A DNA stretch of 47,502 nucleotides from IMG/VR virus record IMGVR_UViG_3300025671_000107, positions 1 through 47,502 of that record; one strand, 5' to 3'. How positions within the stretch are numbered: position 1 is the stretch's first letter; the number at the start of each line of letters is the position of its first letter. The translations under genes and the position numbers were made by a program. The notes under the pieces were generated by a model, which saw only the letters and a program-made list of their open reading frames with translations, did no database searches and was not told the origin of the DNA. This stretch comes from a virus. This document shows positions 1-47,502 of the stretch, one piece after another.

Positions 1-458
1 AGACGACCTCTAAGCCCCTGATCTCTTTGTGACTTCTTGGCGATCAGCTCACCGATGGCAGCCAGACCAGCCATAGAGGCAACACCTCTTTTGATCTGAC
101 CCCTCTCCTTCAATCCCTCATATTCCTCCAACCGCTTCTTGAGTTCCTCGACATCATCGGATCTACCAGCCACCATGGCGTTGTCCTTCTCGGCTTTTCT
201 TTGGAATCGGTAGTTTCTCCGTGCTCTCTGGTTTTCGCTGAGTGTACCACCGTCTTCTTTCAAGAAGCTAGGCATGGCCTCCATGTGAGCTTTGTACTCG
301 CGAATCAAGGCCCCAACCTCAGGTGTGCCCTTGGCAGTTTCAATGGCTTTCTCCAACTCGTCTTTCTTGGTGTTGAAGTCCGCTCTCACTCGATTTCTCT
401 GGGCAAGGCTTGAGTCTGGTACTGACCCTCCACCTGAGTATTTTCTAACTGGTTTCAT
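1..458 (-). CDS. Late phage protein, 3' end cut by window edge
   Basis: An open frame starts at ATG 458 and runs off the left edge without a stop (at least 152 residues). It begins MKPVRKYSGGGSVPDSS and continues as a charged, helical, probably coiled-coil protein, with a short hydrophobic stretch (GVASMAGLAAIGELIA) near residues 127-142. Its N-terminal KY..GG pattern recurs in other late proteins of this window. It lies 7 bases downstream of the gene ending at 466 and is probably co-transcribed with it. No family was recognised. A virion-associated or internal protein is a guess from the position. Confidence 0.75.
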   Translation of the reverse strand, partial: MKPVRKYSGGGSVPDSSLAQRNRVRADFNTKKDELEKAIETAKGTPEVGALIREYKAHMEAMPSFLKEDGGTLSENQRARRNYRFQRKAEKDNAMVAGRSDDVEELKKRLEEYEGLKERGQIKRGVASMAGLAAIGELIAKKSQRDQGLRGR

Positions 459-465
459 ATGGTTG

Positions 466-1074
466 TTATTTGACGTTGACCTTTACAGGCATTGGGTTTC
501 TTGATTCATTGATGATGGGGGCATAAGCATCCCTGAGCATCTTGTATGCAGATTGATCTACAGGAACTCCTCGCCTCTTCAGATCGAAGTTGAGCTTCAC
601 AGGATTGTACTTGTACTTCTCGATGTACTCCTCTCTGTCGAGACCTAAGATCTTTGCGTTGCGATCAATGCTCTGATCACTTCTGTTGAAGTCGTAGTTG
701 TCACTCACGGTGTACCCAGACTCATCATCACCCTCAAAGCTGAATCTACCCAAGGCGGTCATTATTCTCCCCTCGGGGGACATCTTGTCTATCTCACTCG
801 GATCCGATCCAGAAGGGTAGTCGTGATAGGTGACGTAGTTCCTCCCATCCTCAGAAGCCCTCTCAATCAAAGACTTCATCATCTCCTTATCCTCCTCTGT
901 GAAGTCCCGATCACTCAAAGACTCCTGACCCAAAGCAAACTTCAAGAAAGCATTCGCATTGGAAGGTAAGATCGGACCCATAGCATCAAGATCCTCCTGA
1001 CTAGAAAAAGGCCCGCTAAGCAGAGCAGCAAGAATCTTCTTGTAGTTGATTGGGGGCTCCTTGCTTACTCTCAT
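466..1074 (-). CDS. Hypothetical late protein, first gene of the leftward unit
   Basis: A 202-residue soluble, acidic protein with no signal peptide or membrane segment. The segment TALGRFSFEGDDESGYTVSD near residues 106-125 resembles a motif seen in large structural proteins of marine phages (recalled, not searched). The start at 1074 is favoured because a strong Bacteroidota promoter box, TATCTTTG, ends four bases upstream, which would give a leaderless mRNA. This is the first minus-strand gene after the divergent control region. If the genome is circular or terminally redundant, it would head the late transcript that continues into the missing segment. Function unknown. Confidence 0.7.
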   Translation of the reverse strand: MRVSKEPPINYKKILAALLSGPFSSQEDLDAMGPILPSNANAFLKFALGQESLSDRDFTEEDKEMMKSLIERASEDGRNYVTYHDYPSGSDPSEIDKMSPEGRIMTALGRFSFEGDDESGYTVSDNYDFNRSDQSIDRNAKILGLDREEYIEKYKYNPVKLNFDLKRRGVPVDQSAYKMLRDAYAPIINESRNPMPVKVNVK

Positions 1075-1078
1075 GAAA

Positions 1079-1108
1079 CAAAGATAATAAGAGACCGATT
1101 ACCCCAAA
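1079..1108 (-). promoter_or_regulatory. Bacteroidota-type late promoter
   Basis: On the minus strand, TTTG at 1108-1105 is followed after 18 bases by TATCTTTG at 1086-1079, matching the Bacteroidota -33 (TTTG) and -7 (TAnnTTTG) elements. The box ends 4 bases before ATG 1074, so transcription should begin at or next to the start codon. It is the best promoter match in the window because both boxes are exact. Confidence 0.75.
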
Positions 1109-1525
1109 CCGTACACATACATGGTGAGAGGCTTCCCTTAGTCAGGCACCTACCTAAAGGATATAGGTACCCTCGCGCCATAAACATTAACCGATTCTAT
1201 CGTGCATACACAAAAAACAGTCTGGAAGCTTAAGCACTTTCTCAATCAGCTTGATAGTGTAAAGGTATAAACAAAAATCTGAAAAGTCAACCATAAACAA
1301 TCAGTTTAAGTAAAGCCTCTAAGTTGCTGTATACGAACCGCTTAAATGCTTTTAGGTGAATATGCTCGATCATGTCAAGGTCCCAGATCACCGAAAAAAA
1401 GGATCAGAAATGCTTAGAGTGGGGATTATATGTATCTATACACGCTACGCATTTGAATCAGAAACGCACTGAGTGATGGCCCCCCTATAGTCCCCCCACA
1501 GAATCCGCCATACATTTCAGCTTTC

Positions 1526-1543
1526 TTAGTATCTAGATACTAA
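1526..1543. promoter_or_regulatory. 18-bp perfect palindrome, candidate operator
   Basis: TTAGTATCTAGATACTAA reads identically on both strands with no spacer. Perfect symmetry over 18 bp in a non-coding control region is typical of a binding site for a dimeric regulator. No nearby gene is an obvious repressor. The helix-turn-helix protein at 8231-8680 is one candidate partner. Confidence 0.55.
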
Positions 1544-1700
1544 CAGCATTAACTCCAACAGCATCCTTCATCTCTCCCCGTTGAGACCAATGCATTATGC
1601 AACGAGTCTTAGCAGGAGGGAGAACAATCAACCCCCTAGATTCCAAGCCATTACGAATTCACCCTAAGAGGGTGGACACATCCAACCCCAAACAGAACCA

Positions 1701-1735
1701 CTAATACAAATAGAATCTTATTCTATTAGTATTAG
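1701..1735. promoter_or_regulatory. 35-bp near-perfect inverted repeat
   Basis: Two 16-base arms (1701-1716 and 1720-1735) are complementary except for one position and are separated by the 3-base centre CTT. The arms start CTAATAC and end GTATTAG. A second, overlapping dyad, AGTATT/AATACT, spans 1728-1741. There is no T-run on either side, so a simple terminator is unlikely. An operator, origin dyad or RNA hairpin is more plausible. Confidence 0.55.
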
Positions 1736-1758
1736 AATACTCAACAGAAACTTGCAAA

Positions 1759-1874
1759 TCGGTCTTGGCGGAGCGGCGTACCTAGGCCGTACTGATGCGA
1801 GTCAACTGGTTGACTTTCACGTTGGTACCGAGGCCAGTTCAACCTCTACTACAAGGTAGTAGGCTGGGGGCCGA
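1759..1874 (+). ncRNA. Candidate structured leader RNA
   Basis: About 116 bases can be closed by a 6-bp stem (TCGGTC 1759-1764 with GGCCGA 1869-1874, one G-U pair). Inside are a hairpin CGGC/GCCG with an 8-base loop, a perfect 6-bp hairpin AGTCAA-CTGG-TTGACT (1800-1815) and a perfect 7-bp hairpin CTACTAC-AAG-GTAGTAG (1846-1862), the last flanked by CCAG/CTGG. The segment is more GC-rich than the surrounding AT-rich DNA and lies just upstream of the first early gene. It could be a leader element or a small phage RNA. It matches no RNA family known to me. Confidence 0.4.
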
Positions 1875-1879
1875 AAACT

Positions 1880-1938
1880 TATATAGCGTTATAAGAAAGA
1901 ACGAAGTCAGAATGACTTCTTTCTTATAACTCTATATA
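1880..1938 (+). promoter_or_regulatory. Long bulged hairpin ahead of first early gene
   Basis: The arms TATATAG (1880-1886), a 13-base segment (1888-1900) and AGTCA (1905-1909) pair with TGACT (1913-1917), a 13-base segment (1918-1930) and CTATATA (1932-1938). That gives 25 base pairs interrupted by one C-T mismatch and a 4-base bulge (ACGA), closed by a GAA loop. The element ends 11 bases before ATG 1950, and its right flank contains TATAAT. There is no T-run after it, so it is not a normal terminator. A processing site, translational control hairpin or regulator site is possible. Confidence 0.6.
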
Positions 1939-1949
1939 ATATCCAAATC

Positions 1950-2417
1950 ATGGACAACTTCAATTTCAACCCCTGTCTCAAGGCCGTCAACAAGGTTCAG
2001 TTCCGTCCCACGGAGTACAGAAAAGCCCAAGCCCTTGAATTGCTTTGGGAAGCAATCGAGTATGTGGAGAGCCTCGAATCTCCAACCCCGAAGTCCAAGG
2101 AAGACACGCCTAAGCCTCAAAGAAAGGCTTCACCTAAGCGTTCCAAGGTGAAGGTGAAGAAAGCCACCCCATCCCAGAGGGTTGCTGACCGACAGGAACG
2201 TCAATTCCACGGCAAGGCTGACTCACCTGTGAAGCCTCAAAAGAAGGCTCGCAAGGCTTCGGTGGCTAAGGCTCGGAAGTCGGCTCTTCAGGTAAGCGAA
2301 GCAACGGGGGCTGCGGCCCGAGCAAAGGCGAAGCAATTGGCCTCTGCAAAGGCTGAAGCCAAGGAATTGCAGAAGCAGTTGGAGGCAACCATGGAGAAGC
2401 TTGCTTCTCTCCTCTGA
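1950..2417 (+). CDS. Histone-H1-like basic protein, first early gene
   Basis: A 155-residue protein. The N-terminal 45 residues are mixed in character. The middle (about 46-110) is dominated by Lys, Pro, Ser and Ala with recurring KP..K and KASV-type steps (KPQRKASPKRSKVKVKK, KPQKKARKAS). The C-terminus is an Ala/Lys/Glu-rich helix (AKAKQLASAKAEAKELQKQL). This resembles bacterial histone-H1-like tails and suggests nucleic-acid binding, but no defined fold is visible. As the first gene after the control region it may act on the host or phage chromosome early in infection, which is inference. The leader ATATCCAAATC before the ATG lacks a Shine-Dalgarno sequence. Confidence 0.75.
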   Translation: MDNFNFNPCLKAVNKVQFRPTEYRKAQALELLWEAIEYVESLESPTPKSKEDTPKPQRKASPKRSKVKVKKATPSQRVADRQERQFHGKADSPVKPQKKARKASVAKARKSALQVSEATGAAARAKAKQLASAKAEAKELQKQLEATMEKLASLL

Positions 2418-2439
2418 ACTCAAACGACCTTATTACTCA

Positions 2440-2485
2440 CTCTTAGTACACACTCTCTTCAGTTATGAAGAGTGTGTACTTAGAG
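2440..2485 (+). repeat. Bulged hairpin repeat, copy 1
   Basis: The left arm (2440-2461, containing AGTACACACTC) and the right arm (2466-2485, containing GAGTGTGTACT) form about 19 pairs with one mismatch, a 2-base TC bulge on the left arm and a GTTA loop. It is nearly identical to the element at 3460-3505, and the two copies differ in the loop rather than the stem. It sits in the non-coding gap between the basic protein and the 51-residue gene. No T-run follows. Confidence 0.7.
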
Positions 2486-2511
2486 AGAGTTAAACCTTAA
2501 ATCCCAAATCA

Positions 2512-2667
2512 ATGAATTTCAAGCATTCCCTCATCATGCGGTTAATCGATGAAATCGAAGGCATACTCGAAGCCAATGGATTCAACTCAGGCCTACCTGA
2601 AAATGAAGACCTATACGAGATTCAAATGGACTTGATTGCTCAGTCCGTCCTAATGGAAATCCGCTAA
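2512..2667 (+). CDS. Small hypothetical early protein, 51 residues
   Basis: Starts at ATG 2512 after the leader ATCCCAAATCA, which resembles those before 1950 and 2677. The protein is short, acidic and probably helical (LIMRLIDEIEGILEANGF...). The next gene begins 9 bases after its stop. No family was recognised. The shared CCAAATC leader and tight packing argue that it is a genuine gene. Confidence 0.6.
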   Translation: MNFKHSLIMRLIDEIEGILEANGFNSGLPENEDLYEIQMDLIAQSVLMEIR

Positions 2668-2676
2668 CCCCAAATC

Positions 2677-2847
2677 ATGAATCGGTACAAGTACTCCGAC
2701 GTGCTCGGAATCCAAACTCACCTATACGCTCCAGAATTGAACGTGTTGGTGTTCAAGAACTTCGATGAGTTCCCATGTCCTCAAATCGTGGAGCCAAGAA
2801 AGGCATACGATTACTACGTAAAGAAATCTCAAACCCGTCACAAATGA
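2677..2847 (+). CDS. Small hypothetical early protein, 56 residues
   Basis: ATG 2677 follows the leader CCCCAAATC. The protein has several aromatic residues (RYKYSDV, HLYAPELNVLVF, AYDYYVKK) and a basic C-terminus. Its TGA overlaps the ATG of the next gene (ATGA), indicating translational coupling with the gene at 2844. Function unknown. Confidence 0.6.
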   Translation: MNRYKYSDVLGIQTHLYAPELNVLVFKNFDEFPCPQIVEPRKAYDYYVKKSQTRHK

Positions 2848-3449
2848 AGAATCTTTCAGACATCAAAGTTCGCAAGGCTATGCGTTCCAACCTCCGTACG
2901 TGGTGGAATGAGGCAACCGAATTGGAACGTGAAGCGGGAGTCATTTGGTACTCCGAGGCTCAGGCCTTCGCCAAAGAGTTGTCAGTGCGTTTCAACGTGT
3001 CCCGTGAAGTGGCGGCAGGAGTCATCTCAGCCCTTTCTCCGAACAACAAGTGGGAACGCAACAAAATCGATGCCGTTGCAGTGTTCGAGGCAGTTCAGGC
3101 AGGCGTTCCAATGGATCGTGTGAAGGTGTGTACCTACAATTCCAACAAGGAAAAAGCCTTCGAGATTGCCAAGGGCAACCAATCCATCCTGAAGCAGTCC
3201 CCCAAGACGTATGCCTTTGCAAGGAATGTGGGAGAGATGGACGAGGCCTTCGTCACCATCGACAAGTGGCACCTTCGGGCTTGCCAAACCATCTCCAAGA
3301 AGCCCAAGGCATGCAAGGAATCGTGCACCGCGAAGCAGTACCGCCTACTGCAGGACGACTGCCTGAAGGTAGCCGCAGAGTACGGGGTCAGTGGCCACGT
3401 CTTCCAAGCCACCATTTGGACCACCATCCGAAACCGCTGGATGGCCTGA
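2844..3449 (+). CDS. Phage protein with HhH-glycosylase-like motifs
   Basis: Of the available starts, ATG 2844 is preferred because it overlaps the upstream stop as ATGA, giving 201 residues. Conserved-looking blocks are ISALSPNNKWERN (61-73), SPKTYAFARNV (119-129) and VTIDKWHLRA (137-146). They recall a widespread phage family (DUF7178, from memory). The spacing of a G/S-P-K-T helix-hairpin-helix-like segment before a V-D-x-x-x-x-R-like segment also resembles HhH DNA glycosylases. No catalytic residue can be assigned with confidence. DNA glycosylase-like or DNA-binding activity is inference. Confidence 0.6.
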   Translation: MKNLSDIKVRKAMRSNLRTWWNEATELEREAGVIWYSEAQAFAKELSVRFNVSREVAAGVISALSPNNKWERNKIDAVAVFEAVQAGVPMDRVKVCTYNSNKEKAFEIAKGNQSILKQSPKTYAFARNVGEMDEAFVTIDKWHLRACQTISKKPKACKESCTAKQYRLLQDDCLKVAAEYGVSGHVFQATIWTTIRNRWMA

Positions 3450-3459
3450 CCATTAGTAT

Positions 3460-3505
3460 CTCTTAGTACACACTCTCTTCATTTGTGAAGAGTGTGTACT
3501 TAGAG
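3460..3505 (+). repeat. Bulged hairpin repeat, copy 2
   Basis: Same stem as the element at 2440-2485, placed exactly 1020 bases downstream. The loop is TTTG instead of GTTA, and both arms are conserved, including the 2-base bulge. It lies in the 97-base gap before the gene at 3547. Stem conservation with loop drift suggests selection for the fold or for the palindromic DNA site. Confidence 0.7.
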
Positions 3506-3546
3506 AAACTTAAAGACGAAATTCACCACCACAAAATTCAATCATC

Positions 3547-3834
3547 ATGCAGAACAGCACACCACAATTCCGAGTGTTCAAGGTCAAGTTCCTTGGGCCT
3601 ACCAATCACAAAGGTGCACGAATCGGTATCTCAGAACCGCGTGCCAAGAACCTCGAGGGAATCAAGTCCCGCAAGGTCGTCTCCTACGACTACGCCATTG
3701 GAAACATCGTGTCTCAGGGAGTGAAGGAACTTGAGGATATGGGCTTCAACGTCACGGGGTACGGAGCAATCGACGAAGATTCATACATCATCATGTGTGA
3801 CAATTGGGGCGAAGATTTTGTTGAAATCAAATGA
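3547..3834 (+). CDS. Hypothetical early protein, 95 residues
   Basis: Small mixed alpha/beta protein with no membrane segment (FRVFKVKFLGPTNHKGARIG, then a C-terminal IDEDSYIIMCDNWGEDF). It starts 41 bases after the second hairpin repeat and is the first gene of a chain of overlapping small genes reaching 5659. Its stop overlaps the next start as ATGA. No family was recognised. Confidence 0.65.
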   Translation: MQNSTPQFRVFKVKFLGPTNHKGARIGISEPRAKNLEGIKSRKVVSYDYAIGNIVSQGVKELEDMGFNVTGYGAIDEDSYIIMCDNWGEDFVEIK

Positions 3835-3980
3835 AACGCACCCTTAAATTCGTGACATGGGAAGGGAAGCTATGGTACGTAACCCGTGAGTTCTCCGACC
3901 AACGACACCTAGACAATTACGCCGCATACATGAAGCGGAACAAGCGAATGACACTTGACGAAGTGTACGAAACTCACTGA
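3831..3980 (+). CDS. Small hypothetical protein, 49 residues
   Basis: Begins at ATG 3831, overlapping the upstream TGA. It encodes a basic peptide-sized protein (MKRTLKFVTWEGKLWYVTRE at its start). Coupling to the upstream gene is the main support for it being real. Function unknown. Confidence 0.6.
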   Translation: MKRTLKFVTWEGKLWYVTREFSDQRHLDNYAAYMKRNKRMTLDEVYETH

Positions 3981-4005
3981 AAATCAACGAATTAAATCAA
4001 ATCAA

Positions 4006-4341
4006 ATGGCAACACGAGCAACCATCATTGTGGAGGGACAGCCCTCCGTGAAAGCATACAAGCACTGGGACGGGTACGAAGAAGCGACCCTGCCTTGGCT
4101 TGAGGAGTTCAACAAGACCTTCACAGATGCACGGGGCGACGACCCTGACTACAAACTTGCCCAACTCCTGCGGTCAAGCGCATTCGAAGCAGAGAAGTAC
4201 AATCTCGACGCATCGAGAGCCACAGGTTGGGGTGTCGTCCCCATCGACGCAGATATGTGGGAGGAGTACGAGTATCACCTCCATGCAGACGGAAGCGTGT
4301 CCGTCAAGACAGGCAAAGACATCGAACGCAAAGCAAACTGA
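4006..4341 (+). CDS. Conserved-type phage protein, 111 residues
   Basis: Start chosen at ATG 4006, after the A-rich leader AATCAAATCAA, because the protein begins MATRATIIVEGQ, a pattern recalled from similar small phage proteins. Other recognisable blocks are YKHWDGYEEATLPWL, LAQLLRSSAF and TGWGVVP followed by EYEYHLHADGSV. These are common in environmental phages but without assigned function. It is cytosolic and probably an early accessory protein. Confidence 0.7.
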   Translation: MATRATIIVEGQPSVKAYKHWDGYEEATLPWLEEFNKTFTDARGDDPDYKLAQLLRSSAFEAEKYNLDASRATGWGVVPIDADMWEEYEYHLHADGSVSVKTGKDIERKAN

Positions 4342-4342
4342 C

Positions 4343-4675
4343 ATGAAGTACGCAAGACAATGCTCCGTCACAGGAGAAGGCATGAACAATGGATGGGTCT
4401 TTGGAGATGGTGTGTTCTACGCCAAGTACGAGAAAGACGCCTTGGCTGAATGCCGCAAAGACAGGGACGCTATCCTACGAGACATTGACACACTGACGTC
4501 AGAGGACATACAAGACCCCACATCGTGGTGGGAGTTTGCGTATGCGAGAGGCAGGGCCATGCAGGGCGCGGAAGATGACCATGACCTGATGACCATCGCG
4601 TTCCAGACGGACTACGCATACTACACGTCGTGGGAGGACCAAGACGACTACCAATTTGAAACTCAAGAATTATGA
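4343..4675 (+). CDS. Small protein with CxVTGEGMN motif
   Basis: 110 residues from ATG 4343, one base after the previous stop. The N-terminal block CSVTGEGMNNGWVFGDG is found, as recalled, in uncharacterised marine phage and bacterial proteins. The rest is strongly acidic (EDDHDLMTIAFQTDYAYYTS near the C-terminus). No catalytic motif is visible. Its TGA overlaps the next ATG. Confidence 0.65.
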   Translation: MKYARQCSVTGEGMNNGWVFGDGVFYAKYEKDALAECRKDRDAILRDIDTLTSEDIQDPTSWWEFAYARGRAMQGAEDDHDLMTIAFQTDYAYYTSWEDQDDYQFETQEL

Positions 4676-4896
4676 CTATCGAATCACATACAGACCTCGA
4701 AATCCGCGCTGACATCAGCGATTGCTTCAACAAGGGTAGCCTCGACGACTACCGACCAAGTGCGTACCAACTGCTCGTAAAGTATCTACGTCGGACTCAC
4801 GGGTTCACAGACGATCATATTGACGAGGTAGTGGACCGACTCGAAGAGCAGGTAGCAGAACACATCATTGAAATCATCGAATCCAAGCAAGCATGA
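4672..4896 (+). CDS. Hypothetical small protein, 74 residues
   Basis: An acidic helical protein linked by ATGA overlaps to both neighbours. The second half (DDHIDEVVDRLEEQVAEHII) looks like an amphipathic helix that could dimerise. No family was recognised. Confidence 0.65.
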   Translation: MTIESHTDLEIRADISDCFNKGSLDDYRPSAYQLLVKYLRRTHGFTDDHIDEVVDRLEEQVAEHIIEIIESKQA

Positions 4897-5120
4897 CTAA
4901 ATCAAACTTCCCCACCCTCGGCTCAGCCGTCCTGCACCTTAGCGGATATCACCACGGCGAGTTCCTCGACCGCTTGAACGTAGTCGCACGTCACGACCCA
5001 GAGTGGGTGCGCAACATCGCTGACATCATGATGGCGTTCGATTGGCAGAGCGAAGAGGAGAAAAAAATGATGCTCAAGTGGTCACTCAGGGAAAAATTCA
5101 CACAAGCAGTAAACGCATGA
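4893..5120 (+). CDS. Hypothetical small protein, 75 residues
   Basis: Linked to its neighbours by ATGA overlaps at both ends. It contains LSGYHHGEFLDRLNVVARHD and a helical C-terminal half. No membrane segment or known motif. Probably part of the early host-interaction set, judged only from position. Confidence 0.65.
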   Translation: MTKSNFPTLGSAVLHLSGYHHGEFLDRLNVVARHDPEWVRNIADIMMAFDWQSEEEKKMMLKWSLREKFTQAVNA

Positions 5121-5299
5121 ACAAGTCCACACTACAAGATTGCCTCGCCATGTTCGAGCGGCTCGACATCCACGCTGAAATCGAAGACGGGGCCATCCTC
5201 GTCCAGACCATCAACCCAGACGTGTACGTGCAAATCTCCAAGCAGGAAGTCATTTGGCGAGCAGACCAGTACCTCGAACATCAAAAACAAGAATCATGA
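5117..5299 (+). CDS. Hypothetical small protein, 60 residues
   Basis: Start set at ATG 5117, which overlaps the upstream TGA. A longer upstream in-frame start would overlap the previous gene by about 80 bases and is less likely. Mixed helix/strand protein (CLAMFERLDIHAEIEDGAIL). Function unknown. Confidence 0.6.
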   Translation: MNKSTLQDCLAMFERLDIHAEIEDGAILVQTINPDVYVQISKQEVIWRADQYLEHQKQES

Positions 5300-5508
5300 C
5301 ACAAGAACAATGCGAACGCGCCGTCAAGGCACTACATGACGAAGGCTTCACTGCATCTTACATCCAAGGAGCACCTGACGACCACGGAGTGTGGATTGAC
5401 ATGGTGTGGAACGACGACATGAAGGATGCCTTCAACTTCCGAATCCACCCTGAAGAAATCATCTTTTGGGAGTCCCATATCACCATCACACAACAGCAAA
5501 ATGATTGA
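5296..5508 (+). CDS. Hypothetical small protein, 70 residues
   Basis: ATG 5296 overlaps the upstream stop. Its pattern, an N-terminal helix with AVKALHDEGFTASYIQG followed by strands with WIDMVW and FNFRIHPEEIIFW, has the same order and length as the protein at 5117-5299 (FERLDIHAEIEDGAILVQTI...YVQISKQEVIW). The two may be diverged duplicates. Function unknown. Confidence 0.6.
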   Translation: MTQEQCERAVKALHDEGFTASYIQGAPDDHGVWIDMVWNDDMKDAFNFRIHPEEIIFWESHITITQQQND

Positions 5509-5659
5509 ACAACACACATTGGACCGCCTCCGTGAACGTCAGAAGTTTTCGGGTGGCTTCGAGACAAGCCTCATCGAAACCTACCTCAAGGCAGACGGAA
5601 ACAACAAGCGTATACTCGAAGAGGCCTTCAGGGGCACAATGTTTGACCTGACGGACTAA
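5501..5659 (+). CDS. Hypothetical small protein, 52 residues
   Basis: ATG 5501 overlaps the preceding gene by 8 bases. Acidic helical protein (LRERQKFSGGFETSLIETYL). It is the last member of the overlapping small-gene chain, and the tRNA-like region follows directly. Function unknown. Confidence 0.55.
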   Translation: MIEQHTLDRLRERQKFSGGFETSLIETYLKADGNNKRILEEAFRGTMFDLTD

Positions 5660-5668
5660 CGTATGAAA

Positions 5669-5731
5669 AAGGGAGCGCAGTCGGTGCGTACATCTACGGA
5701 TGGCAGTTGTGTTCGAATCCCAACCTCCCTT
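5669..5731 (+). tRNA. Short tRNA-like element (63 nt), possibly degenerate
   Basis: A perfect 7-bp acceptor-like stem AAGGGAG/CTCCCTT encloses a D-arm-like CGCAGTCGGTGCG and a T-loop TTCGAAT on a 5-bp stem with one mismatch. Between them only CATC-TACG-GATG can form an anticodon-like arm, with a 4-base loop, so the molecule is about 10 bases too short for a standard tRNA and no anticodon can be read. It may be a decayed tRNA, a tRNA mimic or a processing element. No CCA is encoded. Confidence 0.4.
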
Positions 5732-5738
5732 CCTTACC

Positions 5739-5882
5739 GCCCCGAATGATTTGAGTCTCTACCCTGTCTGGTGAGGTGGGGCAACCTGTCATGTAAGTGA
5801 TTAAACTGGGTTTCGGCGGCGGCATGTTTGCATGAAAGTCCCCATTAAGGTTGTCAACGACTGACGGCTCGGAAAGACGAGC
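5739..5882 (+). other. Non-coding stretch with stem-loops between tRNA-like elements
   Basis: No convincing coding frame. GCCCC (5739-5743) pairs with GGGGC (5778-5782), enclosing CTC/ACC-type pairs. GCTCG (5867-5871) pairs with CGAGC (5878-5882) around the loop GAAAGA. CCGCC (5737-5741) could alternatively pair with GGCGG (5815-5819). The stretch may be spacer between tRNA-like units or part of one larger RNA. Confidence 0.35.
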
Positions 5883-5887
5883 ACTAT

Positions 5888-5970
5888 GAGCGGGGAATCA
5901 CTCTGGGAGTGCGGCGATGAAGGTTCGTCGTTAGAAATCCCCAACTGAGGTTCGAATCCTCCCCCGCTCA
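5888..5970 (+). tRNA. tRNA-like element with long variable arm (83 nt)
   Basis: A perfect 7-bp acceptor stem GAGCGGG/CCCGCTC and a T-arm with TTCGAAT (5951-5957) give a class-II-like length. A 3-bp D-stem (CAC/GTG) holds a loop with GG. The 5-bp stem GGCGA/TCGTC encloses the 7-base loop TGAAGGT, which would read AAG (Leu). However, position 33 would be G instead of the near-universal U, so the identity is doubtful. GTT/AAC can close a variable arm (5930-5945). No encoded CCA. It may be a non-functional or specialised tRNA. Confidence 0.45.
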
Positions 5971-5984
5971 CTTAATTCAATCAC

Positions 5985-6986
5985 ATGACATACGAAGAAA
6001 TACTTGAAACCCCACCGCAACCCGTGGTGTACTCAATTGAATTCCCCAACGGAATGTTCTACGTGGGGAGGAGTGTGGACGTGTCAAGGCGTGCGAAGAA
6101 GCACTTCCAAACATCCATGCTTTACAAGCACGACAACCTCGCAATGAACAGATGCTTCGTGAAGTACAAGGATGGGGTCGTGTGGGACATTGTACGATCG
6201 TTTGATAGCGCAGAAGATGCCATTGACTTTGAGTCAGCTTACATTGAGGAATTCTGGGATGACCCCATGTTCCTGAACCAGAAACGTGGAGACAAGATTG
6301 ACGCCTTGTACAATGAGCGTAGACACACCAAGCCTGTGTGGTACATGAACCCGTACACTGGTGGTATGTGGCGCGACGAAACAGCGTCGACCATGAGAAA
6401 GGTCATGGGTCATGCGGGTTACGGCAAGCCAAAGGGCTGGGGTCACATTGCAAAGGGCAATACTCCAGAAGAGTGCAGAACAGATGCAGAGCGCATCCTT
6501 AAACGTGACTTCAAAAAGCTGTGCATTCAGGTACACAGGAACTCCACTCCTACATGCAAGGCCATGTCTGAATCATACCTGAAGAAGCACAGGGAGAAGC
6601 TACGCATCAAGGCCATCAAACGCAAGATGATTGTGAAAGACCTAAAGACAGGCAGGGTGTGGCTATCCAAGAAGTCAGATCTAACTGGAGCTCAATCACG
6701 TGTGAGGACAGAAGGTGTCCGCCCATGGAGTGAGTACAGCGTGAGAGGATATGGTCAAGCATGGCCTGAATTCAAGCCCGCCAAGCGGGGGTGGTGTGCC
6801 GCCCGTGCCGTTGTAGCCATAGTTCCTGACGGAACAGCGATCACATACGAAAGTGTGGGCAAGGCGGTGCGTGACCTATTCGAGGTGGAGGACAAAGCAA
6901 AGAAAAAGCATTTGTCCAAAGCCATTCGCCTTGCGATTAAACGCAACGGCAGTGCATACGGATACAAATGGAAATACGAAAAATGA
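5985..6986 (+). CDS. GIY-YIG homing endonuclease with NUMOD-type C-terminus
   Basis: 333 residues. The N-terminal GIY-YIG nuclease domain shows VYSIEF (Tyr16), FYVGRS (Tyr26, Arg29), RRAKKH (Arg35-His40) and the metal-binding Glu in IDFESAYIEEF (around 84). The C-terminal part has VKDLKTGRVW followed by a NUMOD1-like DNA-binding repeat (DGTAITYESVGKAVRDLF ... YGYKWKY, about 275-332). Such enzymes cut DNA at specific sites and spread themselves or an intron. It sits directly after the tRNA-like region and is much larger than its neighbours, so it may be a free-standing mobile gene. Its stop overlaps the next start (ATGA). Confidence 0.85.
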   Translation: MTYEEILETPPQPVVYSIEFPNGMFYVGRSVDVSRRAKKHFQTSMLYKHDNLAMNRCFVKYKDGVVWDIVRSFDSAEDAIDFESAYIEEFWDDPMFLNQKRGDKIDALYNERRHTKPVWYMNPYTGGMWRDETASTMRKVMGHAGYGKPKGWGHIAKGNTPEECRTDAERILKRDFKKLCIQVHRNSTPTCKAMSESYLKKHREKLRIKAIKRKMIVKDLKTGRVWLSKKSDLTGAQSRVRTEGVRPWSEYSVRGYGQAWPEFKPAKRGWCAARAVVAIVPDGTAITYESVGKAVRDLFEVEDKAKKKHLSKAIRLAIKRNGSAYGYKWKYEK

Positions 6987-7171
6987 GATACGATTCAATC
7001 ATGAGTGCCAACCCACTCGATCACGAGTACCGTGTCAAGGTTGAGCACATCTTCAGGGAAGCTCCAGAAGCCTCGAAGCAGTTGGAGAAGCACCTGAAGC
7101 ACTCACCGCAACTCAAAAGCGTAGTAGTCGACTGCGTGAACTCAATCTTTAATGCATCCATCAATGGATAA
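6983..7171 (+). CDS. Hypothetical small protein, 62 residues
   Basis: ATG 6983 overlaps the endonuclease stop. Helical protein with VKVEHIFREAPEASKQLEKH and a short C-terminal VVVDCVNSIF. The direct overlap means the endonuclease gene is well embedded in the operon. Function unknown. Confidence 0.55.
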   Translation: MRYDSIMSANPLDHEYRVKVEHIFREAPEASKQLEKHLKHSPQLKSVVVDCVNSIFNASING

Positions 7172-7313
7172 AAACTACACACCCCAAACACAGGCGGAGC
7201 TATGCCTCGAATGGCTCTGCAATCAAATCAAGGGCTACGAATTCAAGGTAGAAGAACTTGGAGAGGACGTGGTCACAGTCATCAATCAAATCGTAAATCG
7301 TTACTCATCATGA
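7164..7313 (+). CDS. Hypothetical small protein, 49 residues
   Basis: ATG 7164 overlaps the previous gene by 8 bases, and its TGA overlaps the next ATG. Acidic helical peptide (TQAELCLEWLCNQIKGYEF). Support is mainly the tight coupling at both ends. Confidence 0.55.
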   Translation: MDKNYTPQTQAELCLEWLCNQIKGYEFKVEELGEDVVTVINQIVNRYSS

Positions 7314-8158
7314 ACCCACTACAAAGCGCAAAGCAAGAGCTTGAAGCAAGCATCCGTTACTGCGAGAATGCTATGTCATCAGCGAAACAAACCATCGAAT
7401 CAATGAAGAAGTATCAGCAACAGACAGGTCGTGAGGAGGCTCTCGAACGTGAGCTTGCAGACATGACGGGGGAACGCAACGCTAGAGCCAAGCGAATTGT
7501 CGAGCTGAAGCAAGAGGTCAAGGACCTCAAGGTCGAGAACACGAAGCTCAATGACCGACTCATGATTTCAATGAAAGAAGTTGGGCAACTTCAAAGTGAA
7601 GTCGATGAGCTTGAACACGCATACAACAACATGAAGCAATACGCTGACAGGCTTCTCGACGAGAACGTAGGGGTTGGCGAGGGCAACGAGGAACTCAAGA
7701 CCAACATGGCCCTGATGACAGACGAGCTTGAAGAGTTGCGAGGCATTATTGACAGGATGGGCGACGACTCCACAGGAGATTCAGTCACCATCAAGCAGCT
7801 TCGTAGAGAACTCGACGAGTTGTCCAAGGCATACAAGGACTCCACCCACGAGGAGGTCACCATGAAGAAAGCATGGCGTGAGCAACGTGAGATTGTAGCC
7901 CTGCGTGACGACCAGATTGCCATGCTTGAGCGACGACTCGCCAAGCAGACAGGAGAGAAGGCCTACCCGTTCAAGGAGGGCGACATCTACTACGTCTTCA
8001 ACGGCCTCGACGGCACATGGATTGAGTCGGTGTGGGATGACGAGTCAGAACGCATCCACGACAGCCCGAACATCCCAAGCCGCCCACACAGGGTGTACTT
8101 TACGGTCGATCAGAAGCACGTACTCGACCAATTCAAACCCGAAGATGTCAATGAATGA
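7310..8158 (+). CDS. Long coiled-coil protein
   Basis: 282 residues from ATG 7310, chosen for the ATGA overlap with the upstream stop. Residues 5 to about 230 are an almost uninterrupted charged coiled coil (ELADMTGERNARAKRIVELK, LDELSKAYKDSTHEEVTMKK). The last 60 residues form a small globular part with KEGDIYYVFNGLDGTWIESV. It could be a rod-like scaffold or DNA-transaction adaptor. No known family was recognised. Confidence 0.7.
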   Translation: MNPLQSAKQELEASIRYCENAMSSAKQTIESMKKYQQQTGREEALERELADMTGERNARAKRIVELKQEVKDLKVENTKLNDRLMISMKEVGQLQSEVDELEHAYNNMKQYADRLLDENVGVGEGNEELKTNMALMTDELEELRGIIDRMGDDSTGDSVTIKQLRRELDELSKAYKDSTHEEVTMKKAWREQREIVALRDDQIAMLERRLAKQTGEKAYPFKEGDIYYVFNGLDGTWIESVWDDESERIHDSPNIPSRPHRVYFTVDQKHVLDQFKPEDVNE

Positions 8159-8230
8159 CCTGACATTTCAAACAAACTCGTAAGGCAATAACCTTACACA
8201 ACACAACGTAAACTACTTAAAATCAATACA

Positions 8231-8680
8231 ATGGAACTTAATTCAGCACAAAGAGAGCTCGCACGCCTCAAGGACAGCCTCATCAAAAGCCACGAACGCG
8301 GAATGCGCATTCTCGAAAAGACGATGGGCCGCGTAGGACACCACAACATGGTTCACACAAAGCACCTTGATAGAGCCATCATCAATCTTGAGAAAGAGAA
8401 CGAACAACTTCGCGAAACCATTGACAAGCTCACTGATGAAATGCAACTCATCAAGAATCTCAACACGCCCAAAATCAAAAGTCGGTACAGGTACACTAGG
8501 GAAGAAATCGTAGAGGCACTTATTCAGGCAGAGGGTGTACGAGAGAGAGCTGCAGAAAACCTTGGGATCAACAAGTTCTCCCTGTATCGCTACATCCGAG
8601 TGATGGATATCAACGTCCCCACAAAGCGCCGCAAGAAAATCATCAACGGAGTGACCACATACGTCAAGGTAAAATCATGA
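8231..8680 (+). CDS. Coiled coil plus Fis-type HTH DNA-binding protein
   Basis: 149 residues. The N-terminal half is coiled coil (NLEKENEQLRETIDKLTDEM, 52-71). Residues 90-123 (EEIVEALIQAEGVRERAAEN, then LGINKFSLYRYI) fit a Fis/NtrC-type helix-turn-helix with AAxxLGI before the recognition helix. The C-terminus is basic. It begins after a 72-base gap, so it may start a transcription unit. It is a likely transcription regulator or DNA organiser and a candidate binder of the palindromes near 1526-1735 (inference). Confidence 0.75.
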   Translation: MELNSAQRELARLKDSLIKSHERGMRILEKTMGRVGHHNMVHTKHLDRAIINLEKENEQLRETIDKLTDEMQLIKNLNTPKIKSRYRYTREEIVEALIQAEGVRERAAENLGINKFSLYRYIRVMDINVPTKRRKKIINGVTTYVKVKS

Positions 8681-9105
8681 GACGCAGAACAAAAAGAATC
8701 AAGAAGCGGTTCCGAGTGCGCTTTCACTTGGGCAAGGGTGCAAACTACATGCACTGGCAGGTAACCGACCGAGGCATCATGTCAGACTCTGGCGATGCTC
8801 GTGAGTACTACAGCCCCGACAAGGTTGAGATTGTGATGCATGGTGCCAAGCTCGGTAACCAAGTGTCCACCGCTCTCAAAATCTTCGAGGGCGAGAACAA
8901 GACTGTGTGTGCTTGGGTTGAGTGCGACGCTGTTGACATCAACTACAAGGCCTCCAAGGTGTTCGAAGAGGCTGACGTCACGAACCTTGAGCGCATCATG
9001 TACAACCCACGTAAGAACCCGCATTGGTTCACCGAAGATGACCACAACATCGACGACAAAGAATTCAGAAAACTCACAACGAAACAAAACAAAATCTATG
9101 GCTAA
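8677..9105 (+). CDS. Conserved-type phage protein, basic N-terminus
   Basis: 142 residues linked by ATGA to the HTH gene. A very basic N-terminus (MRRRTKRIKKRFRVRF) is followed by LGKGANYMHWQV and KTVCAWVECDAVDI, a combination recalled from many environmental phage genomes without known function. Possibly nucleic-acid binding because of the charge. Confidence 0.65.
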   Translation: MRRRTKRIKKRFRVRFHLGKGANYMHWQVTDRGIMSDSGDAREYYSPDKVEIVMHGAKLGNQVSTALKIFEGENKTVCAWVECDAVDINYKASKVFEEADVTNLERIMYNPRKNPHWFTEDDHNIDDKEFRKLTTKQNKIYG

Positions 9106-9463
9106 TTCACTCTTCTCCCTCCACGCTTACCTCAAGGAAGGCATCTGGATGTTCGACGACGAATCACGCAACATCAAGGAAGAGCCATTCGTGGCAGGTG
9201 CAGACATCATGTTCGACATCATGAGCGGACGTGAGGCCGATCCCACGATCGAGTCCTGCAGCATTGTGTTCGGTGCCACACCAATCCCAGATCATGACAT
9301 TCACGTGACACTCTTCGACGAGGATGGTCACGATGGACACTTCTACTTGGTCGAGAAATTTAAGCAGTTCCCCGACATGAAGGGGTTCACCTTCTGGCTG
9401 TGCCCCGCACTGCTTCAGTTCTTTGAGATTGCACCTACAGACATCTTCGTATCCCTCAAGTAA
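9098..9463 (+). CDS. Hypothetical phage protein, DUF6717-like
   Basis: 121 residues from ATG 9098, overlapping the upstream gene by 8 bases. The blocks GIWMFDDESRNIKEEPFVAG, a central IPDHDIHVTLF, and GFTFWLCPALLQFFEIAPTD match my recollection of the DUF6717 family of uncharacterised proteins. It is cytosolic, with no catalytic site visible. Confidence 0.6.
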   Translation: MANSLFSLHAYLKEGIWMFDDESRNIKEEPFVAGADIMFDIMSGREADPTIESCSIVFGATPIPDHDIHVTLFDEDGHDGHFYLVEKFKQFPDMKGFTFWLCPALLQFFEIAPTDIFVSLK

Positions 9464-9615
9464 TGCCCAAGCCTCCCAAGAAGCTCGGACTACCTCAGGG
9501 TAGGGCCGACCTCAACCACCCCAAGAACCAGCACTCTCCACGAGCCCGTCGCCGCAAGATGCAACGGTTCCTTGACAAGAACTTCCCAATCAAAGATTCA
9601 GAAAACAATGAGTGA
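9463..9615 (+). CDS. Small basic protein, 50 residues
   Basis: Start/stop overlap (TAATG) with the upstream gene. Pro/Lys/Arg-rich, with HSPRARRRKMQRFLDKNF in the middle, so nucleic-acid binding is plausible. Its end overlaps the next gene by 8 bases. Confidence 0.6.
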   Translation: MPKPPKKLGLPQGRADLNHPKNQHSPRARRRKMQRFLDKNFPIKDSENNE

Positions 9616-9988
9616 TTACACAGGCCTCCTCCTGTCTGCCATGGAGTTCCCGCTAGACGAGGACCACCACGCAGACGTAGCCAAGAAGATGGTCATCAGC
9701 GACATAGAAAATATGGGCGACGAGGACTTTCTAACTCAGAAGTCTTCGGATATTTGCGCCTCTTTTATGAAGGTGTGCGTGGACTCATCCTACGAACAGC
9801 TCAACGAGATCAAGTCCATCATGGAGGCTGAGACAGAGCTAGACGATATGGGAGTCGGTGATGATCAGACACGTGTGGATCTCTGGGCTGTTACCCGAGC
9901 CGTGCACAACAACTACTCTATGGGCATGTCCGTCCTTTCCCACTACATGCAAATCTTCGAACATCTAAAATCCAAGTACTATGAATGA
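9608..9988 (+). CDS. Hypothetical acidic protein, 126 residues
   Basis: Start at ATG 9608, chosen for its 8-base overlap with the previous gene. All-helical acidic protein (MEAETELDDMGVGDDQTRVD). Its C-terminal end overlaps the DnaA-like gene. No family was recognised. Confidence 0.65.
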   Translation: MSDYTGLLLSAMEFPLDEDHHADVAKKMVISDIENMGDEDFLTQKSSDICASFMKVCVDSSYEQLNEIKSIMEAETELDDMGVGDDQTRVDLWAVTRAVHNNYSMGMSVLSHYMQIFEHLKSKYYE

Positions 9989-10454
9989 ATTTCTTGAAGA
10001 GGTACGAGCCGAGTACGAAAAGCGGCAGGAGTACAAGATCAACCCATCCCGCCTTCGGGAGAACGTAGAGCACAAGGCTGCCATCTCCAATGCGGTGCGA
10101 CCCTTCTCCACGTTCAAGGAGATTGGCAAGCTGTTCGACATGAACCACTCATCGATCGTGCACTACAGCCGTGAGCACCTTGGCCTCATGCAGTGGTCAC
10201 CAGCATACCGATTCAACTACGGTATTGCAATGGCCTGTGTGAAGAAAGTGTCAACGGACATGGACGTCATCCCCCTCGACAACAGGTACATGGATGGCCA
10301 CAAGCAGCTGAAACAGCTGGACAGTATTCTGGAATGGGTGACAGACATGCGGGAACAAGTGATCGAAAAACTTGACGGAAAGTACAATGATCACTACATT
10401 TGCAATGTCGAAGACGAATCACCTCAAAACGTTGAGGGCAAACAAGACAACTAA
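9981..10454 (+). CDS. DnaA domain-IV-like DNA-binding protein
   Basis: 157 residues. Positions 30-65 (AISNAVRPFSTFKEIGKLF followed by DMNHSSIVHYSREH) match the helix-turn-helix signature of DnaA domain IV, where IGxLFxxxHSTVxH contacts the DnaA box. The AAA+ ATPase part of DnaA is absent, so the protein may bind origin-like sites or compete with host DnaA. The remainder is helical. It immediately precedes recombination genes, consistent with a role in phage replication start (inference). Confidence 0.75.
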   Translation: MNEFLEEVRAEYEKRQEYKINPSRLRENVEHKAAISNAVRPFSTFKEIGKLFDMNHSSIVHYSREHLGLMQWSPAYRFNYGIAMACVKKVSTDMDVIPLDNRYMDGHKQLKQLDSILEWVTDMREQVIEKLDGKYNDHYICNVEDESPQNVEGKQDN

Positions 10455-10465
10455 TTCAATTCAAT

Positions 10466-11020
10466 ATGAACAACTACAAGTTCAAGACCACGAACATCCG
10501 TGGCAAGCAGTACGTTGAAGTCAACGAACGCATCAAGTTCTTCCGTCAGGAGGAGCAGTACAAGAACTGGGGCATCCTCACAGACTTCCCCCTCATCGAC
10601 TCTGATCAGTGCATGTGTGTGTGCTCTATCGTAACCCCCGAGGGTAACGTCGTATCCCAAGGCACAGCACACGAGGTGCGTAGTGCATCCAACATCAACA
10701 AGACCAGCTATGTCGAAAACTGTGAGACCTCCGCAATCGGACGAGCTCTTGCCATGCTCGGAATCGGTATCGACACTTCAATTGCGTCAGCTAATGAGGT
10801 TGAAGATGCAATCGCGCAGCAGCAGGCCATGGTCGACAACCCTCACGTCCAGAAGCTTAGCAAAGCTCTCGATGCGCCAGTCGAGAACATCATGGACAAA
10901 GCGGTGAACTACATCAAGGGTCAGGCTGACAAGCAGAAGGCCTTCGATTCTATCATGAAGAAGTACAGCTCTCAGCTTACTGAGAAGCAGGTTACGGGAC
11001 TCAAGAAGTTCGTGCGATGA
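10466..11020 (+). CDS. erf: ERF-family single-strand annealing protein
   Basis: 184 residues. The middle carries the ERF-like signature: beta strands with CVCSIVTPEGNVVSQGTA, then SYVENCETSAIGRALAMLGI (81-100). ERF proteins anneal complementary single strands during phage recombination and genome circularisation. The C-terminal third is a Lys-rich helical tail. The following exonuclease gene (11438) would supply the 3' overhangs, as in other two-component phage recombination modules. Confidence 0.8.
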   Translation: MNNYKFKTTNIRGKQYVEVNERIKFFRQEEQYKNWGILTDFPLIDSDQCMCVCSIVTPEGNVVSQGTAHEVRSASNINKTSYVENCETSAIGRALAMLGIGIDTSIASANEVEDAIAQQQAMVDNPHVQKLSKALDAPVENIMDKAVNYIKGQADKQKAFDSIMKKYSSQLTEKQVTGLKKFVR

Positions 11021-11304
11021 GCAGCTGTTCTGTGAACAAGAACGGCATCTTCATAAGTATGGAAAATCGTGGTAAGGACAAGAAGCTTGTCCCTTGGGCT
11101 CTCATAAAGCGCGACGTGATCTATCCATCTGTGAGGCACTGCGTGTGCGAGGAGCACGGAATTGACACCTACCTCGTAGATAAGTCGATAGCAGGCAACC
11201 GAATCCGTCGGTTGTTTGCTAGCGAACGTGAAGCACTCAAGGCTCTGGACATGTTCCTCATCTCAAATGGGAAGGAACCCCGACACGTACTTAAGAGAGC
11301 ATAA
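11017..11304 (+). CDS. Hypothetical protein, 95 residues
   Basis: ATGA overlap with the ERF gene. Basic protein with FISMENRGKDKKLVPWALIK at the N-terminus and RRLFASEREALKALDMFL near the C-terminus. It contains four Cys but no clear zinc site. Its placement inside the recombination module suggests an accessory role. Function unknown. Confidence 0.6.
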   Translation: MSSCSVNKNGIFISMENRGKDKKLVPWALIKRDVIYPSVRHCVCEEHGIDTYLVDKSIAGNRIRRLFASEREALKALDMFLISNGKEPRHVLKRA

Positions 11305-11310
11305 TTAGAC

Positions 11311-11436
11311 ATGACTGAGTTAGTTCAGTGCAGCAGATGTTTAGCCATGCAGCAGGCAGACATCAGCGAAACGATAGCGATCACTTGTCATTTCTGCGGA
11401 GAAACTGACGCTGCATTTACAGAAGATTTTATTTAA
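11311..11436 (+). CDS. Small zinc-ribbon-like protein, 41 residues
   Basis: ATG 11311, six bases after the previous stop. Two CxxC knuckles are visible, CSRC (7-10) and CHFC (26-29), 15 residues apart, enough for a minimal zinc ribbon. It ends one base before the exonuclease start. It may act as a small DNA- or protein-binding cofactor in the recombination module (inference). Confidence 0.6.
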   Translation: MTELVQCSRCLAMQQADISETIAITCHFCGETDAAFTEDFI

Positions 11437-11437
11437 C

Positions 11438-12199
11438 ATGAGAGAACAACTAAAAGCAGCCGTAGGCAAGCCACACCTGTCTTACTCGTCCCTGAAGTAC
11501 GCACTCGGAGACATGAAGCTTTGGGAGATGTACATGCGGGGTCAGCTCAAGAAAGAGTCTGAAGCCCTGTTCTTCGGCAGCGTCTACGACATGTTGTTAT
11601 TCGAACCAGAAAAAGCATATGAACAGTTCTACACCCTCGATGATACTAGCATTTGTGACACTATTGGCGGCCGTAGTCCTCGGAGTACGAAGCGGTACAA
11701 AGAGTGGAAGGCAGAGGAAGCTGAGAAGGCAGGAGGTAAAGACTTGGTATCTCAAGAGGAATGGAAAAAGGCGCATGAGATGATCCAACGCCTGAAGGAT
11801 TGCGGTCTGTACGACAAGCGTTTTGCAGGTGGCAAGTATCAGGTAGAGTTCAACGTGGATCTCGATGGTGTTCCACTCAAGGGGTTCCTCGACTGCCTTC
11901 AAGAAGGTGACTTCATCGTGGACTCCAAGTCATCTCGTTCAGTAAGCAAGTTCCGCTACGACGTGCGTGGCTTCAGCTACGACATTCAAGCGTACATCTA
12001 CACCAAGGTCTTTGGCATCAAGGATTTCTGGTGGGTCGTGCAAGAGAAGAACTATCCGTTCTATCCTGCCGACGTCAAGTGTTCAGAAGAAACCCTCTTC
12101 AATGGAGAGATGAAGTTTCATCAAGCGGTCGAGAACATCAACAACTGGCTCAATGGAAACAAAGAAACAGTGGCCCACTACGCCGAGTTCGTTGTCTGA
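11438..12199 (+). CDS. RecB/Cas4-like PD-(D/E)XK exonuclease
   Basis: 253 residues. Catalytic signature: Asp152 in GVPLKGFLDCL, then DFIVDSKSS with Asp162-x-Lys164, followed by the RecB-type motif YDIQAYIY (Gln184). An N-terminal FGSVYDMLLFEPE (47-59) corresponds to the family helix that usually carries a His. The family (DUF3799/PDDEXK_12-like) digests DNA ends and is usually paired with an annealing protein, here the ERF protein just upstream. Asp takes the place of the usual Glu before x-Lys. Confidence 0.8.
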   Translation: MREQLKAAVGKPHLSYSSLKYALGDMKLWEMYMRGQLKKESEALFFGSVYDMLLFEPEKAYEQFYTLDDTSICDTIGGRSPRSTKRYKEWKAEEAEKAGGKDLVSQEEWKKAHEMIQRLKDCGLYDKRFAGGKYQVEFNVDLDGVPLKGFLDCLQEGDFIVDSKSSRSVSKFRYDVRGFSYDIQAYIYTKVFGIKDFWWVVQEKNYPFYPADVKCSEETLFNGEMKFHQAVENINNWLNGNKETVAHYAEFVV

Positions 12200-12201
12200 C
12201 C

Positions 12202-12269
12202 GAGACAAGATCATAGCCACGGTCTTGTATCTACTATGGCTCTTTTTTTAACCCTATAATTTTTTAAGT
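12202..12269 (+). promoter_or_regulatory. Possible terminator followed by promoter
   Basis: AGCCA (12215-12219) can pair with TGGCT (12237-12241) just before a seven-T run (12243-12249). An overlapping hairpin, ACAAGA/TCTTGT (12205-12228), would exclude it, resembling an attenuator pair. Ten bases after the T-run begins, TATAAT (12255-12260) lies shortly before ATG 12270. The stems are short, so this is a weak call. Confidence 0.35.
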
Positions 12270-12578
12270 ATGAGCGACAAGCAATACGACAGCGTACTCG
12301 TTGGGTACGCAGAGGAACCACGCTTCAACGAAGACGGTTCATTGAGAGACTGGTCAGTCCGTTTCAAGGACGCAGAACTCAAGGAGATGGTGGAGAAGTA
12401 CGCCACCACACGCAACGAACAAGGCCAAGGGGGTAACCTCTACGTGACCATGTTCATGTCTAAGGGCGGTAAGGCATGCTGCCGAGTGTTCGACCCTAAC
12501 AGCGCTGCTGCCAAGGAACGTCGTGCACAGAAGGAGGCCAAGGCCCCTGCCCAAGAATCAGATGCCCTGCCATTCTGA
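12270..12578 (+). CDS. Small protein with SSB-like C-terminal tail
   Basis: 102 residues. The body has strands that could form a small OB-like fold (QYDSVLVGYAEEPRF, NLYVTMFMSKGGKACCRVFD), then a charged linker and the C-terminal tip ESDALPF. An acidic tail ending in Pro-Phe is the hallmark of bacterial SSB, used to recruit replication and repair enzymes. The protein is shorter than normal SSB (about 110-180 residues), so it may be a reduced phage SSB or a mimic of the tail. It is located between the exonuclease and primase-helicase. Confidence 0.6.
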   Translation: MSDKQYDSVLVGYAEEPRFNEDGSLRDWSVRFKDAELKEMVEKYATTRNEQGQGGNLYVTMFMSKGGKACCRVFDPNSAAAKERRAQKEAKAPAQESDALPF

Positions 12579-12597
12579 TAAGGCACCCATCTATCAC

Positions 12598-12855
12598 ATG
12601 ACCGCTCGTGTCGCCTTCAAGAAACGGAAGGTTGTACACGAGCGTGTTGTGTGGGTGGTATCCGTCTTTGAATCACCTCATGACATCCGCAAGTACGACT
12701 ACAAGACGATGTCCCGACTGGAACAGGAGCTCTACGGGAAGAACGCCAAGTCGGAGAAGCACATCATGATCAGGGAGATTCTCACGAAGAAGTTTATCTC
12801 AAACTCAACACTTACTCTAGATGAACACAAGCAGCAAAATCAAGCAAAAGTGTAA
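12598..12855 (+). CDS. Hypothetical phage protein with ESPHDIRKYDY block
   Basis: 85 residues from ATG 12598. An alternative ATG at 12562 would overlap the upstream gene by 17 bases and add 12 residues. The block VSVFESPHDIRKYDY followed by LEQELYGKNAKSE is recalled from related phages without function. Basic N-terminus (AFKKRKVVHERVVW). It overlaps the next gene by 35 bases. Confidence 0.6.
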   Translation: MTARVAFKKRKVVHERVVWVVSVFESPHDIRKYDYKTMSRLEQELYGKNAKSEKHIMIREILTKKFISNSTLTLDEHKQQNQAKV

Positions 12856-13186
12856 GGAACTTGAGGACCTACTCCTCATGAAGAACTCAAAGTATGGAAA
12901 CTCAGCGCTCGAACCGCTGAACGTTTTCTCAGAGGCGGGGGCGGTCGCAGGCATCAAGATGCGCATCGACGACAAGCTCAAGCGAATCAAGAATGCAGGT
13001 CTCGTTGACGCGACGGAGGATACGTTGCAAGACCTCGCTGGTTATCTCATCCTCCTCATGATTGCGAAGGACAATGAAAGTAACGATTTTCAAAAACGTA
13101 TTCGACAAAACCAACCCCCACGTGATCCATCTAAGCAAGGCGCTGGAGAGGATCAAGAGTGGGCGGTCGAGTACACTAGTATCTGA
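12821..13186 (+). CDS. Nucleotide-modification-associated (Nmad1-like) protein
   Basis: 121 residues. The core MKNSKYGNSALEPLNVFSEA, with GIKMRIDDKLKRIKNAG and EDTLQDLAGYLILL, matches the Nmad1/DUF1599 family found in phages and linked by genome context to modified nucleotides. The family's His/Asp/Glu pattern around RIDDKL and EDTLQDL is kept. After about residue 83 the sequence becomes low-complexity (NQPPRDPSKQGAGEDQEW), and this tail is encoded in the 113 bases that also encode the start of the primase-helicase in another frame. The cellular role is not established. Confidence 0.75.
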   Translation: MNTSSKIKQKCKELEDLLLMKNSKYGNSALEPLNVFSEAGAVAGIKMRIDDKLKRIKNAGLVDATEDTLQDLAGYLILLMIAKDNESNDFQKRIRQNQPPRDPSKQGAGEDQEWAVEYTSI

Positions 13187-14870
13187 GGTACGCGGCGGTA
13201 ATAAAGACAAGAAGAAGGAGCTCCCTGTTGTATGTTTCAGCGGGGAGTTTTCGTCTCGTTCCGACGACGCTCTATTCGAGCACTCGGGTTTCATCGTATT
13301 GGACTTTGACCACGTAGATGTAGAAGCAACAAAGCAGTCTCTTGCTCACGACGACTTCATCCAATCGTGCTGGACCTCACCAAGCGGCGGGGGGGTCAAG
13401 GCTCTGGTGCGCATCACCAACCCAGAAAGACACAGGGATCACTTCCGATCTCTGGTCAAATACTTCGAACGCACCCACGGTCTAGAGCTGGATGAGTCTG
13501 GCATCAACGAGTCACGTGCCTGCTTCGAATCGTACGACCCCGACATCATCATCAAGGATGATTACAAAAGATTCGGTCACTTCACCACTGAGTTTGCTGA
13601 AGCACAGACACCGACTAACGAGGCGTACGACTTTACTGACTACATGAAGCTAAACTTGGCTTGCCGTATGATTCGGCAGGCTGAGGATGGAGAGAAACAC
13701 CGCATGCTTGTGCGAGCCTCCCGTCTGTGTGGTGGATTCATCGCTGCAGGAAGGATGGAGGAGGAGGAAGTAGTCAGGGTTCTTCACCGAGAAATATGCA
13801 AGAGGGATGTAGAGTCTGAGTCTCACGCCCTCAACACGATCCTTGACGGGATCAACTTGGGTAAGAACATGCCCATCAGGGAACTCGTTGACGAAGAGAA
13901 GTCAGCCAAGCGCGAGCTTCTCATCAACGACGGGGACATGTCCTTCATCTCCTCAGACGACTCCGACTTCCGATGGATTGACGACTACTCACAGGGTAAG
14001 ATTCAGTTGGGGCTCGGCACAGGTGATCCTAAGTTCGATGAGTTCTTCCGCTACAAGAAGGAGTTCCTCATTATCAACGGACACTCCAACGTAGGTAAGA
14101 CCACTACAGCCCTGTACCTTATCGCAAACTCTGCCGTCCAGCATGGTTGGAAGTGGGTGATTTACTCCTCGGAGAACAGGACCGCATCCGTAAAGATGTC
14201 TCTGATGCAGTTCGCCATGGACAAGAAGGTGGCAGACATGACCTACTCCGAGAGGAAGGAGGCATACAGCTGGGTGCAGGAACACTTCACCGTGATCAAC
14301 AACGAGCAGGTGTACAGCTACGCAGACATCATCCTGTTCATGGAGAAGGTGATGCGGCAGCAGGATATCGACGCAATCTTCATTGATCCGTACAACAGCC
14401 TCAAGCTGGACATGAAGGGAACCAACATCGGCGTCCACGACTACCACTACGAGGCAGCCTCAGAATTCCTGACGTTCAGCAAGGCCAACGACATTGCCGT
14501 GTGGCTCAACTGCCACTCAGGTACAGAGGCTCAGCGCCGCAAGGGACCCGACGGTTTGCCCGTTGCTCCATATGCGGAGGACACAGAGGGCGGTGGAAAG
14601 TTCGTAAACAGAGCAGATTGCTTCGTTACTATTCACCGAAAGGTTCAATCAGCCGACCCTAACATACGGAAAATGAGTGAGATACACGTCAGAAAGGTTC
14701 GTGAGGTAGAAACAGGCGGTGCGCCCACTCCATTGGAGGATCCGTACTGCTTAATCATGAATCTTTCCCACACTGGTTTCACAACGAGAATCGGTCAAAG
14801 GGCTCTCTTCCAACCGATTAACTTTTTGGAGCAGGCCCAAATGCCCATGAACATCAACTTCCTAGGTTGA
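13074..14870 (+). CDS. BT4734-like primase domain fused to RecA-like helicase
   Basis: 598 residues. The start at ATG 13074 is chosen because MKVTIFKNVFDKTNPHVIHL is the usual opening of the BT4734/VirE N-terminal family. ALERIKSG, PVVCFSGEF and HSGFIVLDFDHVD follow (to about residue 90). The C-terminal half is a hexameric-helicase-type ATPase: Walker A GHSNVGKTT (336-344), Walker B DAIFIDPYN, and a sensor-like WLNCHSG. It probably unwinds and primes DNA at the phage fork. The first 113 bases overlap the upstream gene in another frame. An ATG at 13062 is possible but would add only four residues. No DNA polymerase was found in the window. Confidence 0.85.
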   Translation: MKVTIFKNVFDKTNPHVIHLSKALERIKSGRSSTLVSEVRGGNKDKKKELPVVCFSGEFSSRSDDALFEHSGFIVLDFDHVDVEATKQSLAHDDFIQSCWTSPSGGGVKALVRITNPERHRDHFRSLVKYFERTHGLELDESGINESRACFESYDPDIIIKDDYKRFGHFTTEFAEAQTPTNEAYDFTDYMKLNLACRMIRQAEDGEKHRMLVRASRLCGGFIAAGRMEEEEVVRVLHREICKRDVESESHALNTILDGINLGKNMPIRELVDEEKSAKRELLINDGDMSFISSDDSDFRWIDDYSQGKIQLGLGTGDPKFDEFFRYKKEFLIINGHSNVGKTTTALYLIANSAVQHGWKWVIYSSENRTASVKMSLMQFAMDKKVADMTYSERKEAYSWVQEHFTVINNEQVYSYADIILFMEKVMRQQDIDAIFIDPYNSLKLDMKGTNIGVHDYHYEAASEFLTFSKANDIAVWLNCHSGTEAQRRKGPDGLPVAPYAEDTEGGGKFVNRADCFVTIHRKVQSADPNIRKMSEIHVRKVREVETGGAPTPLEDPYCLIMNLSHTGFTTRIGQRALFQPINFLEQAQMPMNINFLG

Positions 14871-14902
14871 TTTTCAAAATTTCTCTTGGTAACTTCGTTC
14901 AT

Positions 14903-15361
14903 ATGAAGAAGAGGACGAAGACTCCTAAGAGGCGTACATCCAAAAAAAAACATTTAGGAAGGTACGCTAGCTCCTTAGAGAAGTATTGTGCTGATCAGCT
15001 GAAAGAATACGGGTTAGCTTTCGATTACGAGGAGCATACCTTCGAGCTGATGGAGAAGTTCCGCTTCCCCAACAAGTACTTTAAGATGACTGCAAAAGGT
15101 AAGGAGATGGCAGACCGATCTGGGTCTGTCGTTCTCCCTATCACATACAAGCCCGACTTTGTTGGAAGGGATCATGACTGGATCATCGAGACCAAGGGGT
15201 ATCTACCGTCTCACCATGACTTCCCCATGAGGTGGAAGCTTTTTATGAGACACCTAGTGGGCAATAACGCGAAAACCATTATATTCCTCGCCAAGAATAG
15301 TTCTCAGGTGGATCGAGCCATTCAAGAGATACTAGAATCGATCAAGAATGGAGACATCTAG
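14903..15361 (+). CDS. T7 endonuclease-I-like PD-(D/E)XK nuclease
   Basis: 152 residues from ATG 14903. Basic N-terminus (KKRTKTPKRRTSKKK), then SSLEKYCADQL with a candidate Glu26. TYKPDFVG (Asp85) precedes WIIETKGYL (Glu96-x-Lys98), the catalytic order of phage T7 endonuclease I. Such enzymes resolve branched DNA before packaging. An upstream TTG (14867) was rejected because it adds a hydrophobic, non-conserved leader and ATG 14903 follows a normal leader. Confidence 0.75.
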   Translation: MKKRTKTPKRRTSKKKHLGRYASSLEKYCADQLKEYGLAFDYEEHTFELMEKFRFPNKYFKMTAKGKEMADRSGSVVLPITYKPDFVGRDHDWIIETKGYLPSHHDFPMRWKLFMRHLVGNNAKTIIFLAKNSSQVDRAIQEILESIKNGDI

Positions 15362-15596
15362 ACTCAGCGCCTACTACCTGATTGCTTGCGACAGAGTCCA
15401 CCAAGTGGTGGATGAATTGTACGAGACCCTTCATAACGAGAAAGGAGAACCGATTCAGATTTCTGAGGCGGTCATCGATATCGTGGCCAAAAGTCGGAAG
15501 GAGATTTATGAAGAATTGGATATGATCAAATCAATCGTCGCAGAATATGAAGCTTTACAAAGTAGAGGTAACAACGGAGATGATCCGAAAGGCTGA
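15348..15596 (+). CDS. Hypothetical helical protein, 82 residues
   Basis: Overlaps the nuclease gene by 14 bases and the next gene by 50 bases. Acidic, helical (ACDRVHQVVDELYETLHNEK; KEIYEELDMIKSIVAEYEAL). Unknown function. The unusually long downstream overlap suggests compressed coding. Confidence 0.55.
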   Translation: METSRLSAYYLIACDRVHQVVDELYETLHNEKGEPIQISEAVIDIVAKSRKEIYEELDMIKSIVAEYEALQSRGNNGDDPKG

Positions 15597-16065
15597 GGAG
15601 AAGTCCAAGCTGCACGGAGACATCAAGAACAGCATACGCCGAGGCGATGGAAACATGGCCGCTTACATAGGCGAAGAGATGGCACTGAAGTTTCTCAGTG
15701 ACGTCAAGGAGAAGAACACCTACGATTACGACATGATTCGGTTCCCCAATACACCATGGGAGCACACGATCGATGTCAAGACCAAAGAGAGAGGGGTGAG
15801 TAAAGCAGGCAAGGCCTACGTCCCTAGGGGTCACTACTCCGTCCACGTAACAGAGGCATCACTGCACCAGAGGGTAGACACATACGTGTTCGCACAAGTG
15901 AACCGAGTCAAAGAAGGATATGAGGGGTGGATCCTAGGCTGGATGGATCGAGACGAATACCTCAAGAAAGCAGAGGTTGTGAAGGAGGGTCAGCCAGATG
16001 AGTATGGTAAGCCAGAAACAGCCGATGCTAGAAAAATGAAGATCTCAGAGATCATTCACTATTGA
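15547..16065 (+). CDS. Predicted PD-(D/E)XK nuclease-like phage protein
   Basis: 172 residues from ATG 15547. The pattern IKNSIRRGDGNMAAYIGEEM, then NTYDYDMI (57-64) and TIDVKTK (74-80), agrees with a phage family of Asp...Asp-x-Lys nuclease-like proteins (Asp62, Asp76, Lys78). The family's conserved residues YSVHV and VDTYVFAQV follow. It is the last gene before the convergent boundary. An internal ATG at 15580 would avoid most of the overlap and cannot be excluded. Confidence 0.65.
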   Translation: MKLYKVEVTTEMIRKAEEKSKLHGDIKNSIRRGDGNMAAYIGEEMALKFLSDVKEKNTYDYDMIRFPNTPWEHTIDVKTKERGVSKAGKAYVPRGHYSVHVTEASLHQRVDTYVFAQVNRVKEGYEGWILGWMDRDEYLKKAEVVKEGQPDEYGKPETADARKMKISEIIHY

Positions 16066-16128
16066 TCTAGTTTTATTATCTTTATATCGTTACACGGGTT
16101 AGTTGTCTGTGGAACTTCGCAATCGTCG

Positions 16129-16156
16129 AGAGGGGACTTCGGTCCCCTTTCTTTTT
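16129..16156 (+). terminator. Intrinsic terminator of the early block
   Basis: The 7-bp stem AGGGGAC (16131-16137) and GTCCCCT (16142-16148) with a TTCG tetraloop is followed by TTTCTTTTT on the plus strand. On the minus strand the hairpin has no downstream T-run, so it should stop rightward transcription only. It overlaps the stop codon of the convergent minus-strand gene at 16155. Confidence 0.85.
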
Positions 16157-16451
16157 ATCCTCGAAGGCGATCGTTCTCCTTCTCAAGGAACTCCAGACGC
16201 ACCTTGTATTCAGCGAGCTCTGTCATCACAGCTGCGAGCCTATCAGACACTTCGTTCTTCTCTTTATATGCTTGCTCAAGCTTTTCCTCAAGCACGGCAA
16301 CACGCTCTCTCAAATCGTCTCTAAATAGCGTTTGCTCGCCCTTATCCTCTTTGCGCTCTTGGTGTTTGAGCTTGAGTCTGCTCTGGTAAAACTGCCAAGC
16401 CCCAGCAGAGCCGAGGACAGTTACGATTGTGATGATTGTTTGAGGATCCAT
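16155..16451 (-). CDS. Membrane-anchored coiled coil, spanin-like
   Basis: 98 residues. An N-terminal hydrophobic segment (about 4-24: TIITIVTVLGSAGAWQFY) with few charges before it is followed by a charged coiled coil (LRERVAVLEEKLEQAYKEK, then LEFLEKENDRLRG). This N-in anchor plus periplasmic rod matches inner-membrane spanins or other lysis accessories. No lipoprotein partner was seen. It is the last gene of the late block, linked to the previous gene by TAATG. Confidence 0.6.
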   Translation of the reverse strand: MDPQTIITIVTVLGSAGAWQFYQSRLKLKHQERKEDKGEQTLFRDDLRERVAVLEEKLEQAYKEKNEVSDRLAAVMTELAEYKVRLEFLEKENDRLRG

Positions 16452-16834
16452 TATCTCCTGTAAAACTCTTCGTTAGAAACACGATACAAATTCCAGATGC
16501 TCATCCCACAGATCAGGATCCATCCCAAGTGTGAGCCTTGCATCATCCCTGCCGTCGTGTAGTTGGCGACAGTGGCGATTGAAATAATAGATGCGATTTG
16601 AACTGCGATCTTGCGCATAAAAAGCCTGCCGTCCCACAGGGCACAGTAGACTTGGAAACCACCAGCCAGATGCGCTGCGATCTGCAACAACACCCAAGGG
16701 TTACCTAGTTCGAACATAGCGAACGGGAGAATAGACATGTGCAGCACACCGATCATGAGTTCGTTGGACTCAGAGTCAGTGTATTTCATGATGGCTTTGG
16801 CTCTTGCAAGTCCTTTCTTGTCTCGTAGTGGCAT
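16451..16834 (-). CDS. Multi-pass membrane protein of lysis cassette
   Basis: 127 residues. Likely membrane segments near 27-42, 47-65, 75-95 and 101-117 (LLQIAAHLAGGFQVYCALW; IASIISIATVANYTTAGMM), with a basic N-terminus and C-terminus. A holin-like or antiholin-like role is suggested by size and place, but no family was recognised. TAATG overlaps occur at both ends. Confidence 0.6.
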   Translation of the reverse strand: MPLRDKKGLARAKAIMKYTDSESNELMIGVLHMSILPFAMFELGNPWVLLQIAAHLAGGFQVYCALWDGRLFMRKIAVQIASIISIATVANYTTAGMMQGSHLGWILICGMSIWNLYRVSNEEFYRR

Positions 16835-17022
16835 TAGATCTCAGTTTTTTTGTATCCAGCTCTGTTGAACAACCAGAGCGATGGGCAGAACCGAATCCAC
16901 ACCGCAACCTGCAGCATGACGACCACAAACAGAACACCTCCCCAAGACTGGTATGCAGCTGAGAGCAACAGTACCACGGACATGAGGAGGTAGACCATGC
17001 GAATAGAACTCCACTCTTTCAT
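16834..17022 (-). CDS. Small two-segment membrane protein, 62 residues
   Basis: Two closely spaced hydrophobic stretches (about 8-24 and 28-46: VYLLMSVVLLLSAAYQSW; GVLFVVVMLQVAVWIRF) form a hairpin. The start at 17022 overlaps the stop of the 23-residue gene (TGATG). It probably works with the other membrane proteins during lysis. No family was recognised. Confidence 0.6.
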   Translation of the reverse strand: MKEWSSIRMVYLLMSVVLLLSAAYQSWGGVLFVVVMLQVAVWIRFCPSLWLFNRAGYKKTEI

Positions 17023-17093
17023 CAGATCATCTTGTTAAATTCCATGAAAGCCCACACGAGCTTCTTCCAGAATAGTTTGAGTCGGTTCTTCAT
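17022..17093 (-). CDS. 23-residue basic amphipathic peptide gene
   Basis: Encodes MKNRLKLFWKKLVWAF followed by MEFNKMI. Its ATG overlaps the upstream stop as ATGA, and its TGA overlaps the downstream ATG, so translation would be coupled on both sides. The tiny frame exactly fills the gap between two genes. The sequence is basic at the front and rich in Trp/Phe/Leu, as in membrane-active peptides. A role in lysis or in passing ribosomes to the next gene is inference. Confidence 0.55.
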   Translation of the reverse strand: MKNRLKLFWKKLVWAFMEFNKMI

Positions 17094-18406
17094 CTCTTGC
17101 TTCTAAATCCTTTTAGTGCCTTCTTGACGGCCTTGAGGGAGCCACCGAACTTGTACTCACCCTTACCCACCTGCTTGATCATATCGAAGTGAGGCATGAG
17201 GATCTCGTTGAAATCACTGAGCTTGCTTTCAGGGAGTCCGATTGAAGTGAGCTTCGCGTCGATCTTAGACTTGACCTCGCTCAACATCTCTGGGGTTGGA
17301 GCAAAGCTTGCTGTTCCGTCAATCAGTCCAACCTCGTACTCCTCGATTCCAAACAGGTCTGCAAATGGCTTGGGTGTGCCACCGAAGTCATTCAGGGGGA
17401 GAAACTCCACCGATTCAGTAGACACCTTAGCCTTGCCGTTCTCAATGTATTTTATTGGGAACACGTAAGAGTCTGTGCTCAAGTCGTTTGCGCTACCGAA
17501 CTTAACCTTAGCTCCCTTCGGCACTTCCTTGATGATCTGAACCATCGCTCTACCCCTAGATGCGGGAGAGGTGTTGTCCATCAATCCAACAATGGTATAG
17601 CCATCACCTTCCTTTGCGAGAGAGATGAAGTCGTTGGTGTCGTAGTCTCTGTAGCTGATATCAGAACCCTCCTTGTGTAGCTTGAAGTTACCAATTGAGT
17701 TAGGCGGTCCAGATACAGCTTTCTTAGATGGGTTCTTGATGAATTCTGCAGCGTCCTTGAGTCTTGAGTACTCAGATGGTTGCAGCTGTTTGGCGTTACC
17801 CTGAGCCAGATCCTCAAGGCTCTCTGATAGTCTTGCCCGTGCAGATGGAGACATCTTAACGATACCCTCTGCGTTGCTCAAGATTGCGTCACCAACATCG
17901 CCAGCCTCGTCGATTGCACCAATGATTTTGGAGATCGGTTTGATGTCTGATACTCTGACGAAGTCGGGCAGCGCGTTCTTCAGCATGGAAGCGTTTCCGG
18001 GAAGGAACGCGAGGCCTGCAGCCATGGCAAACTCAAGAGCACTATCCGACTCACCCATAGCCTTGATGTCACCCACGGGAGATAAGAACTCTGCAATGGG
18101 GTAGGAGGTCTCAATGGCTCCGCTAGGAAGCTCTTGCGTCTCTCTCAAGTACTTGGCGTCTTCACTGCTAAGCGGTTCTCCAAAGATCTTAGAGAATCCA
18201 ACGTAGTCTCCAGCCGCTTGATCAAGAAGGGCAGCCTCTGGTGACGTGTATACGGGTGGCTGAATGGCCACTCGTGTGGTTGAGGCAGGGGCAGCAGAAG
18301 TAGGATCGCCCAAAGCCCTAAGCTCCCGACGCTGCTTGAGCTGCTTCAGCAACTCTACAGTTTCGGGGGGCAACTGACCCCCATCCTGATACCTCTTTAC
18401 TCTCAT
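17090..18406 (-). CDS. Hypothetical late protein with KRYQDGG N-terminus
   Basis: 438 residues. It opens MRVKRYQDGGQLPPETV, sharing the K-Y-x-x-GG pattern with other late proteins here. It then has a low-complexity Ala/Thr region, a central part with Ala/Gly-rich hydrophobic segments (ALEFAMAAGLAFLPG), and ends in a basic tail with YKFGGSLKAVKKALKGF. No enzymatic motif was seen. It lies between the holin and the membrane cassette, so either an internal virion or a lysis-related role is possible. An unrecognised endolysin cannot be excluded. Confidence 0.65.
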   Translation of the reverse strand: MRVKRYQDGGQLPPETVELLKQLKQRRELRALGDPTSAAPASTTRVAIQPPVYTSPEAALLDQAAGDYVGFSKIFGEPLSSEDAKYLRETQELPSGAIETSYPIAEFLSPVGDIKAMGESDSALEFAMAAGLAFLPGNASMLKNALPDFVRVSDIKPISKIIGAIDEAGDVGDAILSNAEGIVKMSPSARARLSESLEDLAQGNAKQLQPSEYSRLKDAAEFIKNPSKKAVSGPPNSIGNFKLHKEGSDISYRDYDTNDFISLAKEGDGYTIVGLMDNTSPASRGRAMVQIIKEVPKGAKVKFGSANDLSTDSYVFPIKYIENGKAKVSTESVEFLPLNDFGGTPKPFADLFGIEEYEVGLIDGTASFAPTPEMLSEVKSKIDAKLTSIGLPESKLSDFNEILMPHFDMIKQVGKGEYKFGGSLKAVKKALKGFRSKR

Positions 18407-18840
18407 TTTCTTGCTTTCTCGATGGTTCTACCAGCGAAATATGCACCGAATGCTGTTAGCATTAGGATCTCTAACAAAGATACGTAAGAATCCTTGACGT
18501 TAAATGGAAGCTGATCCAAGCTGTCGAGGACCATGGTCACCATGAACATGGCCATCAAACAGATAAGTGTCACAGGACGAATCAGTTTCGCCAACTTAAC
18601 ATCGCTACCCATGTCTGCCTTCCATCTCTCAGTCACGTTAGATTGGTAAGCCACCTCGGCATCAACGCGAGCTTGAATCTCTGCGGGATCAATGTCAGTA
18701 GTAGTATCCAAAAGACTCTTGACCACACCGAGGGCTCCTCGATCGGGCAACAAGTCTCCAGCTACATCAAGTACAGACGGTGCCTTATCCTTCAGCCACG
18801 CACCCAAGCCTGTGTCTTTAATTTTCTTTTCTTCTTTCAT
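18403..18840 (-). CDS. Holin, 3-TM gene-transfer-release type
   Basis: 145 residues. After a soluble N-terminal half with RWKADMGSD (72-80), there are two clear membrane segments: IRPVTLICLMAMFMVTMVLD (87-106) and about 118-137 (ILMLTAFGAYFAGRTIEKA). RPVTL, then NVKDSYVSLL and AFGAYFAGR, match my recollection of the holin family with three predicted segments known from gene transfer agents (PF11351). It would form membrane lesions at the end of infection. ATGA overlaps occur at both ends. Confidence 0.75.
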   Translation of the reverse strand: MKEEKKIKDTGLGAWLKDKAPSVLDVAGDLLPDRGALGVVKSLLDTTTDIDPAEIQARVDAEVAYQSNVTERWKADMGSDVKLAKLIRPVTLICLMAMFMVTMVLDSLDQLPFNVKDSYVSLLEILMLTAFGAYFAGRTIEKARK

Positions 18841-21800
18841 CGTGTAGGTCTTTCTGGTTTGGGAGGAGTAATCGGTTTGTATCGACCAATGAAGATCCCC
18901 TCTGCTTGCTTCTTGCTGACGCGAGTGTACTTCTGGATGGTTTCGATGATGGCTTTCTTGCTCACACCCAGTCTGTTAGCTGACATTGCGAACTCGTGCA
19001 TCTCCTCCTGAGCTGCTCTGTAAGCATCACGAGCTTGATCAAAGTTCTTGTACTTCAATGAGTTAGCGTCATACAACTTCTCCTTGAACTCCACCATCTT
19101 GAATCCAAGTTGCTGATTTACATCAACTTCGTATGGCTTGAAGCCTGTGAGCTGGCCTCCGACCTCTTCAGGGCTACCGCCTGAGTTGTAGATCTTCCGA
19201 ACAGATGTGAATGTACCCGGCTCGATAACCTCATACATGTAGGCCATGACGTCCTGCATCTGCTGAGTCTGAGGAGACTCTGGGTTGTAGATGGGCTTTC
19301 CGTAGTCGTTCACGTTTCTGCTCAAATTGATGAACCGCCTAGTCAAGATCTCCTCACCGAGGAAGGGCTCAATAACTGTGAACAAACCCTTTCCAAATGA
19401 CTCGATGCTGTCCTCTCCTCTCATGAATGAGTTGGCGATCTTATCGAAGTGGCCATATGGATCTGAGGCAGAGATGTCGATGTAAGAGAACTTGCCATCC
19501 TCCATTGCGTAAGGGATGACACGTGAGTTCTGACTCCACGGGGCCATGAACTTCCTGAGATCCTCTTGTCTCTGGTCTTCACCCTCGTCATCCATAGCCC
19601 TTCCGACCACCCCCATGACGCCTGCGCCGACCGCTTTACCAAACATGCCCGTGACCGCAGCTTTACTAGCAGCGTAGCTTGATGCACCAGCAAGTCTCTG
19701 AGCACCAATCTTTCTTATCTCTGGGTTGTCTGACTTGATCTCTGAGATGCCCTGAGCCATGGTGTTCCATGCAACTCTGTATGACTCAGCTTGGAAGGAC
19801 ACGAAGTTCCCCATGAATGGGAATCGACGAATCATCTGGATGGCCTCTGGCACCCTGCTGTATGTGGGGTAGGTGTTCTTCACCAGCTCTGCCACATAGT
19901 TGTCCAGCTCAGCTGATTGCTCGGGAGTCAGTTGATCTGCCTCTACTCCAAACTGAGCCTTGGCGTAGCGGTTTCTCTCATTCTCGAATGCCACGATCTT
20001 AAAGAAGTCATCCTCTGCCTGATACAGATTCTCAGCTTTCTTCATACCCACACGGGCCTTACGCAAGAGGTTCTGACTTCTGCTCAGGTTCTCGTTGTTC
20101 ATTCTGTTGGCCAAGGCATCATCCATGTTGGCGTCCTTGAACATGTCTCTGATTTCACCGAGTGCAGCACTTTGCTTGACGATACCGAGCTCGATGTATC
20201 TGTTCATCCTGTCCTGCAGGGCTTGAGACCCACCCTTCATGTCCGCCTTGAGGGTTTGGTATGCGGTCTCCAGTTGCGTCAGGTCGTAGTGGCCGTTAGC
20301 CCACATGAATCCGAGGTTACCGATTACGTTCTTGGAGTGAGTTCCAATAGACCCGATAGTCTTAGCCCACTTCACGGTGCCGATGGCAGCCATGTACTTC
20401 TTCATGAAGCTACCCATCTGCTCTGGAACCTTATTGAACTCGGCAGCGATCTCAGGGGTGGTATACATACCGTTGAGCGGAGCCATAGCCTCGCTACCCT
20501 CTGATGCAATCTGCACTGAGTTAGGTCCTGTGGGCTTGTCGAACAACCACACACCCTTGCCGCTCTCTTTAACGGTGTTTAAGAACCGCGCCCCCTCAGC
20601 TGTCTGAGCCATCTTCAAAATCGAAGAGGCATAGTTCTGTGCAGGGTCAGTATACTCACCCATCAAAGCGAGGATCTCTTTGGGGATATCCTTTCTCTGC
20701 TTGAGGATGTTTGTGTTCTTGGTATCGCTAGCCGCAGAGGCAAACGCAGCAGCCTCGTTGGGGTCGAGGTACTTATTCATCAGCCCCTCCACTCTCTTCT
20801 CCAAGAATGCCTCGGCATCCAGACCCTCAGGGTTGAGCTCAGGGTTGAGGTAGTCGGTCATGGCCATAGCCCTGTTCTGCTCTCTCAAGAAGTTGCGAGC
20901 CTCGTTCTTGACCTCTTCACTAACCTTGTTCTTCCAGTCCTTGTTGGTGAACACCTCAAAGGATCTGGTCAGGTACTGACCGAGGTTTCCGATAACCTTA
21001 TCTACTTGAGAATCAGGCACAACGCCTAAGTTGATTAAATCAATACTCAACCTGTCGATCTGGTTTCTCATCTCAAGAGCCAACCCAGCGAATTCGTCAG
21101 GCAACCGATTCAATCCCTCGCCACCACGCAGAGCGTCGTCGAAGTCAGCGAGCAACTGATTCTGATCTCCCTTATATCCCCTGAGGAGTCGGTTGAATTC
21201 ACGGATGTTTTGCTGAGCAATGTTGGTTTGCTTAGAGATGTTGGCCTCTCTCTTCTCACGGGCAGCAAACATACTCTTGGGCATGAAGCTACGTGCTGAG
21301 AAGAAACGGCGACGAAGTCCGTCAAGCTTTGATCGGATGCCCTTACCCTTGACGTACACCCCTTCTTCCTCCAGCTTTCTTGCGTACTCCTCAGGGTTTA
21401 CTTGGGGGCCCTGTGCTGGAGCTGGTTCACTTACAGGTTCTGCCGAAGGTGCTTCTTCAGATACTTCAGCTGCTGGCTCCTCGGCAACTGGCGCAGCTTC
21501 CGCAGGCTCCCCAGAGAGTTCGGCTTCTTTTCTTCTGACGTATTCGTCGTGTTCTCGTTGGAATTCTTCATCCTGTTCAAGTAAGTCGTTTATCTTTTGT
21601 TCTTGTTCTGGAGTCTGTGCTTCGTCAAGCAAGATCTGGTAGGCAGCATCCTGAGCGTCCTGACCTTCAAGCATGATGGTCTTGCCCTCGGCGTCTTTCA
21701 ATGACACTCTTGTGACATTTCCTTCCTCGTCGTACTCAATGCCACGTTCAGGCAGATCCCTTTGAATACCGAATTCGTTGCCCTCGTACAAAATGGTGCC

Positions 21801-23726
21801 GTCAGGGGTCACCTCAATGTTGGACTTGTCTTCGCTGATATTTAGCTCTGAGATAGGCTTGTCCATCACCTCCTCTGCATTACCGAGATCAATGATTCGG
21901 TCCTCTGTCTCGACCACCACTCTATCCCCGTACTCCGTGTCTCTTCTGAGCTCACCACGAGTACCGTCTTCCAACACAACAATCCTTCCGAGCTGGTCTG
22001 CAACAGCTGGAGCCTCCGTTTCAGCCACATCTACGTCACCGTCATATCGTGCGTTGATGTTCTCAATCTGCTCGTCGATCTTGGCCAGTCTTCTCTTTGC
22101 AGTCTGCGTTCCCTTACCCTCAAGTTCTTGACGCTCAAGCTCCAAGTCCACCAGCATAGCTCTGTCTTGCTCGCTATACTCGTCAGGTATATCCTTGGAA
22201 ATCACAGACTTACGCTTCTTCTTTTCAATCTCTGCTTGAAGCTCTGGGTCGTTGTCAACTTCAATATTTACCTGACTGATTTCATCATCTGACAAGTCTT
22301 CTACAAGTTCAGACGCTTGCTTCTTGCTGACCGCCCCACCGTTAACCTTGTAGGAGCCACGATCCTGAATGGCCGCTGAGGCCAAGGTGACTGGCGTACC
22401 AACGACACCAACGGATCCCTCCATCAAGGCCTCACCAATATCCACTGTCTGACCTGATGCTGTCTGAGCCAACAGTTCACCAGTAACACCAGTGGTCGCC
22501 TCACCTGCTGCGGTCTGAGTCACAACACGAGTCTGTGCCTTACCTGCAGCCTTAGCTGCCTTGGCGCTCCTAGAGAGAACAGCTCCACCGAAGCTGTCGA
22601 CAAAGCCAATGGTTCCTGCACGAAGAGCTGATCTCTTGCGGATCTGACGAAGCTTAGACTCATCCATAAGGATGGGGGCTACGTTCTCGTAGGTGAATTC
22701 CTTGTCCCCCAACTCCTCTTTAAGGAAGTCAACGAATGACATGCCCATCTCTACGGTGGCACCAGCCATACCAAGTGCAGGCGTCAAGCTCAAACCAAAT
22801 CCAGCAACAGCCCCAGCCCCAGAGGTGACTGGCGCAAGCGGTCCACCAGCCAAGCCCGCCGTAGCACCAGCTGCTGTTCCTGCAGACACCATGGCGAGCG
22901 CATTCTCAGCAGACTCCCTGTTCATCATGCCAGATGTTGAGCTAACCAACGTCTCCAGAAGTCCTTGAGGGTGTTCTGCCGAAGCAACGAGGAATCCCCA
23001 GACCCCTCCGCCGTTCAACTCTTGTGTAGCAGCAAAGGACTCGGCCTCGTCAGAGACACCGACTTCCCTCATACGGGCGTCATAGTCGTTTACTTGATTG
23101 ACGAGAGACTGAATGGTCTCTTCTGTAGGGGTGATGTCCCCAATGGCCATAGAGAAAGAGAATGGGACGATATCCCCTGTAGCTTGCCCCTGACCCCACG
23201 CTCTAGCCGCGTCATCAAATACGTCTCCCAGAATTGGGATAGAGTTAACCATGTCCCCAAACGCCCCGTCAAGATACTGAGTCTCAGCACCTTCGATGGT
23301 TACGTCAAAGGCTGGTGTGGGGGATGCCCCTGCGTAGGTTAAGTAACTAGGCTCTACTGTAGCTGAACCCGAATCTCCACTCGGTTCTTGTTGACCCTGA
23401 CTCGTATCTGAGGTAGACCCCGTAGAAGCCCCTTCCGAATCGGGTGCCAAGATAGGCTGTGCGGTTCTTGCCCCAAATTGAACGGGCGGAATGTCCGCTT
23501 TGTCTTTTTTTTTTACGTTGAAGAACTGAGAGTAGAACTCATCAGGTGACTTCGTGTACAACCCCTGACCAGAGACCGCATCAAACAATGCCTTCTGAGA
23601 TTCAGGTGTGGAGAACTGCATAGAGAACTCCTCGTAAGACTTGGTGTACAGCCCCTGCTCATTCAGGCCCTCGTAAAGACCCTTATGAGCTTGGCTGAAT
23701 CCTTCTTTTTTATTTGGATCCGTCAT
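18837..23726 (-). CDS. Giant internal virion protein with N-terminal repeats
   Basis: 1629 residues. Two tandem N-terminal motifs (about 17-37 and 48-68) share GLYTKSxxEFxxQF. A hydrophobic Gly/Ala-rich stretch follows (about 265-330, AGTAAGATAGLAGGPLAPVT). Next come an acidic linker with Glu/Pro/Ala repeats (residues around 700-790) and a helical C-terminal half with PFMGNFVSFQAESYRVAWN, reminiscent of the large polyvalent proteins of phages (LPD38-like, from memory). Such proteins are packaged in the capsid and ejected with the DNA. No lytic transglycosylase Glu motif was identified. The gene before it overlaps by TAATG. Confidence 0.7.
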   Translation of the reverse strand: MTDPNKKEGFSQAHKGLYEGLNEQGLYTKSYEEFSMQFSTPESQKALFDAVSGQGLYTKSPDEFYSQFFNVKKKDKADIPPVQFGARTAQPILAPDSEGASTGSTSDTSQGQQEPSGDSGSATVEPSYLTYAGASPTPAFDVTIEGAETQYLDGAFGDMVNSIPILGDVFDDAARAWGQGQATGDIVPFSFSMAIGDITPTEETIQSLVNQVNDYDARMREVGVSDEAESFAATQELNGGGVWGFLVASAEHPQGLLETLVSSTSGMMNRESAENALAMVSAGTAAGATAGLAGGPLAPVTSGAGAVAGFGLSLTPALGMAGATVEMGMSFVDFLKEELGDKEFTYENVAPILMDESKLRQIRKRSALRAGTIGFVDSFGGAVLSRSAKAAKAAGKAQTRVVTQTAAGEATTGVTGELLAQTASGQTVDIGEALMEGSVGVVGTPVTLASAAIQDRGSYKVNGGAVSKKQASELVEDLSDDEISQVNIEVDNDPELQAEIEKKKRKSVISKDIPDEYSEQDRAMLVDLELERQELEGKGTQTAKRRLAKIDEQIENINARYDGDVDVAETEAPAVADQLGRIVVLEDGTRGELRRDTEYGDRVVVETEDRIIDLGNAEEVMDKPISELNISEDKSNIEVTPDGTILYEGNEFGIQRDLPERGIEYDEEGNVTRVSLKDAEGKTIMLEGQDAQDAAYQILLDEAQTPEQEQKINDLLEQDEEFQREHDEYVRRKEAELSGEPAEAAPVAEEPAAEVSEEAPSAEPVSEPAPAQGPQVNPEEYARKLEEEGVYVKGKGIRSKLDGLRRRFFSARSFMPKSMFAAREKREANISKQTNIAQQNIREFNRLLRGYKGDQNQLLADFDDALRGGEGLNRLPDEFAGLALEMRNQIDRLSIDLINLGVVPDSQVDKVIGNLGQYLTRSFEVFTNKDWKNKVSEEVKNEARNFLREQNRAMAMTDYLNPELNPEGLDAEAFLEKRVEGLMNKYLDPNEAAAFASAASDTKNTNILKQRKDIPKEILALMGEYTDPAQNYASSILKMAQTAEGARFLNTVKESGKGVWLFDKPTGPNSVQIASEGSEAMAPLNGMYTTPEIAAEFNKVPEQMGSFMKKYMAAIGTVKWAKTIGSIGTHSKNVIGNLGFMWANGHYDLTQLETAYQTLKADMKGGSQALQDRMNRYIELGIVKQSAALGEIRDMFKDANMDDALANRMNNENLSRSQNLLRKARVGMKKAENLYQAEDDFFKIVAFENERNRYAKAQFGVEADQLTPEQSAELDNYVAELVKNTYPTYSRVPEAIQMIRRFPFMGNFVSFQAESYRVAWNTMAQGISEIKSDNPEIRKIGAQRLAGASSYAASKAAVTGMFGKAVGAGVMGVVGRAMDDEGEDQRQEDLRKFMAPWSQNSRVIPYAMEDGKFSYIDISASDPYGHFDKIANSFMRGEDSIESFGKGLFTVIEPFLGEEILTRRFINLSRNVNDYGKPIYNPESPQTQQMQDVMAYMYEVIEPGTFTSVRKIYNSGGSPEEVGGQLTGFKPYEVDVNQQLGFKMVEFKEKLYDANSLKYKNFDQARDAYRAAQEEMHEFAMSANRLGVSKKAIIETIQKYTRVSKKQAEGIFIGRYKPITPPKPERPTR

Positions 23727-25369
23727 TATTGTCCGATGTTATCAAACAGCCCTCCCTTAGGAGCGGGCGCTGCAGCAGCCTCTTGGATGATGTTCTGAGC
23801 CTCACCCTTGTCTCCGTAGACCAAGCCCTTCTGGAGCTTCTCGAAGGTGATTGTTTCGTCGTTGTACACCCGTCTGATGGCCTGAATGATCTGGTCAACC
23901 TTAGCCTTGTCGTTAGTTTGATCAAGCATGATGCTCTTGACCTTTGATCCATCGTAGTTGAGGTTCATCAGGGCGAGCTTTCCGTTGGGGAGGAAGACCA
24001 AGTCGCTGAGATTCAAGTCGAATTGCTCTGGCTCAAGCTTGGCGTCTCCAAGTTCGTACTCGATGTTGTCGATCTCGTAACGCAAGTCCTTAGCAGCCAT
24101 GCTGTTCTTGTTGTCGACCTCTTCATAACGGGCCTTGAGTTCGTTGAGGAGTCGGTGCTCTTGTCCGAAGTTCGGGTTGTTGAGCTTGATGGCTTCAGTC
24201 TCTTTTGTGTTCTTGGCAAGGCTGCCCAACGTGTATCTAGTGCCAACAAGTGATCCCTCCCTCATGTCGGCCACATTCATGACTCGTCCCATCTCGTCAA
24301 ACGCGAGAAGCTGACCCTCTTTAAACAGTTCGCTTACGTTGAACTTGAAATCAGACTTGCTGTCGAACTCGTTTCGGAACACACGTGGACCCTTACCGCT
24401 TCCTCCGTTAGGTTCTTCTTTCTCGACAACAAACTTCGAGGCCTCAACCATTTCGCTGATGAGGTCTTTGTTCTTGTTTTTGATGTAGTCCTTGTGAAGC
24501 TGGTATTCTGAGTTGTTTACATCTCCAGTGATGTAGGCAGAGATGAGAGATTCATTGTCTCTGTATCCGTCCCCCCACAAGTTTTGGACAGCCCAAGCTC
24601 TGGCTGCAGCCCCATCCTCGTTACTTGCGCCTGAGTTAACAATACCAGCAGCAGACTTAGTGGCTTCAGATCTATTCCAAGCATCCTTGTTGTAGGCCTT
24701 TGCTGATTCACGGATGGTGGTTTCACCAATCTGAATAGCACTCTTTCCGTACCGACTAGTAGTTGGCGCGGTGAAAGTCGATGGGTTGGCCCAGCGGTCC
24801 CATGATTGAATCGGTTCCCAGTCTCCAGTCTCTTGACCCGTTTCTGAGTCGAGTTGCTTGTAGAATACAGTTCCGTCAGAGCCCATCTGAGTGACAATGT
24901 CGTTACCCTCAAAGGCTTGCTGAGCCATGATGCTTCCCTCGGGGGTTGCAGCTGACTGCATGTAGACTGGGAGCTGTTCGTTAAACTTAGCAGCAGAGGC
25001 TGGGTCGTTAGCTACGTCGTTGAGCAGCTCTCTTGACGCCTTAACCTCATCACTATTGTGAGCCGCGTGGGTATTAAACCAGTTGGCAATGTTCTGAACA
25101 GCCTGACGAGCAGCCACAGGATCATCGATAGAGAAGTCGTAGATCTTCTGCATCTCCTCATTCATGTACTTCTTGAAGTGGGGCCTCAGTGGTGGGATGA
25201 GCTTAGAGATGTCATATCCCTCTACGTCAGAGAGGTACTTGTCTGCAGCATCCTTTCTCGCCTTCATCTGCTTGATGATGGCTTTCTGTTCTGCTGCTTT
25301 CTGCCAGCCAGTGAAGTCAGGTAGCGGAGCTGCCTCCGTTGCTACCTTTTGTGTATACGCTACCGCCAT
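23726..25369 (-). CDS. Predicted internal virion or tail-associated protein
   Basis: 547 residues, mostly helical and charged (EQKAIIKQMKARKDAADKYL near the start; PPLRPHFKKYMNEEMQKIYD). A central region has MGSDGTVFYKQLDSETGQ, and the C-terminus is Ala/Pro-rich (QEAAAAPAPKGGLFDNIGQ). Its place between two putative ejection proteins, with one-base start/stop overlaps, supports a role in the same internal complex. No family was recognised. Confidence 0.65.
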   Translation of the reverse strand: MAVAYTQKVATEAAPLPDFTGWQKAAEQKAIIKQMKARKDAADKYLSDVEGYDISKLIPPLRPHFKKYMNEEMQKIYDFSIDDPVAARQAVQNIANWFNTHAAHNSDEVKASRELLNDVANDPASAAKFNEQLPVYMQSAATPEGSIMAQQAFEGNDIVTQMGSDGTVFYKQLDSETGQETGDWEPIQSWDRWANPSTFTAPTTSRYGKSAIQIGETTIRESAKAYNKDAWNRSEATKSAAGIVNSGASNEDGAAARAWAVQNLWGDGYRDNESLISAYITGDVNNSEYQLHKDYIKNKNKDLISEMVEASKFVVEKEEPNGGSGKGPRVFRNEFDSKSDFKFNVSELFKEGQLLAFDEMGRVMNVADMREGSLVGTRYTLGSLAKNTKETEAIKLNNPNFGQEHRLLNELKARYEEVDNKNSMAAKDLRYEIDNIEYELGDAKLEPEQFDLNLSDLVFLPNGKLALMNLNYDGSKVKSIMLDQTNDKAKVDQIIQAIRRVYNDETITFEKLQKGLVYGDKGEAQNIIQEAAAAPAPKGGLFDNIGQ

Positions 25370-26316
25370 TACTGAATATCGATTTCCTGCTGACCCACCT
25401 GAAACTGTGGTTCGTTCAAGAATTCAAGAAGATTCGCAACCTTCTGAATCTCTTCGGGTGCTTCAGGATTGCTCTCCAAGAACTTGAACAGGAGTTCTGC
25501 GGCCTGCATGGTGTTGCCAGTCTGCTCGGGGTTGAGCACCACCTCGTCACCAGTCAGTTCTGCTTCCTTCTCTCCAGTCTCTTCGTCGATGAGAGCCTTT
25601 TTATTTGTGTCGTGATTAAACTCTCCTCCAGTCTTGTAGATCTGTGAATCTAGAGAGCCGCCTTCCTCTGCGCTCAAAACGCCATCCTTTCCTGCGTAGG
25701 GGGCTCCAGAGAGATATGCCTGAGTGTATGCTGCAGGGGCACTAGCCATTGTGCTCAGGCCTTCAACCTGACCTGCAAATCCAAGGCTCGCCGCTTGCTG
25801 ACCCTCCGCTCTAAGCTGAGCCTCCAAACCTCTCTGTGCTTGGATGTTCATATCTGAGATCTGCTGAGCTCTTTGAACATTTGATTGTCCGTAACTCTCT
25901 GCGAGTCTTGCCAGTCCAGCATCGGCGGCAGTCATCTGCTGAGCGGCAGAAAGTTCCGCCTGACCAAGCTGCTGTGACAGCTGTGGAGCAATGGCAGAGA
26001 TGGCTTGACCAGAACGTGTTGGGTCCTGAACGCCAGAGGCAATGGCCTGTTGAGCCAAGGCAAGATTCTGTTCTCTCAGTTGCTGTACAGCCTCCGCCGC
26101 CTGCTTCTTCTGAAGCTCTGCGAGATCTCTAGACTCCTGAGTAACAGCGTATTGAGGTCCAGCATCATACTCCAATCCTCTCAGCTTTCTAAGGGCATCT
26201 TCAGCAATCTGTTCTCCTCCTCTTCTTTGGATACCAGATGAAATACCCTTGATAGCCCCCTGAGCTAACTTGGTTCCACCGTAGAGCGCTGCAAGTGTTG
26301 CTAGTGTAATGGCCAT
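25369..26316 (-). CDS. T7 gp14-like internal core or cargo protein
   Basis: 315 residues. The N-terminus has a hydrophobic segment (ITLATLAALYGGTKLAQGAI), then long Ala/Gln-rich coiled coil (EAVQQLREQNLALAQQAIAS; ELSAAQQMTAADAGLARLAE) as in podovirus internal proteins of the gp14 type. A C-terminal block, YKTGGEFNHDTNKKALIDEE followed by GDEVVLNPEQT, is shared by Bacteroidota phages (recalled). A promoter box lies four bases before the ATG, separating this gene from the upstream one. Confidence 0.65.
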   Translation of the reverse strand: MAITLATLAALYGGTKLAQGAIKGISSGIQRRGGEQIAEDALRKLRGLEYDAGPQYAVTQESRDLAELQKKQAAEAVQQLREQNLALAQQAIASGVQDPTRSGQAISAIAPQLSQQLGQAELSAAQQMTAADAGLARLAESYGQSNVQRAQQISDMNIQAQRGLEAQLRAEGQQAASLGFAGQVEGLSTMASAPAAYTQAYLSGAPYAGKDGVLSAEEGGSLDSQIYKTGGEFNHDTNKKALIDEETGEKEAELTGDEVVLNPEQTGNTMQAAELLFKFLESNPEAPEEIQKVANLLEFLNEPQFQVGQQEIDIQ

Positions 26317-26320
26317 GTTG

Positions 26321-26328
26321 CAAATATA
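26321..26328 (-). promoter_or_regulatory. TAnnTTTG late promoter box
   Basis: TATATTTG on the minus strand ends 4 bases before ATG 26316, in the 20-base gap between two late genes. No TTG is present at the -33 distance, so it is weaker than the 1079 promoter. Confidence 0.55.
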
Positions 26329-26335
26329 GTTATTC

Positions 26336-27283
26336 TCACTTAGAGTGGTCTAAGTCAGTTTGTTCGTAGTTAAGGTTTAATGCATAGAGCTCAAAGTCCT
26401 GAGCGCCAAGAGTAAAGTGGGCTTCAGCGAACTGCCCTCTCATCATGTCACCCGCATGGCGAGGATCAATCAAAGCAAACACAGTCAATCCCGATTCTGC
26501 AGTCTGAGAGATAAGACCCGCCAAAGCTGGGATGGCACCGACAGCAGTAGCCTTGACCACAATGCCGTCGTTCTGATACGCAGACTTCAATCCGACCGAC
26601 TCAAGATCTTCGGTGCTAGCAATGTTGATGCTGCATCTTACGTCGTTGTACATCATCCCCTGCTGGATGGCCTCTTGCTGGCCACCATAGATGGATACAA
26701 TGTTGGCTGCACGAGGGCTCTTAAAGACAAGTTTTGTTCTGTTGACTGCCCCCTGACCAACGCCCACGGCAAGCCCAGAGATAGGGAGCTTGTACAAGTT
26801 GTTGCCCAAAGAGTTTTCCATCAAATCAAAGCCCTTTCTGAAGAACATGTGACCCATGTACTTGAGGTCTGCAGTGGGTCTAATCCTAGGGTCCTTACCG
26901 AGGTGAGCGTACTTGTTTCCTCCGTAGTTGCTAATCAGTCCTGCACTCACATACTCCCTGCGACCAGATGGGCTGATGAAGTCACTGGTAGTAAACAAGT
27001 TAACTCCATTCTTGTACTCGCCAGCTCCCTCGATAGACATCGACTTGTAGAGTTTATTCTGGGATGGGTTGGCAGAGAAAGCTACAGCTACTGTTGATGG
27101 GTATGTGTTTCCATAGAAGCTGTTGTTGGTCCCGACGTTGTGCCTCCAAGCGACACTCCCATCATTGATCAACTTATTTGATGAGAAGAACTTCTTGTCG
27201 ATGTTGGAGTAGTTAGAAGCAATGTAATCGTACTTCGACGTCCACACATTGTTCTTGTTGCTAAAGCCTATGGTCTTCTTCAT
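26336..27283 (-). CDS. Predicted tail/nozzle-associated structural protein
   Basis: 315 residues, rich in Asn, Gly, Ser and Tyr (KTIGFSNKNNVWTSKYDYIA at the N-terminus; NSFYGNTYPSTVAVAF). The style is that of proteins located next to the muzzle/nozzle in crAss-like and related phages, where similar openings are recalled. The ATGA overlap with the 2334-residue gene upstream implies coordinated production. No enzymatic motif was seen. Confidence 0.65.
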   Translation of the reverse strand: MKKTIGFSNKNNVWTSKYDYIASNYSNIDKKFFSSNKLINDGSVAWRHNVGTNNSFYGNTYPSTVAVAFSANPSQNKLYKSMSIEGAGEYKNGVNLFTTSDFISPSGRREYVSAGLISNYGGNKYAHLGKDPRIRPTADLKYMGHMFFRKGFDLMENSLGNNLYKLPISGLAVGVGQGAVNRTKLVFKSPRAANIVSIYGGQQEAIQQGMMYNDVRCSINIASTEDLESVGLKSAYQNDGIVVKATAVGAIPALAGLISQTAESGLTVFALIDPRHAGDMMRGQFAEAHFTLGAQDFELYALNLNYEQTDLDHSK

Positions 27284-30200
27284 GATGATGGAGTTACTGT
27301 GAATGTTCCGCCGAGGGAGCTGTTAAGCGTTCCCGTCAAGGCGTTGGCTGCAGCAAAGGCCGCTTCAACATCTTCCACAGCGATAGAGTAGATGTCTGCT
27401 CCCACGTAGTCCTCAAGGGTGTTGGTTAGCTGAAAGTTTTCGAAGTTCCAGATAGTTCCGCTTGGATTTTCCTCGGGGCCAAATCCAGATCCAGAAAAGC
27501 TATCTAGGGGCTGCTGCACGATCGCTCTCATGTCAGAGATAGCATTGTGCAATCCAACAAGAAGGGACATACCAGTTTGTCTAAAGCCTTGAGGGAAGTT
27601 TGGCTCACCTTGGTAATAGGTCGTGTTGTATGATGAGAAGAAGTCAGCTGGTGTTAGAGCGTCTGGACCAAGTCCCTCGAATTCAATTTCCCCTAAGTAG
27701 GTTCCAGTTGAAGATGTCTCACCACCTTCATATCTACCCAAGAATCTCTGAAACTGAACAACTCTAGCTACCGCGTTTTCTGAACTATCCACGATACTCA
27801 GTAGACCAGCAATGTTTGCTCCAAATGGATATTCATTAGACGCTTCAAATACTAACCCTTTTGCGAAGTCATTTGCCTCGTTAAAACCCTCAAAGTCGTC
27901 TGCATAGAGTCCACTGAAGTCCAAGAACTTCTGCTTGGCGTCTGAGAGAACTGACTGAAGGTTTCTAATGCCTTCTGCCACGCTAACCCCAGTACCGCTT
28001 TCATTCAAAACGTTTGAGAAAGCATTGATCACATCAATAACGTCCTGATCTGTTCCTGACTCAAGCTTAGTCATCCACCCTTGAAGAATGTCTGTATTGC
28101 TGCCCTCCGATGTGTCGAATCCTCCGAACTCACCCACTGTATTTGCAGTGGCATTGAGGAATGTAGTAATCGGTCCTCTGAGTGCATCGGCAACTGGCTC
28201 GACTGCTCCAAATACAGACTCAAGATCTGCGGTAAACTCAGCTACAATTTCTGATGCAAATACGATTTCGCTAAGGTCAATCTGACCATCTTCGTTTTCG
28301 TCAAAAGCATTAAGGATAGTGGCAGCAGAAGGAACTGAATCCACTCCAATCTCATTCAGGAGCCCTGCAATAGGAGCTGGGATTTGATTCACGACATCAG
28401 GCTTCCCCGCCAAGTTGTAAGTAGCGTTGAGTCCGTTGAAGGCCTGAGTAAGAAGAGCGTCTCTAGTTACCTCAAGCGAAGCGATGTTCGCGCTCTGAGA
28501 TGTGATGAGTGACTCAAACTGAGTGTCTTTGTAGTTCTGGATTCCATCCTCCAAGTTCGCTGAAACCAGAGACTCAAGGTCAGTTGTGTAACTGTTCAGA
28601 GTATCTTCAAGCTGAGTGAGCCCTTCGTTTGAAGCGTTGTAGAGTGATTCAATAACGCTTTCAGACACGCCGTTGTAGTTGATTCCAAACAACCTTGTAA
28701 CAGAACCCCCACCCTGATTAGCAGCTTGAGTGTTGTAGATGGCGCTAACAACCTGAGAGATCTGAGTCAAGATGTCGTTTTTATCAGCACTAACTGCACT
28801 AATCGTGCTGGAAAGCGATGTTGTCACTTGGGCACCAGAAGTACTAAGGATAAGATCCATGGCGTTAAGGAACGCCGACATATCTGAAATGAAGCTCGGG
28901 TTTTCGTAAATGGCAGACCCAATCGGAATATCAGAAGACGGATCATCGTCATTCAGAGAGTTGGTCGTAGGAATACCAAACCCAATCTTATAGTCGGTAA
29001 ATGCACCACCGCTTCTCAGGGAGTAGGATCCCTGATCTTCGTTAAAAAGGCCAGCGTTAGCCTGAGCTTGTCCATGGTAAGCAAGCATGAGCTCAAGGAA
29101 ATCCTCTTTGCTCACGTTCGCTCCAGCTGGGGCAATGTTGGGGAAATGATTCGCCTGAAGTGGGACAGCTATAGAGGCGTCTTCTGAAATATTTGTCGTA
29201 GCCTGACCAATTGCGACGGTCATCTGCAGGGCACTGGTGTTAAGGCTGTCTCTGATCTGCTCATGAGACGCACTGGCTGAGCTAAGCTGCCCAGTAATTG
29301 TAGCCTCGTTGTCGTTTAGAGATCCTTCAAGCAAACCAACAAACTCATTAAGAGCATTTACGGTTACTTCACCTCCAGTAAGAGATGAGATGGCATCCTC
29401 AAAACCTGTGATTTCAGAATCAAGGTTATCGACAAAAGTGGTCAGCTCTACAGTAAGCTCATCGACACTTGGTGCACCCTCTTCGTTGATCACATTGACG
29501 ATTGCATCGTAGAGAGATCCGACCTGCCCAAGCAAAATTTCATTTTGCTCTTCGAGCGCATCCAATACATCCTGATCAATAACAGGACCAACCACGCCAT
29601 CTCCACCTTCCTCTTCTTCGCCTTCACCATTTGTCGGGTTGACTGGATCGTCTTGAACAGTAGATCCTGACTCCTGAAGAACCTCGACATCTCCAGAGAA
29701 ACTCAAGGTCACGGCATTGTACACACTGAGTACGTACTCGTCGAGGATGGGGTCGTATCCACCAACAACTCTGACCTGACCAGAGTTAAGTGACGAGTCA
29801 ATGGCCGACTGGAAGAGCTCCCTGAAGTACGACTTCATGCCCTTCTCAGAGATGATCTGAACACCGTTGGCTGGGTTGAACTTGTATACCTCTTGCTTCT
29901 CCTTGTTTGCGAAGTACAAGCTCTCCCCCACCTTGGCCACCGATTCAGGGTTGGTGCTACAACCATTGTCTCCCGCATAGAAAGACTGAGTTCCGATAAC
30001 TTTCTCTGATGCTACGATCAACTCCTGACCAGTGAGGTCCGAGATGACACTGCGAGCGATTGGGAGGGCGCTGACCTTCTCCTCGTTCAGAACGAAAATA
30101 GAGTCTCCAAAATCAACGATCTTGGAAATCTGACCATGCTTATTGGGAAGATCCTTAAAGTTGCTTGTAGTGGCGTCAAACGTCGTGTATCGCAAGACAG

Positions 30201-33200
30201 GTGAAGACAGGCTGTTGAAGTCCGAGAAGGTCACAGAGGAATCTCTGCGAATCTCCTTTTGGAATCGGTTCATTACCTTGGGGCGCCCGTAATCATATTG
30301 GTCCGCACCAGAGATAACGTCTGTAAACGTCTTGCTTTCAACATAGTAGTCCAAAAACTTGGGGCTGCTAGTGCCTACATCCCTAATAAGGTTTAGGAAT
30401 CTCTCCTGCTGTACGTTGTACGAAGGCATGGCTAGTGCAGTTCGTCTAAACCACACGTCACCGTTCTGAAGAACAATCTGGTTGTTCTCCCAGCTGGGCA
30501 CCCCACCATCTCTAATCACGTTGTACTTGCGAGAGATCTCGTAGTAGACCCTGTTCTCAATATCCTGATTGTTGATAGGGCTGTAGATCTCAAAGACGCA
30601 TCTGTTGTTCCACAGGTGAGCGTTAGAGGCAGAAGGGGAGGTGCCGTTACCGCTTTGAGCTGACTTCACATAGTCAAACGAGAATCCAGTTGCGCTGGGG
30701 TTGTCTCTCAAAACCAAGAACTGACCAACCTTCGAGGGGATGGCTGGAGGGTTGTCTTGGTTGATAAGCGGGTTGTCCTCGTCATCAGCAAGGTTGACCA
30801 GACCGACTACATCAAACTCATATGCAGTGGGGTACACCCTGTTAGACTGGTTCGAGTAATAAGAGATGATCCGCAGCTTGTCACCCTCCTTGTAGTTGTA
30901 CAGGTCCTTGGTTCCAATTGTAGATACAGCCCCGAAAGACTCAGCGTAAGACACGTCTCTGTTCTCCTGAAGGTAGTTGAGGGAAACGTAGATGTTTCCG
31001 TTCGTTCCTTCGTTGGCGTGCTCAATGAACGCCCCACCAGCAGTGTACTGAATGAAGTCATCAACAGTGCTGTTGCCTCCGTAAACGATTTGATAGTGCC
31101 ATGCCCACGACGGGGGAGAGCTGTTCAAGTTGACTTGAATGCTTACTGGCCCCTGAGCAACTCCGTTATCGTACCCGTCAACATACGTACTCCCCAGAGG
31201 CACCACGTCGGTGGATCTACCTCTCTGGTCGTAGAACACGATGCCGAAGTCGTGAGTGGCCTTTGTCTTAAAGGACCTGCTAGCAGTGCTGCCCGTGTTG
31301 GGAGGAACAGTTATAGCATCAAATGAGGTTACCTCAACGATTGCAGACTCTCTTTCGAGGATGGGGTCGTCAGCATCAGCAGCAGCTGAGTCCGACCACA
31401 TGTCAATCGACGTAACAGCATTCTGATCATTTGGGACGAAGAGCAACGGCATGTTCCAGCTAGACTGACCCATAGCGTCCTTGAAAACTGAAGACTCAAA
31501 AGACCCGATGAATGGTGCGTATCCCATAACGATACACTTGTGGGTAACACTTCCAAAGTCAAGGCCTTTGTAGTTAACTCCTGCAAGTTCGCCAGAGTCC
31601 TTCCCGCTTGCTCCAGCCTCTCCGTCAAGTGTAGAGAATGCAAACTGGAAGAAAGCGTCTTCACGTTGGATGATCTCAATATCATCAAACTCTTGAGCAT
31701 CAGCAGCGAACCTGCTGAATGTATGAATCAGTGCTTGTTCTCCACTGTATGCAAATGAGAACACCCCATCAAGTCTCTCAACTTGAGTCCGTGTTGTTCC
31801 TGCGGGGATGAGACCACCAAACCACCTTTTGATTTGAGTGACGTCAATCTCATCCTCAAGAGTCCCATAGATGCCGTTAAGTTCAACTGAATCAATCAAT
31901 GGGTCCAATCCACTAACGATGAATGCGGCTTGAGAGCCGAGGTGAGTGAACATACCCCCAGCACCTGTTGCACCTAGCTCTGGGGCGCTAAGATCCCCAA
32001 GCTCAAACTGAATGAAATCAGGAGTCAAGCATACCCATCCGTCAAAGATGTTTCCAAACTGGAGATCAAGTTCACCGCCTTGGGCATTAGTCAAAAAGAC
32101 GTCAGCCCAGTTGGAAATTCTATCGCCCACCCCTTCGCTCATATCCACATCGGGGATGCAAGTGAAGATCTCTGGGTTCTGGATGTCGACCAAGTCAAGA
32201 GCAAAGAATGAATTGTCCTGATTGCCATACTCGGACAAGGCGTACTGATCAGAGATATCTCTAAGTGTAAAGCTTGGTGTGGCCTTGTTCACAATAAAGA
32301 AACCGCATGGCTGCACGCCCCTTGAATCAGCAGCCTCGATTGCACTGTAGTCACCGACAGCATTGATCAGCTTAGTCCTGTAGTCGGGAGACCCGAAGAC
32401 ATTCAGCTTATCCTTGTTGGAGATGTTCAAGTCGATGTCGTACTGAGCAACGTTGTTTACAGAGATGGTGTCGATCAGAGGGATAGAAACGGGGTTTCCG
32501 TTAACTACTTGAGAATCAAACAAAGACGAGTCTCCTCTGAGATAGTTGCCAGTGAGGAGGTCTCTGATAATCAGAGATAGTCTCTCACGTGAGATGTCGA
32601 GCAATGTGCTGAATGAAGCGCCGAACTCAAGTGGTCTCCCCTGAATGATGAATGGGTTGTGTGCCGAAGTACCGTAAGTAACATCGATCTCACCTTCATT
32701 CGTGAACGCAGGAGCCCAACGAGGCATAGCTTCGTCGATAGAGTTTGCCGTTCTGTATGGAATCTCTGCAATAGACCGTCTTTTAAGACCAGACGTTTGC
32801 TCTGCTACAGAAGGAAGGTCGATACCACCTCCCTGAAGACTAGGGAAGAACGAAGCTCCTCCAGCAGCCATGCCAACAGTCTCATTTCCCATGTCAATGA
32901 AGAGACCCTGATGCTCAACCGATTGAGCGATGTGGCCCTCGGTACCATCACCGAGCTTGGTGAGCTGAGCACTTCCGTGGTAGCTGTTGCGTGACTCGTA
33001 GAAGTGGAAGTTATTGTCTGGGCTTACGTTCAGGTTGAAGATAACCTGAGTGCCAGCGGCAATGCTGTCAGGCAGTCCAGATGTATCCAGCTTGTATGCA
33101 GAAACCCTGTTGTGGGGAGAGGTGTCATCCGTAGAGTCGTTGACCTGTCTGATCTCTGGAATAACTTCCAGCTGAAGGGAGATAAAGTCGGTAGGTCTCT

Positions 33201-34284
33201 CAGCAAATCCGTGATTGATAGTAGCGTCAACATCGGGTACGTCGAACCCCTCAACGTAGTTTGCGTAGAAGAGTCGGTTATTGGTGATGTCTTGGGTGCG
33301 TGCCTTCTTGGGGACCGCATCAAAGTGGCGACGAGTCTCCCCAACAGGAAGAGCCGTGTAGATCTCATCGTTGTAGAACTTAGAAGAGACACTGCCTCCG
33401 CTGTAGTCTACCTCGTCTGCAATCAGCCACGCACCTGTGTTGCCGCTTCTTACCAAGATTCTAACGCGAGACACCTCTGAGGTGAATGCGTTATCTGGGA
33501 TGTTGAGCTGGATGTAGTTCTCAGAGAAGAAGTTAGGGTTGGGCTGAGCACCCTGATTCAAGTAGGCAGATGGAACCGCCAGAGTAGAGTAAGTGCTGAG
33601 CGCACTCACGTCTCCAGACTTATATACGTTCTGGTATGCAAACTGAAATCCCCTCTCCCCCTTGAAGTTGCTGACCTTGTAGGTCGGATCGTTCTGGAAG
33701 CTCCACTGAGGTGGGTCAACAGGAGTTCTAGGGCAGACAGAAACAAAGTCCAAGAACTGCAAACCAGATCCAGCTTCGGAAGCTCTCTGGACATCAATCT
33801 TCTTCGGCTCCGTATGGTTGTCAGTGAAGAACAGGATGGGCTTCAAGTCGGTCCCCCCAACCACTGAGTTAGGGATATACACCACGTTGCCGTCAACGTA
33901 AGAGTTGCCCCTAAAGTTGAACAGCTCAGATGAGAGCAACTTCTGCAGGTTGTTGCCCGAAGTGTCGTAGAAGTAAACACCTGACTGTGAGCCATTTGGG
34001 CTGTACACAAAGTAGTAGATGCGGCCAGCACGCTCGTCGTTGCAGCTTCCGATAACCTTAGACCCAGTGGCAAGGCCGTGATCGGTAAGGTTTGTCACAG
34101 CCGAGTTGCCCTTGACTGGCTTCAAGACGCCGAAGTTTCCAGTGGCTGTTTCTACGCCTGAGGAGAACTCTCCATTGTTGTCGTCAATAGTTACGTTGAC
34201 CGCATCCAGCATCTCATCCTGCTGGTGTAAACGTGTATCCTTGCTCGAATTGAGTCTTCTGGGAAATACTTTATCTATTGCCAT
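27280..34284 (-). CDS. Giant nozzle/muzzle-like tail protein with EF-hand
   Basis: 2334 residues. The first ~1530 residues are beta-rich and start with KVFPRRLNSSKDTRLHQQDE and GEFSSGVETATGNFGVLKP, resembling the tail nozzle (beta-propeller) proteins of podoviruses and crAss-like muzzle proteins. A Glu-run linker (GEGEEEEGGDG, about 1550) leads to an 800-residue helical domain. It carries a canonical 12-residue EF-hand loop, DENEDGQIDLSE, at 1995-2006. Normal nozzles lack this helical extension, so the gene may be a fusion of nozzle and fibre- or plug-like parts. TAATG links it to the connector gene upstream. Confidence 0.7.
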   Translation of the reverse strand: MAIDKVFPRRLNSSKDTRLHQQDEMLDAVNVTIDDNNGEFSSGVETATGNFGVLKPVKGNSAVTNLTDHGLATGSKVIGSCNDERAGRIYYFVYSPNGSQSGVYFYDTSGNNLQKLLSSELFNFRGNSYVDGNVVYIPNSVVGGTDLKPILFFTDNHTEPKKIDVQRASEAGSGLQFLDFVSVCPRTPVDPPQWSFQNDPTYKVSNFKGERGFQFAYQNVYKSGDVSALSTYSTLAVPSAYLNQGAQPNPNFFSENYIQLNIPDNAFTSEVSRVRILVRSGNTGAWLIADEVDYSGGSVSSKFYNDEIYTALPVGETRRHFDAVPKKARTQDITNNRLFYANYVEGFDVPDVDATINHGFAERPTDFISLQLEVIPEIRQVNDSTDDTSPHNRVSAYKLDTSGLPDSIAAGTQVIFNLNVSPDNNFHFYESRNSYHGSAQLTKLGDGTEGHIAQSVEHQGLFIDMGNETVGMAAGGASFFPSLQGGGIDLPSVAEQTSGLKRRSIAEIPYRTANSIDEAMPRWAPAFTNEGEIDVTYGTSAHNPFIIQGRPLEFGASFSTLLDISRERLSLIIRDLLTGNYLRGDSSLFDSQVVNGNPVSIPLIDTISVNNVAQYDIDLNISNKDKLNVFGSPDYRTKLINAVGDYSAIEAADSRGVQPCGFFIVNKATPSFTLRDISDQYALSEYGNQDNSFFALDLVDIQNPEIFTCIPDVDMSEGVGDRISNWADVFLTNAQGGELDLQFGNIFDGWVCLTPDFIQFELGDLSAPELGATGAGGMFTHLGSQAAFIVSGLDPLIDSVELNGIYGTLEDEIDVTQIKRWFGGLIPAGTTRTQVERLDGVFSFAYSGEQALIHTFSRFAADAQEFDDIEIIQREDAFFQFAFSTLDGEAGASGKDSGELAGVNYKGLDFGSVTHKCIVMGYAPFIGSFESSVFKDAMGQSSWNMPLLFVPNDQNAVTSIDMWSDSAAADADDPILERESAIVEVTSFDAITVPPNTGSTASRSFKTKATHDFGIVFYDQRGRSTDVVPLGSTYVDGYDNGVAQGPVSIQVNLNSSPPSWAWHYQIVYGGNSTVDDFIQYTAGGAFIEHANEGTNGNIYVSLNYLQENRDVSYAESFGAVSTIGTKDLYNYKEGDKLRIISYYSNQSNRVYPTAYEFDVVGLVNLADDEDNPLINQDNPPAIPSKVGQFLVLRDNPSATGFSFDYVKSAQSGNGTSPSASNAHLWNNRCVFEIYSPINNQDIENRVYYEISRKYNVIRDGGVPSWENNQIVLQNGDVWFRRTALAMPSYNVQQERFLNLIRDVGTSSPKFLDYYVESKTFTDVISGADQYDYGRPKVMNRFQKEIRRDSSVTFSDFNSLSSPVLRYTTFDATTSNFKDLPNKHGQISKIVDFGDSIFVLNEEKVSALPIARSVISDLTGQELIVASEKVIGTQSFYAGDNGCSTNPESVAKVGESLYFANKEKQEVYKFNPANGVQIISEKGMKSYFRELFQSAIDSSLNSGQVRVVGGYDPILDEYVLSVYNAVTLSFSGDVEVLQESGSTVQDDPVNPTNGEGEEEEGGDGVVGPVIDQDVLDALEEQNEILLGQVGSLYDAIVNVINEEGAPSVDELTVELTTFVDNLDSEITGFEDAISSLTGGEVTVNALNEFVGLLEGSLNDNEATITGQLSSASASHEQIRDSLNTSALQMTVAIGQATTNISEDASIAVPLQANHFPNIAPAGANVSKEDFLELMLAYHGQAQANAGLFNEDQGSYSLRSGGAFTDYKIGFGIPTTNSLNDDDPSSDIPIGSAIYENPSFISDMSAFLNAMDLILSTSGAQVTTSLSSTISAVSADKNDILTQISQVVSAIYNTQAANQGGGSVTRLFGINYNGVSESVIESLYNASNEGLTQLEDTLNSYTTDLESLVSANLEDGIQNYKDTQFESLITSQSANIASLEVTRDALLTQAFNGLNATYNLAGKPDVVNQIPAPIAGLLNEIGVDSVPSAATILNAFDENEDGQIDLSEIVFASEIVAEFTADLESVFGAVEPVADALRGPITTFLNATANTVGEFGGFDTSEGSNTDILQGWMTKLESGTDQDVIDVINAFSNVLNESGTGVSVAEGIRNLQSVLSDAKQKFLDFSGLYADDFEGFNEANDFAKGLVFEASNEYPFGANIAGLLSIVDSSENAVARVVQFQRFLGRYEGGETSSTGTYLGEIEFEGLGPDALTPADFFSSYNTTYYQGEPNFPQGFRQTGMSLLVGLHNAISDMRAIVQQPLDSFSGSGFGPEENPSGTIWNFENFQLTNTLEDYVGADIYSIAVEDVEAAFAAANALTGTLNSSLGGTFTVTPSS

Positions 34285-35135
34285 TAGTACTTAGGTGCCT
34301 GCTTGAAGTTCTTTCTAATCGTTCTCAATGCCTCTTCTCTGGTGAAGTTGCTTAGACGTGCCTTAGCCTTGCGGCGCTCGTTGTAGTACTCTGAGCGGGC
34401 ACGCATCTTCTCGTTTGCAGGTACCGTTGACTTTCTTTCGCACAACTTGTAGTAGATGTAAGCACGAAGAGCCTCCTCTGCGTACACGTGGATCAATGGG
34501 TTGGAGCTGCGAGCTTCGTCTGCAACGTACTCAATGACCACCTTGGTGATGTCGCTGCTTGTATCGATCTCCAGTCTGTTCTGGTCAAGGTTGATCCTGT
34601 ACTCACCCATACCGTGACCACCACCGATTCCATACAACCCACCGAGATTGTTCTCGTAGATGTAGTTTCTGAACACGTAAGACTCAAACGGATCTCCGTT
34701 GTCTACGTCGCCGTTGGTTGACGTCTTGTCGTCGAGTCGGTTCTCTACTTCATTCTGCTCAAGGTACATGGGGCCTTCCTTGTCATCAACAGGGGTGGTG
34801 GTTCCGCTAACCTTGCGAGAGTAGTTGATGTTCTTGTTTTGGTTCAGGACATACACAACACCATCAGCACCAACGATACCAACCTTCACGAGGTCAACGT
34901 AGTCTGACGGGAGCTGTACCGTATTGTTCGAGTCAATGTCTCTCTTCAGGGACTTGATGCGAGCAGTCACATCAAACCCAAACTCTCGGATACCTCGGAG
35001 AGCTACGTTGCGAAGCATTGCGTCATTGATGTTTGAGATGTGATCATCCACATCCATGGTCAAGACAAAGTCATCCATCACCTGTCGTAAGGTGACGTAG
35101 TTCATTCCCTCGGTAGATATATCCTTAAATGCCAT
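34284..35135 (-). CDS. Head-tail connector/ring protein
   Basis: 283 residues. The N-terminus LRQVMDDFVLTMDVDDHISN, then RGIREFGFDVTARIKSLKRD and VQLPSDYVDLVKVGI, is typical of the tail-tube/adaptor proteins (T7 gp11-like, crAss ring proteins) that bind under the portal. A helical C-terminus (AEEALRAYIYYKLCERK) follows. Its position between a second connector and the nozzle gene fits the order portal-adaptor-nozzle. Confidence 0.7.
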   Translation of the reverse strand: MAFKDISTEGMNYVTLRQVMDDFVLTMDVDDHISNINDAMLRNVALRGIREFGFDVTARIKSLKRDIDSNNTVQLPSDYVDLVKVGIVGADGVVYVLNQNKNINYSRKVSGTTTPVDDKEGPMYLEQNEVENRLDDKTSTNGDVDNGDPFESYVFRNYIYENNLGGLYGIGGGHGMGEYRINLDQNRLEIDTSSDITKVVIEYVADEARSSNPLIHVYAEEALRAYIYYKLCERKSTVPANEKMRARSEYYNERRKAKARLSNFTREEALRTIRKNFKQAPKY

Positions 35136-35138
35136 GTG

Positions 35139-35882
35139 TTATTGTTGTGAAGCGCCGTAGCTCATCAGAACGTTGTCCCTGAGGGATACTCCGATCATCA
35201 TACAGATCTCTTTAACAACCTCGTCTCTGAACTCAGCAGGCAGGTCAAAGGCCCTGCAGTCAAATGGGTTGGGGATCACAAGAGACCCTGAGGTCTGAGC
35301 TGAATAAGAAGGCTGTCTCCTGTAGTCAATTTCGCCTGCCGCAAAGCGTGCACCTGCAGTCTCGTAGCGAGAGGTGGGGTTGCGGTAGTAGTTGATGTAT
35401 ACGTCTGAGCCGGGGCGTGGGAAGATCTCAATCTCAGACGAAACCAATCCAACGGGGAAGTCATCCGTAGGAGCAGACAGGTTGCTATTGAGGATACGGG
35501 AAATCTTTTCACTGTTATAAATCAAGTCCACGTTCACGCTGTCGTCGTTGAACACAGAGATGATTCGGTTCAGGTTCTCGGGCTTTTTGTAGACGCCTGA
35601 GTCATCGTAGATGGACGGGATGTTTACCTGCTGAAGAATCCCAGAAGAGATGTACTCAGAGATAAAGTTCTTGGCCTTTAGGTACAGAGAGTCCTCCCCG
35701 CCTAGGTCCGCACCGCTTCTTCTCAAGGCCTTGCCCTGAAGTGCGGCATCGTAGATCTTGCCAAAAATCTTAGACTGGACAGCAGGCAGGAGAGAGTTAA
35801 ACATCTCTGGGCTCACAAATCCCTTCTGGTCCTTGTTGGCTAAATCGCGTACTGCATTGTATACTTCAATGACGCTAATCAT
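35139..35882 (-). CDS. Adaptor/ring protein of the connector
   Basis: 247 residues, starting at ATG 35882 because the promoter box TATATTTG ends 4 bases before it. An ATG 15 bases upstream lies inside that box. The N-terminus SVIEVYNAVRDLANKDQKGF followed by SPEMFNSLL is a familiar opening of Bacteroidota phage adaptor proteins. FPRPGSDVYINYYRNPT and ALRDEVVKEI-like helices (LPAEFRDEVVKEICMMIGV) also fit that family. It would sit between the portal and the nozzle. Confidence 0.7.
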   Translation of the reverse strand: MISVIEVYNAVRDLANKDQKGFVSPEMFNSLLPAVQSKIFGKIYDAALQGKALRRSGADLGGEDSLYLKAKNFISEYISSGILQQVNIPSIYDDSGVYKKPENLNRIISVFNDDSVNVDLIYNSEKISRILNSNLSAPTDDFPVGLVSSEIEIFPRPGSDVYINYYRNPTSRYETAGARFAAGEIDYRRQPSYSAQTSGSLVIPNPFDCRAFDLPAEFRDEVVKEICMMIGVSLRDNVLMSYGASQQ

Positions 35883-35886
35883 GCAA

Positions 35887-35926
35887 CAAATATACAAACA
35901 AAAAAAGAGGCCCCGAAGGGCCTCTC
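35887..35926 (-). promoter_or_regulatory. Fused terminator-promoter cassette
   Basis: A terminator hairpin, AGAGGCCC/GGGCCTCT with a CGAA (plus-strand) loop (35906-35925), is followed on the minus strand by a T-run. GTTTG and the -7 box TATATTTG (35894-35887) come next. The hairpin loop, TTCG on the minus strand, falls 19 bases upstream of the box, at the -33 place. The box is 4 bases from ATG 35882. The cassette ends transcription from the gene at 35929 and restarts it for the adaptor gene. Confidence 0.75.
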
Positions 35927-35928
35927 TG

Positions 35929-36765
35929 TTAACCGAGCTTCTCTAGCCTATCCTCTAGAGTAGCTAAAACAGCTGCCCCCTTTTCTGTAAGACAGAATCG
36001 AGTCATGACATCCGTCGCGTCCATACCCGCTGGAACAGACACGATCAGCTGGTTGCTGTCAAACCAGTATACTCCACTAGACTTCAGATTAATGATCTGA
36101 TAGTCAGCAGCTTGAGACACAGTTGCGCGAACTGTTACTTCAGGTGAATCGAAGGCTTGAATGAAACCAGATGGATTCTTCTTCGCAGTCTGCAAAAGAT
36201 CGTAACGAATCTCTGAAGTGGCTCTGTTGATGTTGATGCCGTAGTAGAGGGCCACAGGAAGCAGTTCCTGAATGTCCTTCTCGCGAACCATCATGATGGC
36301 TTCTGACTGAGAGAACTCACGAGCAAGCTCCTTTTCGGCGTCTTGTTTGTCGTCCACGAGGCGGAAGAGGCTACCTCCGTTCTCCACGTTGTCGGGGTGA
36401 GCATCGAGGAAACGTGCAAGGTTTGGCTTCTCCTTGGGGACGAGGAGGCGTCCGTTGCGGAAGATCACGGGCTCACGCACTGCGTTGTCACTCTGGTCCT
36501 CAACGAAGATTGAGTTCTCGCGGGGGCAGTAACGAATGTTGCGGATTCGGTTCTCTGATTCGTCAAAGATCTGCACGGACTTCTGCTTGAGCATCAGCAC
36601 GATACCGCCTCCCTTTTGAATCTCGTAGATTCGGTTGGTGGGTTTTACCTCCTTCTGACGAATGGTGGGTTTCTTGGCGGGTGCCGCCTTAACCTTTGGT
36701 TCTGCCACAGCAGTGGGCGCTGATTTTTTAGGACGTCCAGCACGTCGCGTAGCTTGTTCAGCCAT
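35929..36765 (-). CDS. Hypothetical structural protein with AT-hook-like N-terminus
   Basis: 278 residues. The N-terminus has RRAGRPKKSAPTAV, where GRPKK resembles an AT-hook, followed by Ala/Pro/Lys-rich sequence. The body includes GGGIVLMLKQKSVQIFDESE, LARFLDAHPDN and a C-terminal domain with GMDATDVMTRFCLTEKG. It lies among head genes, is isolated by a terminator on its downstream side, and may contact packaged DNA. Function unknown. Confidence 0.65.
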   Translation of the reverse strand: MAEQATRRAGRPKKSAPTAVAEPKVKAAPAKKPTIRQKEVKPTNRIYEIQKGGGIVLMLKQKSVQIFDESENRIRNIRYCPRENSIFVEDQSDNAVREPVIFRNGRLLVPKEKPNLARFLDAHPDNVENGGSLFRLVDDKQDAEKELAREFSQSEAIMMVREKDIQELLPVALYYGININRATSEIRYDLLQTAKKNPSGFIQAFDSPEVTVRATVSQAADYQIINLKSSGVYWFDSNQLIVSVPAGMDATDVMTRFCLTEKGAAVLATLEDRLEKLG

Positions 36766-36767
36766 AA

Positions 36768-36775
36768 CAAATGTA
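36768..36775 (-). promoter_or_regulatory. TAnnTTTG late promoter box
   Basis: TACATTTG on the minus strand ends 2 bases before ATG 36765 and follows the motif TAATTAAA, also found before the scaffold gene. No clear -33 element is present. Confidence 0.45.
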
Positions 36776-36780
36776 TTTAA

Positions 36781-37995
36781 TTAGAGTGAATAAAGGTCGT
36801 AAAGTTCTTTCGCAATTCGCTGAGCCTCAACAGATCCGATATCTCTACTGATAACTCCGAAGCGTCCAAGCCTTCCACTGAAGGAGTGAGTGGTGTTCTC
36901 GTTGGCAGACCCAATGTGAGTCAAGTCCAAGGTACCCGTAGTTGACCCGTTCTTGACGTTTTGAGTGCCCTCAGCGGGCTCATCGGTTACTGCAGGTATG
37001 ATCGCCAACAGATTTCCGTCAGCGTTGTATACAGACACGTTAAAATCCTCATCTCTTCTGATGACGAGTACACATGGTGTGATCTCATCTAAGCTCACAA
37101 GAGTTTCGGTGATAGCCGCCTCCCCATATCTATCCTGATATGAGATGCCGATCTTGTTCTCGATATTAGACTTGATGTTGTCTACCCTACTGGCAATACC
37201 GACTCCTCCACTAGAGTCACCAGCATCAACACCGTAGATAATCGGTGCTTCCTTGGTCGTTGCCGAATTGCCATTCGAGTACACCATGTACATTGTGTAA
37301 TCACCATAAATGGTTAGGCTGTTAGCCAGAGAGATGTACGAGTCTACAGAAAAGAAGGCTGTATTGATTCCTGTAGAAAAACCTGATTTTACGGTTCCAG
37401 TGAGCTGAGTCACACTTCCCGTGACGCTGCTGAAGTTATAGTCAGACCCCCCAGTTCCTGCATTTACCCAAGCAGAGATGTTACCACCGCCTCCTCCAAA
37501 TACCGCATCCCTTGAATCCAAATCAAGAATCGGTTTGTTTTCGGCAGCCCCAAAGTTGATGTCATTGATCGTATTCGAGGATGCCGCAGTAAAGCCATTG
37601 TCTGTAATCACACTGGTCTTACCAGTGACTCTGTTTACAGGGTGGGCATGCAACACCGCGTTTATAAGTCCTTGATCCTCAGCATCAAAGACTAATGCTT
37701 TGCTTCCTTCTCGCAGTCCAGCGAAGTTGGAGATGCTTTCGATGGTGGTGAACTCTTCACCTACTTCACAGCTAATGGTGACGTACGACTTCTGAATAGA
37801 CTCACCTGTACTTAGGTTGCTTTCGTCGTATCTAGAAACATCGTTGTAGAAGATGCTAACCCTACCTGAAGAGGCGGTCATATGAGAAATAGACTTCACT
37901 GGGAGTGAAATAATCTCAATGCCAGTACCATCATCTGAGACGCTAGCTCCCGCAGCAGTAACGTCTTTCAATTTAAATATGATGAACTTATCCAT
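36781..37995 (-). CDS. Head decoration or fibre protein with lectin-like domain
   Basis: 404 residues. The first 90 residues are a separate beta domain (MDKFIIFKLKDVTAAGASVS). The remainder reads like a concanavalin/LamG fold (FGGGGGNISAWVNAGTGGSD; YGDYTMYMVYSNGNS; HSFSGRLGRFGVISRD), ending in a short helix (RIAKELYDLYSL). It resembles the C-terminal part of the protein at 43269. The gene lies in its own transcription unit between capsid genes, so a capsid-surface adhesion protein is likely (inference). Confidence 0.6.
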   Translation of the reverse strand: MDKFIIFKLKDVTAAGASVSDDGTGIEIISLPVKSISHMTASSGRVSIFYNDVSRYDESNLSTGESIQKSYVTISCEVGEEFTTIESISNFAGLREGSKALVFDAEDQGLINAVLHAHPVNRVTGKTSVITDNGFTAASSNTINDINFGAAENKPILDLDSRDAVFGGGGGNISAWVNAGTGGSDYNFSSVTGSVTQLTGTVKSGFSTGINTAFFSVDSYISLANSLTIYGDYTMYMVYSNGNSATTKEAPIIYGVDAGDSSGGVGIASRVDNIKSNIENKIGISYQDRYGEAAITETLVSLDEITPCVLVIRRDEDFNVSVYNADGNLLAIIPAVTDEPAEGTQNVKNGSTTGTLDLTHIGSANENTTHSFSGRLGRFGVISRDIGSVEAQRIAKELYDLYSL

Positions 37996-38000
37996 TGACG

Positions 38001-38040
38001 CAAATATACAAACAAAAAAGAGGCCACAAAGGGCCTCTTT
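38001..38040 (-). promoter_or_regulatory. Fused terminator-promoter cassette
   Basis: Minus strand: a GAGGCC/GGCCTC hairpin with A/T extension (38017-38040), a six-T run, GTTTG, and then TATATTTG (38008-38001). The hairpin loop contains TTTG (38030-38027) exactly 18 bases upstream of the -7 box, so the loop itself is the -33 element. The box is 5 bases from ATG 37995. It is nearly the same module as at 35887-35926. Confidence 0.8.
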
Positions 38041-38060
38041 CTTTCGTAATAGATCAAGTA

Positions 38061-38375
38061 TTAGGCAACAGTAACGTTCAAGCTACCAACCAATCTCCAT
38101 CCAGAATCACCAACCCACATGAACTCAGCGTAGTTTCCAATAGCTGCAGCAATGGCAGCAGTGGATCCGTCCGCGAAAGTTGAAGGAGTGATGGTTGCGA
38201 TACCAGCAGCATCATCCAAGATGACCTTTTTGAGCTGACCGACTTTAGAGCCATCAGCGAGAGTGATCGCAACAGCACCGCCAGCAGTCAACTCAGTGAC
38301 GTAAGCGTCCACAGAAACGGCACCAGCGCCAGACTTGGTCTCTCTGATTTTATCGGGAATCAAAGGAAAAATCAT
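38061..38375 (-). CDS. Small capsid decoration-like beta protein
   Basis: 104 residues, beta-rich, with VAITLADGSKVGQLKKVILD and ATITPSTFADGSTAA, a repeat style seen in decoration and fibre-tip domains of phages. It sits directly after the capsid gene, is bounded by terminators on both sides, and is likely made in large amounts. No enzymatic site is present. Confidence 0.6.
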   Translation of the reverse strand: MIFPLIPDKIRETKSGAGAVSVDAYVTELTAGGAVAITLADGSKVGQLKKVILDDAAGIATITPSTFADGSTAAIAAAIGNYAEFMWVGDSGWRLVGSLNVTVA

Positions 38376-38379
38376 GTTT

Positions 38380-38416
38380 CAAAAGTTTAGGACTAAGAGA
38401 AGGGGCCGAAGCCCCC
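38380..38416 (-). promoter_or_regulatory. Terminator-promoter cassette after capsid gene
   Basis: Minus strand: a GGGGC-TTCG-GCCCC hairpin (38415-38402), then a pyrimidine tract CTTCTCTT, then AACTTTTG (38387-38380), a one-mismatch form of TAnnTTTG, ending 4 bases before ATG 38375. The TTCG loop is 19 bases upstream of the box. The T-run is weak, so termination is probably partial. Confidence 0.6.
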
Positions 38417-38436
38417 TCTCCTTCGTCTAGTTAGAA

Positions 38437-39843
38437 TCAGTACTTGAGCAACACGTGTTGGTTAGCAGCGCGAGTCACCAACGCGATCTCAGAGCGGTAG
38501 TGGAACGTAGCCACGTCCTTACCGTCTCCGCCGTTGTTGTTGTGACCCAGCACACCGCCACCAGTCACCCAGTGCTCCATCTCACGAGAGTAACCGTTAG
38601 CCTCCTTGTAGCAGAGCTCCAAAGCAGGTGCCTTCACACCAGTACGAGCATCAGCAATGTTGGCCAATGGCACCATAGCACCAGTGTAACCGCCAGTAGT
38701 AACGCCACCCAACAAGGTAGGATCGTTCAACAGCTTCCAGTCGTGCTTGTGGAAAGTGTAACCACCGCGAGTGAAGCTCTTGAATCCGAGCTGGACAGCC
38801 ATGTCAGCATCGTTGTTGAACGCACCGAACTGACCGGGCAAACCAGCAGTGAGTTGCGTTCCGATACCTGCAGCCAACATGTCATCGATAGCCAAAGACT
38901 GAGTTCTGTTCAAGTACATAGCGTACTCGGCAGGAGCACCCTGCTTGTCGAGCTCAACCAAGATGGTGTCGAATTCAGTGAAGCTGTTCAAAGGATCAGC
39001 GCCAGTACCAGTCACCTGCATACCGCGAGCCTCCAAAGCAGAGAAGTAACCCTCAGAGCCAGCAACGTCAGACAAAGCACCGCCTCCGTCGTTGATCTCA
39101 CCGAAGAGCAACATCATTTCACGACGATCCATGAAGCGCTTACGAGCTTCCTGCTCACCGTGCATGAACCAACGGTAGTCACCGTTTCCAATGTTCACGT
39201 AGCCGATGTTGGTAGCTTGTGATCCGTTCACTTCGTAACGGTCCTTCACGATCATGTATGGGTTCTTGCGACGCTCGGGCTCAGTCTCCAAGAAGGTCTC
39301 AGGCTGGTTGCTGCCCTGTGGGTGCATGTTGCCCAAGATGATGAACTCATCGTTAGCAGAGATAGTCACAGTGATGCTTTCACCGTCGAGGGTAGAGATG
39401 TTGAAGGTGCTTCTGTCAGAAGCAACGGTGTCAACGATGAACTTGTTGCCAGACTCTGCGTGCATCAACACGTCGTACTTGTTAGGGGTCTGCTCAACGG
39501 TGCTCACAGGATCCACAGACAAGCTGTCAGCAGAAGAAGCAGAAGAGAAAGATGCACCAGTCTCGACCACCAACTTCACGTGGCGACGACCTTCTTCGAA
39601 CCACTCGACTTGGTCGGCAGAACCACCGCTGTTCACAGCGCCAGTCAACTGAAGGAAGCCAGTGATACCCTGATCGCCGTAGGTCTTGACCAAGAGGTCA
39701 CGGACGTCAGGCTTGTTGAAGTCACCGTTTTGAGTGAGGAAATCGCCCAGAGCTTGATATTTTCTGGGGTCTGTTGCGAAGGCGCTAGGAGAGCCGTCGA
39801 TTACGGGAGCATCAGTCCCGCGAGTTGAACCAAGAGTAGCCAT
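38437..39843 (-). CDS. Major capsid protein
   Basis: 468 residues, the most probable HK97-fold capsid protein. The N-terminal arm is Gly/Ser-rich (MATLGSTRGTDAPVIDGSPS). The E-loop-like middle and helical spine are represented by GDYRWFMHGEQEARKRFMDR and REMMLLFGEINDGGGALSD. The C-terminal part HVLLKY is hydrophobic. A scaffold gene lies immediately upstream and decoration genes downstream. The MCP gene ends at a terminator-promoter cassette. The identification rests on these features and on remembered similarity to Bacteroidota phage capsids. Confidence 0.75.
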   Translation of the reverse strand: MATLGSTRGTDAPVIDGSPSAFATDPRKYQALGDFLTQNGDFNKPDVRDLLVKTYGDQGITGFLQLTGAVNSGGSADQVEWFEEGRRHVKLVVETGASFSSASSADSLSVDPVSTVEQTPNKYDVLMHAESGNKFIVDTVASDRSTFNISTLDGESITVTISANDEFIILGNMHPQGSNQPETFLETEPERRKNPYMIVKDRYEVNGSQATNIGYVNIGNGDYRWFMHGEQEARKRFMDRREMMLLFGEINDGGGALSDVAGSEGYFSALEARGMQVTGTGADPLNSFTEFDTILVELDKQGAPAEYAMYLNRTQSLAIDDMLAAGIGTQLTAGLPGQFGAFNNDADMAVQLGFKSFTRGGYTFHKHDWKLLNDPTLLGGVTTGGYTGAMVPLANIADARTGVKAPALELCYKEANGYSREMEHWVTGGGVLGHNNNGGDGKDVATFHYRSEIALVTRAANQHVLLKY

Positions 39844-39851
39844 GGTATAGC

Positions 39852-40976
39852 TTAGATTTTAAATCTCATCCCTGAGCCGCCGAGCATGATTTGTTTTAGT
39901 TGATCGACGACGGGATCAGAAGTGTTGTTAATGTTTTGCTGTTGTGGGGCGCTAGCCTGAACGTTGGCAGCTTTTTCTACCAAACCCCGCTGACCATCAC
40001 TCAGGCCCTGTCTGTAGATAGACTGAGCAATCTGATCAATGTTGTCAACCAAGGCTCTGTGAGAAGAGAGCGTGTCAATGTCCCAACTACCGTCATCCCG
40101 AATGTAAGGGTCGAAGTACTCGTCGAGACGAGCGTTCTTATCCTTGAGTTGAGACTTGTAGTCGTCTTGCAAGCCAAACGTGAAAGTCTTGTCCTGACCC
40201 AGATCGAATTCCAATCCAGTCAGTGAGTCGACCTCACGAGACATGTTCGCGATCCACTCGTCATCAACGATGGACTGAGGCTGTTGATCTTGTTGCTGGG
40301 GCTCTGGGGCGCGGTAGGTCTCTCTCAGATCCGTAATGCGCTTACGAGACTCAGCAGCGTCAATCTTCAGCTGCAGTTGTGAAAGCTTGATCTCATCCTC
40401 CGTGTGAACGTCGGGATCGAGCTTGTATTTGCTGTTCAAGAGAATGTCGATCTCCTGTCCGCTAAGGTCCTTGTACTCCGTAGCCATGCTCACGCGAACC
40501 GCCATAACGTCATCCATCTCAGATGGGTTAAGGGATTGGTATGTGAACCAGTCTTGAGGAGAACGTCCAGTCTCTTGAACGAACTTAGAGATAGCTTCGA
40601 CTCTCTCGTCGAGCGGGGTGGAGGGCTCAGTGACAGGCGTCAAGTCGTCGAAAGAAGTGATTTCGCGTCCAAGCCTCTCGCTCAGAAAGCTCATCACAGC
40701 ACCCTCGATGTCTTGGTCGCTGTAGTCTTGAGTCTCCGTTGGTCGCTCCTGCGATTCAGGAGCGTTATCAACTATAGTTTCTTGAATCGGTTCGGCGGAT
40801 GGCGCCTCAGTATCAACGACCGACTCCTGAACTGGAGCCTCTGGTGTTTCTACTGGTGCTTCCTGTGCGGGAGCTTCTGCGACCTGAGGTTCAGACTGAG
40901 CCATGCTAGCCTGAAATTCCGACGCATCATTGAAGATCTCGAACGTACCGCCTTCTGTTGGATTGTTATCCTCCAT
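39852..40976 (-). CDS. Capsid scaffold protein
   Basis: 374 residues. The first 90 residues are a Glu/Pro/Ala/Gln-rich low-complexity region (APAQEAPVETPEAPVQESVV). A long acidic helical body follows (LSQLQLKIDAAESRKRITDL). The C-terminal end is short (KQIMLGGSGMRFKI). Its composition and place, 8 bases upstream of the capsid gene, fit a scaffold that guides shell assembly. No protease is recognised in the window, so how it leaves the shell is unknown. Confidence 0.65.
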   Translation of the reverse strand: MEDNNPTEGGTFEIFNDASEFQASMAQSEPQVAEAPAQEAPVETPEAPVQESVVDTEAPSAEPIQETIVDNAPESQERPTETQDYSDQDIEGAVMSFLSERLGREITSFDDLTPVTEPSTPLDERVEAISKFVQETGRSPQDWFTYQSLNPSEMDDVMAVRVSMATEYKDLSGQEIDILLNSKYKLDPDVHTEDEIKLSQLQLKIDAAESRKRITDLRETYRAPEPQQQDQQPQSIVDDEWIANMSREVDSLTGLEFDLGQDKTFTFGLQDDYKSQLKDKNARLDEYFDPYIRDDGSWDIDTLSSHRALVDNIDQIAQSIYRQGLSDGQRGLVEKAANVQASAPQQQNINNTSDPVVDQLKQIMLGGSGMRFKI

Positions 40977-41002
40977 TGTATTTAATTAAGGGTGTTTGTT
41001 CG

Positions 41003-41338
41003 TTACGCTGGGCCGTAGTAGGCGATGATAGAGCCTGAGGCAATATCAACGGTATCCCACTTGCCGTAGATGGTGATGCCTTTTGGGAAGACGTCAGCAG
41101 AAGTGACGAGGTCGCCAGTAGCGTCGAAGTCATTGTCTACTCCATCAGACCCAAAGATCTGCTTGTTGTTCACCGCCTGAAGGTCACGGAATGTAGTGTC
41201 CTCCAAGCAAGTGATAGCAACGAAAGCATATCCGCTAGGACACGTCAGGTCCTGCGCGGTGGTGGTGTTACAAAAGCAAGAACCAAGCTGCCCGAAAGCA
41301 GCCTGATTCGCTTCACCTGTGTTAGAAAGGTTTGCCAT
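41003..41338 (-). CDS. Hypothetical small structural protein, Cys-containing
   Basis: 111 residues from ATG 41338. An upstream in-frame start would overlap the preceding gene by about 50 bases. It begins MANLSNTGEANQAAFGQLGS and has CFC near residue 23 and further Cys. The C-terminal half is beta-rich (PKGITIYGKWDTVDIASGSI). It lies between scaffold and the paralogous pair and is probably a minor head or baseplate protein (inference). Confidence 0.6.
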   Translation of the reverse strand: MANLSNTGEANQAAFGQLGSCFCNTTTAQDLTCPSGYAFVAITCLEDTTFRDLQAVNNKQIFGSDGVDNDFDATGDLVTSADVFPKGITIYGKWDTVDIASGSIIAYYGPA

Positions 41339-41339
41339 T

Positions 41340-41747
41340 TTATGTGAGTTTAACTGCTGAGCTATCCAAACCGAAGACCGCACACTCAACCATCTGGTCG
41401 ACGTCAGTGGAGTAAGCCTTCATGGTCTGATCGTTCTGAGCAGGGATAAACGCGAATTCTCCGCCACCAATCTTCATGACTACTGGATCGTCAGTGGCTG
41501 TTTCGGCATACAAGTACACATACTTCTCCTTGTCCTTGGACAGGTTCTTGATGTACAGGTAGGCGTTTTCGAGCTTATCGCTTGCCTTGTAGACAGTGAT
41601 AGCATCTGAGCCAGCAGCAGTGCCAAGAATCTTGACGCGCTGGACATTGCCAGAGTCAGCATTGATGATCATGTTCACCCCGATGTTAATCGGTGATGTC
41701 ATGACCGTGGTGGTAGAGAGACTAAGTGTAGCTCTTACCGTACCCAT
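41340..41747 (-). CDS. Beta-rich structural protein, paralogue A
   Basis: 135 residues. It shares order and motifs with its upstream neighbour: TLSLSTTTVMTS near the start, then YLYIKNLSKDKEKYVYLYAE and GGGEFAFIPAQ. The neighbour has YIKNISSTASEYITVKVGA and AGDFLFMPWSA in the same place. A tandem duplication is therefore likely. Probable capsid-surface or minor virion protein. Confidence 0.6.
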   Translation of the reverse strand: MGTVRATLSLSTTTVMTSPINIGVNMIINADSGNVQRVKILGTAAGSDAITVYKASDKLENAYLYIKNLSKDKEKYVYLYAETATDDPVVMKIGGGEFAFIPAQNDQTMKAYSTDVDQMVECAVFGLDSSAVKLT

Positions 41748-42157
41748 TATGCTTCGTAGATAACGAGGTATTCAACAGTCATGTTGACTGCAGATGTGTC
41801 GATGTCGATGTCTGCGTTGTCGCCAGTGGTGTCTGCACTCCAAGGCATGAACAAGAAGTCACCTGCATACAAGCGTCCGACCTCAGTAGCACCGACCTTG
41901 ACGGTGATGTACTCAGAAGCGGTTGATGAGATGTTCTTGATGTAGACCTTGTGAGCCTTGTCATCGGAGTAGTCCGCTGCGAGGATCAGAGCTGTGTCAG
42001 TCTGAGCAGACGCATAGAACTTTCGTGCAACGCCCGTAGTCTGATCGAGACCAGTAGCGTTACCAGCCTTGGTGAGCTGAGTGGTGGTGCTCAGAGAGAG
42101 AGCATCGCCAGTCAAGTCTCCACTCGAAAGCGTGAGGGTTGCTGTTGTAGTAGCCAT
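41747..42157 (-). CDS. Beta-rich structural protein, paralogue B
   Basis: 136 residues. It begins MATTTATLTLSSGDLTGDAL and shows the aligned blocks described for paralogue A at the same spacing. A -7 box TATATTTG (42185-42192) lies about 27 bases upstream of the start, so this gene probably begins its own mRNA with a short leader. Confidence 0.6.
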   Translation of the reverse strand: MATTTATLTLSSGDLTGDALSLSTTTQLTKAGNATGLDQTTGVARKFYASAQTDTALILAADYSDDKAHKVYIKNISSTASEYITVKVGATEVGRLYAGDFLFMPWSADTTGDNADIDIDTSAVNMTVEYLVIYEA

Positions 42158-42184
42158 GTTAGTAGTAAGTGGTTTTTAGTATTG

Positions 42185-42192
42185 CAAATATA
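42185..42192 (-). promoter_or_regulatory. TAnnTTTG late promoter box with leader
   Basis: TATATTTG on the minus strand is preceded by an A-rich stretch (AAAAAGAAAAAG) and lies 27 bases before ATG 42157. It is the one late box here with a real leader instead of an immediate start. Confidence 0.55.
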
Positions 42193-42399
42193 TCACTTTT
42201 TCTTTTTGTCTGCTCTGATCTTCGCGGCCTCCTTTTTACCGAACGGGGAATTCACTCTAGCGGCAGCCCACTCGTGTTGAGTGACGTTAGGCCTGTTACC
42301 AGAACTCATGTATGCGGCAAGACCTCTCTTGTATACTTCCTTCTCGGCGGCATCAAGACCAGCCATGCCTCCCTTATTCAGTTTCTTAACTGCTCTCAT
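42193..42399 (-). CDS. Small basic late protein, 68 residues
   Basis: Lys-rich C-terminus (KEAAKIRADKKKK) and an N-terminus MRAVKKLNKGGMAGLDAAEK, carrying the recurrent K...GG motif. The ATGA overlap with the upstream gene is shown by ATG 42399. Probably nucleic-acid binding. Function unknown. Confidence 0.65.
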   Translation of the reverse strand: MRAVKKLNKGGMAGLDAAEKEVYKRGLAAYMSSGNRPNVTQHEWAAARVNSPFGKKEAAKIRADKKKK

Positions 42400-42542
42400 A
42401 ATTTATCTCTTTCTTTCATTAGAGCCTGCAAGTTCTTTGGGTATGGCTTACCCTTCTTGTAGATCTCTGCGATCTTGCGAATGAGCTCTGCTCTACGAGT
42501 AGGGTTCTTGCTGCCCCTAAGGTATTTCTTGTTGATATTCAT
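42396..42542 (-). CDS. Small basic late protein, 48 residues
   Basis: Starts at ATG 42542, overlapping the upstream stop as ATGA, and ends in ATGA with the next gene. It is basic (KKYLRGSKNPTRRAELIRKI; IYKKGKPYPKNLQALMKE). The exact overlaps at both ends support a real gene despite its size. Function unknown. Confidence 0.6.
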   Translation of the reverse strand: MNINKKYLRGSKNPTRRAELIRKIAEIYKKGKPYPKNLQALMKERDKL

Positions 42543-42724
42543 GAGTGGTTGACGAGCTTGAACTTAGCCTTGGCAATTGCCTTATCGTGAGGCTTGTAGT
42601 CTCCCTTCATCAAGAAGTATCTACCACCCTCCTGCATCCAATGGTACCCAGATGGAGGCGGTACCTCGACCGACTTCTGAGAGATCTTGAGCTTGCCCCC
42701 CTTGTTGTACTTAACGGTGTTCAT
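42539..42724 (-). CDS. Small late protein with VKYNKGG N-terminus
   Basis: 61 residues from ATG 42724, which overlaps the stop of the upstream gene (ATGA). It has MNTVKYNKGGKLKISQ, then PPSGYHWMQEGGRYFLMKGD. It shares the K-Y-x-x-GG motif with other late proteins. Function unknown. Confidence 0.6.
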   Translation of the reverse strand: MNTVKYNKGGKLKISQKSVEVPPPSGYHWMQEGGRYFLMKGDYKPHDKAIAKAKFKLVNHS

Positions 42725-43032
42725 CACCACTTAACCTTATTGGCCCAGTAGGCTGCGCTCATCTTACCCTTGGCAATGTTCTTTGCGTGACGGGCCTTGA
42801 ATGAAGCGCGTTTCTTTTTCATCTTGGAGCCCTCACCAGCCTTAGGCTTGCCCGCTGTCTTAGCACCCTGCTCCCCAAAGCGAATCAGCTTGACCTTGTC
42901 ACCAACCTTAGCCAACACGATGTGTGACTTCTTCGGGTGCTTGGGTGTACGCTTTGCTTTGTTGACACCAGCCAATCCATACTTCTTGAGCATGTTCTTG
43001 ACTCTCTTCCCTACTGCGCTTGGAGATCCCAT
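42724..43032 (-). CDS. Small basic phage protein, DUF6321-like
   Basis: 102 residues, very basic. The block VKLIRFGEQGAKTAGKPKAG followed by KKKRASFKARHAKNI and AAYWANKVKW is recalled as a conserved phage family (DUF6321), frequent in Bacteroidota phages and without known function. The promoter box TATATTTG ends 4 bases before ATG 43032. Confidence 0.7.
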   Translation of the reverse strand: MGSPSAVGKRVKNMLKKYGLAGVNKAKRTPKHPKKSHIVLAKVGDKVKLIRFGEQGAKTAGKPKAGEGSKMKKKRASFKARHAKNIAKGKMSAAYWANKVKW

Positions 43033-43036
43033 GATG

Positions 43037-43044
43037 CAAATATA
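43037..43044 (-). promoter_or_regulatory. TAnnTTTG late promoter box
   Basis: TATATTTG on the minus strand ends 4 bases before ATG 43032, in the short gap between two late genes. No clear -33 element was found. Confidence 0.55.
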
Positions 43045-43269
43045 TCAAATATCAGAAGAGTACTCCATTAGGTTCCCGTGGCGTAAGTCATCAAGCTTAT
43101 CAGCGTCTGAGATAGAGTCATCTGTGTAGAACGATACCGACGGAATGTTGCCTGCTTTGGCCCACGTCACCGCTCCTGACTCGGTCTCGAAGTATTCTTC
43201 AATACCAGACATCCTGATCACATACCCAGCCGTGATCTTGTTGCCAGTATCTGTTGCAGTCTTTGCCAT
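43045..43269 (-). CDS. Hypothetical late protein, 74 residues
   Basis: Starts at ATG 43269, overlapping the upstream stop (TAATG). Acidic protein with GYVIRMSGIEEYFETESGAV and SFYTDDSISDADKLDDL. It lies next to the lectin-like fibre and may be a small fibre accessory. Function unknown. Confidence 0.6.
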   Translation of the reverse strand: MAKTATDTGNKITAGYVIRMSGIEEYFETESGAVTWAKAGNIPSVSFYTDDSISDADKLDDLRHGNLMEYSSDI

Positions 43270-44216
43270 TAGAATACAGAGTAGTGATTGTTTATATCTG
43301 TCATTACGTTCGCTCTAGTTGGCATCGTGTCAGACCAAATAATTAACTCGGATACGTAGCCTTGAAGTTGTGCGTTTCCGTTATCTGACCTCCTGCCAAT
43401 AGCAGCCTTTAAGCTACCGTTATTGATAGTACCAGAGCTAGGGTAGCCTGTGTCTGTATCTGCTTTGTCACCGTTGAAATCAATATCACCTTCATAAGGT
43501 GAGGCAGAGACATAGGCGTTTATGATGTATTCATCATTGACAGATATTGTCGTGTTGCTGTCGCTCCTTCCAAGCTCTCCACCACTATATCTTGCAGAGA
43601 TTCTAAGCTTGGATGACGCACCCAATACGCTAAGCTGAGTGACCTGAGTCGATGTTGAAGAAGACCACTGGCTAAATACTTGTTGTGCAGTGGTCACAGA
43701 CTTAAACTCAGTAACTGCTGAGATAAGCAACTCATCACCGTTGTTAGAGACAAACGTATTCTCCAACCATCTTGCAGTAGAGCCAAAGTAAAAATCAAGC
43801 GCTGGGATTGAGTTGTCTGTGGTGGTAATTAGGTTTCCAGAACCGTCAACAATGTAGGGCCTTGACCCTGCCGTAGACTGAGTCATGTTGTTCCCGTTTC
43901 CAGATTGATCCAGCCAAGTCGAAATCCTGCCGTAGTTGCTGCCGCAGTGGGATGCAAGGGCTGCTGTGTCTAGGTTCCCACTCGAATCAAACCCAATAGT
44001 AGCGAAACCTCCTGATGAGTTTTCTACAACGATAGCCCCAGTAGCCGAAGAAGACAGCTTTCGAAGGCTGTAAGCAGCTACTGATCCACTATAAGTGTCC
44101 AAGAAGTAATCAACTGGAACACTAGAACCAGACACCTTCGATATGCTGTCTTTAAGCACACCATCTACTTTGCTAAGACTAGTCCAAGAAACTCCAGAAA
44201 GCTTGTCTATGCTCAT
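43269..44216 (-). CDS. Fibre-associated lectin-like protein
   Basis: 315 residues. The region AAYSLRKLSSSATGAIVVE, then ISTWLDQSGNGNNMTQST and SRPYIVDGSGN, matches a module resembling arabinofuranosidase-B/concanavalin-like folds, common in marine phage tail proteins. The C-terminus (YVSELIIWSDTMPTRANVMT) resembles LamG ends. A carbohydrate-binding receptor function is likely (inference). It is linked by ATGA to the collagen-like fibre gene. Confidence 0.65.
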   Translation of the reverse strand: MSIDKLSGVSWTSLSKVDGVLKDSISKVSGSSVPVDYFLDTYSGSVAAYSLRKLSSSATGAIVVENSSGGFATIGFDSSGNLDTAALASHCGSNYGRISTWLDQSGNGNNMTQSTAGSRPYIVDGSGNLITTTDNSIPALDFYFGSTARWLENTFVSNNGDELLISAVTEFKSVTTAQQVFSQWSSSTSTQVTQLSVLGASSKLRISARYSGGELGRSDSNTTISVNDEYIINAYVSASPYEGDIDFNGDKADTDTGYPSSGTINNGSLKAAIGRRSDNGNAQLQGYVSELIIWSDTMPTRANVMTDINNHYSVF

Positions 44217-45604
44217 GACAACTCAACCCAGTCTTTAGACGGATCAAAGTAAATCTCTCTGGTGCCTGCGTTTGTGCAGTACCCTACAATCCTGACGACA
44301 TCACCACTGCCTGAAGGTGCTGTGTTGGTAATCTCACCAGAAGTGCCTGAGACATACAGCACGTCTCCAGTTGTGAATCCAGCCCAGTCTCCATGACGAG
44401 CAAGACCCTTGATGAGGTACTTGGGTGAGTCGTCTACAATCGCAATACCTAGCATACCTGTAGATGACGAAACAGCATCTGCATCAGTCTCCTCCCATTG
44501 CTGGGATGAGTCAAGATAGTAGAGCTTTCCCTGCTCTATGTCTCCGTCAACCCCAGCAGGTCCGCTACCGAAAGACACAATGTCTCCGTAGTACTGATCA
44601 CTACTTGTGGGGGATGGTATTTCTCTCTGACCTTTGATAGTCAAGGTACTGCCATCAAACACAAGGGAGTTTTCAGCAGTCAAGGCAGAGGTGCCGTTGC
44701 CAGTAATGACGCTGTTTGATGTGAAGGAGGTTGCACCCGTACCCCCTCTAGTGACGGGAAGCGTTCCTGCAGAGAGATCTGAAGCGCTGCCGCTAGTAGC
44801 TACATCTGCTAGAGTAGTAGGCGTGGCTACGCCAGATGCATTGCCGATCCAAGCTTGACCGTCGGGAATGTTGGGTACATCGTTAGCCCTTCCAGCACCC
44901 ATAATGATGCCAGAGATCTTGTTGCCACTCGTGTTTACCTTGATGATAATCCCAAGGTTTTGAATAGCATTTGTGCCAGTCGGCTTGGTTGTGGTCCAGC
45001 CACCAGAAGCACCTAAGTAAACAGTCTGACCCTCTGAGTAGATAGAGGCGTCAGGAACGTCTACGTTGTTGATAAAACCAATAGCAATACCCAACCCCTC
45101 ACCATCGTCAGCGAGGTCTTGATCTAAGACAAAATGAGCTGGATAGTTCGTGGCTGCATCTGCAGCAATAACCTCGGCTTGATTCCCGACAGAGCCCGTA
45201 ACGTGGACAGGAGTTCCCTTTGCAAGCGGGCCTCCGCTTACGTTCTTTACGTTTTCAGAAATAGTCTTCGGGTAACCAAAAGAAACTGTACCTGCACCGT
45301 CTGTGGTGAGGACCTGTCCATCATCACCGTCATCAGAAGGCAAAGTGTACGCACTCCACTTTAAGTTGTAGTCAGTGGCCCCGTCTTTTTGAAGGAACTC
45401 ATTGTTGGATCCGCCAGAGATAACGCCTACGCCAGCAACACCCTGAGAGCCCTGAGGTCCAGCAGCACCAGTATCACCCTTCGCACCCTTGGAGGTTACA
45501 GCAACAGGGCTAGAAGCAACACTGTTTACAGTAACCGCCGTCGAAGCAGATACATTGACGTCTACAGAAGTAGAGTCTTGAACCGTTACTGTAATGTCAC
45601 TCAT
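44213..45604 (-). CDS. Tail fibre with collagen-like segment
   Basis: 463 residues. The N-terminus is repetitive (VTVQDSTSVDVNVSASTAVT), then GAKGDTGAAGPQGSQGVAG (about 39-57) is a short Gly-x-y collagen-like triple-helix segment. The rest is Gly/Thr/Ser/Asp-rich beta repeats (DDGDDGQVLTTDGAGTVSFG). Such proteins form trimeric fibres that bind the host surface. No chaperone or peptidase domain was noticed. Confidence 0.7.
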   Translation of the reverse strand: MSDITVTVQDSTSVDVNVSASTAVTVNSVASSPVAVTSKGAKGDTGAAGPQGSQGVAGVGVISGGSNNEFLQKDGATDYNLKWSAYTLPSDDGDDGQVLTTDGAGTVSFGYPKTISENVKNVSGGPLAKGTPVHVTGSVGNQAEVIAADAATNYPAHFVLDQDLADDGEGLGIAIGFINNVDVPDASIYSEGQTVYLGASGGWTTTKPTGTNAIQNLGIIIKVNTSGNKISGIIMGAGRANDVPNIPDGQAWIGNASGVATPTTLADVATSGSASDLSAGTLPVTRGGTGATSFTSNSVITGNGTSALTAENSLVFDGSTLTIKGQREIPSPTSSDQYYGDIVSFGSGPAGVDGDIEQGKLYYLDSSQQWEETDADAVSSSTGMLGIAIVDDSPKYLIKGLARHGDWAGFTTGDVLYVSGTSGEITNTAPSGSGDVVRIVGYCTNAGTREIYFDPSKDWVELS

Positions 45605-46041
45605 TACGCATCGATGGCTTCAGAGATGTCCTCGTTCACCACAAACGAACCAAACAGGATTGTCTTGTGGATATCCAATCCGCCAGTAGTGCTTGGCTTG
45701 ATGTACTGGATGTCGTAAGAGTACTTACCCGAAGCAATGGACCGCATCGTCAAAGCCGAAGCCTGAATGGTTGCGTTACCGCTGTCATCCACAGAAACTG
45801 GTTCAAAGTTGTTGGCAGCCTTGACACCCACGTCCGATGTGCCGAGGATGAGTCCACCCTTACCAGTTTCGTTAGGCAAGAGGTTCTCTCTCACCTGAAC
45901 AATGAATCGGTAGTTGTCGGTAGCCAAAGGGAGTGCCGTACCCGCAGAGTCCTTGAGAGTGACTGTGAGCGTGAAGGTGTCACCACGCTTGCACGTGATG
46001 TCCAGTCTAGTAGATTCGTCGAGGTTTACTTTACTCGCCAT
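45604..46041 (-). CDS. Fibre-base protein, BppU-like
   Basis: 145 residues, beta-sandwich-like: RLDITCKRGDTFTLTVTLKD at the N-terminus and GKYSYDIQYIKPS near the C-terminus. The opening recalls the BppU-type domain that anchors receptor-binding proteins to the tail. It follows the portal directly, overlapping by one base. A promoter box with a 4-base gap to its ATG lies in the end of the portal gene. Confidence 0.6.
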   Translation of the reverse strand: MASKVNLDESTRLDITCKRGDTFTLTVTLKDSAGTALPLATDNYRFIVQVRENLLPNETGKGGLILGTSDVGVKAANNFEPVSVDDSGNATIQASALTMRSIASGKYSYDIQYIKPSTTGGLDIHKTILFGSFVVNEDISEAIDA

Positions 46042-47502
46042 TATTCAAACATATTTGTAAATGGTTGGGGCTCTCCTTGGATTTCTCCACGGTTGCCCTT
46101 GCGCTGTGAGATAAGCTGAGACTGCTTAACTGCTTGCTTATCAACACGTTCGTCCTTGCGATCCTCCTTGAGGACCTCCAGCTTTTCTTTAAACTCCTGC
46201 TCCTCTGTGCGGAATCCGAGAGTAGCCTGTGCTCTGATCATTTCGATCTGCTTGCGCATCTCGTGCTCCATCTGCATGCGCTGCAACTCCAACTGACTCT
46301 TCATCTGCTCCATCTGCATATCGATCTCTGCTTTCATCTGCATCTCCTGCTGCTTGGCCTGAGATGCTGCTTGAGCTGACTGCTGAGCCACCTGAGCCTG
46401 CATAGCTGAGTTCTGCTGAGAGATCTCTTGCATGCGCTTCATGCGCTTGTTGCGACGAACCACGAGGAGTCTTTCCGCTTGATTGATGTCACGCATGTTT
46501 CGGATAGCAATGGCATCCTCGATATCCAACTCCTTCTGACCCAAGGCCATCTGGATGTTCTGCTCAAGGTACATGCGGTCCTTATCCTCCATGTCCTTAA
46601 CTACCTGAACACCAAAGTTGTACATAGGTAGATCACCGAAGCTGCTGAGGACCTTCATGTTGGTCTCACCGATAGCGTTGGTGTAGGCTTTGTAGATAGG
46701 AGTTTCTTGAGGAAGGATCTGCAGACACTTGACGATGTCTTCGCAAACCTTCTTGTAGATGACCATGGCTGCATTGGTGATGTCGTAGATGGCGTTGTTG
46801 CCAGCCGCGATGGCGTTCTGCTGAACACCCACCAACGTATCTCCCTTAGGAGTAGATGCATCCATCATCTCATTGATTCCCGTCACGTCGCGGATCATGC
46901 GGAGGTAGTGGTTGTACAAACTCACCAACTCGTTGATGTTGCGAATGTGGTTGTCAATGGTTCTGACAGGTGGGTTCTGAAATCCTCCCTCTGGGTTCTT
47001 GCTTCTGTAGTAGAAGACACCAGTCTGCTCGTAGATGTCGTGCAGCTCCAATGGCTGAAGCTCACCACCCTTACCGAGCTGGACATTCTCCAGTCCCTCG
47101 ATGTCAATAATCAGTCCATCAGGCTTCGCCTTGGCAAGTGCCTGCTGAAGCTTGAGGTGGGTGATCTGCAACATGTCCGCAAAGCCAACGCATCCGTCAA
47201 TCAATGACTTAGGAATCATACGTCTGATGTTCGTGGCGATGCACGAGTAAGACATACGAGCCTTAGAGATGTCGTGGATGTTCTTTGGGACGTTGCTCTT
47301 CATTCCGTAGTCGAAGAGCTTGTCGCAACCCATGATGTAGGAACCACCGTAGATGGTTTGAATCTCAAGCTTGTGAGGCTTGCGTGAGAACACGGAGTTC
47401 TTCTTCTCCTTGTAGTTAAATCCTTCGTAGAAGAAACCGCTGTTACCGTACTGATTCTCTTTCTCTTCGAAGTAGATGCAGTCGGTGGACACAAACTCAA
47501 AG
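46041..47502 (-). CDS. Portal protein, 5' end outside window
   Basis: At least 487 residues. The frame stays open to the window end, and GTG at 47492 is an internal codon, so the true start lies outside. LIDGCVGFADMLQITHLKLQ, DGLIIDIEGLENVQLG and TGINEMMDASTPKGDTLVGV are characteristic of crAss-like/Bacteroidota phage portals. The C-terminal third is a Gln/Met-rich coiled coil (QMKAEIDMQMEQMKSQLELQ). It forms the ring through which DNA enters the capsid. The missing terminase is expected beyond 47502. Confidence 0.8.
   Translation of the reverse strand, partial: FEFVSTDCIYFEEKENQYGNSGFFYEGFNYKEKKNSVFSRKPHKLEIQTIYGGSYIMGCDKLFDYGMKSNVPKNIHDISKARMSYSCIATNIRRMIPKSLIDGCVGFADMLQITHLKLQQALAKAKPDGLIIDIEGLENVQLGKGGELQPLELHDIYEQTGVFYYRSKNPEGGFQNPPVRTIDNHIRNINELVSLYNHYLRMIRDVTGINEMMDASTPKGDTLVGVQQNAIAAGNNAIYDITNAAMVIYKKVCEDIVKCLQILPQETPIYKAYTNAIGETNMKVLSSFGDLPMYNFGVQVVKDMEDKDRMYLEQNIQMALGQKELDIEDAIAIRNMRDINQAERLLVVRRNKRMKRMQEISQQNSAMQAQVAQQSAQAASQAKQQEMQMKAEIDMQMEQMKSQLELQRMQMEHEMRKQIEMIRAQATLGFRTEEQEFKEKLEVLKEDRKDERVDKQAVKQSQLISQRKGNRGEIQGEPQPFTNMFE
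46046..46053 (-). promoter_or_regulatory. TAnnTTTG box inside end of portal gene
   Basis: TATGTTTG on the minus strand ends 4 bases before ATG 45604-46041's start codon at 46041. It overlaps the last codons of the portal gene (Met-Phe-Glu). The 4-base spacing equals that of the other late boxes, which argues against coincidence, but coding constraint makes this less certain. Confidence 0.4.

Follow-up and report, generated by a model that had tools for sequence, protein, structure and literature searches.

Which signals end one message and begin the next in the late genes of this virus, and does one hairpin loop serve both purposes? The locus lies in a 47.5-kb virus record (the whole stretch of DNA analyzed, hereafter the window), in which the capsid-side genes are on the minus strand and hairpins stand directly upstream of promoter-like boxes and start codons. 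A preliminary description of this DNA proposed three promoters of this kind, in each of which the loop of a terminator hairpin would double as the -33 element. At two of these sites, A and B (Table 1), the elements are probably fused terminator-promoters through which the late block, made up of structural genes, would be transcribed in short units, a reading drawn from the sequence. For the upstream message, a GC hairpin with a stable tetraloop would fold and the transcript would be released within the T-tract. A host promoter of the sigma-A type would use this T-rich stretch as its AT-rich spacer, around -18, and the one element clearly available for recognition would be the extended -7 box TATATTTGY, 18-20 bases past the loop. 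The ATG often lies exactly 4 bases past the box, at the start point of the flavobacterial polymerase, so that we predict a following mRNA with no leader or hardly any. The hairpin loop would belong to the RNA structure and would not serve as a -33 box.

At about 30% identity, the capsid product resembles structural proteins of Flavobacterium elemo phages in culture. It matches 85 phage records, including 68 from Flavobacterium and 15 from Cellulophaga. A scan of IMG/VR identified 305 stretches encoding a capsid relative, and the best 80 of the 305 were kept as loci L003-L082 for comparison. The capsid encoded in L003-L005 is identical to that of the window, and L003 represents the window's own phage. 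For the gene that module A would start, no match was obtained in PHROG at E 0.001 or in Pfam at E 0.1. Elsewhere in the window, on the plus strand, there is a GIY-YIG homing endonuclease-like gene (5985-6986; Pfam PF01541, PHROG 314).

Table 1. Genes, candidate module parts, other boxes and the post-capsid element in the window
Feature	Position	Strand	Remarks
Capsid gene	38437..39843	-	PHROG 13704, virion structural protein, head and packaging
Gene with predicted transcription from module A	36781..37995	-	404 aa
Virion structural protein predicted to be started by module B	35139..35882	-	PHROG 14543
Gene whose transcript the module A hairpin would end (predicted)	38061-38375	-	
Gene whose transcript the module B hairpin would end (predicted)	35929-36765	-	
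Terminator-type hairpin, module A	38014..38043	-	Loop CTTTGT at 38026-38031; counterparts family-wide
T-rich stretch TTTTTTGTTTG, common to terminator U-tract and promoter spacer, module A	38009..38019	-	
-7 box TATATTTG, module A	38001..38008	-	18 bases past TTTG; ATG 37995 5 bases on
Terminator-type hairpin, module B	35904..35927	-	Loop TTCG at 35914-35917; orthologous site in relatives
-7 box TATATTTG, module B	35887..35894	-	19 bases past loop; leaderless start predicted at ATG 35882, 4 bases on
Hairpinless TATATTTG box	26321..26328	-	ATG 26316 4 bases on
Hairpinless TATATTTG box	43037..43044	-	ATG 43032 4 bases on
Hairpinless TATATTTG box, leadered class	42185..42192	-	ATG 42157 27 bases on
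Conserved structured RNA element	38373..38433	-	After capsid stop codon; loop 38407-38410, outer helix; no T-tract

In the terminator scans, sites A and B each showed a GC-rich hairpin of the sense RNA with a T-tract directly 3' of the stem, and both sites match the -7 box TANNTTTG of Bacteroidota sigma-A promoters. The stem of module A is GAGGCC/GGCCTC plus flanking A/T pairs, and its loop includes TTTG. All the parts previously described at 38001-38040 are present (hairpin, TTTG loop, 18-base spacing, TATATTTG, and an ATG 5 bases on), as are those at 35887-35926 (TTCG loop, 19 bases to TATATTTG, and ATG 35882 4 bases on). The window has five copies of TATATTTG, each of them on the minus strand, against an expectation of 0.57, and four of the five lie 4-5 bases upstream of an ORF's ATG; the looser TANNTTTG is not enriched in the window (12 copies vs 17.7 expected). 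The combination of a terminator with TATATTTG 16-21 bases past its loop was found twice in the window and in none of 100 dinucleotide shuffles. Promoters of the E. coli sigma-70 type were considered as a candidate and rejected (6 in 30000-47502 vs 15.9 expected in shuffles). The sole Rfam match at E 1 in the window's 34000-44000 region was Atu_C8 (35891-35985), which overlies site B and scores 23.4 bits, where 50 are needed.

Hairpinless boxes are also recurrent among the relatives. In the orthologs of gene 42157, 49 of 60 distinct upstream sequences contain a hairpinless TANNTTTG box, and one more has the box with a hairpin; many of these boxes are located directly 3' of lysine-rich gene ends. 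In the window, TACATTTG at 36768-36775 (minus strand), 2 bases upstream of ATG 36765, is a possible further near-leaderless start.

After removal of near-identical boxes, the 80 loci contain 198 distinct TATATTTG boxes, and 77 of these have a terminator hairpin and T-tract directly upstream. The distance from loop to box is 18 (n = 26), 19 (n = 33), or 20 bases (n = 12) in 71 of the 77 modules, counts that are not independent because the phages share descent, and it is 16, 17, 21 or 32 in the remaining six. The preliminary description had called for aligning related phages across this interval, and in such a comparison the hairpin-to-box spacing is indeed conserved. The clearest exceptions to 18-20 are on the contigs of L073 (box at 7897, spacing 32; same contig as L177) and L174 (module at 5005-5044), where some 12-13 additional bases separate the T-tract from the box. 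Sense-strand terminator-like hairpins are followed by TANNTTTG in 88 of 97 cases, and two of the other nine have TATATTTA at that place. The 48 distinct sequences that precede orthologs of gene 35882 comprise 38 with hairpin and box, seven with the box only, and three with a hairpin and TATATTTA. The box-only sites (L013 10667, L032 10721, L043 10140, L051 11454 and three more) retain both the T-rich stretch and the box, with the ATG still 4 bases on; the hairpin is thus dispensable, as 7 of 48 orthologous sites are without it. The cultured phages agree with this picture of a terminator followed by a box at a fixed short distance as a conserved module: two modules (19 and 21 bases) were found in the stretch of Elemovirus examined, and one module each, at 19 bases, in the stretches of Callevirus phi38:1 and Calle_1. 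The modules of phi38:1 and of the elemo phage belong to the leadered class, their ATGs being 19-25 bases past the box. No module was found in the examined stretch of Baltivirus phi13:2, and the phi38:1 terminator after structural gene 3928-5268, at the capsid position, has no TANNTTTG.

An open-gap scan, in which 0-30 bases (31 possible spacings) were allowed between GGGGCCTTTTT and TATATTTG, was used for viral contigs and prokaryote genomes. Viral contigs gave 95 open-gap matches for the first stem, GGGGCCTTTTT, and 81 of these have a spacing of 7-9. For the second stem, 41 of 95 were at 8-9, several of them being chance matches without a hairpin, and the others were scattered. When the box was reversed, the first stem matched 8 stretches. 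Among the matches listed for prokaryote genomes (at least 117), 12/117 were at 7-9, which is about an even share with no peak. Because 81/95 viral matches fall at 7-9 as against this share among the prokaryote matches listed, the fixed spacing is real. It is almost entirely confined to the window's clade, a group of marine bacteriophages, and does not characterize hosts in general.

Across the family, positions in the module stems vary from GC to CG and AT, and G.U pairs outnumber A.C pairs by 114 to 22 when both are allowed on equal terms. The covariation of the stem and the excess of G.U over A.C therefore indicate a hairpin under selection as sense-strand RNA, and the latter argues against a DNA palindrome without an RNA role. 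A virion RNA polymerase or N4-like hairpin promoter was also set aside, as the stems are those of sense RNA with T-tracts; among the proteins scanned, a part of the window's ORFs, there was no match to an RNA polymerase or sigma factor. The T-rich stretch begins about 13 bases upstream of the box and consists of two blocks, at -13 to -9 and -7 to -3 relative to the box, the second of which falls, in our own alignment, on the -18 region that is AT-rich in flavobacterial promoters. At offsets 8-10 past the stem, 73 phage terminators have a T content of 0.70-0.84, compared with 0.57 for the 47 terminators of a host control that is small and selected. The host control was drawn from 36 Bacteroidota loci picked by title from 80 pattern-selected loci, the box counts of which were left unused.

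According to the preliminary description, the loop is coupled to the -33 position and doubles as the -33 box of the sigma factor, so that folding and promoter recognition would compete. The position of the loop near -33 is conserved, but its sequence is not. TTTG is contained in only 3 of the 77 loops, whereas TTCG accounts for 32, GAAA for 10, TACG for 7 and TGCG for 4 (43 UNCG loops in total). Tetraloops of the UNCG and GNRA types are known for their stability in RNA, and the modules with GAAA loops hold a spacing of 18-19, as tight as those with UNCG loops. Among 72 deduplicated hairpinless boxes, TTTG is found at spacers 17-23 in none and at 24 in two; among 37 deduplicated boxes with a hairpin, it is found at 17-23 in one, and it is present at site A. 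The seven box-only sites of the gene 35882 orthologs likewise have no TTTG at the -33 position. TTCG loops are also present, with no promoter box, in the window's two other terminator-like hairpins that have loops of their own (16137 on the plus strand and 41297 on the minus strand). The first of these loops, at 16137-16142, sits between the ends of the plus-strand gene block and the minus-strand late block. Moreover, folding of the upstream RNA does not block a promoter in duplex DNA. TTTG at -33 is the B. fragilis consensus, as cited in PMC7366714; in the F. johnsoniae promoters described in PMC6847099, the -33 motif is much less evident than the AT-rich -18 and -28 motifs.

A loop acting as the -33 box would fit the exact TTTG at an 18-base spacer in site A and at 19 bases in L040 and L041. 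It would also fit the loop-to-box distance, which is tighter (SD 0.93, n = 76; 1.15 after deduplication, n = 28) than the distance from T-tract to box (1.15; 1.26 deduplicated). Arm length and tract length are anticorrelated (rho -0.55; deduplicated -0.41, p 0.03), with the module of spacing 32 left out of this correlation. The tighter loop distance may have arisen because the sequences changed by substitution and not by indels, or it may answer some positional need. The Callevirus loops are TTT and CTTT, then G. Altogether we consider a -33 function of the loop very unlikely.

The predicted start of the next message can be compared with the F. johnsoniae promoters of PMC6847099, in which many start sites are 4 or 5 nt past the -7 element and the -18 region is AT-rich. 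The ATG is exactly 4 bases past the box for 39 of 73 hairpin boxes with an ORF-opening ATG and for 32 of 111 hairpinless ones. In this class, after deduplication, the base before the ATG is a pyrimidine at 18/18 hairpin and 23/24 hairpinless sites, the fraction being 0.48 among 366 control starts. An A at -3 is found in 0.22 of the hairpin sites (n = 18) and in 0.75 of the hairpinless sites (n = 24). A at -3 is a flavobacterial translation signal; its rarity in the hairpin class is as expected for leaderless messages, but it is common in the hairpinless class. For leadered genes, the fraction with a pyrimidine-purine step at the predicted start was 0.53 for boxes with a hairpin (n = 15) and only 0.30 for those without one (n = 47), with no clear signal. 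As the A-3 and pyrimidine-purine results are mixed, the leaderless start is put forward only as a prediction, being the simplest reading of the 4-base distance between box and ATG. The low frequency of leaderless mRNAs in the hosts' phylum counts against it: they make up 5.5% in F. psychrophilum (PMC9723704), and 5'UTRs under 10 nt about 3.7% in B. thetaiotaomicron (PMC7366714).

The same sharp 4-base distance would be accounted for if TATATTTG near the ATG were a translation signal and not a promoter. However, the box is also found 15-31 bases upstream of the ATG in other genes, it fits the host -7 consensus (PMC6847099), and its place directly after terminators is one that calls for a new start; this explanation is extremely unlikely. 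Plain packing and descent, by which terminators and promoters were squeezed into small intergenic gaps and the spacing was inherited but is not functionally required, is unlikely in our view. It would be consistent with the distribution of the modules, since 78 of the 80 module loci of one scan (first-stem spacing 7-9) encode relatives of the window's structural proteins, and the anticorrelation of arm and tract could come from substitution-only change. On the other hand, the 18-20 bases are kept between elements whose stems, loops and flanks vary greatly, and the distance from stop codon to loop varies (SD 8.9, in two clusters, vs 1.8). In addition, the T-rich filling reaches the box, as judged from offsets 8-10 and the small selected control above, and Elemovirus, despite a capsid only about 30% identical, and Callevirus keep 19-21.

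The polymerase might instead stay on the DNA after release and restart at the promoter beneath it, coupling successive structural genes. Release happens some 7-8 bases into a T-tract, and with the tract starting about 13 bases upstream, the enzyme would be left about 5 bases from the -7 box. Retention of bacterial RNA polymerase, sliding, and restart after intrinsic termination have been shown in vitro (PMC6978380, PMC6978322), and the latter paper proposed sense coupling at promoters near terminators. Yet post-termination sliding spans long distances, so that a tight spacing would be unneeded, and restart as described in PMC6978322 is usually in the reverse direction; we regard such a relay as quite unlikely. 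Slightly more doubtful again is its extension to a clade-wide hand-over device, in which the terminator would park the polymerase on the fused promoter and restart at the AUG would yield a leaderless message for each late unit.

The proposed fused terminator-promoters combine features of several known systems. As in intrinsic terminators with UNCG or GNRA tetraloops, there is a GC stem with a stable tetraloop and a T-tract, but in the modules the T-rich stretch goes on, its second block reaching as far as the -7 box. The late promoters of phage phiKZ have elements that overlap start codons. They also resemble the modules in being very short elements at the start site (TATG with the start at G), although phiKZ uses a phage multisubunit RNA polymerase and the modules a host -7 consensus (PMC5312081). 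In the T7-type capsid unit of LUZ100, structural genes are similarly punctuated by terminators and local promoters, with a local promoter and a strong terminator right after the capsid gene; according to the same account, however, these local promoters are specific for the phage RNA polymerase, whereas the modules have a host-type -7 box fused to the terminator (PMC10134795). The promoter half resembles Bacteroidota sigma-A (sigma-ABfr) promoters as described in PMC6847099, where TATATTTG fits the -7 TANNTTTG, the start is often 4-5 nt on, and -18 is AT-rich. In contrast to these promoters, the modules are fused to a terminator at fixed spacing, lack a -33 element, have a GC 3' arm replacing the AT-rich -28 region, and in many cases have the ATG at the expected start. 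In the parts of the open-access literature on flavophages and on tandem or recycling terminators that were covered, no description of the fused module was found. The parts are known, and the new variation on them is their fusion at a fixed distance, with predicted starts close to the ATG, which a phage clade has conserved. Such a module would offer a compact natural terminator-promoter part for Bacteroidota, it leads one to expect a group of phage messages without leaders in a phylum where such messages are few, and it provides a natural substrate for asking whether polymerase restarts in the sense direction after termination.

The third promoter of the preliminary description, at 38380-38416, did not stand alongside sites A and B. 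A hairpin with a TTCG loop is followed there by AACTTTTG, 19 bases past the loop and 4 upstream of ATG 38375. This box is imperfect, one base off TANNTTTG, a point that the description did not mention; no T-tract follows the stem, and neither terminator scan of the window picked the site up. A hairpin after the capsid stop codon was found in 33 of 64 distinct loci, with contig-end loci L020, L031 and L080 left out and L051 dropped as a spurious fold. One more, L025, was missed in the fold set by its ATG rule and recovered by the covariance model alone. None of the 33 has TANNTTTG at the hairpin. The relatives thus keep the hairpin without the box, the very outcome by which the description itself would have given the module up. 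At least five T in the 8 nt past the inner stem were present in 2 of the 33 (the window's phage has 2 T).

Judged by these comparisons, the hairpin is part of a separate conserved RNA element and not of a terminator-promoter module, so that in about half of the distinct relatives examined the capsid gene is followed by such an element. In an alignment of 20 post-capsid sequences, 7 of 13 predicted pairs changed on both sides, all of them within the stem of the inner hairpin, which has a tetraloop. The outer helix hardly varies in this alignment, and in folds of more distant loci, including that of the window's phage, it pairs other letters. A covariance model gave 33 hits across 52 sources, 31 of them directly 3' of the capsid gene; 19 of the 33 belong to the model itself and match by construction, and 14 lie outside it. 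The window's element is among those outside the model and scores 43.1 bits (rough E 6e-6). No Rfam match reached the gathering score in the window, L010, L024, L046, L057, L083 or L084. With low confidence, we would guess at a role as an mRNA 3'-end or processing element. TTTG is present 3-6 bases upstream of the ATG in 6 of the 33 post-capsid sites, and there may be a weak promoter at this site in a few phages, that of the window included.
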